From Porodaedalea pini (Eukaryota; Basidiomycota; Agaricomycetes; Hymenochaetales; Hymenochaetaceae): a DNA stretch of 64,000 nucleotides. Below, piece after piece: positions 1 through 64,000 of the stretch (position 1 is the stretch's first letter; each line of letters begins with the position of its first letter). The notes beneath the pieces were generated by a model. It saw nothing but the letters and a program-made list of their open reading frames with translations. It did not search any database and was not told the DNA's origin. Location of the stretch: assembly GCA_002794775.1 (NCBI GenBank), contig NBAY01000050.1:124001-188000 (forward strand), written 5' to 3'. Position numbers and translations under genes: made by a program.

Positions 1-150
1 CTCCGACCTTCGATTTGGAAATGCATGGCTTCAAATTGAAAGACATTGTGATGTAGATGGGAGGCTAATCCACTTACTGGGTGAATATCCAGTGAGTTTC
101 TTTAACACAGAGGCCTTTGCAGAAGAAAAGGTACCATAATAATTTGTTCC

Positions 151-705
151 ATGCAGAATGCATACCAGTGTCACATTGCCTGTTGTGATCCGTTTGGAGG
201 AGTAATACAGGAGCTAGAGTATGGACTACGAGGTGTTCTAAATTTGATGATACCCCGTGGGACGGCCTTCTCTGCTGCAGGACATCATCCACTTCTAGCC
301 GGGATTTCAATCGGTGGCGAGCGAGCTTACGTAGCTAGGCCTGTGAGCAAGGACAACTATGAAGGACACTACATTGCGATCACCGAAGGCACAAAGCCTG
401 AGGAGTTGAGTATGTGGGACTGCTCGCCGAGCGATTCCGGAACGAGGAAGAAAGTGATCCCTATGTTTCTCCTCGTCTTCGTCCTGCGCTACCCACCCAT
501 CGCATACATGCACGGAGAACATTTTGCTCTTGACGATGATGGTGAAGTTGGCCTTGACTCGACTGGTCCGTATTCATGGAAGCCCCAGGATCCCGTAACG
601 AATGCATGGATTATCGATGACGTGAATCCAGATGATGATGAAGTTAGAATGGTGCGGGCGAATATCCTAGAACAGGAAGACTCTCACGTCGGACTCAAGC
701 TGTAA
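151..705 (+). CDS. Unassigned protein, possibly the last exon of a longer gene
   Basis: An open frame of 184 codons ends with TAA. I do not recognise the family. The middle of the protein (residues about 45-75) reads like a compact globular segment with the motif AGISIGGERAYVARP and an acidic C-terminal part rich in Asp-Pro (residues 130-165). A hydrophobic stretch near residue 105 could be a strand or a short helix. The frame is intact and its composition looks protein-like, unlike the neighbouring stretches. The true start is uncertain: an upstream exon may lie before base 151, where a splice acceptor could use one of several AG dinucleotides. It could also be the tail of a gene that begins outside the window. 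Confidence 0.35.
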   Translation: MQNAYQCHIACCDPFGGVIQELEYGLRGVLNLMIPRGTAFSAAGHHPLLAGISIGGERAYVARPVSKDNYEGHYIAITEGTKPEELSMWDCSPSDSGTRKKVIPMFLLVFVLRYPPIAYMHGEHFALDDDGEVGLDSTGPYSWKPQDPVTNAWIIDDVNPDDDEVRMVRANILEQEDSHVGLKL

Positions 706-2008
706 AAATGCGGAGGCACGCTATGAAAGTCAGGGATGACTGAAGAGGGGTGGGTGAATGCTTCCGATTTTGAACGTGCCCGTATCGCGTCTGAATAGAA
801 TTTCCCATGCACATTTTCTTCCACTAGACGGATCAAGAAATTATCTCTGAGGTTGGAACAGTAGAAATACGGCATTCTTCATACAGTAGCATACTCACAT
901 ACAGTATCCACGATGGACTTTTTGCAACTTGGTAGCATATTTCTCTTGCGATGATGAGTACTGACTCGGGACTCTGGTCGTTGACAAGTACACTGAGAGC
1001 AGGAGAGAATGGACAAGCAAGAGCGAGCAAGTGCACGTCCGGATCGGGTCTACGCGAGACTTTTGTGCTTGTCAAGGCCGAACCCGAAATGATCCTTCGC
1101 GCGTCACACAAGCACAAGCACAAGGACGACAGATCTTCTACAAAATTGTCGATGAAAGGCTTCTTGTTCAGATTGAGCATCCTCGGTGATATCCAGTCTA
1201 TGTTCGCAGTGCATCGTTACAGCACTGAGACCACGACGCATCTCCCTAAGAAGCTCATATCCGCTAAAACTGATGTAATGATAGATGCTCAAGTCTCGAG
1301 ATCCGACGCAAGAGGGAGTGTGGCTCACCAAATCGAAATAACCAGACTTCTATATCATCGACCTTCCTTTCCATCACCGACCATCAATTATGCTTTCTGC
1401 CAGCGTCACAATTTACCTCATGCAACCAAGAAAGAACCTTCATGTAGCCGCGCCGCTGGATGGTATCATTTCGTCATTAAGTTCTGGACCTGACGAGCCA
1501 CCGACAGTCGCGGAGCTGAAAAGAAGCAACGACGAGGGCTCAACTGTACTATGATTGTGATGAAGGAGGCGACTAAAGAGCATAACCGGTTGGACACTAC
1601 GGGCCGGTGGTCTTAGGCTAAATTGCCGTATGTAGCTCGCTCAATATGGTGATTAACCGTTACCTGCAGCGGAGTCGGCAACCAACATTATAGAGGAACA
1701 GACAAAGTAGCGTGCCTGTATTGTGGAAAACAGTCACGGCTCCTCGGTGCTCCTCAATTGGACGACGCTGGGAAACGGGCCTCACCTCGCCTCAACCACC
1801 CGGAGTTGTGCGCTTGTTTTCTTCGGGACAGCTATGGATGGCAACAAAGGTTACAGAAGATCATCAGGCTTTTCTCCGACCAGTTACAGTTACACCGAGG
1901 CTATGTATGCCATCGCAGAGTCTAAGCCTACCACAGATACCGGCAAAAGTGCGCATAAACTACGGCTTCAGTAAATAGAACGCTTATAATTACTAAGTAC
2001 TTGAGAAC
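706..2008. other. Gap without a supported gene
   Basis: Open frames of 60-180 codons occur on both strands (for example a 180-codon plus frame at 951-1493 and an 88-codon plus frame at 1712-1978). They overlap each other, carry no motif I recognise and do not join through plausible introns. I see no repeat, tRNA or promoter that I can defend here. Confidence 0.4.
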
Positions 2009-3556
2009 TCATTGGATCAACGAACTGTGAGTGCTCCTCAGCTGCAGCTCCGCTTCATCCGGCCAACAATCTTTCTCTTTGCCATATTCATACAGCCTCT
2101 GCCTGAGTAGCAAACCATCGGGGCTGTTCAGCCACAGATAGAGACGACAAACAACAGTGTTCACAAGCAAAATTGGCATTCTGTTTTTAGAGACAGTGAG
2201 AATCAAAGCCGAAGAACAGAAACGACAGTTGAGATACATACGCAACGCCTAGAACAGCTATAGGGGCCTGTGCGAGATGAGAGTTACGTGAGCACCATCA
2301 TTTCCGGATTGATTCTGAACTTACCGGGTAGCGACAGTGATGAGCAAGGACAGGACGCGAAGACCTGAGGGTTTAGAACCATTCTCAGAAAGGAAGTACA
2401 CATGCACACTTGGAACTTAACTTACCGAACGTCATCTACACTCCTTGGGTAAGAATAGTACAAAGGCGCAACGAGCAAGCAACGACTCACGATGAAAAAT
2501 ACGAGGCCGTCTCCCCAAAGCAAACTCAAAAGACTCTGAGAAGTAGAACGAGGCCGTGACATAGCATTGAGGAACAGCAGCAGAGACCAATATAGTTCCA
2601 GAATGACCTATTGACAGCGTAAGTTGAATAGTCACTTATGAAGAGAGGACGCGTTACTGATGGGATGAATATGCCTTTAAATGCATGAGGATCCACACTA
2701 GAGACACACATCCGAATGCTATCAATCTCAAGAAGTCGAAATGCTCCTTTTGTAGCCAAGTCAACTACCAGTTCTGCTCAGTATTTTTTTGGTCCTCGTA
2801 CCTTGCAGCTGCGTGATGGCAAAAACCGTTGCGATGACGGTGCCGGAATGGACAAGCACGAAACCGACGGTCATCATTCTAAGCACGTTCTTGCTACTAC
2901 CCCAAAGCTTTACAAGCTCGTTGAGTACAATTGCTTCAAATTTCATCTGGTGAGAGGCCTTAGAATCATATTGTCTAAAGCTTACCATTTCCGACGGTTT
3001 CAAGTAGGACTGTCAGAGAAACAGACGCTATCCCAGCGCGTGTGCACCTGAATGACGAAGATGTTGATAGTCAGTATTCTCTTCCACATCACATCTGTGT
3101 CAAGGCGAGGCGTCGATGTTCTACTGATGTAGCTGTCAAAAAAACATGAAATAGCAAAGGTGAGAAGGAAGACTCACCCATTCTTTAGAATAATCCCATA
3201 ACGGAATTAGAACTTCAGTATAAACGGCGTACGTGAGCATCTAATCCGGACTGTGCAAGTACCGGGACATACATGCTAGGAAGAAGGCTGCCCCAATGAT
3301 AGTGTTGTAACGGTAAAATGTAAACACGGTCTTTGATAAAGTCCGTTTCCGTGCATTCCATATCACTTTTGCCTCGTCGTCCCAAGTCAGGAGAATATCG
3401 TACGAAAGTACTGTTAGTCCAACGACTAATGCGAAGAAAATTAGACACAGCTGTATCTCAGTAGTAGAATGCAAACTCACATGTCATATACCGAACATCG
3501 ATGAACTGCCCTACTGTGACAGCCGTGGCTAACGGGTCTTGAGAGCTGGAGGACAT
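2009..3556 (-). CDS. DUF6533-type multi-pass membrane protein (copy 1)
   Basis: Minus-strand, multi-exon gene. The ATG at 3556 opens a short exon, MSSSSQDPLATAV and so on, ending with a GT donor. A 55-nt intron leads into an exon that reads YDILLTWDDEAKVIW, the hallmark of the DUF6533 family of Agaricomycete integral membrane proteins (a YD-LLTF-E--IW pattern followed by an Arg-Tyr helix). Further exons give a helix near 2850-2950 (ALWGSSKNVLRMM), the segment RMCVSSVDPHAF near 2700, and a tail ending with TGA at 2009 (CRLYLWLNSPDGLLL). The order and motifs match family members of roughly 300-350 residues with six to seven helices. Function is unknown in the family. The middle exon borders (3000-3240 and 2250-2530) are not certain, so I cannot say whether the gene is intact. 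A relative lies at 23790-25544. Confidence 0.6.
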
Positions 3557-4885
3557 TATGCAGGAGGGGCAGAGTTGAGCCAGTTGCTCTATTATATGAC
3601 GGGTCAAGTACAGTCCGGGTGGGAATATACACAGGAGATGACTGTACAGCTATATGCCTTTGTTCTGATGATAGTAGATGGAGAGCATGTGGCGACACTG
3701 GGAATGAAGCGAAGACGCGGCGTATAGTTCTCGCCATGCTCCTAGGAAATCAGAGGGTCTGAAACCAATGGGATATCAATTGATCACGAATATCAACGGT
3801 TTGGGGCACTGCTGTTTTGTGAGTGAGCTTTGGTTTGGCATCTGATGTGTGTAGCGCAGTGGTTTTGAGAAGATAGGATCAATTCGGGCTTCGGACTAAG
3901 TAAACCGGTGTTTATGGACGACTCACCAACATCACTAAGTGACTCAGAAACTGTTGATAAAAGACGATCATGTCATGCAACGTCTTCATACAGATGTTTC
4001 GGCGATATGGATTTAAAGGTTCACGATGAAGATCACCACAAGTTGGGCTTATAAGCTTTGCCTCTGGAATTGAGGGCGAATGGCCAATCAATCAACCCAA
4101 GGACTGAATTTGCTTATATAAAGATATATCTCATCACTGCAAAGCAGAAAGGAGGCAGACGAGCGCACACGTGTCGCTCTGCTTTTTACCCCACTTAATG
4201 TAATTCTTGATAAGCACAAGCGAACCCGGATTGGGTATTTGCTTAGGCATGAGGCACGCAGACTGATGATTGGCTCGAGAGCTCACTACTATGGACTACT
4301 TTTTCTAGTGACTTTATTATTTGTTAATTTATTCTTTTGAATGGATAATGAAAGTTTTTTTCCTTATCCTTTATGTGTTTGTATCGCAGCAATAGCAGCT
4401 TACCGTGAGCCCGAAACCTTTTAGTATAAAGCCTTTTTTATTTTCGTTTACCTGCCTGCGACATTTGCGACCCGCGCAGATGACTGAGGTGGGTTATACC
4501 GCATTATATTTTTTAGATTATATTGTACTTACGATTATTTGCTGGTAGAATACTTGTTATTATATTTTTTTTTTTTTGCGTGATTTTATTTTACCTGCCG
4601 ATAGAGACATCATTTTGCACGACAAGGAGATGAGTGGAGGTTGAGTACATCGTTAACGCGCACGGCGAACAAATCGAGACAATTTTGGATAGATTTTGCG
4701 ACGAGAAGTTCTCACAAATGCGAAGTGCATCTTTGACTTCAGTCTTCATGGTTGCTTGCCCCTTACTCACTTCTTTGAAGCCTGTACATTTATGAGTTGT
4801 GATGTGCCTCTGGATCATGAGAAACTGAAGTTTTTAAGGATGTAATGTCTCGCTCTTTTTACTCCAAATACTTTTTATACAGCTC
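3557..4885. other. AT-rich intergenic stretch
   Basis: No supported gene. The part from 4280 to 4600 is strongly AT-rich, with T homopolymers (for example near 4563-4577) and TTTATT blocks. A TATATAAAG-like box lies near 4117, but no open frame follows it. The small minus frame at 4591-4818 has no recognisable feature. Confidence 0.4.
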
Positions 4886-6654
4886 CTACGCGTCGAAATC
4901 GTCCTTCGTGACCTCCATCGACTCCATGAATATGTCATCATGCGATTCCAGTGCACCGCCTTTTGAAACTACAACTGCAGTTGTGAGCGTGAGTAGGACG
5001 ACCGGGCTTGTTCCAGGTGCTTGCAGAGTTGCCAAGACTCCCAAAAGCACAGTCATGACAACGACAGTGCCCAGAGACGCACCCCAGTGCGTCCATACGC
5101 ACTCAAACCTCTCGATAGTTTCGAAAGAGTGCGCGGACTCGATTGTGGTGTTTCCCAGTGAGCCGGAAAGTACACGTTCGCGCCGACGACGGTCGTTGCT
5201 CAATTCAAAGTTGAAGAGATGTTCGATAACGACTGCAGTGTTACGGGTGATGTGGGTGAGAGTATTTGAAGCGCAAGGTTGAATGCAAGAAGGCTGGAGC
5301 CCGCACTTCCAATGGTGTCCAAGCTGGCTAGGTTTGCAGTGGTCGAGTCGCTAGGAAGGCCATTAAGACCAGCACTAATCACTAATGCTGTCGTATTCCA
5401 ATCTAGGTCTCCATTTCCAGTCATGCCGTTTTCATTTGCATAGGCACGTGAAATGCCGAACGTGTGGTCCTTGAGGACGACATCGACGGTACCAATCTCC
5501 ATGTGAGGGTCGCAAAGGAGAACTGACGCGGTTGTCCAGACACTGTTCTGCTCAAAGCCAGATGCGTTGTATGTCTCGTTTGAATCAGGGATGAAATCAA
5601 GGTTAAAAGGTGCGAAGGACCCTCCATCCGTTGAGTTTCCTCCGATAAGGATCCATGCGAATGTCCCATTCAGCGCAACGCTGTCTTCCATGGCCTCAAG
5701 TGCGAAGAACCCTGTGTCGAAATCGTAGGTACCATCTTTACATGTAAAAAATCCAGATTTAGTCATGGGGAACATCGGTCTGGCAGCAGGAGAGACGCAC
5801 CGCCAATGAAAAGATTAGGCTGAACTTGGACAGCGCCCGTATGAGTCTCAATGATCCATTCAGTGGAAGACAAATCCGTCAAATTATCTCCAGAGGGGAT
5901 GTATGCTGGTGCGATCCACTGGCATTCAAAGTCATAATGGACCGCTTCCGTGCGATAAGACAACCGTTCTGAGAGCATTGTCCGAGGCGGTAATCCGAAT
6001 AGTGAGTTGTTAGTGGCAAGTTGCTGCCAGGCGATGGTAAAATTGGGCTTTCGAGCAGATAAGATATTAGGAGCTCACATAATTCAACGGAATGTCCTCG
6101 ATCATGGCGAGGTATGCAAATCGGGTTGCTGTAAGTTGTGCTTCAGCGTCGAATGCGGCCGAAACAGGAACGGATCCGATTTGAAGTGAAATGACTGTTG
6201 AGACGATGTCTGCGCTGGTATTGATGGCCCCAGGTGCGATTGTCTTGAGAACTATCGATAGGAGAGAGATTGCGAATGCTATCCTGAACCGCCAACTCGC
6301 GCGCCGGTTCCACACATGCTTGGTGCGATCCAAGAGCCCCGAAGTGAGCGTCGAGACGCAGTCAACATGCCTTTCAATCTCAGAGCTAGCCTCCTCTATA
6401 AGTCTGGACTCTAACTGAGCGTGAATGTGCGACCACTCGCTGGAGAATGTCTCCGTGATAATGCTAAGGACGGGGACGAGGGCCAGAAGTTGCCAGATGA
6501 TGGCGACGGTCGACAGCCCGTCTTGCGAGAACTCTGAAAATGATGTCGAGGAGAGTTTAATAGTGTGAAAATGCACAATCAGACCCAACGCGAGCCAAAC
6601 GAGCTCCAAAATCAGAAATGCGAAAATCCGGAAGATGCGTACACGGCTATTCAT
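4886..6654 (-). pseudogene. Broken large membrane glycoprotein, tandem copy A
   Basis: Downstream copy of a duplicated gene. From the Met at 6654 it encodes two predicted membrane helices (LELVWLALGLIVHF and WQLLALVPVLSII), a third helix near 6260, then a long outer region with many N-glycosylation sequons (NGT, NST, NET, NTT) and a last helix near 5080-5010. An intron of about 50-60 nt with donor near 6078 and acceptor near 6030 lies at the same codon as in copy B (before QLA[T/S]N). Copy B shows two breaks in copy A. At about 5201 the Trp that follows ISTSLN in B is a TGA stop here. Within the next 40 bases the frame shifts by one, because the matching C-terminal segment continues in another frame to 4886. 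I do not recognise a named family. The layout is that of fungal plasma-membrane proteins of unknown role. The gene is probably dead. Confidence 0.6.
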
Positions 6655-8605
6655 CACTGCTGAAATGGACTGTACGTTTCGAGGGAGTAGGTGGACAGCT
6701 GTCAGAGCCGTTGCCAGTGAAAATGTAACCGGTAAATATTCCCTTCCTCGCGTGACATTTATAAGTAGGAGAATCAGAAGAGCGATTAGAAAGGTCAGTC
6801 CGCCACTGGTCAATAAATTAGACAAGTTCCACTCCAGACGCTGCGTGTTTTGTAATGACAGCATGGTGACGTTCGCACTACCTAAGGTCCCGTCAAGATA
6901 GACATTAGAGCCTACGATAGACGTATGCCAGTTCAGGGACGTGGATATGTTTCCAAGTGACTGAAGAACTGCTGCAGCGCTGGCGTTTTCAGCGGACAGG
7001 AGGAAGAGTAATTCGAAAGCTAGTCGGCTCATGTCATTCCCATCGTCTGAGTTAAAGATGGGGAGCTTAGTAAAATCGTTGTTTAGCGCAAGCTCGTTCA
7101 GGCTCGAACTGAGCATCCGAGAAGTTTCGTTCCGGTCGAGGTCACTGCCTGTAGGGATTCTAGTCCCGTCTCCAATCCGTACTGCACTCAGCACCTGGTT
7201 CTATAGTATGGCATCGACGTAGCCAAGTTCCATGTTTGGGTCACAGAAAAGAACCGCGCTAACAGTATTGATGAGATCTGAGGGTGTTATCCCCGAAGAG
7301 TTTGTCGTTTTGCGATCATCGGGAATGGATGAAAGGTCGAGGGCTGTACCCGACGAAGAATTACCGCCATTGACTAACCAGGCGAATGATCCATTCTGTG
7401 AGCCCGGCCCGGACTGCAGTATCAAAGGGTAGGCACCTGGGTTAATGTACGATTAGTCGAATGTCTTATATTCATAATGAAAAACTTACCAAAGCCGGTC
7501 CAATCTGCTTTGTCTACAAGAACCTCATCCAATGAACCGATCACGTCGCCGCCTACTTCAAACTTCCAGTCATCGATCTCAGTGGAATTTTTAGTGTTTG
7601 GTAACACGATGTTTGGCGCAAGCCATTGACAGCTGAAGTTGTAAAACACAGCGCCGGTGCGATAGCTGAGCTGGTCTGTAAGCATATTGCGAGGCGGCAT
7701 CCCAAACAGCGTATAGTTTGAGGCGAGTTGCTGGTCGTCAATTAATATTAGAGTGAGATACAATAACGAGAAGCGGGTTCTTCTACACTCACAAAGCCCA
7801 CTCTCAATTTCTCACTTGACGCAACAGAGACATAACGTACTGCCCTATCTAAAAGAGAGCCCCGCAGGATGACTCTGTTGTCACTCGGCGACGAAATGGG
7901 ATCGCTATTTGATAAGAGTGCCGTTTGATTAGACATAAGCGTTCCAACCGAAATGGGCGCATCGCTCTTAGTCGAAATCGTAGTTCCGGTGGTCGTGATG
8001 GATCCGGGGGCAAGAGCTTGGAGCGCAAACGCCAAAATAAAGACCACAAAAGCGAGACGGTATCGGAAGCTGGTTCCTTTACTTAGCACATGTCGAAGTT
8101 GATCAGCGAACCCAAATGCCAATGTCGAGACGTGGTCTACGGTGGATCCGCTATCAACGCTGCCGTTTGTCTGAGCTAGCATAAGCTTCCATTCACCCGT
8201 GTGCGTCTCTTTTACGATGTCAGCAATTGGGATGAGCATTATTAGCTGCCAAATGATGGCAACCGTGGCTAGCCCAGACTTGAAGAGCGCGTCCCGAGAC
8301 ATCTGATTGTTCCCGACAACCACTAGCTGCGTGCTGGATGGTGTCTCGACTATAACAAAGTGCACGATAAGTGCAAACGCGATCCAGAGGAGCTCGAGTA
8401 CGATGAAAACTCCCACACGGACCAGTCGCGAGCGGGTGGACATGGCCTGGGACAAAGACCTGACCCGGCTTAACGATCCATCCTTTGACTGCGTGCAATA
8501 AAGACGTCGTGTCGTTGGACTGGCTCCAGACTCGAGGCCCGAGCTGTGGTCGAGTACGGAGGAAAGCAGAAAGCCTTGTTCTTTCGCTGTCGAATAAATC
8601 TTCAT
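6655..8605 (-). pseudogene. Broken large membrane glycoprotein, tandem copy B
   Basis: Upstream paralogue of copy A with the same exon order. It has an N-terminal helix pair (LELLWIAFALIVHF and IIWQLIMLIPIADI), a helix near 8040, an intron at 7731-7792 and a second intron at about 7437-7489. The outer region is rich in Asn sequons (NYT, NFS, NSS, NET) and a C-terminal helix pair follows near 6800-6750. All exons are in register, but an in-frame TAG at 7203-7205 interrupts the outer region. Copy A has a sense codon at that place (VDVVLK against VDAIL-stop) and the frame stays open beyond it. The last helix runs without any stop into the first codons of copy A, so the two copies form one continuous frame across 7194-6067. 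It is either a pseudogene or, less likely, a readthrough gene. Confidence 0.6.
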
Positions 8606-9615
8606 CTGAACTCCTGCAGACTTGAGTATATCTATCCGACATGGATGCGAGAGGACGTCAGAGGGCTGTAAAAAACGTATTGACGCAAAACACGATTACA
8701 GACGATCCGATTTATGTACCCTGTGGATATCAGAAACTTTTGTTGGCGAAGCTAAGGTACAGCCTAATGGCCCTAACCCCAGTGATTGTTCATTTAGCAT
8801 CATCACCAGCAACCGTAGCAGGCAAAGATGCGCCGATGAAGATGCGCCGACTGATATGAAAGATCCAGCGAACACCGGTCAATAACATGGAGAGCGACAA
8901 GCATGTGCACAGTACTACATAGTGTAACCGAATATTATCGGAATAAGATGTGGGTCTACTCGATCTGCATTAATGTTCCCTCTTACTTCAACGGTTGACT
9001 TTGAAATTTCATTTCCAGTTTGGTGGCAGAAGAATTACAGATCGTTCTGGGGTAGATAGAGCTAAATAGAAAATTGTAGCTTTTATGGCGGAGGTAAAAG
9101 TGAAAGATGAAGGAATCGAACTTGTGCACTGCAAATCCGTGAACGGCAATTTTGCCTTAAGTGCTATATAGATTATGTAAGCAGGCGGTTTCATTATTTT
9201 ATTTCAGTGCTGGCCTCTCCCTTGCCGTTGTCAAGCAATATGGAGGTAAGGCAAGCATGCGACCAAGAGGCGCTGCTGCTTCTTCAACCCAGCAAGGATA
9301 ATTTCAGGCAATGCTTTGTCTGCTGTGAGATCAGGGGGCTAGAAGAACCCTTAGAAGAAGCCATGCACGAAGGTGTGAGTGTTGTTGAGTTTGATGCTCA
9401 ATGACTAAGTATAATGTCTAGTACAGCCCCTAAAGGGAGCTGGGAAGCCTGAAGGAACACCTGAAGTGACGCTGATAGTGACTACGACTTATGACCGTTA
9501 CTGAAATGCACTTCATTATCTTTTTCTACAAGCTCACGACATACGGAAAGATAGCCTTAGCCTTTCTTTATACACAAGAGGTTTTCTATTCGCATTCTGG
9601 CGCTGGCTCTCGGCG
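8606..9615. other. Gap without a supported gene
   Basis: This stretch separates the start of the tandem membrane genes from the 3' end of the acyl-CoA dehydrogenase. Several frames of 60-90 codons overlap and none has a recognisable motif. A T-arm-like stretch near 9110-9120 was examined for a tRNA and rejected. Confidence 0.4.
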
Positions 9616-11532
9616 TCAGTAGCTCTTAGGTACTTTGAAAGGAGATACCGTTAGAAAAAGGAAGGACGAACATCGTGAGTGGAATAGCTCACATCCAAGG
9701 ACCTTCTGACCGACAAAATTGAGGATCATCTCGCGTGAGACGGGCGCGAGGCGTGGCACAAAAGATTCTCGGAGGTATCTTCGAGCCAGATACATTATTT
9801 GGTTGCCCGGCTGCAAGTTAAAAAAAGATGACCATACCTTTCAACGTGAAAATCGGCGGCGTAGCCCATGCCCCCGTGGACCATTACTGCACATAACCAT
9901 AAGCGCTGGTACAATGTGAGCAAACAGATACAGAAATCACCTGCTCGCTCGCAAGCTTCGAACGCTGTCTCTGCCGCGATGTACTTTGCAGCATTGCACA
10001 GTGCGCCTACCTCGGCTCGAGCAGCCGCACTGGTCTCGTCATGATCCTGTCCAGTACTAGTGCTTCCGCCCAGCTTTCCGACGCCAATTACTTCATCAAA
10101 CCTAATACACAAACCCAATACGCAGTGCAGAGATCAACAAAAAGAAAGTCAAATTCAATCAAGTGGAAGAAGACACACCGCCGCGCCGCATGGATTGTGA
10201 GCATCTTCGCTGCCTCAAGCGCGCACCAAGATTGTGCAAGTGGGTGCTGAATAGCCTGGTTCTGTCCAATCGCGCGGCCGAAGACGTGTCGTATCTTTGC
10301 ATACTCAGTGGCACGACGCAGTGCAGCATAGCCTAATCCAAGGGCTTCTCCGGCGAGAAAGCAGCGCTCGGCACTGCATTTAAAGTCAACCATAAAGAAC
10401 AGTTTCCATTGGGAAGATAATCTTACTTCATTCCGTGCAGTATGATCTTGAACCCTTCGCCTTCGGAGCCGACTGTAAGCCGTCGATAAAGGTTAGTAAA
10501 TATAGTTGGCATTAATATCAAACACAGGTACAGACTAAGATCTTCCTCATCTATCTCGAAACTGTCAAAGAAAACCTAAGAGCACATCAGGTGAATCACG
10601 AACGAGACGAAGAATGGTAACACACCTGATTTGCATCAACCGAGCGCCCGCCCATTTTGTGAATCGGTTGGACAACAATACTTCCTTCTCGCTTCCCCCT
10701 ATCAAAATCGCAGTAGAACAAGGAAAGTCCGTCAGTCGGTTTCTTTTTGTCGATCTCCTCAAGCGAGGTGGTGCGTGCCAAAAGGACCATCCTCTCCGCA
10801 GCTTTTGCATTCGTTATCCAACTGAACGCGATATAAGAATGGATACTCAAGGCTGCATTAAAAGGAAATTGTACATTTTCTGTCCAGAAACAACGTAACG
10901 ATGCCTCCCGTCCCTTGCGTTAGCGACCTTCTCGGCCTTCGTTTGCAACTTCAGCGTGTCGAGCCCTGTGTTTGGTTCCGTCACGCCAAAGCAAGTGCGT
11001 TCTGCGCCAGCGATTATCTTCGGCAAATAGCGAGCTTTTTGCTCGGCGGAAGCGAAGCGCAGTAGTGGTACGGTTGCGTATACACTACAATGCGTGATAT
11101 ATAAAGGGTGAAATTTCTTCACTAATTGCAAAGGGGCTCACTTCGCGTGAACGGTTTGGCAGCCTGCTATTCCCGCCCCAGATTCAGAGATAGTTTCGAG
11201 CATGACAGTCGCCTCGGAGATACCGAGTTCACTACCACCATGCTCACTTGGCCTAGCGAATGCATGCTATGAAGCATAACCCGAGGAGAATATGGTTTGC
11301 ATACATGCATATACCAAGATATCCTGCCTTTGCTAGCTCTCGGTGAAGGTCTCCAGCATATTCAGATTTTCTGTAAGCTCGTCGATAGGTTGATCCATGA
11401 GCTACCACAGGAGAAATATTTTAACCCATACCTATCTTTCTCCGCCCAATAATCATCCGGAAACTCTTTGCAGATTTTCTGTACCGAGTCTCGCACCTCG
11501 ATCTGGGTACGAGAAAGACCAGATGTGCTCAT
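9616..11532 (-). CDS. Acyl-CoA dehydrogenase family flavoenzyme
   Basis: A multi-exon minus-strand gene covering a whole acyl-CoA dehydrogenase, the FAD enzyme family that forms the alpha-beta double bond in acyl-CoA. I start it at the Met at 11532 (MSTSGLSRTQIEVRDSV). Exons in order give FPDDYWAEKDR, HRELAKAGYLG, a helical domain with GGSELGISEATVML, the beta-domain flavin segment CFGVTEPNTGLDT, AFSWITNAKAAERM, the helix AERCFLAGEALGLGY, IRHVFGRAIGQNQAIQHPLA, and the C-terminal MVHGGMGYAADFHVER. The last 60-nt intron (about 9636-9695) joins VLG to LPKSY-stop at 9616, a typical C-terminus of this fungal group. The expected length is about 410-420 residues, so it looks complete with roughly nine exons. 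Substrate chain length cannot be read from the sequence. It probably acts in fatty or branched acyl catabolism in mitochondria or peroxisomes. No frameshift or internal stop was found in the exons I could follow. Confidence 0.85.
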
Positions 11533-11934
11533 CCCACTGAATGTTCGAGCACGACATCGCAGAGTAGTCAGACTACAATATACGTGGCTCTTTAATCCAT
11601 ATGTCACGGAGTAAAAATGACGAAGATTCAACATTCTTGAGGATTAATATTGTAGCAGCGACCGACTGAGAAGCGGAGACTTAGCAATAATACTGACCTT
11701 TCGGGTACATACGGGTTTAGCGTGGGATGAGAGTCTGACAATCACGTGGCATAGAATCCGTGAGAACACAACCGGCTACCACTGGTACCAGCGTCGACAC
11801 GCTCAGTCTACTTACTTTCCTGGACGATAACTTGACTGGAACAGCCAGAGCAGCATCTCGAGGACGCACGTTGTCCGTGGGATACTGGGACTCATGCATC
11901 ATGAGTATTAAGGAGCCAGCTAACACGCACTTAG
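11533..11934. other. Upstream region of the dehydrogenase
   Basis: This stretch holds the 5' side of the dehydrogenase exon and then a spacer with no supported gene. An in-frame extension of the first exon runs to 11634. It could encode an extra 34-residue N-terminus rich in Arg and Ser (a possible targeting sequence) if an upstream Met is used. Confidence 0.35.
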
Positions 11935-14490
11935 TTCAGCATGTACGTTCCCGTCCCTAATTACCCCTGATTATTCGCATACTAACTTGCTCTATGTAGG
12001 TCCTTCCAATCTGACTTCAACAGATCCACCAGCCAGAGTGGTTCGTGGAATCCGACCGCTTTCAGGAAGATCAACTGCAGGCTTCGTCTCACTCAGGTCT
12101 CGTCGACGGCGCTCCATAATCGGACATACAGTAGGGGGAAACGAGTTGAACTTCCTACGAAGACATGACGATCTGGGAAGACGGGAAAGATAGCATAAGT
12201 TTGTTCGACGCTTTCATTGACGATTCCGGCGGCGTGAATGGTCGACACGTAACGCCGCTGCCGCTCAAGGACAACCACATGCAGTTCCTCATGCAGGCGA
12301 AGAGGGTCACAAATGCGAGGGCGTCTGATTCAGAAATCGAGACCAATGTCGAGGATATGTTCCTCGCGACGATCGTGTGCAGTGAATAGGTGGAAGCGCC
12401 GGGTAACGGTAATGGGCATACGAGTCGCACGCTGTGCTTGCTATGAAGTTGTCTAGCGTTTTGTCGAGGTCGTTGCCAATGAGTTCGTCCTGCGTTGCCT
12501 CACGATGCCTTTCTTATTCTTGAACATGGCCCTCGACCCTGATGCGCCTACTGTCCGGCGGCTCGTCACATCGTTCCTTCGGACTGCTGACTTCCGTGAC
12601 AACGCACGCTTTGCCAACCCGCACGCGTTATTGTCCTTCCCTCGTTTCAGCCACGCACGCTCCGTGCGTATTCTGAACGGCATGGTGAGCCTTGACATCA
12701 TTTATTGGGAGTCGATTTTTGTTGGAGGTGCGTCGACCAAGCTTGAAATTCAGTAAGACGGAATTCTCAAACTTCGTAGGACTACTTCGTCCACAGTTGC
12801 GCAGCCTCATCCTTTGCGTTCTCTTCGTTCCTCTCACTGTCATTTGCGAACTCGACGAGCTCGGATCTGACGCTTGCGAGCTTGTTCGGACTATCACTGT
12901 TCGGTCTCACGACAGGGAGCTTCCACGCGTCATAAAAAACTTACCTCCAGTCCGTTGACGCCGCCGAGCACCTCTTTCCCGAGTACGTGCGCACCTGGAT
13001 CTTTCCGAACACATCCAGCGCTCCTCCCCCGTAAAGGATCGTTTCTTGGGTGCAGGATTACCTCACTGCTCTCGCTCTGACCAACTTCTTTGAGAGGCCG
13101 AGGCTCTGCGCACGCGTACATCGTGTTACTAGTGTACGTCGGCATGTGCAGTTTTATTCAAGAGACTTGGATAGGATGGGGTCCAGGGCGGGCAAAGGGC
13201 GTGGAAGACGCAGATGGTGGTTTGAGCAAAGAGTGGGGACGCATCTCGTCGGAAAATCGAGATGGTTCGCGCCTCATTCGGACGCGTATTTGACCTACCG
13301 CCTCGATCTCACGCTTCGACGTCCACTATTGCGACTTTGCTCTCTTTACTGTCGACGTCCGCGCTCTCTACCGTGTGCTCCTCGGCGAACACATGTTCTT
13401 CGCTGTTTGATGGCCCAGCAAAAGAAACCAAGTTCTGCAGTTTGTCGGACGAAGTCGAGCAACTTCTCCTTGTTCGAGTTTGGAGATGGGACTGCTGTGC
13501 CCTCTGCACTCCAGTTTGACCTTACTAAGGATGCACGCAACGCGCGCTCTGCGAAGCGCCAGACGCTCAGCTGGAATGATTTCATCACTGCAGGGTTCAG
13601 CCGCAGTGACGCGAGCGTTCATCAGACCTTTCAGTTCGCACTTCTGCTTGCGCAGGCCGTCCAGCAGCGGATCCACAGGAGAAAGGGACGTGCCGCAAGG
13701 TGGACAAGATTTTCTAGAAGATACCTCCACCGTCTGGTTCGGACTCGGCGCCTACTCGTGAGAGAAGACATGACCGAGGAGGGCCTTTTGACGTGTTTTG
13801 TGATCTGTGTGAACGTATGGACAGGAACGAGACGATGTTTAAGGAGTGCATTTGGATGTTGGTGCGTAGAACAAAGTTGTCACATAGGTTGATCGTGTCT
13901 AATTAATAGGGCAAGTCAACTTTAGATCTCTTCCGACATTCCGGTTAGAGCAGCTCATTTCTCCATCCCTCTCTCTCAGCCCGTCCTTCGGCCGCAGTGC
14001 TTCGCCTGATCCATGCTTTGAATCGACGTTCTTCGATTTGTACCTGCCAAGTATCGCAACTCGTTCATTGGTCAGGAAACAAGCCAGCATCCGTCCGTGC
14101 ACCGCGCCACTCCTGCCATCGAAATCAAACACGGGGAAGCAATGAAAATAGGTCGCGCCACTCAACGGAAGGAAGGGGTTGTGCCAAAGAGCCGAAGCGT
14201 GATAGATGCAGAATTCGAGCAGTTGCTAACTAGGGGGGGGGGGGGCACGGTGTTGCAGTTCTGCTATCGTGGATCATTCGGGAGCCTGGGGACTGCGCGG
14301 TGAGACGTCGGTACAAGACCCAAAGCACGCCACGTCGAGTCCGCAGTACTCTGGAGGCGCATCGTCGACCAGTTTCGGTTCAAGTCTTGCAACCACTGCG
14401 TCGCCTGCTCACGCTTTACCGCCGCCGTCAAAATCATTCATCGATCCGCCTGTCCTAGCGCTCACCCCGTCCCCCTTTCGGTCGTTGTCG
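11935..14490 (+). repeat. Segmental duplication, copy 1, with decayed coding sequence
   Basis: A block of about 2.5 kb is repeated in the same orientation at 20820-23290. Matching landmarks in order are AGCATGTACGTTC near 11938, the stretch around 12050-12180, the frame IWEDGKD-ISLFDAF at 12165, FANPHALLSFPRF near 12610, ELGSDACELVRTITVRS near 12860, the FGDGTAVPSALQF stretch near 13480, FLEDTSTVWFGLGAY near 13715, KLSHRLIVSN near 13880, and VQDPKHATSSPQYSGG near 14310. Coding stretches are conserved between the copies, but both are cut by stops and frame changes. Each is best read as a relic of one unidentified, Ser-rich gene on the plus strand. The Gly run at 14232-14244 may mark slippage. 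Confidence 0.7.
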
Positions 14491-16254
14491 CTTTGAAACT
14501 CATAGTCTCAGTTTCCCGGCGGGCGTGAGGACTGCTGAATCATGCCGTCAGACGGAGAAAGATGGTTAACGGGCGATAGATATCAATGACGACTCGACAC
14601 CCTCACTTGCCTCCACTCGCAATCAAGTTGATGTTCATCATTCAAGTCCACACTCTACTGATGCCGATGTTCGCACACCTTGCGATCGAATGAATCCCTC
14701 TTGTCGCTTCTGGTGTCACCTATGATTATACGGGTCTCCCAAACTACTACTCGAGCATTCAACTTCAGCAAAAGCGCAAGATAAATCATATTTATTCCCT
14801 TCAGCCGTGTTCCGCATACATATTTCCTTCCTATGCATTGATCGATTATATAACACAGAAACTCGTGTTCCTCACATCTCAGATCACTCGGTTCTCTGTC
14901 TCAGTTTCGAGCTGGCGCTTCCGTACGGCATAGGGAAGGGCGATCTGTGAAATAAAATCTCGCGCAGCTTGGTCATGGCCGTGGAGTGCTCCCTTCGTCG
15001 CGATCTCCGTTTCTCTAATCATATCTTGTATTGTCTTTTCGCTGTCCCTCACACGTGTCCTATCTTGACGCCCACAAAAATTTGGCCTTGCAGTGCAAGA
15101 CTGGACATTCTTCAACCCCGTTTTCTTCCCGGTTGATTTTGTTTCGCTCTATCTGTCATGGCGTTTATGACACTCTTCTGGGCCCTTGTCCGACGTCGAC
15201 CCTCCTTTATCGACCCTCGGTCCCATGCTAATTCCGTGTGTTAGGCGACCCGTGCATCCGAATTACCAACACCTACTCCTAACTTTCCATGCCTGTATCA
15301 ACCTCAGAAGGGAACTGGAAGATGCGAGCACGATCGACTCGTGCGCAGACGAACACGCGGAGAATGGACAAGATACGGAGAGCGATGCACGCCGTGCAGC
15401 AGGGAAAAGACAGTGGGGACTAGCATGCTGGGTGTACGAAGTCTGTGCGCAGGAATACCAAATAGAAGCCATGTGCATCAGATGGATGGGTGTCGCAATA
15501 TATTATGCTGTATGACTTCAAAAAGCAAAGACGATGGTTAGTCAAACCATCTCTTGCACCGAAGCGCCAACTTCCGTGTTCCTCCTCTCGTCTCAGAAGG
15601 GACCGCTTTGCCATTTGCCCGGCTTGCCTGGCGCTTCCATGCGAAAGGCGGTTGTATATCATGTGCTTATCTTCAGGAACAGGCGCCCTTGCAAGTGACT
15701 GGCGTTAAATGTATCCTACACTCTTACTCGGCACACGATGTGTTTTGAGATCAACGTGCTCCGCCTTTACTCGGGGTTTTGTCAGAGATTTATCCAAGGG
15801 CATGAGCCTCATGAGAAAAACACGGGGGTATGAGATAGTCTCGTCCGAGGTGCCGCTGCTGTCTCCATCAATCTTATCTGTGAATGGCTCAACATCGACT
15901 GACATGGATGAAACACGATAAATACATGGCGCCACATAACCACTTACAGGTGGGAGGATGTGAATAATGTAGCATCAACCTCTGGTCTGAACCTTTCATA
16001 GCTACAATACTAATAGACAATGTAATCCTTTCTCTTTATCGAGTTGTTTGATTTATGGTATACTTTCTTATTTCAACGATGATTTCCGTTTGAATTTACG
16101 AGAGGCGAATACATATTTTTCAAGTTGCCTGAATAAAAATTTAAACAGTTGGTTTTATTCAACGAGGGGGACATCTGAGGCGATAGACATGAGGGCTTCT
16201 AGAACAACTCGTCGTGTCTGTTTGGCAATTAAGTATCTATTCTCGACTTTGAAT
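14491..16254. other. Mostly unassigned stretch
   Basis: No gene is firmly supported. A minus frame at 14879-15115 ends with a hydrophilic, helix-prone tail (IALPYAVRKRQLETE) that could be a terminal exon. Another minus frame at 15705-15935 is similar in quality. Neither has a recognisable domain or a convincing partner exon. Confidence 0.35.
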
Positions 16255-17634
16255 ATATGTAGGTTTGAAGACAAACCTGCTCGAGGCTGATTGGCCTCTC
16301 GTCGAAGCCAACTTCGCCGTTGAATGGCGCTTTAGGGGTCACGATGACCGGCTTTCCCATCTCGTTGTTTATGATCTCCAATGCTTGATTTGCTTTCTCA
16401 CCTTTATCTCATGTTAGACCGGTGGTGTATATCTCAGTCTAGAGGCAGGAGGAACATACATGGGATCGGCCTAGGTCGGCGACTGATCCCTAGGTAAAAT
16501 AGTGCACCGACAATGATAATTGCGATTGTTGTAAATAATTTGAGAGGGGAAACGAGGTATTCTAGAAAGCGAATGTTAACCACAACATCAGGCGGCGTAA
16601 TGAAAAGACACACCCATCTCTCTGAGACTGCAAGTATGAACTAGAGGATGATTCCAGAGATGACGCGAGCCTGCCAGTGCTAGTCTGTCTCAAGCTACAC
16701 CGCACGCCAGTAGGGTAAGGCGCTTTAGAGACAGCGTCGGTTCTCAAGTAGTTCCAGCTGGGGGAGAACGTATAGACGATGAAGAGGCTGTTTTTGTAAA
16801 AGGCTCTCCAAGGAGTAGTGAGATGTAAGGAATAGTAGACTTCGTGAGGGCGTAGTAGATGAGGATGTGGGAAGGTCTTGAATATAACTACTTACACGGC
16901 GGGAAAATATTGAAGCCGATTCCACTAGTATGGCACTGATGAATCATTGCCCTGTGGAGGATCCGAAGGATTAGACAGAGCTCGGCGAGTCTTCCTTATA
17001 GAGTAAGGATGAAAATGCATCTAATTCCCGCAATAAAGTAGAAAAATGCCACCCCGTTGGCTAGAAACGCGGCCATCAACTCAACCCTTAAGCTAATTTT
17101 TTCTATTTTTGTACCACCTTATCTCCTGTACATGTGGAAAGTGCTTTTCAATTGAGCAAGCGCTGAACAAAGCTTCCATGCCTGGCGTTAACTTGTCAAA
17201 ACCCTTGATGTTGATCTGATAGATGAAGGTGAAGCTAATAAGGGTGGAAGGAACATCTCGATGCTCGAGAACAGAAGGGAACATTCAATGAAAACTTTAG
17301 AATCTAAATTGATCCCTGCAAATGACAGAAGCCTGAAAACGCTTGTTGAATAATATAATGATAGCCAATCAAAAGAACCAAGAGCAGACCTGCCATAATG
17401 CCATAATGATTTGGAATGACACCCTAGAAGTACTGTCAAACACTATTTACGATACATATTGAAGCTTCCCGCTGCAGGATAGCTCTAGCAAATGGTGTCT
17501 GATGGTGACTGGATTCGCAGAGGCTTGATACCGCTTAAACTCAGAATCTGACAAGTCAGCTTGATGACTACAATGAACGTCTGAAATGCGATCACAATAT
17601 ATTCCCAAGAAAATACAAGCCACGGGTCGGCAAA
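16255..17634 (-). CDS. Predicted multi-exon membrane protein, family not recognised
   Basis: Several minus-strand stretches look coding although no single long frame exists. A hydrophobic exon near 17500-17635 has WLVFSWEYIVIAFQ, another near 17040-17075 has ELMAAFLANGVAFFYF, and a third near 16490-16560 has LKLFTTIAIIIVGALFYLG followed by a basic turn. A soluble tail near 16270-16400 contains NEMGKPVIVTPKAPFNG and FDERPISLEQ. Together they suggest a protein with three or more membrane helices and a cytosolic C-terminus, split by short introns. It lies directly downstream of the von Willebrand A gene on the same strand, and the first hydrophobic exon could alternatively be an extension of that gene. 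Borders are approximate, and I cannot name the family or exclude decay. Confidence 0.35.
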
Positions 17635-19245
17635 CTAAGACAAATTGAAAATCTGATGCACGTCGATGTCCTCGTTTTTGGCGAACGTCCGGCTAATCTC
17701 AACCCGTCAGTGGAAAATCAAAGCATGATTAATACAATCATTAACCAACCTGAAGTTCTTTGACCGACGCTCCAATGTCAGCACGAAGTTAATCGGAACA
17801 TTGATCTTGAATTCCTTAACCCTGATATGGTCCTCTGGAACGACGATATCTTCGCACATTTTATCAGAGTATGCGTTGTACCATTGCAAGGCCATTCTGT
17901 GACTTCCCGTGTTTTTGAAGAAAACGGAAATGATAGAAAATGCGTCGTCAGCTTTCTTGTTCTCGTCAATTATGTCTCTGCAGTCGGGATCGACACGGTA
18001 TCCAGAAACCTGAATATCCTTGTTATAAGTAAAGCAGAAGTTATGGAAGCAACTGACTCACCCTCTGAAGTGATTTTTTTGCATCAGCAAGCGTGTCACT
18101 GTTCATAAATTCCATGTAGTTGTGCTCTGCAGCAGGCAGATCGTCATAGATGTTTCCAATGTTAAACGTGGTAACTTGCTGGTTGGCAGAAGAAAATTTG
18201 TCGTGGAGTACTTTGACGACCTCATCAACAGACAGCTTTCTGTCAAAGATATGTCTCGCAATCTCCTCCCGGTATCTGAGGCCCAAGTTCTTCAAATCGA
18301 TTTTCTCCAAAAGAGACCCAATAATACAAGCCGCAAGCAGTTTGGGGTCCGTCAAAGAGCAGAACACTCCTCTGTAATATGAAGTTAGACAGAGATACGG
18401 GCTGCATGTGACTGAGGCTGTCTCTTACAGTGTTAGATCCGACAACGCTTTATAGAAGTCTGGTGCGAATTCCTAAGTGACTTAAGTAAACCATAATTCT
18501 TGAGACAAGTTGAATAAAGCTCACTGTACTGTCACTAAGGGTCGGTTCGCATGCGAGCGTAAACTAGACCGCTCTTCGTGAACTGTGACATGTTACACTT
18601 GAAAAACAGAAAGGCATACAATTGAATAGTTCCGATATCTCATTTTCTTTGCAAGTTTAATGGGGTCGGCAATCGTTGTTCCTTTATAAATTCAAGATCG
18701 ATAGTGCATCTCGTAGTGTAAACGTGTGTTACATACCTTCAGGGGCTCCGTTGGGGAAGCTGTCGCCATTCTTTTCAATGCCATGCGGTGCAGCGTCTGT
18801 GACAACTACAATCACTTTGAGCGCTTTCTTTCTCCACCCTTGCATTTTGCCATAGGCATAATCTAGCGCTGTGCTGAATGCTTCAGCGCGATCACCGCCG
18901 CCTTTGGCTTCGAGAGGTGTGAGATAACCCTTCATGGCTTCCATGTCGTAGGTAAAAGGATGTGGATCGAGTAGAAAAGTTTCATGCTCATCGGAATAGT
19001 CGCGATATGCGAGAAGACCGACTTGAAGCCCTTCATCACGTTTCAATCTTCCCGACGCGAGAAGGATACCACAGATCTCGAGTATGCTGTTCTTTGCACT
19101 TTCGATGTATTTGCCCATGCTTTCGGTTGCATCCTGGATGAACAAGAGATCCCTGCGTGTGCATTTCAGTCATTGCAACATAGACTCTACCAAAAGACGA
19201 CCACAGGGCTCACATAATGACACCGTCGTCCACATTCTGACTCAT
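17635..19245 (-). CDS. von Willebrand factor A domain protein
   Basis: The ATG at 19245 opens a 32-nt exon (MSQNVDDGVI-). The intron 19153-19213 is followed by the VWA core: LLFIQDATESMGKY holds the metal-site pattern D-x-T-x-S, and IVVVTDAAPHG supplies the later MIDAS Asp. Further short exons give ADPIKLAKKM, LACEPTLSDSTV and EFAPDFYKALSDLT. Then comes TDPKLLAACIIGSLLEKIDL with a helical region to about 18060. The C-terminal exon (about 17750-18010) reads SGYRVDPDCRDIIDENK and continues as a beta-rich part. The last exon ends with TAG at 17635. The order is that of basidiomycete cytosolic VWA proteins of about 450 residues. The domain normally binds protein ligands through a metal ion; the partner here is unknown. 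All joins use GT/AG and keep frame, so the gene appears intact. Confidence 0.82.
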
Positions 19246-20819
19246 TGTTGAAGATGGCTATGAGGAGCAACAAGTCTTTTCTTGAGCAGTAGTGAATTCA
19301 GCGTAACTGGTTAAGTCAGTGAAGCGCTTTAACTTTATACCTAGGATGGGACTGTATTGCTCACCTTAGGCCGGGAGGATGATTGCTGCACGATAGAGAA
19401 ATTGGTCACGTCCCTGGGCGCTGGCGAGTGAAGGCGTCAAAAAGATGATGATTCTAAAGTTACGGGCTCCAATCGTTTCCGATCTCCTTTTCCATTCTGT
19501 GGATCTCCAACTTGAATTGCGAATGCAAGGCCATAAGAGAAACCTGAGTCTTAGAATTACACGTGTTGTCACGGAAGCAAGCTGCGCCAGCGCTGAACAG
19601 TATCGTAATGCCACTTCCGATTCCCGCACATTGCTGACAACTAGACAACATGGAAGTACCCCACGAGCGCCTGGTGCACCATGGACCCGGAGCTCTATTC
19701 GTCTTAAGTAAGAAACCAGCGGCATCGGTCGCATTGGGAGTGAGCAATCCTCGGCCGAAATGACAAGAGAGAAAAAGACATCTATGAATGATACGAAGAG
19801 CAATACAGGACCGAGGAGAGAAAGGGAAGAGGAGACCGTGCACGGTGAATGGACGAGTCGTACTGCACGGATGGATGGATGGATGGGTGGTTAGGTGTAC
19901 GGTTGGAAGGAGAGGTGTACGGTTGGAAGGAGAGGTGTACGGTTGGAAGGAGAGGTGTACGGTTGGAAGGAGAGGTGTAAGAGACGTACGTATGGTAGGA
20001 AAATTTGGAGAAGTGAAGGGAGGATGGGGTACATACAAGGTGGGAGGTGTGCTGAACTTGAAACTGTGCCGGCAAGAGCGAAGATCTTGAGCGAGCACCC
20101 AACAACCAACGAAGAAAGGTCCTCAAGCTTCACACATTCCAGCTCAATGTAGCCCGGACCAGTCGTCCGCAATCACATCCTACGCATCCAAATCCACAAG
20201 TCGCGACAGTCATTGCACCAGCCTATATATGACCGCCGAGCCTGAGCCCAAGCCCGAGATCAGTAGTCGGGAGGCAATCCAGCATGGACATCGACAAGAA
20301 CGCCTGTCCCTGACCGTCAATCCCATTCCGGTTCTCAATTACGCCCATACTGCCAATCGAGGTCCCGTTCCAGAGACCATACATGGAGAGCACCTGCGCG
20401 TACCACAGTCTGTCCGCGGGCACGGATCGGTGACCTTTTGCTGCACCTAGACCAGCACCTAAGGCATCACCTTGGGCACAATCAGCCGGCATACCTGCAA
20501 GCCGCATGGCCGCAGGCACGTCTGGCGGGATCGCGATGGCCTCCACGAGGACGAATCGTTAGAGCCTGTGCTCTGCGCGGGACTCCACACGCAGCTGGCG
20601 CTGTTGCTGACGTGGTGACCATGATTGCATGTAGCTACGGGACGCAGCACTCGGCGTCTCAAGCGTTGATTTACCAAGTGAGAGTGGTGAGTACGATAGG
20701 CGCGGCGTCGACTCTTCGAGCAGGATGGGCGTCGGACCAAAACGACAAAAAGGCGCATATGTGTCTATCACGTGACGCAAGGTAGAGATGCGTCAGGACG
20801 TTGTCCATCACGTCTATGT
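19246..20819. other. Low-complexity intergenic stretch
   Basis: No firmly supported gene. It contains an ATGG tetranucleotide run near 19870-19890, a 20-bp tandem repeat (listed separately) and overlapping frames on both strands that are by-products of the repeat. A minus frame at 20223-20546 is Ala-, Gly- and Met-rich and unrecognised. Confidence 0.4.
19894..19979. repeat. 20-bp tandem repeat, about 4.3 units
   Basis: The unit GGTTGGAAGGAGAGGTGTAC is repeated from 19901 to 19980 in four copies, preceded by a partial unit from 19894. Copies are identical except for the last base of the last one. The period is not a multiple of three, so all three frames of both strands stay open and give spurious Ser/Pro-rich frames on the minus strand. 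Confidence 0.95.
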
Positions 20820-23290
20820 AGGTTCAGCATGTACGTTCACGTCCCTAATTACTTTGATCATTCACATACTGACCTGCTCCTCCGTTCACTATGCAGTCCT
20901 TCCAATTTGAGTTCAACATATCCATCAGCCAGAGTGATTCGTGGAATCCGACCGCTTTCAGGAAGATCAACTGCAGGCTTCGTCTCACTCAGGTCTCGTC
21001 GACGGCGCTCCATAATCGGACATACAGTAGGGGGAAACGAGTTGAACTTCCTACGAAGATATGACGATCTGGGAAGACGGGAAAGACGGCATAAGTTTGT
21101 TCGACGCTTTCATTGACGAGTCTGGCGGCGTGAATGGTCGACACGTAACGCCGCTGCCGCTCCAGGACAACCGCATGCAGTTCCTCATGCAGGTGAAGAC
21201 GGTCACAAATGCGAGGGCGTCTGATTTAGAGATCGAGACCGATGTCGAGGATGGATGGAAACACCTGGAACTTGGCATGTGAGGCGCAAGCACAGCTATG
21301 AAGACGTCGAGCGCTTGTCAAGGTCATTGCCGGCGAGTTCGTCCTAAGTATGCAGTCTCACGATGCCTTCCTTATTCTTGAACACGGCCCTCGATATCGA
21401 TGCGCCTACTGTTTGGTGACTCATCACAACGTTGCACGCTTTGCCAATCCGCACACATTACCATCCTTCCCTCGATTCAGCCTCGCACGTTCCGTGCGTA
21501 TTTTAAACAGCATGGAGGAACTCGGCATCACTTACTGGGAGGTCTATCTTCGTTGGAAATACGTCGACCAAACACGAAACTCAGTAAGACAGAATTCTCA
21601 AGCTCCGTAGAACTACTTCGTCCACAGTTGCGCAGCCACATTCTTCGCGTTCTCTTCGCTTCTTTCATAGCTACTTGCGAACTCGATGAGCTTGGATCCA
21701 ACGCTTGCGAGCTTGTTCGGACTATTACTGTTCGGTCTCCCGACAAGGAGCTTCCACGCGACATAAACCGCTTACCTCCTATCCGCTCACGCCGCCGAGC
21801 GCCTCTTGCTCGAATATGTGCGCATCTAGGTCTTTCATGCCCATCCAGTGCTCCTCCGAAAAGGGTCATTTCTTGGGTGCAGGATTACCTCACTAGTCCC
21901 GCACCGATCAACTCCTTCGTGAGGCCGAGACTTGGCGCACGCATACATCATGCTACTAGTGTGCGTTGGCATGTGCGGTTTTATTCAGGAGACTTTGTTA
22001 GGACGGGGCACTGTATGGGCGAAGGGCGTGGAGGACGAAGTTGTACGTTAGAGCAAAGAGTAGGAACGCATCTCATCGGAAAATCGAGATGGTTCGTGCC
22101 TCATTCGGACGCGTATCAAAAGTAATTTGACTTACCACCTGGATTTCACACGTCGACGTCCACTATTGCGACTTCGCTCTCCTCTTTACCCTCGACGTAC
22201 GCGCTCTCTACCGTGTGCTCCTCGGCGAGCACATGCTCTTTGCTGTTTGATGGTCCAGCCAAAAAAAGCCAAGTTCCGCAGTTTGTCGGACACGAAATCG
22301 GGCGACTTGTCGTGCGGTTTGGCGATGGGGCTGCTGCGCCCTCTGCGAAGTGCCAGATGCTCAACTAGAACACTTTTAGCGCCGTCGGGTTCAGCAGCGG
22401 TGACGAGGGCCTCAGTCAGACCTTCCAGCTCGCACGCCGCCGCTCGCCCAGTCGTCCATCAGCAGTATAGAGAAAGAGATGAACCGCAAACTGAAGAAGG
22501 ATTTCTAGAAGGGGCCTCCGCCGAATGGTTTGGAACCGGCGTCTATTAGGAAGGGAGACATGAGCAAGGAGAGCCTTTTGGACGTGTCTGTGATCTACGA
22601 GGATGTATAAATAGGAGCGAGACTTTGTTCAAGGAGTTCAATTGGGCACTGGCGCGTACAATAAAGTTGTCAAGTCGATTGACCGTGTCTAATATTGGAC
22701 AAGTCGAGTTCAAGTCTCTACCGACGTCCCGCTCAGAGCCTTCCGCCACTTCTTCGTCCTTCTCTCAGCTCGTCCGCCGACCCCAGTGCTCTATCTGATC
22801 CGTACTCCGAGTCTACGCTTCTCCTTTTTGAGGAATTTGTACCCGCCCGAGTCTCGTAGCTCGCTCATTAGTCAAGGGAAAAAGCCAGCATCCATCCGGG
22901 CATCGTGTCACTCCTGTCACTGAAGTAGAGCCCGCCGAAGCAATGAAAACAGGTTGCGCCACTCAGCGGAAGGTCATACGCTGCACGAGCTGTGCCCTAG
23001 AGCCCGAGAGCGATAGAGACGGTTTAAACAATTGCAAGTCGGAGGGAACACGAATACGACGAACGTGTTATAGCCGGTTAGCTCTGCTATGGTGGGGAGG
23101 CGCGGTTTGTGCGTTCAGACGCCAGTACAAGACCCAAAATGCTCCACGTCGAGTCTGCAGTACTCTGGAGGCACGTCACAGACCATTTTCGGTTCAAGTC
23201 CTGTGAGGCCTGCAAACATTGTTAAGCCTGCTCATGCTCCACGAACTCCATCTAACCAACTTCAGTTCTTCTTTTTCTTGACTCACTTTG
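20820..23290 (+). repeat. Segmental duplication, copy 2
   Basis: This is the second copy of the block at 11935-14490, in direct orientation. It has the same landmarks: AGCATGTACGTTCACG near 20827, IWEDGKDGISLFDAF at 21064, LGSNACELVRTITVRS near 21700, VRFGDGAAAPSA near 22315, FLEGASAEWFGTGVY near 22505, KLSSRLTVSN near 22670 and VQDPKCSTSSLQYSGG near 23107. Substitutions and small deletions are scattered along its length: about 60 bp present near 12560-12600 of copy 1 are missing near 21415. It is also broken by stops. The source gene is not identified. Confidence 0.7.
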
Positions 23291-23789
23291 ACCCTCTTTA
23301 TCCTCACTCTTCACGTTCTCATGAAACATGTGCTTATACGATGCTCCAGGTTCACATTTATTAACGACCCGCTGTACCTACAGTTTCAGTCTACTGTATT
23401 TGAAGTACCTTTCTTTTGCTGTTATAAATGGTCTCTCGTGAGACTATTTTCTATCTGATTGCATCCCGCTGTCTCATGACATACTGTTAAGAGTAATGAT
23501 CGACATCGCTTAATTTGGTAGTACGCATATAATCAGAACGTTCGTCTTCTTGCCACCTCAGTCTGATACCACGAAAGACCGAGGTGAGCGTCTTTCTTAT
23601 TTCCATCATTTAACAGTAGCTTAACAATACCATGTAGTTTATTGTTTTACACATACATGACGAGCAGGACATCGAGGTATAAGGTATAAATAAATCCATC
23701 GCTACTATTTCAAATAGAAACAAATTAGTCACAGCTTCACAACACTCCTTCCTGCATTACCTACTGTCTGAATCCTTTCCTCTAAAGCC
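23291..23789. other. Gap without a supported gene
   Basis: A moderately AT-rich spacer between the end of the duplicated block and the 3' end of the DUF6533 gene. I see no frame, repeat or RNA feature that I can support. Confidence 0.45.
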
Positions 23790-25544
23790 TCAAAGATCAC
23801 CCAGAGGAATAACATCCTCGCCATCGTGATTCTCAATCTGATCCTGCGCCCGAGTACTCTCCGCCTGCCACGAAGACTGCGTTGACGGGTAGTAGCTGTT
23901 GCCGAAGTCGTCCAGCAGTACAGCGTCAATCACAGCGACCGCTCTCAGCGCAGATAGCGTCTGCACAGGTCCAGCTTCCGTACCGAGGGTCGTTTCCGCC
24001 GATACGGACTCCCTGCTTTGCCACTCGCGGAGTTGGAGGAGGAAGCGCGCTGTCAGGAGACACGCTACCCTATAATTTGCGGAGGTATGAATATGAAGAG
24101 GTGACGGAATGTAACCTAGAACTATGACGTACGGTAAATTCATCGCATTTGGGATACGCTGGAAGAATGAGTTTTTCTAAAATGACGGGTTAGATATTGC
24201 ATTAACATGGTATCATGTATCCGTACAGGAGCGCGCTGTATGGATTTCTTAGTAGCTGAGCGGCACATTGGAGTATATAAGCCCGCTTACATAGTTCAAA
24301 ACTGCTGCTGCAAAGGAGAAAATCGATACAATGCAATAATAATACAGGCCTGAAAGAGAATAAGGAAGGGGGAAAGTAATAAACGAATCGTCAGATTTAT
24401 TGACGGGGTGTTAAGTATTCCCGACGTACCCTGCTCTGAAAGGAGAGTAAAGAAGCCTCCCCTCTCGAACTTCCATGTCTTTCCGACACGGCATTCTTGG
24501 ATGGAACGCTGTGATGGTGAGCGCAGCCGCGAGGAACTCGAACACACACATGAGAATCGCCAAAAGGCCTCCTTCTATGGGCGAAATAATGAATGAAGTA
24601 AGCTTCATAGACTTTCGAAGTATCGGAAAGGAGTTCAAACAGACCACTGCAACAGAGCTAGATATTTCACTGATGTATGAGAGGAGCGTCATATCGGACG
24701 TACAGTACATTAGAAATTCCTCCAACGCAGGCAAGACCTGGGACGTGCATCTTCCGAAGGCATATTGAGAAATTAAAGAGGCTCGAATCTGCGAACAACG
24801 ACTCACAATATCGAGGATGACACATGCTAGTCCGAGCGAGCCAAGTGCCACGAGAACGAGCCGATTGCATCCATATACAGCATACGTTCGGCCGGTGAGG
24901 GTGGCTATATGTTCATTAGTGATAATCGCGGCCCAGGTAGGCGAGCACTCACCAATCACTGCTGCTCTTCCAAGAACGCTGATGACCCCATCAAACTTGT
25001 ACCACGAGTCGCAGCTGCCAAAAAGGTCTTAGCATCTAGCTGAAGTTCGGTGCTTCCGACTCCATACTATGATTGCAAGACGAATGAGTTCGAACATTAT
25101 TCTCGGTCGTATGATTTAATATACGTACCCTCTCAACTTTGGGGATTCTACCCGAAACGGCGCACAAGTAAACAACATTCGCAATAAGAGCATAGCGGCA
25201 GCAAATGTAAAGGAAAGTTGAGAACTTAAACTTCTTCCCCCAGATGTATTTAACTGCTTGGAAAGATGTTGAACTAGACAGTTGTTTTCGGTATGAATGA
25301 CATAATGTTTACCTTCAGACGGAAACGTTAAAGCATAGTCGTAGTAGAGCAGCACTACTAATTGTTTTAGAAGAGATATGAAGACCCAAGAGGAAAAAGA
25401 ACCATACCGATGCTGGCCCACTGGATACGGAACTGAAGATAGCTGAAAAGTGGCCGCTTTTAGTCAGCGGACATACCCAAAAGGCTTTTCAACGACGACC
25501 TACTGAGCTGTGGCAGCAGACGCGGCGGCGGCGGCGGATACCAT
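23790..25544 (-). CDS. DUF6533-type multi-pass membrane protein (copy 2)
   Basis: A well-resolved minus-strand gene. The ATG at 25544 starts MVSAAAAASAATAQ. Short exons then give YLQFRIQWAS, the signature YYDYALTFPSE, VKYIWGKKFKFSTFLY and the helix YALIANVVYLCAVSGR. After an intron come CDSWYKFDGVISVLGRAAVI and LTGRTYAVYGCNRLVLV, a typical DUF6533 core, then helices near 24550-24500. The exon at about 24290-24360 reads GLYYYCIVSIFSFAAAVLNY, and the tail is FFQRIPNA, LTARFLLQLREW and a soluble C-terminus ending IPLGDL at 23790. About seven helices fit the family, whose role is unknown. All introns I traced are 45-90 nt with GT/AG, and no internal break was seen. The protein is distinct from copy 1 (2009-3556), so the two are paralogues rather than a recent duplication. 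Confidence 0.8.
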
Positions 25545-26880
25545 GGCTGAGTCTGAAGAGGGGCTGAATGGCGCTGGGGCATGATGGAGAGGCGAACAGC
25601 AGGGATGTTATATCATTCATAGAAGGCATCTTTATCGTGACCGGAAAGTCAAAAACCTACTACGGAAGCATTAGTCTTGACTCGCATCGAAAGTTGGAGT
25701 TTCCCCATCAACAGATGCGGATGCCAACATGACTTCTTGCTTAGAATACGATGAGAGATAGAGTTACATCAAGGAGTCTCTCCACAGTTGAAGGAGTAAT
25801 GCTAAATGGAAAGACCAACAATGCGAATACTAGGCATTATCGTTTGATTGAGTGAGTTGGTAGAAGTTCTGGTGGAGAAACGGGTCGACCAGGTGTTTGA
25901 ACATGCTAGTAGTAATTCCTTGATACTTATCGTATGGAGAAGAGGGACGGCACAGAAGAAAACAGCAAGGCTTTGCATCATGAAACCTTCTTCGAGTACA
26001 GTCTGTAAGCGTATGACTGCAACCGGCCAGACATGTACAGTTACGGGAACATAACATGCAACCGAGCATGCATGCATTTGCCACGGTGTTATGCAACCGA
26101 GATCGGGAAACCGGATCAATTGGATCATATTTATTGGATTTGTTTTTTTTGAATAATAATACATTTTCTTGTGTAACGCTGCGTATACCTGCAGCCAGAA
26201 CCCTATTTTTTGCGTTACGCTGCCAAGGCATCCGGCTCAGCTTTGCGTTACGGTTGCGGTCATACACTTACGGACAATAAGGAAAGGGGCCGGAATACAC
26301 GAAGAGATCAAACTCTTTATTTATAGGCCATCTACATCTCTGACGAGCGCATCTCTCAAGAAGACAGATGCAACTGCAAGAATGAAGTCTGACTTGGCAT
26401 CTTTGGTAGCCCGGACGATTAAGTCTAAAAATGAGTTCACCTTGTGCGCCACCGTGGCACCGCCATCATGCGTGTATGATAGGGTTAGGCTCGTTTTCGT
26501 GTTTAAGTTCGAGTGAAATGAGATGCTTTGATTCATCCCAGTGTTCTAGACTACATCACGCAGAAGTTCGACAGCGTGGATCTGTCCGTTTTTTGCGAGA
26601 GATAGTCGCTGTTAGGTAACTAGAGAATCTGGGTTAGGCCGGCCTTTGCCGTGTACCTGTCTCTGTTTATCTCTCATCATGACATGAGGAATAATGATCT
26701 AGGCGCCGCAGAGGTGAGCTGGCCTTTACCGATAGAATGTTACATTTAAAATTAGCAACGTCGAGCAAGCTCGCCATCAAGAGATTTTAAATTATACCAC
26801 TCTTCCTTGCAAGCTGCGAATGCCTTCAACTGCAATCTTTCGGCTACAAATCCACGTGCTGGCTAGAAGATAGAAAAGAA
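25545..26880. other. Gap without a supported gene
   Basis: A GCG trinucleotide run lies at about 25521-25537 (inside the first exon of the DUF6533 gene), and the motif TGCGTTACG recurs near 26200-26250. The 145-codon minus frame at 25830-26267 is Cys- and Ser-rich without a recognisable pattern. No gene is supported. Confidence 0.4.
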
Positions 26881-27962
26881 TCAGTAGTAGTTGGCATTAA
26901 TCTCGCTAGAAAATCGCACGTCACCACATAATAATCGAGCGTGATTGTATTCATAATCCAAGACAGTTTTGACGACGAGCTTTTCAATGATATCGTTCTC
27001 CGAGGCTTTCCACGCGTCTCGGAAGCGAGAGGCTTCAGTGATACGACGATATGTCTGAGCTGTTACTTCATTCAGACTCCTAACTACCTCGTGCAGAACG
27101 GTACGAAAGACGAGAAGGCGTGGAATCTCTGTCGACAGCATAGTGCTTGTCGCGATGATTCCAACATCTCGATCATCATTCGAATCCGACAGTAGATGGC
27201 CCACGATCAAGAGGAGCCTGAGAAGACCACTTCTTATCGCCTGCACTGTCCAATCCGAGTATGAAAGAAAACGCATACGAATATTAGAAAACACGAGAGA
27301 CATTGAGACGATAGACGAGATAGCGGTTTGCTCCATTCCTCGGGAGCCTACGACCAGCGTCCAAATTATTTTTATCAAAGTCGGTAATCAGCGTTTATGG
27401 AAGAAAGATTTCTGGTGATCGATGTCTTCGCCATTGAATATAATCATAGTTGTTCGAATGGCGTTGACAATGCGCCTATAATCGACATTAGGTCCTGCTG
27501 CATCCAAACGCAGACGTGCCATAGCCATAGATACAAGTTCCTCTGAACTCCCCAACCCGAAGAGTGCTGCATCCTGCGAAGATAATACAGCTTGAAAGAC
27601 GCCGCTCAAGTGTTCGAGTACGGACCGGGAGTCGGTGGGCGATTCCATGAGGCGTTCAAAGAACTTCGTCCAACGGAATATTGATGGCCAGCCTCGGACT
27701 ATTTTGCTGGCGGAAAGCTCTATGACACAGAATAACACGTCCAGATCACCGAAAGAAGCAATTCCACCAAGAAGAGTGAGTGCAAGCTGTGCGTCGTCAC
27801 TGTCTCGTCTGGCTGGTGCAGGGTCTAGCTTGTTGAGTCTAGAGCAGAACGTCTCGAATGCCCTCCAGAAGCTCGAATGGCAGTTGATGTAGATTCTCGG
27901 GATTGGTGAGTGCTTTCAGGTCCAAATACGACCCTGCAGCCGTAGCTGCAACTGTCTGTTCC
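26881..27962 (-). pseudogene. Broken helical-repeat protein gene
   Basis: The minus strand encodes an alpha-helical protein: AATAAGSYLDLKALTNPENL near 27920, then ALTLLGGIASFGDLDVLF, RGWPSIFRWTKFFERL, LLSSQDAALFGLGSSEELV, then SSIVSMSLVFSN, GLLRLLLIVGHLL and IVEKL-like helices to the stop at 26881. From memory, such ARM-like repeats occur in Agaricomycete proteins that often end in a MYND zinc finger. Here the place where a finger might start (CGDVRF) has lost its second Cys and the frame stops soon after. Two breaks are visible. Between 27870 and 27840 the frame changes after GIRDVLL, with a TAG. At 27388 an in-frame TGA separates two open stretches in the same frame, and no GT donor is available to splice it out. 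I therefore call it a pseudogene. The family assignment is tentative. Confidence 0.5.
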
Positions 27963-28344
27963 AAATTGCATGTAAGTAGGAAATGAAGAACAGGATGAAC
28001 TGCTCGCACACCTCAGATGAGATTCAACTTTATTCGTTGATTGGCAACTGTTTTAGAATCGCTCCAGGGGACCCTGCTACGCTTTAGAGGGGCCATTATA
28101 CAAATGAATAGCAATACGCTTGCTGTCTTGCGGACCTCGTAGTGGTTGTTCTGTTCTGTCATGCACTGAGAACGTTTTATGTCAATTATGTAATAATTAG
28201 CCCTGTCTGTCCAAGCACGTCGATCATGTGCTTCCGAGTCATCGCCCATGTACCATTTGATTCTCCATCAAAAGCTCCGGACTATATAAGCACACACCTT
28301 CGAAAGCCGCGTTCAGGAGGCATATGCCGAACAAAACAACATTT
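27963..28344. other. Gap without a supported gene
   Basis: A short spacer between the broken helical-repeat gene and the third fragment of the duplicated block. A TATATAAGC box lies near 28282 in plus orientation, but no supported gene follows. Confidence 0.4.
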
Positions 28345-28690
28345 GGCTAGCATGTACGTTCACCTCTGATCATTCACATACCCGCGTGCACTTCTGAACT
28401 GACTTCAATGCATCATTCAGCCACAGCTGTTCAAGCCGCAGCTTACGACAAGCATTCTGACCGCTTGCGGGCAGATCAAGTGTGTTACTTCACCTGCCTC
28501 GGTGCATAACAAGCCAGCTAACCCGTCGAGGCAGTTTCTTTTCACATGTCGGCCTGCTCGGTCACGATACCCCGAATGCGGGATTCATTCTAACACAGGC
28601 ATCAACGATGGTATTCTATAATCGACCATGTTATAGAGCGGGAAGCAGGGTAAATTCTCTACGTAGACATGGCCAGCGGGGAAGATGATA
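28345..28690 (+). repeat. Third, diverged fragment of the duplicated block
   Basis: It begins with AGCATGTACGTTCACC near 28348, continues with GATCATTCACATAC, and keeps scattered similarity to 11938-12190 and 20827-21080 (for example a GACCGCTT-GAAGATCAA-like stretch near 28460 and GGGAAG--GTAAATTCTCTACG near 28640). Similarity ends at about 28690. It is more diverged than copies 1 and 2 are from each other, so it separated earlier. Confidence 0.5.
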
Positions 28691-29441
28691 AGAATGAGGC
28701 AGTAAAAGTTGGGGCATCGGGCAATGGGGCGTATAGCGTGGTGAGTTCGGAATAAAATGCAAAGTAGCGTGGCACGTGAAGAATGAAGAGCCCGCGGCTG
28801 TATCTGTTTGCTTTGTTTTAGAGCATTCAGTAGCGACGATATACCGGATTAATGCTCAAGGCTCTTTCTTATTTGTGAGTAATGCTTTATCGTGCGTTGT
28901 CATATAAGAAAGCAGAAGCTTAGACTGTGGAGTCTGTCCTCTAGGTGCTCGACCTTCGTATTCGGACCAATTAAATAGCATGTACCGGTGTCATCACATG
29001 CCGAGACCATGCCCAACCAACGTCCCGCGCCTTCCCCTTCCCCTTCCAATTCATGTTCGCTTCCAGGTCATCCGCCCGTCCTTCCTAGCAGCGGGAAACA
29101 CCAGAAGCACATCTTCCTCATCCGCAAACGACGGATGTCTCGCTTCATGAGATCTGGTCCTCCAGGAGCTGCCTTGGCGGTCTCTTTCCCATTATTACGA
29201 CTTTACTTTGTGTCCACAGTCTTCCTGAGCTGACGCAACTCCTTCAGCCCGCTTTCTTCCATTTTCCATGCCAGACAAGTCAATATAAAGCGCACGATGC
29301 AAGGAAGAGTGTAACTGCTATCTGCTAATTGGTCCTTCATCATATTTTCCAAGTTCTATTCCGTCTCCATTGCACAATGCTCCACAGAAACTTCCAGAAA
29401 AATTCTGCAGTCCAAGCCTTCGATCCACTTCCGTCCCGGCC
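28691..29441. other. Gap without a supported gene
   Basis: A plus frame of 81 codons at 28988-29233 is rich in Pro and Ser and has no recognisable motif. The plus frames at 29329-29618 run antisense to the last exon of the dehydrogenase and are shadows. Confidence 0.4.
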
Positions 29442-31173
29442 TCAACTCCCAAGTGTCCTCACCCCAAGGTCATACAGATCCTCCTTGCGTATGATGTTCG
29501 CCTGCCGGACGAGGTCCTCAATATCGTCCCGGACATTGATGTAGCGGCCCCGCAATTCCGCCGCACGTCCCGTCGCAAGGTACACGCATGTCTGTGCGCA
29601 GAGCTCCGGGCTTTGTGAGACGCGCATACAGGACATTAAGAAATAAGGTATCAGATTCTTTTTGTCTCAGGAACAGATACGATAGGGTCGTACTGACGTT
29701 TGGTCAAACTTTTTTGTGCGTTGTCCGGATGCGATCACTGAACTATATTGTGCGGCGTAAAATCTGTCAGTATACTCAAACAATATTTTCCCTTTTGTGT
29801 GCTCACCCCGTTTTCCATTTTCTCGATGTCCGGGTGCAGTGCGCTGAGCGTGATGTCAGACTTCACATCACCTGTATACGTTTGAACAGTCGTGGGATGA
29901 ATATGAAATAGCTGGATTTAGGATGGTTGCGAGTAGGCGCACCTGGATTCACCGAATACATGCATACGTCAGACTCTGCATCGAATTCGAGCTGGAGGCA
30001 AGCTGTTGCACGGATGAGCGCAGTCCTGCACACGATGTCGATATCAAGTCTGTGCAACTATACTTGTAGAGTGAAGAACCCACTTGGACACACTGAACGC
30101 TGACGACCCAGCTATATATACGCAACATCAATAACCTCGGACGATCCATCTTACTAAATTTTAAACAGCTCACCGATACTTTCCACCCCGGCATAATTCG
30201 AGATGAATATGATTGTACCTGCACGCCGAGCCTGCATTCCTGGCAGCACCATCCTGGCAAGCATCAACGGGCAACGGACGTTCACCTCCATGACTCGCCA
30301 CCATTCCTCTTCCGGTGTATTTACAAACGGACGAAACAACCTCACTCCCGCATTCACGACCAGCACATCCACCGTACCCAACTTTCTCTTTATTTCCGAG
30401 AGCGCAGCCGCGACGCGCATGCGGTCCGTAATGTCAATAGCGCACACCAGTGCCTTTGTCTTCGGGTACTTCCGAGAGATCTCGGACGCGAGAGAGATGA
30501 GCTCGCTGGAGGTGCGGGACAAGAGGGCAAGACCCGCAGCACCGGCATGAGCGAAGGACAGTGCGATGGACCGCCCAATCCCGCGGCCGGCGCCGGAGAC
30601 GAGGATGACGCGCCCGTGCATGCTGTCTGTGAGAGCGACAGAACTAATGGTGGGATAGACGTCTTTATGCTGGGCTGGGACGGTTCCAGTCTCAGACCTG
30701 CTCCCTGTAGTTCCAGCCCTAGTCCCGTTCCTTGCATTCCCAGTCCCAGCCCCAGTCCCGCTCTCTGTAGTCTTGTTATCGCTCCCGTTCCCGTTCCCTG
30801 TATCCCCAGTTCCAGTCCCGTTCTCCGGAGTCTCAGTTCTGGTCTCGTTCCCTGTAATGGTGCTAGAGCTGGTGCCAGGACGGACGTTGGGTTGCGTAGG
30901 CACGGCTCCAGCCGCAGTGTCGGCTCTGGTTTCGGGTGCGGCACCGTGGTCAGCTCCGGTGCTGAAGGCGGCACCGGCGTCGGTTCCGGTGCTGGTGGAC
31001 GCTCCTCTGCTGGCCCCGGTACTCGTGCTGGTACTGGTACTTGTACCGGCGCCAGTACTGGTGCTAGTGCTGGTCCCGCCAGTGCCGACGCTGGTATTGG
31101 TGATAGTGATGGTGACGGCAAGTGGGGCTTGGGGGTCCAGCGGTGCCTTATGTTCAACAGTGAGTTGCGACAT
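29442..31173 (-). CDS. Short-chain dehydrogenase/reductase with altered catalytic residues and a Thr/Gly-rich N-terminus
   Basis: The Rossmann part is clear: HGRVILVSGAGRGIGRSIAL (GxxxGxG cofactor loop), IDITDRMRVAAAL, VLVVNAGV (NAG motif), GTIIFISNYAG. After an intron (about 30117-30176) come AGSSAFSVSK, then TALIRATACLQLEFD beyond a 58-nt intron (30026-30083), then MYSVNPG, DVKSDITLS and the last exon ELCAQTCVYLATGRAAELRG ending at 29442. The active-site Tyr of YxxxK is Phe (codon 30095-30097), and the Ser expected 13 residues before it is Asn (30196-30198); Lys is kept. The enzyme may therefore be inactive. Before the Rossmann fold the same frame runs 184 codons to 31173 as a Thr/Gly/Ser/Ala-rich tract (about 30690-31110). 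The segment VYPTISSVALTDS just before the fold looks native. The low-complexity part could be real, a wrong start or partly intronic. Confidence 0.75.
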
Positions 31174-32283
31174 GGCAGACTCTGGTCCTGAGGAGAGAGA
31201 CGTCGGCGTTATGACAATGCATAATTGCTTATAATAGGGAGGGGACTAACGAGATACAGCACTGACCGCGTTTGACTTCCAAGCTTCATAGACAGCTTCT
31301 GATCTCTTCACCAAGCATGTGACATTTGGTTCTCCTGCTCACAAGAGGGATTCGCAAGTATTGATACACCGAACAGGCATTCGAGATTATGCATGAATTT
31401 GCATGACATCCGAGAATAGTCATGATATGCACCATGTCTTGAAGATAGTACCCATAATCCAATAGACGTGGAACTTCGGCGAAATGGAAGGTGCGTCCGT
31501 AACCTCCCCCTCCCCCAAAGTTATAATTTCTGCCATGTATAGCCGTATACATCGTACATAAAGCAATAGGTCTTCCAGTTTTGATGTACATTTCTCCTGA
31601 TTTCATAAACAATTGGAAGGTGCGTGTCGTACCTACTTCGAAATTCGCATGCAGCTAGGTTGTGCGGGCTGATCAGCGTGTCGATCAAACTTGCCTCAGG
31701 CTGCTTTCACACTTTGACTATTAGATAACGCACAAGCTTTACTGTCCATCTGGTCTTAAATCTCCGAGAATGTCTTGCCAAGTGCTCCAGTGCAGATACT
31801 GGTACCTGCGATCGCTCTTACCAGCTTTCCAAGTATACTAACAAACTCCTGAGTCAACATTGGCTTTGTCCGAGCTCACTTGCTACTCTTTCTTGTTTAT
31901 GCCTCGTTGCTCAACACAAATTGACACATGTGCCTCTGCTTCTGTCGAGCATCTCAAGGAATCCTTCCATCTGTGTCGTTCAAAGGTACGACTTCCATAA
32001 TGATCAGCATCTTCATACATCTGGACTCGAAGTTCCAAGTTTATCCTCTCGACTTTCATCTTAACAGGTAATTTATCATTGATACTCGGGCGTTAGACTT
32101 CCCAGCTTGAGCTCAGCTTCCATGATTGCGAGTTTGCTTCCCCGAAGCCAGGCCATTGCTTCATGGCCGAAGACTTGAAGACAAGTGACCATATAAATTT
32201 TTTCTCTAACCAGTCATTCTCTATAAGAGCCCCGAGGTCTCGATCCCCCCGAGCTATCCACTGCCAACTAATTCTCTATACAA
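31174..32283. other. Spacer upstream of the small membrane gene
   Basis: A 108-codon minus frame at 31286-31612 has a poly-Gly/Tyr stretch (NFGGGGGYG) but no recognisable family. From 31620 on there are no frames over 60 codons. Small exons could be hidden, but I can support none before 32284. Confidence 0.4.
32222..32227 (+). promoter_or_regulatory. TATA-like box of the small membrane gene
   Basis: TATAAG lies 57 bases before the ATG at 32284. The stretch between them is pyrimidine-rich, as is common just before Agaricomycete start codons. The call rests only on position and sequence. Confidence 0.4.
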
Positions 32284-32704
32284 ATGTCACGTTCAAATCG
32301 CAGTGAAGTGCTGTGTTGCATTCTTGTGAGTGACAATGTTGTCTTCATCCTTCAACTCTGATGGCATTCTGGCTCTTGCTGGTAGTGGGTCTTCTCGGCG
32401 ATACTGCTCGTCCTCACCGCAGTGACCGTATTTGCATGGCTTGTTCGGATCATCTTGACAGCTCTCAACCTTTTGCGTCCTGCTATCGCACTTGAGTGTA
32501 GGGTGAGTGATGTCGTCATCTCCTCATTGAAGTCGATAGCATTCTGACTCTTGCTGAAAGCTGATCCTTCGAGCCATACTCCTTTGCCTCACCGCGATCA
32601 CCGCATTCGCATGGCTTTTTTGGATCATCCTTATCGCACTCGTACTTGTGACGTGCTTGTGCTCGACGGCAGATAGCTCAAGCCCTGGATATGATCAAAT
32701 ATAG
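32284..32704 (+). CDS. Small two-helix membrane protein with a duplicated exon-intron unit
   Basis: Three exons joined by two short introns give an open frame of 100 codons. Exon 1 is 32284-32325 (MSRSNRSEVLCCIL). Intron 1 is 32326-32385, exon 2 is 32386-32502, intron 2 is 32503-32560, and exon 3 is 32561-32704 with TAG. All joins are phase 0 and use GTGAGTGA donors and AG acceptors. Exon 2 holds a hydrophobic helix (AILLVLTAVTVFAWLVRIIL) and exon 3 a second one that repeats it (AILLCLTAITAFAWLFWIIL). The introns share GTGAGTGA at the start and GCATTCTG-CTCTTGCTG near the end, so the unit was duplicated together with its intron. The product would be a membrane hairpin with a short polar N-terminus and a Ser/Asp-rich tail. 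I know no family for it. Consistent phase and the conserved helix argue for a real gene. Confidence 0.6.
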
Positions 32705-34617
32705 CCGGATTCCATGTTCTCTGCATGGTATGCGAAGTTGGTGAAAGGGTAGATAGTAGAAGCAGAGGATTGGAAGTGACAGAAAGGAAGGCAAATCCAG
32801 GAGAGACCGAGTTCGGGCATGATTTTGACTCTGTATCATTGCCTAGGCATTAGAATGTTCATTCCTCGTCCTCATTCTCTAAGTGCCATAAACTTCCCCG
32901 AAGATGTAACGCCGTTTGTCGCATAACTTATCCGCCTGCGTCGATACACGATGATGATTCGAAAATAGCCCAGCTGATTGCAATCTCGAGGTTGTAGAAT
33001 GGACTCCCCAACGTATCGTATCCACCAATATGTAAAGAATGGGATAAGGGAATAGAGAGATAAAGGAAGACTATGGGCGACGCCATGGACTTTCCTCAAA
33101 AGATGGAAAAATCTTGGGTGAATGAAGATAGAAATTGAGAGAGAAAGAGGGGGCATAGGCGAGGTTCGTAGGTGCCAAAGGACGTATCAAGGGAGTAAGC
33201 TGCTCGTCCCACATTGTCCTAAGGATGCAAAACGTTGAGACGCAAGCTCTAGCGCGTCCAAGCGGTCGCACTGACTCGGACGACCGCAAGATCTTAGCGT
33301 GGGACACCTACTGCTACCCCGGCACAATTGACGCAACTTGATGCTATTGGAACCTGAAAGGTGTCTTAGCAGCGATCCTTTTTGGTGAGCCGTGCCTGTT
33401 CTGAGAGGCCAGTGAGAACGGGGACCACGATGGCACTCACACCGTCAACCTTGCTCGCGACGAACAGGGTAGCCATTCTGTGCCAGTGATCCATACTTGT
33501 TTGAGGTTTTCTGACGCAAAGAGTACAGGTTGGAAGCCGTATGCGACATAGTCCCATCCTGGCCGGTACAGGAGACGAAGCTGGGAATGGCAAACTTGAT
33601 TCTGTAGGCGCAATCTTTGACACAAGTTCAGTCTGCGGACAAATCGGGCAGGGCTGTGTCTCTGTAGATCTCTTGCAGTGCGAAAAAATGAGATGCCCAT
33701 GTAAAAAAGCCTCAGGCTGTTCCTTGGGTGTAGTGCGTTTGATGGCAAGCACGGCACTGATGCAATGCTGGAAGTCGCAAAAATGAGTTCTGCGGTCGGA
33801 TAATATGGTGATCGGAACAGAAAAGATCCAAGCCCCAGAATATCACCAGCATAATATACTGTGTCATGTACAAACAAAGCTGAGTGCCGGAATTAAGATT
33901 TTTGGAATCACGGGTCGGACTTTACGGAACAGTAAGCCACGTGCTTCACCAAATTGATTACATGATCCAGAGAAGCCAGATTCAACCCTTGACCTCTGCT
34001 TTTTGCATTCATTCTATAAATATCAAACTGATAGATATCTGATTCACAACGCTCTGACTGCAATCATGATGTTCAGCCCTGCGCGGGGGACAGTAGAGAG
34101 AGGCCTACGTCGGTGTGCATGTAGCGGGAGTAGTCGTGAATTTGATCATGAAGATTCTCTCACTTTGTCCGCCACCACCCCCGTATCGCCACTTCGTATT
34201 CCATGAGGCATTCTTTTACCGACCCATCCACCAGTTCCTTTATTCATTTCCGTGCCCACCTGTTCGCTATTAAATTTAGCTCTACTCAGTTCACTCTCAA
34301 TTGCTCTCATTGTATCGCCCCCCTGTCGAGCTCCGATGACTTCTTTCTTGTAGGAATCTCTTCGGGCGATACGATGAGGAGCAGATCCGTCTCATGTGGC
34401 TCCGGCTCCTACTTTTTTTCCTTCTTTCCTTTTTTCCCCTTTCCCTCTCGGGTATCTCTCCCTCTACATTGCATCACACTATAGGATTGCAGGAGGTACC
34501 AACGCGCTGCCCAGAGTGTAGCACGTCTTCGAATTGGCGACTCGAGTCTCGAGGACGCAGACTGACTCATGCTCCTGACTGCTTCTGACTCACTGTGACT
34601 CACTTCCGTAAATGTCT
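32705..34617. other. Gap without a firmly supported gene
   Basis: Two overlapping minus frames of 128 and 146 codons at 33366-33877 could hide exons (one contains MDHWHRMATLFVASKVDGVSAIVV), but no family is recognisable and the reading frame choice is unclear. The plus stretch 34203-34590 is rich in Ser, Phe and Leu, and T-rich at the DNA level. I annotate neither. Confidence 0.35.
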
Positions 34618-34619
34618 TA

Positions 34620-35468
34620 CAGCCTTTTTCATAAGTCCTGCGACACGTGCATGTCACATGAAATGAGCCGTGTCAGAGCCAAAGTGTCGAAAAATTAGAA
34701 TGAATGCCTATTTTCTCTGTGAATTCTGCACAGAACCTGCTCATTAAGTACTCAAAAAAAAGGCACGGTTCTCAGGAGAAGAAATATGTAAAATATGGAG
34801 CAATAAATTGACTGTGTAGGTGGGTGGAGATCAAACAAGTGCAGCTGGTCTGTTCTCTCACCCATTTCCACTGAGATTCAAAAATTATGGCTCCCCTACA
34901 TCTACCTATAAAATTCTTTCCTGTATCTGTAAATTAAGTATATGACTATACCAACATCTCCTGCAAGTTTGAAGCCAATCCATTCAGTATTCATGGTGCA
35001 GCAGCAAGATTTGTGTTCTACTCTGCAAGACCTATTGTGAGAAAAGGAGGGTGGAAAGAGCTTGAAGTGGAACACAAATCTTGCTGCTGCACCATGAATA
35101 CTGAATGGATTGGCTTCAAACTTGCAGGAGATGTTGATATAGTCATATACTTAATTTACAGATACAGGAAAGAATTTTATAGGTAGATGTAGGGGAGCCA
35201 TAATTTTTGAATCTCAGTGGAAATGGGTGAGAGAACAGACCAGCTGCACTTGTTTGATCTCCACCCACCTACACAGTCAATTTATTGCTCCATATTTTAC
35301 ATATTTCTTCTCCTGAGAACCGTGCCTTTTTTTTGAGTACTTAATGAGCAGGTTCTGTGCAGAATTCACAGAGAAAATAGGCATTCATTCTAATTTTTCA
35401 ACACTTTGGCTCTGACACGGCTCATTTCATGTGACATGCACGTGTCGCAGGACTTATGAAAATGGCTG
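34620..35468. mobile_element. Fold-back inverted-repeat element, copy 1
   Basis: The left arm 34620-35018 and right arm 35070-35468 are each 399 bp, inverted and almost identical, around a 51-bp loop (35019-35069). The ends read CAGCC...GGCTG and lie between TA dinucleotides (34618-34619 and 35469-35470), as expected of a non-autonomous element moved by a Tc1/mariner-type transposase. No transposase is encoded; the apparent frames are shadows of the palindrome. Within the arms a poly-A block (near 34754) faces a poly-T block (near 35330). One visible arm difference is at base 6 of the terminal repeat (T in the left arm where the right arm implies A). A transcript would fold into a hairpin of about 400 bp. 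Confidence 0.9.
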
Positions 35469-35470
35469 TA

Positions 35471-36671
35471 ACTCCCACAAGCAAGTGAGTAGATCGCTGT
35501 GGTGCCCTGTCTTCACCCCAGCATTCAGTTTCAAAGGTGCATTGTTGGTGGGGCCGATCAGAATCCGTTGATATCGGAGAGCCTGAAGGCGATAAAAGCC
35601 AGCGCTCAGAAGGAGAAGGCGATGCACAGCATCATTTTGCTCAAATAGTAATACCCGAGATGAGCATCATCCTTCCATCTGCAAGAATGTCCTCCCAGAA
35701 CCACCCTAACCTATCTTTTCTGGCACAAATACTCCCGTACAGGGGAAAAAGATCGAGGTAGAACAACGCATGGTCGACGATCTCACCACACTGTACATGT
35801 AGTCAGTGTCAGATATGGTGTGGTGACCCGGTCTGCGAAGGCAAATGAGAGTGAGCTGAGTACAAGGACTGGTGCATGAGGCCCTGTGGAATTGTCGAAG
35901 AGAGAGGCGTCTGGCCAAGGTGCAGCAACGTGCATGCACAATCCTGTATTCATCAACACGAGGAGATGATCAGGAATAAATAAAAACGAATGCATGCAAG
36001 AAGCAGAACGTGCACACAGACAGATGCTGACCAGAAGGAGACTGCAGAGACGAGAGAAAACGCATCCCAGCCATGGTTTCTCAAGCTGCACATTGGTGAA
36101 ATTCTGATGACAAGATACGGTGAAGGGAATCTCCCTGACAAGCTCAGAACCAGAATCTGAGAGAGGAAAGAACTGAAAATAAATAGCAAAATGAGACTCA
36201 CGTGGGCAGCCCAACCAGTACTAGTGTCACTGTGTCAGCGCCTAGCTCCTCGCCTTTCCTTGCCTTCCCTTCTGCCTTATTAATTTTCACCAGACCTCAG
36301 GCTGTGTTCTCGCTTACTAGTATGCGGAATCCGTAGCTCTGCATCTTCAATGCGGATGAAGCGTGTATCGCTGCATCATAGCGCCGCATCACTCTCTTCC
36401 TAGTACAAATATACCATCCGAGTCAGCGCTCTTCTCTCTTCACGAGTGCCATTCTCCTACGGCTGCCTGAGACTCGACTACCGAGCGTCTTAGCAATGTG
36501 AACAGCTCTTGATTTCAAGCTCGCTGAATGGCATCGCTGACTATTACTGACTGAATTATTGCAGCACATCTGAGCAAACGCTCTGGACCAGAGCGCACTA
36601 GAAGGCATTCTCTGAAACTCTTTTTGTCGTGCAAAGGTTCGTTCAGCCCTGTTTTGAGATGTAAATTATAC
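35471..36671. other. Spacer between the two fold-back elements
   Basis: A stretch of 1.2 kb with a minus frame of 143 codons (35783-36214) containing hydrophobic runs (CSLLLVSICLCARSA) but no recognisable family. No sign that the two fold-backs and this spacer moved as one composite unit. Confidence 0.4.
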
Positions 36672-36673
36672 TA

Positions 36674-37511
36674 CAGCCATTTTCATAAGTCCTGCGACAC
36701 ATGCATGTCACGTGAAGTGAGCCACGTCAGAGCCAAAATGTCAAAAAAATAGAGTAAATGTTGATTTTCTCTGTAAATTCTGCACAGTACCTGCTCATTA
36801 AGTACTCAAAAAAAAGGCACGGTTCTCAGGAGCAGAAATATGTAAAATATGGACCAATACATTGACTGTGTAGGTGGGTAGAGATCAAACAAGTGTGGCC
36901 AGTCTGTTCTCTCATACATTTCCACTGAGATTCAAAAATTATGGCTCCCCTACATCTATCTATGAAATTCTTTCCTGTGTCTGTAAATTAAGTATATAAC
37001 TATATCAACATCTCCTGCAAGTTTGAAGCCAATCCATTCAGTATTCATGGTACAGCAGCAAGGTTTGTGTTCCACTTTGAGCTCTTTCCATCTTGCAGCA
37101 TGAACAAGAGTGGAACACAAACCTTGCTGCTGTACCATGAATACTGAATGGATTGGCTTCAAACTTGCAGGAGATGTTGATATAGTTATATACTTAATTT
37201 ACAGACACAGGAAAGAATTTCATAGATAGATGTAGGGGAGCCATAATTTTTGAATCTCAGTGGAAATGTATGAGAGAACAGACTGGCCACACTTGTTTGA
37301 TCTCTACCCACCTACACAGTCAATTTATTGCTCCCTATTTTACATATTTCTGCTCCTGAGAACCATGCCTTTTTTTTGAGTACTTAATGAGCGGGTACTG
37401 TGCAGAATTTACAGAGAAAATAGGCATTCATTCTAATTTTTCGACATTTTGGCTCTGACGCGGCTCACTTCACGTGACATGCACGTGTCGCAGGACTTAT
37501 GAAAATGGCTG
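36674..37511. mobile_element. Fold-back inverted-repeat element, copy 2
   Basis: The arms are 36674-37076 and 37109-37511 (403 bp each) around a 32-bp loop (37077-37108). TA dinucleotides flank it at 36672-36673 and 37512-37513, with the same CAGCC...GGCTG ends as copy 1. The loop matches the reverse complement of the copy 1 loop, minus about 20 bases, so the two elements are in opposite orientation. Sites that differ between the two elements agree between the two arms of each element (for example GTGTGGCCAG here against GTGCAGCTGG in copy 1, present in both arms each time). The right end lies 114 bp before the ATG of the TPR-CHAT gene. Confidence 0.9.
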
Positions 37512-37625
37512 TAATAAAACTGACAGCTTTCAGGCTGTGTGATGTAAGATGCCCTTCAAGTGACTACACATTACAGTTGAAATTTATACTCCCTTCACAG
37601 TAATCCTTGGAAGCCAGACAAATTT

Positions 37626-40600
37626 ATGAGACACTCAAAGACCACCATGGCAATGACCTCGTATCATCCTGGACTCCTTGATCATTTCGGGAAACTGGAC
37701 TACCTTGCTCATGTCGCGATGACTTGCTTTGAGCAGACCGGCCAGATCAACAATCTCAAGCAGTCCATTACCCTTCATCGTGCTGCGCTGGCTCAGTGTT
37801 CTCATGGGCATCCTGATCGCTCCTACTCACTGAACAACCTCGTGATTGCTGTGACAAGTTGTTTCCAGCAGACAGGTCAAATCAACGATGTCGAGGAGCC
37901 AGTTGCGCTTCTCCATGAAGCTCTGACCCTGTGTCCGCCTGGACATCCCGATCACTTCATGTTACTGAACAACCTCGCAAATGCCTTGGGGATTCGCTTC
38001 GAGCAGACCGGCCAAATAAACGACCTCCAGGAGTCAGTTGCGCTTCTCCACGAAGCTCTAGCTCTGTTTCCTCCCGGACATTCTGATCACTCCTACTCAC
38101 TGAACAACCTTGCAACAGCTGCGATGTCTCGCTTCGAGCAGACCGGCCAGATCGATGACCTTGAGGAGTCAGTTGCGCTTAACCGCGGAGCTCTAGTTCT
38201 GCGTCCTCCAGGACATCCTGGTCGCTCTGGTTCACTGAACGACCTTGCACATGCTGTGAACGCTCGCTTCGAGCAGACCGGTCAGATCGGCGACCTTGAG
38301 GAGTCAGTTGCGCTTCTCCGTGAAGCTCTAGTTCTATGTCCTCCCGGACATCCCGGCTGCTCCAAGTCACTGAGCAGCCTTGCAAATGCTGTGAGCACTC
38401 ACTTCCAGCAGACCGGTCAGATCGATGACCTTAAGGAGGTAGTTGTGCTTAACCGTGAAGCTCTGGTGCTGCGTCCTCCAGGACATCCTGGTCGCTCCAG
38501 TTCACTGAACAATCTTGCAAATGCTGTGTGGTCTCACTTCAAGCAGACCGGTCAAATCAACGATCTACAGGAGTCAGTCGTGCTTCATCGCGAAGCTCTG
38601 ATTCTGCATCCTCCCAGACATCGTGAACGCTCCATGTCACTAAACAACCTTGCAGCCACTGTGAATACTCGCTTTGATCAGACCTGTCAAATCGACAACC
38701 TCGAGGAGCCAGTTGCACTTCTCCGTGAAGCTCTACTTCTGTCTCCTCCCGGACATCCCGATCGCTCCATGTCACTGAACAACCTCGCAAATGCAGTGGG
38801 GACTCGTTTCAAATGGACTGGTCAAATCGATGACCTTGAGGAGACAGTTGTGCTTCACCACGAAGCTCTGAGGCTGCATGCTCCTGGACGTCCTGATCGC
38901 TCCGGTGTACTGGCCAACCTCGTGGGTGCTATGTTGACTTGCTTCAAACAGACTGGCAAGAATGATGACCTCGAGGAGGCACTTTATTTGTTTGAATTAT
39001 GTGCTGATGATCATGTCTCGAGTGTACAGACTCGACTTTCCGGAGCAGTGCGATGGGCGACCGTTGCACGAGCACACTCTCATATTTCGACATCCAAGGC
39101 TTACGGCATGTCATTGTCGCTTCTCGCTCTCTTCCTTACCTTGCACCCTACCATGCAGATGCAGCATGAACTACTAAATGACAGAAACGGTTACTCGGCA
39201 CTCGCACAGGATGCTGCCTCATATGCGATTGAAACGGGCAAGCTGGAAGAGGCTGTCGAGATTCTTGAGCGAGGGAGGGCTCTGCTTTGGTCGCAAATGC
39301 GTTCTTTCCGGACGCCACAGGAGCAGCTTGCGGGAGTCAACAAGGAGCTGGTGGACGCCTTCGTGAATATTAGCAATGAGCTGGAAGCCCTTGCTACATC
39401 GTCGGAGACTCGCTTCACTCGTTTGGACAAGCCTGGAGCAGCAAACACAAGGCCAGGTCCGCAGTTCTTCAATCAAATGCTAAACCGGACACAGGCACTT
39501 CGGAGCAAATTGGAGGTGACCATCACAGAGATTCGCAAAACTCCAGGTTTTGAAAACTTTCTACGTGCAACGCCTTTCAGTATGCTCAAGGATGCAGCCA
39601 TCGAGGGTCCAGTAATCATCATTAATCACAGTAGGTATCGTTCTGACGCTCTCATCATTCACTACGACTGCCCTCCTATCTGTGTGCCACTAGCTGACAA
39701 CTTCTACGAGGATGCATTGGACCTATATGTTCAGTTAGCAAACACACGTCAGAGTTTGGGAATCGCTCAGAGCCAGTTTGATTCTACGCTTTGGTCTGTG
39801 ATGAAGGATCTGTGGAAGCTCGTGGTTTCCCCGGTCATCAGTCAGCTCAATATCGAGGAGCAGTCTCAAATTTGGTGGTGTCCCACCTCTATCGTGTCTG
39901 CCCTACCACTTCATGCCGCAGGCCCGATTTCACCTGGCAGTAACAAATATCTTTTGGATAAATACGTCTCTTCCTACATGCCGACCCTCACAGTGCTCAT
40001 CCGCGCCCAGTCCAGCACCGCACGTATTTCTGAGCAGTCGTCACTCCTCCTCATCAGCCAGCCAGGACCATCCATGCCGAATGTCGCCGAGGAAGTGCGT
40101 GTCATACGAGAGCTCAATGCGTCGGTCACTTCTCTTATAGGAGACCAAGCGTCTTGCGACGCTGTACTTGAAGGCCTTAAGAACCATGATTGGGCTCATC
40201 TCAGCTGCCATGGAAGTCTGAAACCATTTGAACCCTTCACGTCATCATTCATTCTTTTCGGAAATGAGCGACTCACACTGCTCGACATCGCCAAGTCCAA
40301 TCTGCCCAATGCAGAGCTCGCATTCCTCTCTGCATGTCACAGCACAGAGCAGACCATCAGTTGTGTGCAGGACGAAGTGCTTCATCTCTCTGCGGCCATG
40401 CAGTTCTGCAGTTTCCGAAGCATAGTTGGAACGATGTGGGCAATGGCTGATATCGACGGTCCAGACCTCACTAAGGACTTCTACGAGAAGATGTTTGCAG
40501 AGATGGACCAAACGGAGGCTGGTTACAAGAGATCCGCGCGAGCGCTCTGTAAAGCAGTGAAATGGATGAGAAAGAAGAAGGGCATGTCTTTTGAGAGATG

Positions 40601-40628
40601 GGTCAACTTTGTTCATGTGGGTGCATGA
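37626..40628 (+). CDS. TPR-CHAT protein (caspase-like CHAT cysteine protease)
   Basis: An intronless frame of 1000 codons. Residues about 20-440 are ten 42-residue tetratricopeptide-type repeats with the recurring pattern FxQTGQIDDLEE...ALxLxPPGHPDRSxSLNNLA. These form a superhelix that usually binds peptides or proteins. A helical linker (about 450-690, with GKLEEAVEILERGRALLW) leads to a C-terminal CHAT domain (about 700-1000), a member of the caspase-like clan CD. The catalytic His lies in LSCHG (His862) and the catalytic Cys in LSACHS (Cys904). Family knowledge: CHAT proteases such as separase-like and bacterial TPR-CHAT enzymes cleave target proteins, and some bacterial ones trigger cell death. 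The target here is unknown. The ATG is the first in frame, but the preceding repeat is degenerate and an AG (TTCACAG) sits just upstream. More N-terminal exons may therefore have been cut off by the fold-back element. Confidence 0.9.
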   Translation: MRHSKTTMAMTSYHPGLLDHFGKLDYLAHVAMTCFEQTGQINNLKQSITLHRAALAQCSHGHPDRSYSLNNLVIAVTSCFQQTGQINDVEEPVALLHEALTLCPPGHPDHFMLLNNLANALGIRFEQTGQINDLQESVALLHEALALFPPGHSDHSYSLNNLATAAMSRFEQTGQIDDLEESVALNRGALVLRPPGHPGRSGSLNDLAHAVNARFEQTGQIGDLEESVALLREALVLCPPGHPGCSKSLSSLANAVSTHFQQTGQIDDLKEVVVLNREALVLRPPGHPGRSSSLNNLANAVWSHFKQTGQINDLQESVVLHREALILHPPRHRERSMSLNNLAATVNTRFDQTCQIDNLEEPVALLREALLLSPPGHPDRSMSLNNLANAVGTRFKWTGQIDDLEETVVLHHEALRLHAPGRPDRSGVLANLVGAMLTCFKQTGKNDDLEEALYLFELCADDHVSSVQTRLSGAVRWATVARAHSHISTSKAYGMSLSLLALFLTLHPTMQMQHELLNDRNGYSALAQDAASYAIETGKLEEAVEILERGRALLWSQMRSFRTPQEQLAGVNKELVDAFVNISNELEALATSSETRFTRLDKPGAANTRPGPQFFNQMLNRTQALRSKLEVTITEIRKTPGFENFLRATPFSMLKDAAIEGPVIIINHSRYRSDALIIHYDCPPICVPLADNFYEDALDLYVQLANTRQSLGIAQSQFDSTLWSVMKDLWKLVVSPVISQLNIEEQSQIWWCPTSIVSALPLHAAGPISPGSNKYLLDKYVSSYMPTLTVLIRAQSSTARISEQSSLLLISQPGPSMPNVAEEVRVIRELNASVTSLIGDQASCDAVLEGLKNHDWAHLSCHGSLKPFEPFTSSFILFGNERLTLLDIAKSNLPNAELAFLSACHSTEQTISCVQDEVLHLSAAMQFCSFRSIVGTMWAMADIDGPDLTKDFYEKMFAEMDQTEAGYKRSARALCKAVKWMRKKKGMSFERWVNFVHVGA

Positions 40629-41562
40629 CTGGCACCTGATGGGTCAGGTGAGACTTCACTCTTCTGTCTGCATGCTTGCGAACGAGTACTGACTTCACCC
40701 CTGCAAAACTCAGTTGGAACTGGAATGTTATATGCGAGATGATTCAGAGGAATATGTTTTGAACACTTTGAAACAACTTTTTCTTCCTACCTTTGACCAA
40801 TGTTGTTTTCGATTCTCCTCCCCCTTCTCTTCTTTTCTTTCTTAATAGCGAACACTCCACATTAGCTCTACCAAGATTGTACACCTCGCTTCAGTATATA
40901 CAGTAAGCACACCAGGTTCAGGAATTGCATGGATTGTAAACATCGTGTAGAGGTGACTCGGCGGGCAATGAGGGTTACATGAATAGGAGGAACATGGGGT
41001 CTCGATAATATGCAGCGTCAGCATGCGCTAAAGTGCGTGCCTCCAACTATAATTTTACTGAGAAAGGGCCAAAGTCCAAGCGCAGACAGCAGGAGAGTCC
41101 TAAGGTTGGAGAAGTACATGCTCTTCTACAATGGACAACACGCGTATGCCGGCAGTAGTGGACGGAGTACTACTACTAGTATGATCCTCGAATCTCTCAT
41201 AATGTCTTACTTGGAGAAGCGCTATGGCTCTGCCAATGATGTTTGGTCGAGCACGCGCAAACGAAGAGTAAGATATGTGCCGGAGTAGCGGAAAGGAACA
41301 AGGGAGCCACCGCCTACACATCGATATCGCCGTCTCGCATTCCGCGTGCCATTCTTTCGCTGATCCACCCTCCACTCCCTTTTGCCTTCATCGCCCTGCC
41401 AGCCCATCGAGCTCCTCTGACTATCTTCGCTAGGACTCTGCTCAAGCGACTAGGGCTCCGCAACGCACCGTACAACGTGCATACACGATATACCGTATAT
41501 GTATAGAGTCTTACGGGGACAAATATACGGGCTTAGGTATGAATAGAATGAATATGCACTAA
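40629..41562. other. Gap downstream of the TPR-CHAT gene
   Basis: A pyrimidine-rich stretch near 40790-40850 follows the stop codon. Overlapping frames of 60-94 codons between 40842 and 41506 show no recognisable family. Confidence 0.4.
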
Positions 41563-42117
41563 TTACCCATACAAAAACTCAATGCACCGTTCGCGAGCCA
41601 CTCCTCTCAACTTATCGGGTCTTCCGAATCCCCCAAGCAGGAACTCGGAAGATGGCTTGTCGAAGAGACGGGATTAGGAGTTGAGGAATGTTGCGGTCAA
41701 GCCTTTTATATTCGAAGGGAAGAGAGTATATTGGGTTTGCTGAGAAAAGAGGCGAGGGAGAACGAAGAGACGTACGCGATGTAAACGTATCCCGGTGAGA
41801 GCATGTTGATGCAAATCTTACACGTACCGAGCTCGCATACCATGCTGTGGCCTATTTGTATGACTGCGGGCTTGTTTGTGATCTAATGTTGATTCTATTG
41901 CATCCCCACCAATCAGTAACGGTGGTTGAAAGTGGAGAACAGGGAAAATACGCACTCGATTCGTGACAGTTCCACTCATCGACGCGATGAGCATGATACT
42001 TTCTGGTGTGCCCAGCCTCTCCATCTGTCTTCCTGCAACTTGCACGCTCCACAAAACAGCAATCATCAGCTTCTCGAACCCCTCCATCCGATAGTCTGAA
42101 TACTCCTCGCCATGCAG
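41563..42117 (-). pseudogene. Remnant of a short-chain dehydrogenase gene cut by an LTR
   Basis: Next to the left edge of the retrotransposon LTR, the minus strand reads AVLWSVQVAGRQMERLGT and IMLIASMSGTVTNR, the beta-5 region of short-chain dehydrogenases with the catalytic Ser. It is followed by a splice-donor-like site. Further down (41563-41720) the same strand reads GLTATFLN, stop, SRLFDKPSSEFLLGGFGRPDKLRGVA, the usual C-terminal part of these enzymes. An internal TAA, missing Tyr-Lys exon and an abrupt start at base 42117 indicate a dead fragment. The 5' part of the gene is not seen in the window. It should lie on the far side of the nested retrotransposons if the insertion is simple. 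The gene is not a copy of the one at 29442-31173. Confidence 0.55.
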
Positions 42118-42955
42118 TGTAGTGATTAACCATTGCCTACGCGCCAGCCGAGTCTTTCTCCCCTCACTTACACTACTCCTTTGAATCCCTTTACCGGCCG
42201 CCGAACTTTACCATTTATTCATTCATAATTGGCGGCCGACTCTTCATTATAATTCTTGGTATGGACACGATCGGACGGAGGGATGTCGCATGAACTCAAT
42301 CAGCACATGGATGACCGACTCTCGTGGGCACAGGTGGAAGGAATTAGGCAAGTAGGACAAGGACGTGGAATACAGGTGTGCAGTGGTGGGAGACAAGAGA
42401 GCAGGTTGGGGACTCCAACATCACTCCACGACGATTGGCTGTGTGATGTGCGCAGGCCAATCACCGACTCACTTTCACATCCATTCACACAGACTCGGCC
42501 AAGTCTTGCACCGCTTTCTCTGCTTCAGTTTAGTATAAATTCGCAGTAGTTTGTAGAGACAGGGACAGACAGAGATAGGGAGATACAAGACTAGTACAGA
42601 GACAGACAGTCCCCTCTCCACCTCTAGACAGCAATCTACTACATGCATTACTATGCACTACTCGCCCGACTCTCATTCTGAAAACAGTATACACCGACTC
42701 TGTCACCGACTCTCAGAACTCCATCACCCAATCACCAAATGCCCTCAGCTGCTGCCACAAGTGCCAATTTTACCCGCCCGAGTCTTGGTCCAACCGGAAT
42801 CCCGCAGGTATCTGTATCGCTGAGTCTTCATATCTCGAACCTTGCTCTACTTAGGTTGTCCCTCTCGGTATACCGAGTCACCGCAGTCCCCCTTGGGTCG
42901 ATCACGAGCCGTAGCCCGAATCGCCCTTCAGATTAGAAGAGTCTGCACCTCTACA
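42118..42955 (+). repeat. 5' LTR of the old Ty3/gypsy element
   Basis: It begins TGTAG and ends CTACA. The same sequence, in reverse orientation, forms the solo LTR at 58622-59453, which fixes both borders. It contains a TATAAAT box near 42534, a GACAGACAGAG-rich leader near 42560-42615 and a 65-codon open frame at 42739-42936 that is kept in the solo copy. A primer-binding-site-like stretch follows at about 42958. Confidence 0.85.
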
Positions 42956-43689
42956 CATTGGAGCCCACCGCGAGGGGGACAAGGTGCCTCGCCTAAGTAT
43001 CAGGTCGACGTCTGAAGCTCCTTGGCGCTCTACACGCATACAAGCAAAGGTTCAGGAAGAACCAAGCAACCCACCACCACCACCCAGAGGATGAGGCCAA
43101 GGAAGACCAAGAGGACGCCCACCAACCACAGCCACCCCTCAGATCTTACACACTCCCAGAGAAGCATCCTCATCACCGTTTCACCAATTGGGAACCACCA
43201 ACCCATAAAGCACACTTCAGGACACCGAGCAACAACAGCCACCCTCAGTGACCAAACCAGGACTCACACAAGAACGAGGATGACCAGTCGAACCTAGAAG
43301 GATCCTACCTGATCTCATCAAAACCCCGATATCACTTCATATCCCAGGAAGCTTCGTAACCGACAACAGGTCGCATTTCAGCATCGCCCATACACCACTC
43401 AGTCTGCAGATTCAAAGACCCAGAGGAACACCCAAAAGTGAGGAAAGTAACCCAGGCCTCGAAGGATACAGGAGTCCAACAAAGGAACAAAGTCACTCCA
43501 GGTCCGAAGAAGTGGTCAGGAGACTGGTATCGCCAGGACCATGGGAATCGGCAACACCATATCGAAACCAATCACTCGGATCATTGTCACCCACGAGACC
43601 AGGGTCACCACTTAATTAGGGCAGACAAGCCATCAGAAGACGGCTCAATGAACCTCTGATTCAAACAGGAGGACCAATAGAAGTACCAA

Positions 43690-44985
43690 CAGAATGAAAC
43701 TCTGAACCTGAGAATCCTACCCCTGACCAAGAAGAACAATCGACCCCAGAATCACCACAGAATTGGTCCGAGACATCGGAGGAAGATCTGGTCCCACCAC
43801 CACCACCACCAACTCCAGAAGGATCAATACCTGTTGCGATATCAAGGATCGTGGACCCATACCTGGAAACTTGCCCTTTGACTCCAGAACAGCTGGGAAG
43901 GACACTAACTCCACCCTCACACATACCCACACCGGCTCTGCCGACTCTCCATATTGTGGCGCCACCAATAGTCAGAGCAGTCATGGCTAATTCTACCACA
44001 CAAGGATCAAGCCAAGGACCTTCACAAGCCCCACCAATGGCACCACCGATGCAACCCATACCCAACGTAGCCAATCCTCTTCCAGACCTCGCTGAGTCCA
44101 GAAATCTCCCGATCACCGGACCAAATCCTCCAGTTCCAGGAGTGACAATGCCAAACCGACACGACAAATGAGCACTAGCAATGAACACTGATGTAGAACC
44201 AGAGGGGATCCCGCGATTCTTTGAAGAAGTTAACATCTTAGGATCGAATGCAGGGATCGCTGATCTACAGAAAATCAATTGGGCACGTTACTATGCACCA
44301 GTACGTGAGGAGTTACTATGGTCGACTCTCCCACAGGCATGACAAAACAATTTTGTGTCATTCAAAACAGCCGCCCTGGGCTTCTATCCAGCAGCAACAA
44401 TAAGATACACTTATGGAGATCTAATCAATTTCGTTGCCGAGAATTTGAACAAGGTTTTGATGAGCATGGCTGCCCTGGGAGAGTACCATCGAAGCTTTAT
44501 GTGTATTACATCATATCTGGTTCAAGAAGGAGTCATTTTGGATCTAGATCAAAAGTGGTTCTATCGAGAAGGCCTAAACCGGCTCACCAATCAGCATCTT
44601 GAACAACAACTTCGGTTGGTTGACTTTCGACACCCAGCTGGTGTTCCTTGGGATATACCAGTACTATATAATGAACTCGACCGACTTATAGCAGGAGGAG
44701 TCCTAGTGACTGGTCCTGGGGTGCAACAAGGATATGCAGTACCACAGTATGGAACATTCGGGATACCCACAGCGCCTCCATATTTTACTCAGCAACATGT
44801 CACCGCAGCATCTGGACCATATGCACCAACCCCCATCAAATGAGAGGACTCAGAACTGAGCCTGCTCACACGCATGGTATCAGACTTACAAGCGGAGATA
44901 CAGGATCTCTGGTGTGGAGATCCCGATGCCGCTAGCCTCGGAATCGGCTCTATTAGGTTCAACTCGACTCAGGACAGTCTTACAA
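43690..44985 (+). pseudogene. Gag remnant of the old Ty3/gypsy element, N-terminal part
   Basis: A Pro- and Gln-rich region (for example EDLVPPPPPPTPEGS, then QAPPMAPPMQPIPN) leads into a structured capsid-like part: IPRFFEEVNILG, WARYYAPVREELLW, FKTAALGFYPAATI, YGDLINFVAENLN, ITSYLVQEGV. Stops at 44169-44171 and after residues LPQA and PTPIK are all TGA in the same frame, so the frame is otherwise continuous. Each TGA is at a place where Arg (CGA) would be acceptable. The frame ends where the LTR-like block begins. Confidence 0.65.
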
Positions 44986-45019
44986 GTATCCCCGACGCAT
45001 TTCAGGACAGTTTCAGTGT

Positions 45020-45780
45020 TTGGCAGGATTAACCCGATGCATACAGCTTGGTTCTGCACCGGTGAGCCACCGAAGTCTGTTTTGGGTCACATCTGGTATT
45101 GTTCCGAGCCTCCCAAAGCTTAATTACTCATGTTCTCGAGTTCCGGCTCCGAGTTCCGGCTGTTTGGTTTTGTTTGGCTAGAGCCTCCGGTCTGTCTTTG
45201 TGTCCTTTGTACGCTGCTCAGAGGCTCAACCCTCTGTTGGTTATTTAAACACTCATGTAAATGTCTCAAAAATAAAAGTTTAGTTCCCTGAGTCAGTCCC
45301 AGTCTTTAGTTCACGTCTCCGTCACCGTTCAGTATTGTTCCGTCCATTCCGTCTTGAGTCCCGTTTCCGGCCAAATCTTGCTTTCGCTATATCTCCCTCA
45401 GTTCTTAACCGATTCTCGAGCTCTCTTCAGATTCTTAATCTCATCTAAAATCGCTTTCGAACACTGTCTTGTTTTGCACGATTCCGAGCCCGCGTCGTAG
45501 AGCTACAAAAATAGCTTTTTGGTTCCGGGAGTTCCGTGCATTCCGCCAGCTGCAACCAGTGCAACTGCCATATCTCCGTCAATTCTGCATCGCGTCTCAA
45601 GGTCTTTTCAGATTCGGAATCGTCTCGACGAATAGTATCGATTCATGTCTTCACTGGCGAGTTTCCGAGCCCGGGTTGTCAAGATCGTAGTCACTCTTTG
45701 TCCTCCGACTGCATTTAGGCATGTTTTGCCGGTTGTCCTTTGTACTCGTGTCCCCGAGTTGACACCTAGCCCTGAATATT
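45020..45780 (+). repeat. Probable solo LTR or LTR fragment inside gag
   Basis: The gag frame is interrupted by about 0.75 kb that does not look coding. It holds a TATTTAAA box near 45242 and a polyadenylation-type AATAAA near 45270, a spacing typical of an LTR promoter and R region. Pyrimidine-rich GTTCCG repeats follow. I could not define exact ends or a target duplication, and no second copy is in the window. Confidence 0.35.
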
Positions 45781-45889
45781 TCCCTACACTTCCCTACACT
45801 TCCTGACACTATCCCCTCCATCAGACACATTAGAGTGAACCCCCAGTGGCCAAACTCAACCAGGTCTGAGTCTGTCAGTAGACCATACC

Positions 45890-46854
45890 ATCACCTTTCA
45901 CCAGGGCGAAAGGAAGGAGGATTATCGAAGGTGGGACTACAAGGATCGGTATACTCAAGATCAGCCATATGCCCATAACGAACCACAGGAATACCAGCGA
46001 CCCGACGATTACGGACAGCCACACAAAGAATACAGGGCACCATCGAGAGGCCCACCTCCAGTCAGAAATATGCAGGTAAGGAATACAGGACCCCGAACGT
46101 GCACAATGTGCCACAGCACTGCACACCTATTCAGGGACTGTATGATCAGGGACGCATTGCTGAACCGGCAACTATTGGCCTTGGATGCGCAAGGATTCAT
46201 TGTGATGCCAGGAGGAACACGACTGCCACCGGGACCTCAAGGCTCTTCTCTACTGGACCGAATGAACTTGTACTACTGAGACCACCCGAACGAAGTCCCT
46301 CCAGGCACAACTATTCCTGTTGACATGACAGCACTACGAGATCCACCACCGCACCAAATGGCGAACTTGTTCGATACGTACTATCCTGCCATATCAGGAC
46401 CAAGTATGTATATGCCGACCCAGCCAGGTAAGGAGGAAGCCCACATCGAAGAAATCCAGGACAAATATGTAGGGGAAGGAAAGAAGGTTTGGTTTGACGA
46501 TACAGGCAATTCTCATGGACAGCAGAGACGATCGGTGAGACTGGCAAATATAGGAAAAGCCAACTCTCCTTCACCTAGGCACACGACGAAACCAATGAAA
46601 GAACGAGAGGGACATGAACCAGCTATGGACTCGGGCGTACCGGAAACTGAAACGGTCAAAGGAAAGGAGACAGAATCAGCCAAGCCCAAAACAACCGAAG
46701 AATCGGTACCCAACTCTATTCCACCGAGTGAGCCTATGCAAGTATATGTAGCACCACCACGGGAAATGACGGAACCAAATCCTGGACATCCCAACACAGC
46801 AGTAGACATACAGAGACCTCAGTTCAAATACAACACACCAGCTAACGACCCCAC
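45890..46854 (+). pseudogene. Gag remnant of the old Ty3/gypsy element, zinc-knuckle part
   Basis: A Tyr/Arg/Gln-rich stretch (EYQRPDDYGQPHKEYR) precedes a zinc knuckle CTMCHSTAHLFRDC, which has the CX2CX4HX4C spacing of retroelement nucleocapsids. After LLDRMNLYY a TGA interrupts the frame, which continues with a Pro/Glu-rich linker to base 46854. There the chromodomain element is inserted at AATGG. The protein resumes at 53172, just past the duplicated AATGG. Confidence 0.7.
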
Positions 46855-46859
46855 AATGG

Positions 46860-47272
46860 TGTTAGGCGGGAGTCCGGGAGACGACTCGGACTGGGCAGGC
46901 CTCGGCTGACTGTTGTCTGGGACGTGCTATACTCGAGTGTAGACTCGGGACACGCTTACTCAGGCTAGGTCGTCGCGGAGGTAAGAGGATTAATACAAGT
47001 CTAAACTAATACAAGGGGGACGAGTCTCACCTAGGTCGTCGCGGAGGTAAGAGGAAAAGCAGAACAAGGAGTTCATGCGATTCCTGAGACCTTATATAGC
47101 GGCGACCGTGAGACTATATTACCTAACATTACATAACGAGTGGGAATGGAACGAATGAAGGCAGTGTGGGAATGATTGTGTAAGATGGGTAAATATAATG
47201 AAAAGGACGGATATAATAAAGGAAATGGTAAAAGGGAAAATAAAGGAAAAGGTGAAAGTTCAGGTTCTAACA
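46860..47272 (-). repeat. 3' LTR of the chromodomain element
   Basis: 413 bp, directly adjoining the pol stop codon at 47273. It differs from the 5' LTR at three places, each a CG in one copy and TG or CA in the other (near 46887, 46938 and 46976). Confidence 0.96.
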
Positions 47273-50200
47273 TTACCCCCCCTTCAAGGTTGGGCGTCCC
47301 GACCAACCATGATCGCGGTCGTCAGGCTCGGTGTCGATGAAGAGTGGACGGAGTCGTTGACGAGGGATGTCGAGTTTCCGAGGTGCACCGGGATGTTTGA
47401 GGTAGAACTCAGCGATCGCCTCCTTCGCGTTTTCGCCGAAGTCCGTCTCAGGCTGCCAAGTAGGTTCATTGTAGCCGACCCACTTGACAAGGTACTGTAG
47501 TTTCCCTCGGTGTAGACGTGAGTCTAAGACTTCCTCGAGTTCGTACTCCTCCTCGTTGTCGACGATGTCTGGCGGTGGCGGCGGCGGTTGCTTCTGGCTT
47601 TCAAAGGATGGTTCGACGGCGGGTTTCAACAGGGCTTCATTGAAGACAGGGTGGACCTTTTTCCATCGCTTCGGGAGTTTGAGCTTGTACGCGCTCGCTC
47701 CTACTTTGTCGACGACGTCAAAGGGGCCGTACCATTTGTCTGCGAGTTTCTTTGTCGGCGAGTCCGTGCTGATGTTTCGCCCGTCAAGGAAGACCTTGTC
47801 TCCAGCCCTGTACTCCACTGAAGCTCCTGCTGTCCGGTCATGGTAGCGCTTCATGTCCTCTGCTGCCTTGACTAGGTTGTCCTTAGCAACGCGATGAGTC
47901 TCCTTGATGTGCTTTGCGAATTCTTCCGCTGACATGTTAGCAGATGAGGTTCGCGTCGTGTCGAAGCTCAAGGGGTGACATCCTGTGTTCGCGTAGAAGG
48001 GGGACATCTTCGTTGCTGAGTGTTTGCGGTTGTTGTATGCGAACTCTGCGAGGGGGAGCCAGTCCTTCCAGTCCGATTGCCGATGGTTAACGAAGAGTCG
48101 AAGGTACTGTTCGAGCTCTTGGTTGACGCGTTCTGTTTGACCATCCGTCTGTGGATGGTACGCTGTCGACGGGTTGCCTTCAATGTGCAGAAGTTTGTAC
48201 AGCTCCTTCATCATCAACGCATTGAACTGCGTGCCTCGGTCGTGGATGATCTTCTTCGGCAGGCCATGGAGGCGGAAGACATGGTCGCGGTACAGCTGGG
48301 CCATGCCTTCTGCTGACAGCCTCGTCGTCGTCGGGATCGCGTGCATCTGCTTCGAGAACCTATCCACGAAGACGCAGATCGCGTTGTGTCCCTTGGAGTC
48401 CGGGAGCTCTCCGATTAGGTCGACCGTAACAATTTCCCAGGGTCCTTCAGGAACAGCGTTTGGATGGAGCGGTCTAGACCTCGACGTTCTTAAGGCTTTC
48501 GTCCGTTGACAACGGTCGCATCCTTGGACGTATGCTCGGACGTCGGAGAACATCGATGCCCACCAGAAATCGCGACGGACGAGCTCTACTGTCTTCGACG
48601 CTCCTGGATGACCAGCCAGAACCGAGTCATGGCACTCCCGCAACATGGCCTCCTTTATCGTCGATGGAACATACACCTTGCCTTTCATCCGCCACAACTC
48701 GTCGATCTCCACCAAACCCGTAGGCCTTTCCGACTCATCCTGCGCCCTCTGCGCTTCACCCACTCGTTCCACCACCTCGTCGCGCGATGTCCGCACCACC
48801 CCACGGTTCAACCACTTATCCTTGATGAAAACGACCCCATCGTTGTCATCCTTGCCCTGATCGTAGCCCGCCATGCGCGATAGCAGGTCGGCCTTGCCCA
48901 TCGTCTTGCCCGACTTGTGTTCAAGGTGGAAGTCGAATTCTTCAAGTTCGGTCCGCCAGCGAGCTTGGCGATAGCTCAGCTTCTGTGCCGATCTGAAGTA
49001 GGTGAGGTTGGCGTGGTCGGACCAGATTTCAATCTTGTGGCGAGCGCCAAGGAGGTATTGCCGCCACTCCTTGAGCGCCGAAACGATCGCGAGCATCTCC
49101 TTGTCGTAGATCTCGTAGTTTCGTTCCGCCGGTTCAAGTGCCTCTGACCTGTAGGTGATCACCCTCCACTTCCCTTCCTGCTTCTGCAACAACACACCAC
49201 CGAGCGCAAAGTTCGACGAGTCCGCTTCTACGCGGAAAGGGCCCTCGTCATTGGCGATGGCTAGGACTGGAGGTGAGCAGAGACGTTGTCTCAGCTCCTC
49301 GAACGCTTCCTGCTGTTCGGTCTCCCATACCCAGTCCTTCTTGCCCGTTAACGACGTCAACGGTCGGACCACCTTGCTGTAGTCCTTAATAAACCGTCTC
49401 AGCCAGTTTCCCATACCGAGGAACTGTTGCAGCTCCTTGAGGTTCCGTGGGACTGGCCAGTTCGCAATCGCTTCCGTCTTTGCCAGGTCAGCCCTGATCT
49501 CGCCATTGCCGATGATGTGGCCAAGGTATTTGACGACCTTGGCGTCAAACTCGCACTTCTCCGGCTTCAAGTACAGGCCATTTTCTCGGAGGATCTGGAG
49601 TACGCGCCTCGACGTGTCGATATGCTCCTCAATGGTTTCCGAGAGGATCAGGATGTCGTCGAGGTATACGATAATCAAGTTCGCGTAGATTAGGTCCTTA
49701 AAGATGTGGTTAACAAAGGCCTGGAACGTGGCCGGCGCGTTGCAAAGGCCAAAAAACATGACCGTCGGTTCGAAGAGGCCCATGTTCGTGCGAAACGCTG
49801 CCTTCCATTCGTCACCTTCGCGGATCCGGATATTGTAGTACCCCCAGCGAAGGTCAAGCTTAGTGATGTACTTCGCTTTCTTGACCTTGTCGACGAGTTC
49901 GTCAATGAGAGGGAGGGGATACTTGTTCTTGATCGTACCGTCATTGAGCTTACGGTAATCCTGGATGGGGCGTAGTGATTTGTCGGCCTTCTTTATGAAG
50001 AAGAAGGGCGACGCCATGGGCGATATCGACCGTCGAATGCGACCCGACTTCAGATTTTCATCAAGGAAGTCCTTGAGCGACTGCTGCTCAGTTGGCGTGA
50101 GCGGGTAAATCTTACAGTCGCTCGGTTTGAAGTCAGGCTTCAAGTCGATGACATGGTCCCAGGGCCGGTGTTCCGGCAGCTTCTCAAAACCTTTTTCGCT

Positions 50201-50890
50201 GAAAACGTCGGCGTAGTCGTTGAGGTATGCGGGCCAGGACGCCTTGTCCATTCGCATCTCACTCACCCTCCTCATCTGCTCCACCGCCTTTTTCACCCTG
50301 CCTAGGTCCTCCACCGTTTCCTTCTCAATCGCACATTCTTCTGGACAGCGGGTGAATTCGATTGAACCCGTTTTCCAGTCGACCTCCGGATTGTGACGTC
50401 GAAGCCAGTCGTACCCCAGGAAGATGTTTGACGACGCTAGGGACGTTACTGCGAGGACGATCCTCTCCCGGTGATGGCCGATCACGAGCTCGACGTCAAC
50501 ATACTCCTCGATTAGTCTGGCCTCATTGTGCGTGCCATCGGCGTTGAGCACCGCGAGGGGTCGAATGTAGCGTTTCGTTTCCAACCCGTACCTCTCGACG
50601 AATCTGACGTCGATGCAGGATCCTGTGCATCCCGAATCCACAAGGGCATGCGCATCTACTTCTCTCGCCTCACCCGCTATTTCATGCTCGACGGTCAGGA
50701 GAAGGTCCAGCTGGCGTCCACCAGTTCCTCTCATGAACAGTTGCTCATACCTTTCCTCTTTGTTCACACCGGTGGGGACTTCGTAATCGGGAAAACCATC
50801 GACGTCGTTTGCATCTATGTATTGTACAGACGGTTGGTTATATTTTAGCGAATCCGGATTTGAAGTCCCTTGTTCTTCTCGGTCAGTCAC
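47273..50890 (-). CDS. pol: Pol polyprotein of the chromodomain element
   Basis: An uninterrupted frame of about 1205 codons. In order it has an aspartic protease (LVDSGCTGSC, residues about 85), reverse transcriptase with the YLDD catalytic box (near 400), RNase H (VEADSSNFALGGVLL), an integrase zinc finger (HDSVLAGHPG then CDRCQRT), the integrase core with Asp in VTVDLIGELPD, Asp in IIHDRGTQF and Glu in DGQTERVNQ, and a C-terminal chromodomain (YLVKWVGYNEPTWQPETDF). The chromodomain is thought to steer integration toward histone-marked chromatin. The product is made as a Gag-Pol fusion if the slippage at 50917-50923 works. The frame has no stop and keeps all catalytic residues, so it may still be functional. 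TAA at 47273 abuts the LTR. Confidence 0.96.
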   Translation of the reverse strand: MTDREEQGTSNPDSLKYNQPSVQYIDANDVDGFPDYEVPTGVNKEERYEQLFMRGTGGRQLDLLLTVEHEIAGEAREVDAHALVDSGCTGSCIDVRFVERYGLETKRYIRPLAVLNADGTHNEARLIEEYVDVELVIGHHRERIVLAVTSLASSNIFLGYDWLRRHNPEVDWKTGSIEFTRCPEECAIEKETVEDLGRVKKAVEQMRRVSEMRMDKASWPAYLNDYADVFSEKGFEKLPEHRPWDHVIDLKPDFKPSDCKIYPLTPTEQQSLKDFLDENLKSGRIRRSISPMASPFFFIKKADKSLRPIQDYRKLNDGTIKNKYPLPLIDELVDKVKKAKYITKLDLRWGYYNIRIREGDEWKAAFRTNMGLFEPTVMFFGLCNAPATFQAFVNHIFKDLIYANLIIVYLDDILILSETIEEHIDTSRRVLQILRENGLYLKPEKCEFDAKVVKYLGHIIGNGEIRADLAKTEAIANWPVPRNLKELQQFLGMGNWLRRFIKDYSKVVRPLTSLTGKKDWVWETEQQEAFEELRQRLCSPPVLAIANDEGPFRVEADSSNFALGGVLLQKQEGKWRVITYRSEALEPAERNYEIYDKEMLAIVSALKEWRQYLLGARHKIEIWSDHANLTYFRSAQKLSYRQARWRTELEEFDFHLEHKSGKTMGKADLLSRMAGYDQGKDDNDGVVFIKDKWLNRGVVRTSRDEVVERVGEAQRAQDESERPTGLVEIDELWRMKGKVYVPSTIKEAMLRECHDSVLAGHPGASKTVELVRRDFWWASMFSDVRAYVQGCDRCQRTKALRTSRSRPLHPNAVPEGPWEIVTVDLIGELPDSKGHNAICVFVDRFSKQMHAIPTTTRLSAEGMAQLYRDHVFRLHGLPKKIIHDRGTQFNALMMKELYKLLHIEGNPSTAYHPQTDGQTERVNQELEQYLRLFVNHRQSDWKDWLPLAEFAYNNRKHSATKMSPFYANTGCHPLSFDTTRTSSANMSAEEFAKHIKETHRVAKDNLVKAAEDMKRYHDRTAGASVEYRAGDKVFLDGRNISTDSPTKKLADKWYGPFDVVDKVGASAYKLKLPKRWKKVHPVFNEALLKPAVEPSFESQKQPPPPPPDIVDNEEEYELEEVLDSRLHRGKLQYLVKWVGYNEPTWQPETDFGENAKEAIAEFYLKHPGAPRKLDIPRQRLRPLFIDTEPDDRDHGWSGRPTLKGG

Positions 50891-50898
50891 CCCGATGG

Positions 50899-51966
50899 CT
50901 ACGCCTGACCACTCGCAAAACCCTGCGAGTCAACGACCTCTTCGTCATTGTCTTCTTCCTCCACATAGTCCTCCACCGTCGATCTTCGAGTGTCCACGAC
51001 TTCCTCGAATGCCGACTCCTTCATCGCGCCGAGCTCGTCAGCGATGAGGCGGCGTTCGCCCGGTGCCATCAGTTCCAACATACGCTGGATGATCGGCTTC
51101 GCCTGCGGACATTTGTCCTTAAAGTGCCCCAGTCCGCCGCAAATCCAGCACGCGCGCTTTCGTTGCGCCTCATTCATCGAGACGTCCATTGGTTGGCCGG
51201 CACCTCCGAAAGTGACGCCCGTTGCGTCACGTTTATCGGCGTGTGGGGCTGCTACCTGTCGGCGTGCAGGAGGCCCTTGTTGAGGCGTCGGACGGGGCGT
51301 GAACGGCAATGTACGACCTCGTTGGATGGCGCGAATCTGCTGTTCACCCCGATCGATCTCAATGGCCTTCTTTTTCCATGCCTCATACGTTGTTGGCACG
51401 GGCGTCAACCTCAACACGCCATGGACCACCTCGATGTTCATCGCGCGTTGCAAGCGGTCACAAATGACGCCTTCGTCCTTCAGCTCCGCCGCCTTGATGA
51501 TCATGTCGAGGTCCTGGAAGAACTGGTCGGCAGAGAGGTCCTTCTGGATCTTGTCTCAGAACTTCTTCAGCGCCTTCTCCTTCCTGTTCGGATCATCGAA
51601 GGAGGCATCCAGTCGTTCCTGGAACTTGGCCCAGTCGTCCGTAAAGCTCACGACGCCATTCGTTGTGAATTCCTGGACGTAGTTTTGCGCCCACGTCGAC
51701 GCGTTGCCACCCTTGAGGTAAGAGAGGGCGACATAGATCTTGCTCGATGACGAGGGATACCTCGTGGGGTTCGCCGAGACAAAGAGTAGGACTTCGCGCT
51801 TGAAGTCGAGGTAGTCATCGCTGCCAGCGAATTCGCGTGGCCGGGCGATGTCAATCGAGGGAGCTGGAGCTTGGGCTGCAGGGGCGTTCGTTGCTGCTCG
51901 GGTGAAGGCGGCAGCTACAATCGCTGCGATCTCTTGTTGCTGCCTTTGAGTGAAACCTTCAGCCAT
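50899..51966 (-). pseudogene. gag: Gag of the chromodomain element with one in-frame stop
   Basis: The ATG at 51966 opens a frame of about 355 codons: MAEGFTQRQQQEIAAIV, the capsid region LSYLKGGNASTWAQNYV, and near the C-terminus a zinc knuckle CWICGGLGHFKDKC (CX2CX4HX4C). One TGA lies at about 51556-51558 (KKF-stop-DKIQKDL) with the same frame open on both sides, so a single base change separates it from an intact gene. In context TTC-TGA-GAC, a CGA Arg codon mutated at CpG is the simplest origin. The stop would block Gag and the Gag-Pol fusion, so this copy is probably not autonomous although pol is intact. Confidence 0.85.
50917..50923 (-). promoter_or_regulatory. Candidate -1 ribosomal frameshift site between gag and pol
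   Basis: On the minus strand the heptamer is G-GGT-TTT in the gag frame, which fits the X-XXY-YYZ rule for -1 slippage. It lies 16 bases before the gag TAG (50899-50901). Slipping by -1 enters the pol frame with no stop. I did not fold the downstream sequence for a stimulating structure. Confidence 0.6.
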
Positions 51967-52753
51967 CGCTGGTACGGGCGTATGTGTCAGGCGCTCAGGG
52001 GGTGTCGGCGGTGACGAGTCTCTACGGGGTGTACGATAGCCTCCTGGTTCGCTTGGGAGGACGACCGACGATGTCGAGACTGTCGGTGATGATGGTGCAC
52101 GGGGAGGTCGAGGTGCCCAACGAGTTCGCTCGCCGGAAGATGGGTCAGTCGAGTACCAGGCGTGCCTAGTGTCACTCCACCAGAGATTATGAGTGACGTG
52201 GTTTCTGTCGTCCGCTACGTACGATTGGCGTTCCGCGTCGTAGCGTGAAGAAGAGGGGAAAGCCCGCTGTTGTTCCTCAGTGAGATCTATCTTGACTACG
52301 TCGGGGGGGGAACAGGTAGGGGCTGGTTGTCCGGATGTATGTCACGCTGACGAAGGACAGGTTTGTCGGCGAGTTTGATGACCAAACGGAAGGAGGCGAC
52401 CGAGATCACAATTGACAACGACGTCGACGACTGTACACGGTGTGTTACCCACGTCCAGGTCAGATGGTTCCTCCACCAAAGAGAGAGACGGAGGGCCAGG
52501 GTGGGAGAGGGTTTCCTGATTAGGGTGTCAGGTCCTCCAAGGTCGAGTAGACGCCCGAATGCAGTAAGAGTCGGGGAAAGTCGGATTACTTAATACACGA
52601 ACGTTCGAAAACGCCCGGGCAGGGTTGAGGGTTGTCGTTCAGGGGGTTTACACGTCAAGTCCGTCGAGGGGAGCGCTCCTCTAGACCGAGTGAAGGCGAG
52701 TCGGCAGCGACGACGTACGCTGGGGATGAGCCTGGGTGGAGGTTCTGCTTTTA

Positions 52754-53166
52754 TGTTAGGCGGGAGTCCGGGAGACGACTTGGACTGGGCAGGCCTCGGC
52801 TGACTGTTGTCTGGGACGTGCTATACTCGAGCGTAGACTCGGGACACGCTTACTCAGGCTAGGTCGTCACGGAGGTAAGAGGATTAATACAAGTCTAAAC
52901 TAATACAAGGGGGACGAGTCTCACCTAGGTCGTCGCGGAGGTAAGAGGAAAAGCAGAACAAGGAGTTCATGCGATTCCTGAGACCTTATATAGCGGCGAC
53001 CGTGAGACTATATTACCTAACATTACATAACGAGTGGGAATGGAACGAATGAAGGCAGTGTGGGAATGATTGTGTAAGATGGGTAAATATAATGAAAAGG
53101 ACGGATATAATAAAGGAAATGGTAAAAGGGAAAATAAAGGAAAAGGTGAAAGTTCAGGTTCTAACA
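52754..53166 (-). repeat. 5' LTR of the chromodomain element
   Basis: 413 bp. A leader of 787 bases (51967-52753) separates it from the gag ATG. The target duplication AATGG follows at 53167-53171, where the old element's coding sequence resumes. Confidence 0.96.
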
Positions 53167-53171
53167 AATGG

Positions 53172-53785
53172 TTGATGTGGTGTTTCGCCAATTCTTGGAC
53201 TCCACAATATCAATATCAGGTCGAGAATTGTTGGCAACCTCGCAGGAGGTCAGATGAAAATGCAAGGACATGATGACGGCGAAGCAGAGTCCAATAAACC
53301 ATGACAAGGAAGGCACAGCCATGTACTCAGTAGGACCCAGGCCAGGGTCACCAGATGAAACAACGGAAAATGAACCAATCGCACCAGCAAGTGTTCCAAT
53401 CTGGATCATTGATGTATGGTTAGATGGAAAGATCGAGTTCAAAGGACTACTTGACACAGGAGCTTTGTTTATAGGGCTTTCTCGGGATGTATGGAAACAC
53501 CTAGGATTGCCAACTCTAAACAACAAACGAATCATTATCAAAACAGCAGACATGTCTAGGACCCAATCACTCAGACTAATACCACGACTCAGGATAGGAC
53601 TTGGAGGATTCTCGGTACTTGTACAAGCACAAGTCGTACACCCAGCACTGTTCGATATCTTACTCAGCCGACCATTCCTTGCACATTGCAAGGCTCGGCT
53701 TGTGGATATAGACATTGACGACCAGGTACTAGAACTAATCCACCTGGTAACAGAGGAAGATTTATCAGTTCCAACTCGAGAATGA
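53172..53785 (+). pseudogene. Protease region of the old Ty3/gypsy element
   Basis: The frame resumes after the chromodomain element with a Met/His-rich stretch and then a retropepsin-type protease. It shows WIIDVWLDGKIEFKGLLDTG, holding the catalytic DTG, followed by FIGLSRDVWKHLG and a second beta hairpin (LVQAQVVHPALFDILLSRPF). TGA at 53783-53785 and further stops follow before the copia insertion at 54202. The reverse transcriptase part resumes after 60175. Confidence 0.7.
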
Positions 53786-54196
53786 ACACGACGAAAGCAA
53801 CCAGCCGAGGATGAGGATTTTTGATAGTCAATGAATCGGTACAATATCGACGAGACAAACCAGAGGCGCAACCATGCTATACCACAGATACCCCGGAGTC
53901 AAACACAGTACATATTTCTTTTGACAGACAGTCTATCGAGATCACTGTCACAGAAAAAAGAGGAGGCGTAAAACCAAAACAAAATACGGAAAACAACAAA
54001 ACCCAAATAGACAATGCAACAGGACTATTCTCTATTAGTCACCCATACAACAATGAATCCCTAATTCCTCAAATAAGTCAAACTCACTGAACGACTCAAC
54101 CCTTCTTCAAATACAAGAAGGTCGCTGATCGTATAAAGCCGGTACCAACCACACTCCCCAAAGAATACCAAGTCACCAGGACACAGCACCCCGACC
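53786..54196 (+). other. Decayed protease-to-RT linker of the old element
   Basis: The stretch between the protease and the copia element belongs to the old element but carries several stops (for example TGA and TAG near 53820-53827). A plus frame of 89 codons from 53821 is rich in Asn, Thr and Gln. No catalytic motif is visible. Confidence 0.5.
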
Positions 54197-54201
54197 CTCT
54201 A

Positions 54202-54481
54202 TTTTTGTATCTGTGTGCAATATATCTCAGTCGTAGTAGTAGTACAGGACTCATGTATGTATACCTGTGTGCAATATATCTACATAATGGTCATAAGAAT
54301 AGGAAGATAGAACTGTGCATCGGAAAGCTCACCTCAGTCATAGTAGTAGTACAGGACTGAGGTGGCTATTAGGGACTGTCAGTACTTTATATGCGCTGGT
54401 CGGGTTTGGAATAACATGAAGTGGCTGGCATAGGATCTACGGATACAGAAACAGAGCGATGTCGATCTTCTACTCTCAACA
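54202..54481 (-). repeat. 3' LTR of the copia element
   Basis: 280 bp. It differs from the 5' LTR at five sites, all CG against TG or CA: base 5, the TCAGTCG site near 54232, ATGCGC near 54394, CTACGG near 54440 and TGTCGAT near 54463. Confidence 0.96.
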
Positions 54482-54571
54482 CTCCCCTCATCGCAATGTT
54501 TATGGACTGAAGTAAAAAGAAATGAAAGGAAATAGTAAAGGAAAATTGAAGGAGCAGTGAATGTGTGTGAA

Positions 54572-57500
54572 TCAAGATAGTTTGAGGAGTTTGATGCATT
54601 TCTCATGCAAAGTGGGCGACAGCAGTTTCATGAGTATATCCACTGGGTTGTTGATACCTTCAACATGAGAAAGCCATATGTGCCCCTTCTCTACCTCATC
54701 ATGAATATGGTGCACCAGGATATCGATATGTTTGGTCTTGGAAAGATATACTGGGTTTTCTGTCATCCATATAGCCACCTGGTTATCAACATGTATCACA
54801 GAAGGCTGATCATTGAATGGTCGATTGATCTCTTGAAAGAGATGGCGGAACCAGATCGCTTCATGTGCACAGAATGACACTGCCAGGTACTCAGCTTCAG
54901 CGGTAGATCTTGCTACAACTGTCTGTTTTCGTGATTTCCATGCAATAGGTCCATTATTGACCATGAAGACATGACCAGCCACCGACTTTCTGTCGGATAG
55001 GTTTCCAGCCCAGTCAGAGTCCGAATATGCAGTTGGGTGTTGTTCTCCCCCTGGGCAGTATACAATCCCAAGGTCCTTAGTGCCACTGAGGTATCGTAGA
55101 ACTCTCTTAGCTGCTTCCCAGTGAATTTGCTTGGGTTTGTGCATGTAGCGAGCGAGTATGTTGACTGCGAAAGCAATGTCAATACGGAGCACATTTGCGA
55201 TCCAGAGTAGTTCACCAATGAGCTGCGCATAGGGCCATGGTGGACTGTCAGGTGGCTGGGAGGTGTCCTTGTTGAATAGAGTGAGCATGTCCCTTGCCAT
55301 TGGTGTCCGGTACGTCGAGGCATGCTTAAGATTGTACTTTTCCAGTGCGCGTTCTATCTTGAGCATTATGGACAGTTTGATGTAGCCTTCTGACTCATTA
55401 TAGAACACAGTCATACCCAAGAGATTAGCTCGTTGTTGTGCATCCTTTTCTTTGAATTGGAAATGCGAGCCTATCTCGGACTTGAACCTGTCTGCTTCAG
55501 TGTCACGTTTGACAGACGTTGAAATGCAGTATGCTGTGCAATCATCAACGTGCATTGCAATTATCAACTCCCCCTCAGCGTCTGCTCGGGCATAGACACT
55601 TGGAGCAGAAATGCAGTGTTTGTAGCCGAGAAGTGCGAGTTTGCTGTTGAAGTGCATAGACCATGCTTGAGCACCTTGGCGAAGACCATAGAGGGCATGT
55701 TTAAGAAGACAGCAGGGTTTATTGAATCTGGGGAGAGAGAAACCAGATGGATAGTCGACAATTAGATCAGGTTCAGACAGTGGGCTGTGTAGATATGTGG
55801 AACTAATGTCAATTGTGACGAGACAGCCATGTGGGTGAGAGCTAAGGGAAGTGATGACTTTCGCAGCAATGAAGTCACCGGAGGTGGCAAAAGTCTCATC
55901 GAACTCAAGGCCAGGGACCTGTGAGTCACCACGAGCAACCCAGCATGCCCGGTATTTGAGAGAGCTATCAGCCTCCTCCTTAAGGTTAAAAACCCACATG
56001 CCGTGAATGACATGCAGATCGGCAGGATGTTTGATCACTTCCCAGCAACCCATCTCCATGAGCTTGGTAATTTCATATACCATAGCTTTGTGCCACTCGA
56101 TTGAGTGTCGAGAGCGAAGTGCCTCTGTGGAGCTTCATGGAAGGGTTATTCCTGCTATCACACGTCGTTCAGATAACAGATTGACATTTTGTTGTTGTAG
56201 ACGTTCGGAACGGCGGAGAAGTATAGGCGTGTTTGAATGTGGTGCGGGAGCATCTTCGAATCTGTGTTCGGTCTTGGCACTGGGATCTGAGATGGATGAA
56301 GTCTTAGATTCGTCAAATATGATGTCATGAGAGTAGTGAATCTTTCTCATATCTCCGTCAATTAGGCGGTAAGCAGCATCGTCGCGATAGCCGACAAGAA
56401 TAAGCTTTGTGGATTTTGGATCGAGTTTCTTCTGCTTTTCGGGAGCAATTCGCATGTATGCTGTCGATCTGAAGATCCTTATATGATTGACAGCAGGCTT
56501 GCGACCATATAGAACCTCAAGTGGTGATTTATTAGCGATGGCAGATGTACCGCACCTGTTATGGACATATGCAAAGGTGTCGTACACTTTAGCCCAATAA
56601 ATGTCACCGAGGTTTGCGAATTTGAGCATCGCCCACACCGCATCAGATCCAGTCCAGTTCATGTGCTCAGCCCGGCTGTTCATTTTGTGGTGATATGGCA
56701 CAGTTAGGTGATGTTGTATACCATTATCCTGGTTAAAGGTCTCCATAGCGTTGTTTACATACTCAGTTCCGTTGTCGGTGTGGAGAGCCTTCACAGAGAT
56801 TGAGTGTTGTGTGCAGAACTCCAAGCACAAAGCCCTCCAGTGAGCAAGGACGTTGTCAGCTTCTTTGGATTGAATTGCATGGCACCAGACGAAGTTTGAG
56901 AATTCATCAATGAACTTTAGAGAGATGGTAGCCCCAGAGAAAGACGCGTGACCAATGAACTCGAGATCAGAGTGGCTTATGTCACCTGGATGCATGGCAC
57001 GCAGCTTGCGGGATGCAGCAGTCGTGGCCATCATCTTGGAGAGAATACACGATTCACACTTAGCAGGTTCTTTGTCTGGTCATATCGCTAGTCCCATCAC
57101 GATTCCACATTGCTCGAGCTCTATTACTCGTTGTTCGCCAAGATGGGCTAGGTGTTGGTGCCATATGATTAACGGCTTAACTATGTCTTTATGAGTTGTA
57201 ATGATGTGTATGTTCTCCTTTTGAGCTTTCATCTTGATCACCCACTGATTTTGTGTCACAAACGCTTCTCCAAAGATGACCTTATCTCTTGAAAGTTGGC
57301 AAAAATCTTTTTCAAAGATGATTTTGACTCCGCGAGCAGTGAGTCTGGCCAGTGATACAAGATTGTGAGTGAGTTCCGGGACATAAAGGACCCCGTCCAT
57401 TGGGATATTGTAGGACGTTTCACCATGTATGAAACAAACAAGCACCAAACCCTTTCCGACAGCGTAGACTGAGTATTTTTTCCTCACTGTCTGGATTTTG

Positions 57501-58603
57501 ATTGGGCTAATGTCTGTGTAGGATGTGAAACATGACCTGTCATTGGTCATATGTGACGACACTCCAGAATTGAGCAACCAGCTGCCAGCTTCAATCATTT
57601 TGAGGTTGGTAACAACAAGAGCCTTTTGCCACCCATATGGTTCCATGCCGTCAGGAATCTCTTCAATAGTCGCTTGTGGCTGGGCAGCAACAACTGCACA
57701 TCGAGTACACTGGTTGTCTATCACTTGTATCTGAGTGGAGAGGTTTGCTCTTTCCTTATCTAACATGTCTTCAGGGACTCTGTAATATGGAGGCTGTCTG
57801 TGTACTGCACCTCCCCCTGGTGCCCAGCAATTTTGGATTGTGTGAACCCCTCGCTTGCAGTTGGGGCATAGCACACCTTCTCCTTGAGGTGTTGGGGTGT
57901 TTCTCTCAGTGCGTCCTTTGCTATTGAATCTTGATGGTCCATGCATCTGAGATTGCAGTGCAGCTTCTGACCTCTTTGGAGCAGTGTAGCCTCTCGCCTC
58001 CCTCAGCTCCAGCATTGAGATGAGTTCTTCCAGATCGCTTATAGTGTCTCCATAAAGTGTAAGTTGCCTCCATTGTTCGTGATCTTCGAGCAAATTCAAA
58101 ATAATGGTCTGCCACTCAGAAGTCCGGAGAGCCTCTCCAGTATTGAGGTACTGAGAGCGCAGTTGACGAAGTTCAACAATATGGTCCTTCAGAGACTCCC
58201 CAGGGCGAATGCGCTTCGAGTCTAGTCTGGCCTTTGCAGTTGTCTGGGCCAATACAGAGCGCTTTCTGAAATGTGTGTCTATTGACTTCCATAGGTCAGC
58301 TGCAGTATTCCCATCATTTGCAATTTCACCATAGAGTGTATGGTCCATGTTCAGGGCTAATTGCTCAACTGCCAGACTGTCGACATTTTTCCAGGTTTCA
58401 AATTCTTCGGCGTTGTCTTCTGATGGACATGGGATAGTTCTGAGAATGTGGCCAACCCATTTGTGACTAGTCATGATGACTTGCTGAATTTTCTTCCACG
58501 CATAGAAGTTGGACCCATTCGGCTTAAGGTGGTTTTTGTGGCTGAACTCCTTTACAATGAACTCTTCAGGTCCCTTCCGCCTCTGGGATTTCGACGAAGA
58601 CAT
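54572..58603 (-). pseudogene. Copia Gag-Pol polyprotein with two TGA stops
   Basis: A single frame of 1344 codons from the ATG at 58603 (MSSSKSQRRKGPEEF). It has a Gag of the UBN2 type (EFETWKNVDSLAVEQLALN), a Cys/His knuckle-like CPNCKRGVHTIQNC, and a protease whose expected DSGAS reads NSGVS. An integrase zinc region (HQHLAHLGEQRV then CESC) precedes the integrase core with Asp in GDISHSDL, Asp in LHTDNGTEY and Glu in SRAEHMN. Reverse transcriptase has the catalytic HVDD box, and RNase H has YSDSDWAGNLSDRKS. TGA stops lie at about 57080 (after MGLAI) and 56135 (after GITLP). The frame is the same on all sides, so only these stops break it. With the Asp-to-Asn change in the protease, the copy is dead. 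Confidence 0.9.
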
Positions 58604-58621
58604 GGCCGACCCTTCTCTGGG

Positions 58622-59453
58622 TGTAGGGGTGCAGACTCTTCTAATCCGAAGGGCGATTCGGGCTACGGCTTGTGATCGACCCAAGGGGGACTGCGGTGAC
58701 TTGGTATACCAAGAGGGACAACCTAAGTAGAGCAAGGTTCGAGATATGAAGACTCGGCGATACAGATACATGCGGGATTCTGGTTGGACCAAGACTCGGG
58801 CAGGTAGAATCAGCACTTGTGGCAGTGGCCGAGGGCATTCGGTGATTGGGTGATGGAGTTCTGAGAGTCAGTGACAGGGTCGGTGTATACTATTTTCAGA
58901 ATGAGAGTCGGGCGAGTAGTGCATAGTAATGCATGTAGTAGATTGCTGTCTGGAGGTGGAGAGGGAACTGTCTGTCTCTGTACTGTTCTCGTATCTCCCT
59001 ATCTCTCCCTATCTGTACAAACTACTGCGAATTTATACTAAACTGAAGCAGAGAAAGCAGTGCAAGACTTGGCTGAGTCTGTGTGAATGGATGTGAAAGT
59101 GAGTTGGCTATTGGTCTGCGCACATCACGCAGCTGATTGTCATGGAGTGATGTTGGAGTCCCCAACCTGCTCTTTCATCTCCCACCACTGCACACCCATA
59201 TTCCACATCCTTGTCCTACTCGCCTAATTCCTTCCACCTGTCCCCACGAGAGTTGGTCGTCCATGTGCTGATTGAGTTCATGCGACATCCCTCCGTCCGA
59301 TCGTGTCCATACCAAGAATTATAATGAAGAGTCGGCCGCCAATTATGAATGAATAAATGGTAAAGTTTGGCAGCCGGTAAAGGGATTCAAAGGAGTAGTG
59401 TAAGTGAGGGGAGAAAGACTCGGCCAGCGTGTAGGCGATGGTTAATCGCTACA
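58622..59453 (-). repeat. Solo LTR of the old gypsy family inserted in the copia leader
   Basis: 832 bp from TGTAG to CTACA in minus orientation, matching 42118-42955 along its whole length. A 4-bp duplication TGGG flanks it (58618-58621 and 59454-59457). No internal gypsy sequence is present, so it arose by recombination between two LTRs of a full insertion. Its 3' border lies only 19 bases before the copia Gag ATG, so it replaces the normal leader immediately upstream of Gag. Confidence 0.85.
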
Positions 59454-59880
59454 TGGGTGCCCGAGCAAACAGTGTTCCAAGGTCTGCTTGTGTGCTCGGA
59501 GTCTGAGATTGATGTGGGCTTTCAGTTCCGGATTGATGACTCGTACTGCAGTTTGGTGTGGCTGACAGGTCTAAGTCAAGACATGGATTGAGTGCCATAG
59601 TAGGGGTAGGAGACGGCGGTTGTATTTCAGGAGTGGACAAATGAGATTGGGATGGTGTGATAGTGGGTAAAGGGCTGGTTGAATTGCTATCATTGGGCAG
59701 TGCCACTCCATTGTTGGTAAGCTCAGACGGTGTTCGGTTTTCTGCAGCTTTTGTGTTCGACTGCCACGGGTCCTGATCAAAAGGTTCGAGAGGTGTATTT
59801 GTCCGTAATCTCTCTCCTCTTGTTGACATAAATGTGGCAGCTAATCGTTACGCTGTTGGGTTCTAGATTGCACGAGCAAG

Positions 59881-59890
59881 GCTCATAACC
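59881..59890 (-). promoter_or_regulatory. Copia primer-binding site
   Basis: The minus strand reads GGTTATGAGC directly after the 5' LTR, in the position and form usual for copia elements, whose sites are related to GGTATCAGAGC and pair with an initiator Met tRNA region. Confidence 0.6.
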
Positions 59891-60170
59891 TTTTCGTATC
59901 TGTGTGCAATATATCTCAGTCATAGTAGTAGTACAGGACTCATGTATGTATACCTGTGTGCAATATATCTACATAATGGTCATAAGAATAGGAAGATAGA
60001 ACTGTGCATCGGAAAGCTCACCTCAGTCATAGTAGTAGTACAGGACTGAGGTGGCTATTAGGGACTGTCAGTACTTTATATGTGCTGGTCGGGTTTGGAA
60101 TAACATGAAGTGGCTGGCATAGGATCTATGGATACAGAAACAGAGCGATGTTGATCTTCTACTCTCAACA
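59891..60170 (-). repeat. 5' LTR of the copia element
   Basis: 280 bp, identical to the 3' LTR except at five CpG-type sites. The CTCTA target duplication follows at 60171-60175 and the old gypsy reading frame resumes right after it. Confidence 0.96.
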
Positions 60171-60175
60171 CTCTA

Positions 60176-63100
60176 AATGACCTTCCAGAATTACCAACCC
60201 ATCCGCCACCATTCTCACCTGGGAAACGACTCACCCAGGAATGATATGATGAAATGGACATAGATCTGGCCAGATTCCTACTCCCTGAAGAAAAGGATCT
60301 CACGTGGTGGGTTATTCGGACACAGGAAATGGTGTTCGCATGGGACGAAACAGAAAAGGGCGCACTCGACTATGATTACTTTGCTCCAGTTCTTATCCCA
60401 ACGATCGAGCATATTCCATGGGTACTGAAAATATTCCCATCCCACTGGGGATATTTGACAGTGTCATCACAATCATCAAAGACAAAATCATGTCCAGCAT
60501 TTATGAACCATCAAACTCGTTGTATCGATCCAGATGGTTCTGTGTAGTAAAGAAGGACGGAAAGTCACTGAGAATAGTCCACGATCTTCAACCACTAAAT
60601 GCAGTCACGATATGAGATCCATCGGTGCTGTATCCAACCGAACACATCACCGAGTCTTTTGGTGGCCGATCCTGTTATACAACCTTGGACTTATTTGTAG
60701 TGTTTGACCAAAGGAAACTCGCCATACAAAGTAGGGACATAACGACATTCCAGACGCCACTAGGAGCATTCCGACTCACATCAATTCCCATGGGGTATAC
60801 GAACTCCCAGAAAATCATGCATGCTGATGTCACATTCATCCTGAAGGATGAAATCCCGGACATGGTGTTCCCATACATTGATGATGTACCTATAAAAGGG
60901 CTGGCCACGTGATATGAGTTACAGGACGGATCATACAAGACCATCCCAGAAAATTCAGGAATCCGCCGATTCATATAGGAACACTTAAATGACGTCAACC
61001 GAGTCCTCCAAAGATTCAAAGTAGTTAGGGCGACTCTGTCTGGGAAAAAGTTGGTACTTGCTGCACCCAAAGCCGTGATAGTCGGCCACACCTGCAACTA
61101 CTCAAGACGAGTCCCAGATGGAGCACAAGTCCAAAAAGTCATCGACTGGCCTCCTTGTGAAGACATTACCAATGTTCGATCATTCCTCAGAACTGCAGGA
61201 GTCCTCAGGCATTTTATCAACAACTTTGCCCAATTGGCATATGATCTGAACTGACTCACCGGAAAAGATGTCCCCTTCTCATTCGGAAAACTCGAACAGC
61301 GATCGATGGACCAACTTAAGAAGGCAGTCACCGTGTCTGGAGCCATCAGGCCGATCAACTACAAATGTGGGAGACCGGTCCACCTCTGCATAGATTCGTC
61401 AATTCGAGGATATGGAGCGATTCTCTTACAGATCAGAGAAAATGGAGAACAATTCCCAGCCCGTTTTATGTCTGCAACATGGAACGAGAGGGAACAGAAC
61501 TACTCACAGCCAAAAGTAGAACCGTTCGGCCTCATGAGGGCACTCCACGACGCACAGATCTACCTAATAGGACTGGACCACTTCTACATTGAAGTTGATG
61601 CGAAGTACATTAAAGGCATGATCAACAACCCAGATATCCAGCCAAATGCGACAATCAACCAGTGGATCGCTGGAATCTTATTGTTCCACTTCACGATTAT
61701 CCATGTACCAGGCACTCAGCATACAGGCCCAGACAGACTCAGTTGGCAAAAGCGAGCAGACACCGACCCTCCAGATGACGAAAACTACAAAGAATGGATC
61801 AACAATCAGTATGCCTTCATATTCGTAGCATACACTGGAGACATTCCTCCCGCTGCAGACCCTCCCACCATTCCTCAGACAGCTGCAGCAGAATCGGCCA
61901 ATCAAGAGTTGATAAAAATCAAGGAGTTTCTCAATGACCCAAAGAAACAAGAAGACATGTCAGACAACGAATTTCAACACTTCGTAACAAAGGCAACTCA
62001 GTTTTTCATCGCAGATGGACAACTTTGGAGGAAATGATACTCAGGACCGCACCAACTCGTACTTGCACGAGATCGCCGATTCTCAGTCATGCAGTCAGCA
62101 CACAATGACCTGGGACACAAAGGATTCTTTTCAGTACAACTACAAATCCACGATCGATTTTGGTGGCCCATGATGAGTTCCGACATACATTGGTTCCTGA
62201 AGACATGTCACTTGTGCCAGACTCGGCAATTCACTCACATACAAATTCCACCAAACGTCCCAACACCAGCACCACTATTCACCAGGGTACACATAGATGT
62301 GATGCTCATGCCCAAATCAGGGGGATTCAGGTATATTGTCCAGGCAAGAGACTCTCTCACAGGCTACCCGGAATTCTGACTCTTATGTGCTGACAACTCG
62401 AGATTGATCGCCAACTTCATCTTCTAGGACATCATATGTCGATGGGGTTATGTACACGAGATCATTTCAGACAATGGTCCATCATTTGACAGCAAAGTAA
62501 TCAGGATGTTGGCAAGATACGAAGTCCACAATATCCAAATCTCCCCCTATAACTTGAGAGCAAACAGAATTGTAGAGCAATGCCACAGGGACCTTAGGGA
62601 AACACTGATGAAACTTGCCAGGAACGACAAAACTCGATGGTCACAACATGCATACCATGCCATATGGGCGGAGAGGATCACGATTCAGAAAGCAATGGGA
62701 TATTCGCCATACTACATGGTCCATGGAGTCCAGCCGATCCTTCCATTTGACTTGGCCAAACAAACATACATGTCACCAGTATATACATTGAAGGTATCCC
62801 AGTCAGAACTACTCACAGCATGAGCAAGGGCACTCCAGTGTTGACCAGAAGACTTGAAACAAGTACACTCGGCAGTCATGCGTGCTTGCTTCAAATCAAT
62901 CCAGCAATTCGAAAAACACTACCAAAACACAATCCGAGACTACGACTTTGGCCCTGGAGCCCTGGTTCTGGTTCGAAACTCACAAATCAACACAGAACTA
63001 AGCCGGAAAGCCAAACCCAAATACCTCGGACCAATGGTAGTTGTTTGCCGAACAACTGGAGGATCATACATTCTCGCAGAACTCACAGGTGCAGTCTCAG

Positions 63101-63312
63101 CACTACGATATGCAGCCTTCAGAGTTATCCCGTACCACCCCCAAGCAAACATATTGACCCCAGTCACCCAGATAGTGGAGCAAACCAACTCAGAACTCGA
63201 CGATCTCACTAACAAACATTCAAAAATCAAAGGGGAGGAGCTCGGTGCCGAGGATCAGCCACAACCAACAGAAATCCTTGACACCGACTCTGGAACCGAA
63301 TCTGAATCATGA
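60176..63312 (+). pseudogene. Reverse transcriptase, RNase H and integrase of the old Ty3/gypsy element
   Basis: The frame resumes after the copia element. It shows PLGIFDSVITIIKDKI and FCVVKKDGKSLRIVHDLQPL, then the RT core with FQTPLGAFRLTSIPMG and the YIDD box (VFPYIDDVPIKG). RNase H follows with CIDSSIRGYGAILLQ, then an integrase zinc region (HNDLGHKGFFS and CHLCQTR) and a core with IDVMLMP, ISDNGPSFDS and an expected Glu in ANRIVEQCHRD. The C-terminus is acidic (DSGTESES) and ends at 63312. At least nine in-frame stops are visible, most of them TGA at positions where Arg is normal in this family (for example AVTI-stop-DPSV and LWRK-stop-YSG), and two are TAG. The frame itself is otherwise continuous, so decay is by base changes rather than by indels. 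Confidence 0.8.
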
Positions 63313-63530
63313 TACCCCATTATTCTCTTTGATATCTGTACTCATTCTGTTTCCTTTCACACAACAAACCCCCACTCTCAAACTTCGAAACTGCGAAATC
63401 CACAAAAAACAGTACCCTACTGAGCCTGGAAGGAAAAGCCGAGTCTTATACTTCCGTTGTAAAGCACAGTGTAATGTGGTACCAACCATAGACTAAATTC
63501 CCTTAATAAATAACAAACACCAAAACTACC

Positions 63531-64000
63531 CTATTTTCTACCCTTCCCTTTTCCCTTCTTCTTCTTTTCCTTTTCTTCCTTCTCCTCCTGTTCTTGAACA
63601 GTCCGATAGTTAATGAAAGATTCCTTGTCAAGGAAGGGCATAGGCAGCATCCAGTCCTCAACCTCCTCATATTCGCTGAGATGACACGTAAGCTCATCGA
63701 CACGAGCCTCATACACCTCAAGATGACAATGAACGGCAGCCTGGCGCTCGCGAATTGACACACAAGACTTGGCAACATTCCTAGCCAACGCCCCAACCAG
63801 GACATTGATGGAAGCTGTGTCTGAGTAGTTGGGCACATCACTGAACTGCCAGACTGCACTGCCAATACTGATCAGGTCTGCCATGGAAAGCACGAGAGGA
63901 GTGAGCTGGGTACCACCATGCTGCCCATGGAACCTCTCAAAGACGCAGCGCACCTTATTCCATGAACAGCGAGTGCACCGCTGACTCTTGGGGACACCAT
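63531..64000 (-). CDS. Partial gene with a CxxC motif and a Lys/Glu-rich tail
   Basis: An open minus-strand frame enters from the right edge of the window. Its first readable residues include CTRCSWNKVRC, a CX2C pattern that could belong to a zinc-cluster-like motif. The frame then runs through a globular part (WQFSDVPNYSDTASINVLVG, ARNVAKSCVSIRERQAAV) and a helix-prone stretch (YEARVDELTCHLSEYEEV), and ends in a highly charged tail (EKEEKEKKKKGKGKGRK) at 63531. The start lies outside the window. I recognise no named family. It may be a host gene beside the retrotransposon or an antisense gene carried near its 3' end. It shows no stop over 140 codons, unlike the decayed element next to it. 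Confidence 0.5.
   Translation of the reverse strand, partial: GVPKSQRCTRCSWNKVRCVFERFHGQHGGTQLTPLVLSMADLISIGSAVWQFSDVPNYSDTASINVLVGALARNVAKSCVSIRERQAAVHCHLEVYEARVDELTCHLSEYEEVEDWMLPMPFLDKESFINYRTVQEQEEKEEKEKKKKGKGKGRK

What the first reader, a model, noticed from the sequence alone, without database searches (positions are those of the whole stretch)
46860..60170. All eight LTR-LTR mismatches in two independent retrotransposons are CpG transitions
I aligned the 280-bp copia LTRs (54202-54481, 59891-60170) and the 413-bp chromodomain-element LTRs (46860-47272, 52754-53166) base by base. They differ at five and three sites. At every one of the eight sites one copy has CG and the other TG or CA. 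No transversion, no non-CpG transition and no indel was found. LTRs are identical at insertion, so this records what has mutated since. It points to cytosine methylation at CpG followed by deamination, not to Neurospora-type RIP (mainly CpA) or neutral drift. The two elements lie in one methylated-looking island inside the old gypsy.
Basis: partly seen in the sequence, partly recalled or inferred. Interest (0 to 1): 0.75.

Follow-up and report, generated by a model that had tools for sequence, protein, structure and literature searches.

The report
CpG decay scars in fungal retrotransposons
In this basidiomycete fungus, nearly every base that has changed in sampled jumping elements since they landed is a C lost at a CG pair, the expected scar of DNA methylation; it is a clear, well-measured case of a known process rather than a new one.

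Summary
The copia LTRs differ at 5 sites and the chromodomain-gypsy LTRs at 3; all 8 are CpG transitions, and both elements have exact 5-bp target duplications. It extends beyond the window. In 43 LTR pairs with matching target duplications, from three families, 63 of 70 mismatches are CpG transitions, about 73 times the non-CpG rate per site (bootstrap 36-244). Of 59 that can be polarised, 58 run CG to TG/CA, 29 on each strand. The same LTR columns give a control: differences shared by both LTRs of an element, so made before insertion, are CpG in only 14 of 59 (Fisher P 1.6e-10). A two-copy duplication in the window shows a 1.3-fold CpG excess. DNMT5-like and DNMT1-like genes are present; the best protein matches are to Hymenochaetales. 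Best explanation: CpG methylation of inserted copies, then deamination, which is already known for basidiomycete transposons. The 'methylated island inside the old gypsy' is only partly right: the young gypsy is not CpG-depleted, and an old gypsy relic was found on one side only. No methylation data could be examined.

The parts
46855..46859 (.). target-site duplication AATGG, left
   Evidence: flanks; identical to 53167-53171
46860..47272 (-). 413-bp LTR of chromodomain Ty3/gypsy element (3' LTR in element sense)
   Evidence: TG...CA ends
47273..50890 (-). gypsy pol open frame, 1205 aa: protease, RT, RNase H, integrase, chromodomain
   Evidence: Pfam: RVT_1, RT_RNaseH, Integrase_H2C2, Chromo over cut-off; rve (30.3 of 32.6 bits) just under
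52754..53166 (-). 413-bp LTR of chromodomain element; differs from its partner at 3 CpG sites (46887/52781, 46938/52832, 46975/52869)
53167..53171 (.). target-site duplication AATGG, right
54197..54201 (.). target-site duplication CTCTA, left
54202..54481 (-). 280-bp LTR of copia element
54572..58816 (-). copia coding part in three frames: RVT_2 (54572-56083), integrase (56135-57034), Retrotran_gag_2 and Pol_BBD (57080-58816)
59891..60170 (-). 280-bp LTR of copia element; differs from its partner at 5 CpG sites (54206/59895, 54233/59922, 54394/60083, 54440/60129, 54463/60152)
60171..60175 (.). target-site duplication CTCTA, right
60538..63075 (+). relic of an old, distantly related gypsy pol, in CpG-depleted DNA (o/e 0.62 over 60171-64000)
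   Evidence: tblastn, 21% identity, E 3.6e-29; composition
11934..14389 (.). comparison sequence: one copy of a low-copy duplication (other copy 20822-23203), CpG o/e 1.15
   Evidence: one search tested 11934-13507
20822..23203 (.). second copy of the comparison duplication

Best explanation
After insertion, copies of these LTR retrotransposons are methylated at CpG by the host's DNMT1/DNMT5-type machinery. 5-methylcytosine then deaminates to thymine over time, on either strand. The LTRs are identical when the element lands, so they record this process almost alone: CpG becomes TpG or CpA, and hardly anything else has had time to happen. Differences between elements that both LTRs share were made before insertion (by reverse transcription, or earlier in the lineage) and show a mostly non-CpG spectrum. 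Shown here: the CpG-dominated spectrum, its direction and strand symmetry, its presence in three families, its weakness among pre-insertion changes and in one low-copy duplication, and the presence of methyltransferase genes. Inferred: that the CpGs are methylated, and that deamination is spontaneous.
For:: 63 of 70 mismatches in 43 pairs with matching target duplications are CpG transitions (63 of 1762 CpG positions against 7 of 14294 others; ratio 73, bootstrap 36-244; Fisher P 7e-53); 43 of 43 insertions have distinct flanks; 58 of 59 polarisable CpG events are C>T or G>A, 29 each; the base before the mutated C is T 20, A 17, G 13, C 13 against 1170, 941, 591, 700 available; in the 29 gypsy elements with 413-bp LTRs, within-pair changes are 40 of 47 CpG, changes fixed in both LTRs 14 of 59 (8 of 46 if private to one element); over the 5.5-kb interior the two closest of 15 copies differ from the window copy by 75 CpG of 81 and 57 CpG of 64 substitutions; comparison duplication 108 CpG of 401 substitutions, 1.3-fold per site, CpG o/e kept at 1.15; three PF00145 loci; one matches PDB 7r76 at E 1e-92 (recalled as Cryptococcus DNMT5; the entry label reads Rad8); the other two match DNMT1; one of them has an RFD domain. 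[quoted passage not shown]
Against: No methylation data were available. The 73-fold excess is larger than the roughly tenfold CpG excess of vertebrates (recalled), so spontaneous deamination may not be the whole story. In 13 of 16 full-length gypsy copies (3 divergent ones left out) the LTR CpG count does not track private internal CpG changes (Spearman 0.19, P 0.52) and runs against private internal non-CpG changes (-0.58, P 0.04); four copies with no LTR CpG mismatch carry 15 to 30 private internal CpG changes. Inheritance from the source copy or LTR-to-LTR conversion could cause this; neither was tested. Private internal changes are CpG in 266 of 405, only about 8-fold per site, and pre-insertion changes are not free of CpG events (14 of 59). 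Of 47 pairs, 4 lacked a clean target duplication and were left out: 14 CpG, 4 other transitions, 3 transversions, 4 indels.
Confidence: 0.85

Rival explanations
1. An active, RIP-like mutator that targets CpG in repeats during the sexual cycle, as discussed for the anther smut Microbotryum, rather than slow deamination.
For: The excess is very large (73-fold); CpG signatures in basidiomycete transposons have been put down to a RIP-like process (PMC4352252, abstract and passages).
Against: No heavily mutated pair: 0 to 5 CpG changes per pair, variance/mean 1.4 in the gypsy family, though the sample favours young copies. Strand runs within a copy are not significant: 20 same against 13 different, P 0.13. 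No clear TpCpG preference. The window's gypsy, one of a large family, keeps CpG o/e 1.13. The pattern cannot by itself separate rare weak RIP from deamination.
Confidence: 0.1
2. Neurospora-type RIP preferring CpA.
For: Four of the five non-CpG transitions in LTR pairs sit at CpA-type positions, and the three non-CpG changes that run C>T or G>A are all of that type, on 1470 CpA, 2241 CpT and 1904 CpC positions: a weak hint from three events.
Against: 63 CpG changes against 4 CpA-type ones, of which one runs A>G. Internal private C>T changes are CpA 29, CpT 28, CpC 22 on 663, 677, 767 positions, no marked CpA preference.
Confidence: 0.01
3. The pattern is an artefact of base composition, assembly error or mis-paired LTRs.
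For: CpG positions are fairly common in the gypsy LTR (48 of 413).
Against: The 43 pairs counted have matching 5-bp target duplications and distinct flanks; one of them (L008/L006) spans 18 kb and so presumably holds a later insertion. The rate is normalised by CpG positions. In the same columns the pre-insertion changes are mostly not CpG. Events are directional (58 of 59).
Confidence: 0.02
4. CpG is hypermutable everywhere in this genome, methylated or not.
For: CpG-to-TpG biased polymorphism between isolates has been reported in Heterobasidion parviporum (PMC5870257, abstract and passages).
Against: The left 34 kb of the window keeps CpG o/e 1.00, and the two-copy duplication keeps 1.15 with a 1.3-fold CpG excess at 20-25% divergence. 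Only one such comparison was available, it is much older than the LTR pairs, and it was not shown to be a gene.
Confidence: 0.02

Closest known systems
CpG methylation and CpG-biased change in Agaricomycotina (Agaricus bisporus, Marasmius oreades, Heterobasidion parviporum)
   Same: CpG methylation concentrated in repeats (PMC7473861, PMC9674265, passages); CpG-to-TpG biased SNPs (PMC5870257, passages). As an echo, stops inside RVT_2 frames here are 38 TGA, 11 TAG, 4 TAA (hand count from the table), as CGA-to-TGA changes would give; original codons not checked.
   Different: Here the changes are read from LTR pairs of single insertions, which separates changes made after insertion from earlier ones.
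CpG signature in Microbotryum and rust transposons with a Masc2/DNMT1-class enzyme (PMC4352252, abstract and passages)
   Same: CpG-type C-to-T signature; DNMT1-class genes; those authors found no RID class in basidiomycetes.
   Different: No clear TpCpG preference here; a DNMT5-like gene is present in addition; mainly lightly mutated copies were sampled.
CpG decay of simian endogenous retroviruses (PMC8775094, passages)
   Same: Most C/T and G/A transitions at CpG, about half TpG and half CpA, put down to methylation and deamination; LTR dating affected.
   Different: Vertebrate host; transposon families and methylation machinery differ.
Dim2-linked mitotic C-to-T mutation in Zymoseptoria (PMC8016269, passages)
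   Same: Methyltransferase-linked mutation in transposons outside meiosis.
   Different: CpA context and a different enzyme class.

Membership tests
CpG methylation-deamination decay of transposons | C-to-T changes concentrated at CpG, in both strand readings | tested here: met
   63 of 70; 29 C>T and 29 G>A of 59 polarisable
CpG methylation-deamination decay of transposons | arises after insertion, in genomic DNA | tested here: met
   40 of 47 within pairs against 14 of 59 fixed before insertion
CpG methylation-deamination decay of transposons | non-repeat DNA spared | tested here: inconclusive
   one low-copy duplication (1.3-fold) and CpG o/e 1.00 over 34 kb agree, but it is a single, much older comparison
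CpG methylation-deamination decay of transposons | host encodes CpG methyltransferases | tested here: met
   DNMT5-like and two DNMT1-like loci, one with RFD
CpG methylation-deamination decay of transposons | elements carry 5mC at CpG | not testable with these tools
   no methylation reads
Neurospora-type RIP | CpA preference | tested here: not met
   a weak hint from three LTR events is noted under rivals
Neurospora-type RIP | dense mutation of duplicated copies | tested here: not met
   0 to 5 CpG changes per pair; sample favours young copies
Neurospora-type RIP | RID-class methyltransferase | tested here: inconclusive
   three PF00145 loci, matched as DNMT5 or DNMT1, but no RID profile was used
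Microbotryum-type TpCpG process | TpCpG preference | tested here: not met
   T-preceded 20 of 63 with 1170 of 3402 NCG available; internal 98 of 266 with 334 of 978 available
Ty3/gypsy chromovirus (46860-53166) | RT, RNase H, integrase and chromodomain between TG...CA LTRs with 5-bp target duplication | tested here: met
   rve just under its Pfam cut-off, Integrase_H2C2 over it
Ty1/copia element (54202-60170) | RVT_2, integrase upstream of RT, copia gag, LTRs with 5-bp target duplication | tested here: met
   frames split in three

The most novel reading that the evidence does not exclude
An enzyme-driven CpG mutator acts weakly but continually on inserted repeats in this Agaricomycete lineage (methyltransferase-promoted deamination, or poor repair of T:G mismatches in methylated repeats), giving a CpG excess of about 70-fold, well above spontaneous deamination.
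Probability: 0.12. Interest if true: 0.65.

Novelty: new member of a known kind. Interest (0 to 1): 0.35.

Why it matters
LTR pairs show where a fungus has probably methylated its DNA without any methylation data, and here they separate two mutation processes on the same sequence: changes made before insertion and changes made in place. In practice, LTR ages in this genome would be inflated about ninefold if CpG sites are kept (divergence 0.44% over all sites against 0.049% over non-CpG sites in the 43 pairs), so LTR-based activity dates in other CpG-methylating fungi deserve a check. The size of the excess is a testable number for whether deamination alone suffices.

Tried and rejected
Missing T:G repair as a cause of the large excess: the UDG profile PF03167 found nothing, but the ung model TIGR00628 found uracil-glycosylase pieces at C9. 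The empty PF03167 search therefore cannot be read as absence of a thymine glycosylase. HhH-GPD gave three places, not assigned to a gene. The idea was dropped.

CpG count as a per-element clock: no correlation between LTR and internal private counts in 13 copies. Not used for dating, beyond noting that CpG loss in the window copia (5 of 16 copy-sites) exceeds that in the gypsy (3 of 48).

RNA-templated asymmetry in pre-insertion changes: T>C 16 against A>G 2 in element sense, P 0.01, but 11 against 2, P 0.07, without one element. Kept as a lead only.

A third copia family (L078) gave no LTR pair in the stretch fetched and was left. Horns et al. 2012 on basidiomycete RIP is not held; I saw it only as a citation in PMC4352252. 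Literature searches that listed no paper on LTR-pair spectra in Agaricomycetes, as far as titles and abstract starts show. They cover open-licence full text only, so no claim is made that it is unpublished.
Full report
Observation. The two LTR pairs were recut and compared base by base. The 280-bp copia LTRs differ at 5 sites and the 413-bp chromodomain-gypsy LTRs at 3. All eight differences are CG in one copy and TG or CA in the other. Both elements are flanked by exact 5-bp target duplications (CTCTA, AATGG), so each pair belongs to one insertion. CpG positions make up 16 of 280 and 48 of 413 sites; all eight changes landing there by position alone has probability about 1e-9.

The elements. 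Both read on the minus strand. The gypsy frame (47273-50890) carries RT, RNase H, integrase and a chromodomain; the copia frames, split in three, carry RVT_2, integrase and copia gag. The genome holds 53.3 Mb in 201 contigs. The window's CHAT/TPR protein has its best matches in Phellopilus nigrolimitatus (51-54% identity), with Coniferiporia, Sanghuangporus and Fomitiporia among the 120 rows listed of 1272; Phellopilus belongs to Hymenochaetales, Agaricomycetes. I take the organism to be an Agaricomycete, probably of that order (inference).

Wider test. LTR pairs came from three families: the gypsy family (hits), the window's copia family, and a second copia family whose 215-bp LTR was found in L079. 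The set is a sample that favours young copies. A further 19 pairs were fetched blind from the 150 RNase H places scored, and all 19 proved to be pairs with target duplications. The eight pairs were picked from some fifteen visible, partly because their two LTRs scored differently, which affects the number of changes but not their type. Of 47 pairs, 43 have a matching 5-bp target duplication (34 gypsy, 2 copia A, 7 copia B), and these 43 have distinct flanks; one copia A pair spans 18 kb (one search places). In the 43, 63 of 70 mismatches are CpG transitions, 5 are other transitions (4 at CpA-type, 1 at CpC-type positions), 2 are transversions, and none are indels. By family the CpG count is 46 of 53, 10 of 10 and 7 of 7. 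Per site this is 63 of 1762 CpG positions against 7 of 14294 others, a ratio of 73 (bootstrap over pairs 36 to 244; Fisher P 7e-53). Without the two window pairs it is 55 of 62. The 4 pairs dropped hold 14 CpG transitions, 4 other transitions, 3 transversions and 4 indels. In five further 10-kb stretches (L035-L039) only one good LTR was found; the fetched DNA did not cover both sides, so I do not call them solo LTRs.

Direction and context. Using the states in other family members, 58 of 59 polarisable CpG events run from CG to TG or CA, 29 on each strand; one runs the other way and four are ties. For the window's copia family only one other element was available for this. The base before the mutated C is T 20, A 17, G 13, C 13, close to what is available. 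The three non-CpG changes that run C>T or G>A are all at CpA-type positions, a weak hint of CpA from three events. In the interior of 13 gypsy copies (3 divergent copies left out), private CpG changes are 128 C>T and 138 G>A, without clear TpCpG preference, and private non-CpG C>T changes fall on CpA, CpT and CpC as 29, 28 and 22 of 663, 677 and 767 positions.

Internal control. Differences fixed in both LTRs of an element were made before it inserted. In the 29 gypsy elements with 413-bp LTRs these are CpG in 14 of 59 variant states (8 of 46 if private to one element), against 40 of 47 within pairs (Fisher P 1.6e-10 and 2.6e-11). Over all 34 gypsy elements the fixed states are 20 CpG of 108 substitutions plus 51 indel states; in the 2 copia A elements 6 of 36, in the 7 copia B elements 1 of 8. 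The CpG rule therefore belongs mainly to life in the genome, not to the sequence itself or to reverse transcription. The interior agrees for close relatives: the two nearest of 15 copies differ from the window copy by 75 CpG of 81 and 57 CpG of 64 substitutions, while over all 15 the share is 1746 of 3371.

Low-copy comparison. The duplication 11934-14389 / 20822-23203 keeps CpG o/e 1.15. Its part 11934-13507 has one other full-length match in the genome plus 13 short ones. It shows 108 CpG transitions of 401 substitutions, 108 of 497 CpG positions against 293 of 1810 others, a ratio of 1.3. By contrast the multicopy repeat at 34618-35471 / 36672-37514, about 10% diverged, shows 21 of 73, 21 of 30 CpG positions against 52 of 813, a ratio near 11. 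The duplication is older than the LTR pairs and was not shown to be a gene, so this comparison is supportive, not exact.

Machinery. PF00145 matches lie at three places. The C42 frame matches PDB 7r76 at E 1e-92; I recall these entries as Cryptococcus DNMT5, though the label reads Rad8. The C6 and C2 frames match DNMT1, and an RFD match lies about 2.4 kb from the C6 one on the same strand. A 2026 review gives DNMT1-RFD and DNMT5 as the core 5mC maintenance toolkit of Basidiomycota (PMC13297926, passages). Among stop codons inside RVT_2 frames (table, counted by hand) TGA is 38, TAG 11, TAA 4, as CGA-to-TGA changes would give; the original codons were not checked.

Mechanism. The best reading is CpG methylation of inserted copies followed by deamination. 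Against an active RIP-like burst speak the low counts (0 to 5 per pair, variance/mean 1.4 in the gypsy family) and the lack of significant strand runs within copies (20 same, 13 different, P 0.13). These do not exclude a weak active process, and the size of the excess, well above the vertebrate figure I recall, leaves room for one. A result that does not fit neatly: in 13 copies the LTR CpG count does not track private internal CpG changes (Spearman 0.19, P 0.52) and falls with private non-CpG changes (-0.58, P 0.04); four copies without LTR CpG mismatches have 15 to 30 private internal CpG changes. Private internal changes as a whole are CpG in 266 of 405, about 8-fold per site, a mixture of changes before and after insertion. 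Inheritance from the source copy and LTR-LTR conversion are both possible.

The island claim. The left 34 kb has CpG o/e 1.00. The copia and the flanks at 42.0-46.9 and 60.2-64.0 kb have 0.58 to 0.68, but the gypsy has 1.13. An old gypsy relic was found only on the right (60538-63075, 21% identity); on the left an old copia fragment was seen at 42761-42991. So the neighbourhood does look long-methylated, but the young gypsy has lost few of its CpGs.

What is known. CpG signatures in basidiomycete transposons, and methylation with deamination as their cause, are in print (PMC4352252, abstract and passages), as are CpG-biased polymorphism in Heterobasidion parviporum (PMC5870257, abstract and passages), CpG methylation almost restricted to transposable elements in Agaricus bisporus (PMC7473861, abstract and passages) and higher CpG methylation of repeats in Marasmius oreades (PMC9674265, passages). 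What this case adds is the split into before and after insertion, and the number.

Noticed in passing
34618-35471 and 36672-37514: An 854-bp near-palindromic repeat with TACAGCC...GGCTGTA ends, probably a palindromic MITE with a TA target site (inference). In one search the 40 places scored (524 first-look candidates) are 97-100% identical over essentially the full length, and each also matches on the opposite strand at the same place. CpG o/e 0.27-0.34.
   Followed up: partly
gypsy LTRs, 29 elements with 413-bp LTRs: Changes private to one element but fixed in both LTRs lean to T>C over A>G in element sense (16 to 2, P 0.01; 11 to 2, P 0.07 without one element), as RNA-templated errors might.
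   Followed up: partly
C6 and C2 of the genome (L018, L019): Two DNMT1-like loci; an RFD match was found only near the C6 one.
   Followed up: partly
37626-40628: Intact 1000-aa TPR-CHAT frame, with many relatives listed in Hymenochaetales genomes.
   Followed up: no
11934-14389 and 20822-23203: Two-copy duplication about 9 kb apart; the one long frame tested in it (13050-13892) has no Pfam match; short matches to C84 and C99.
   Followed up: partly
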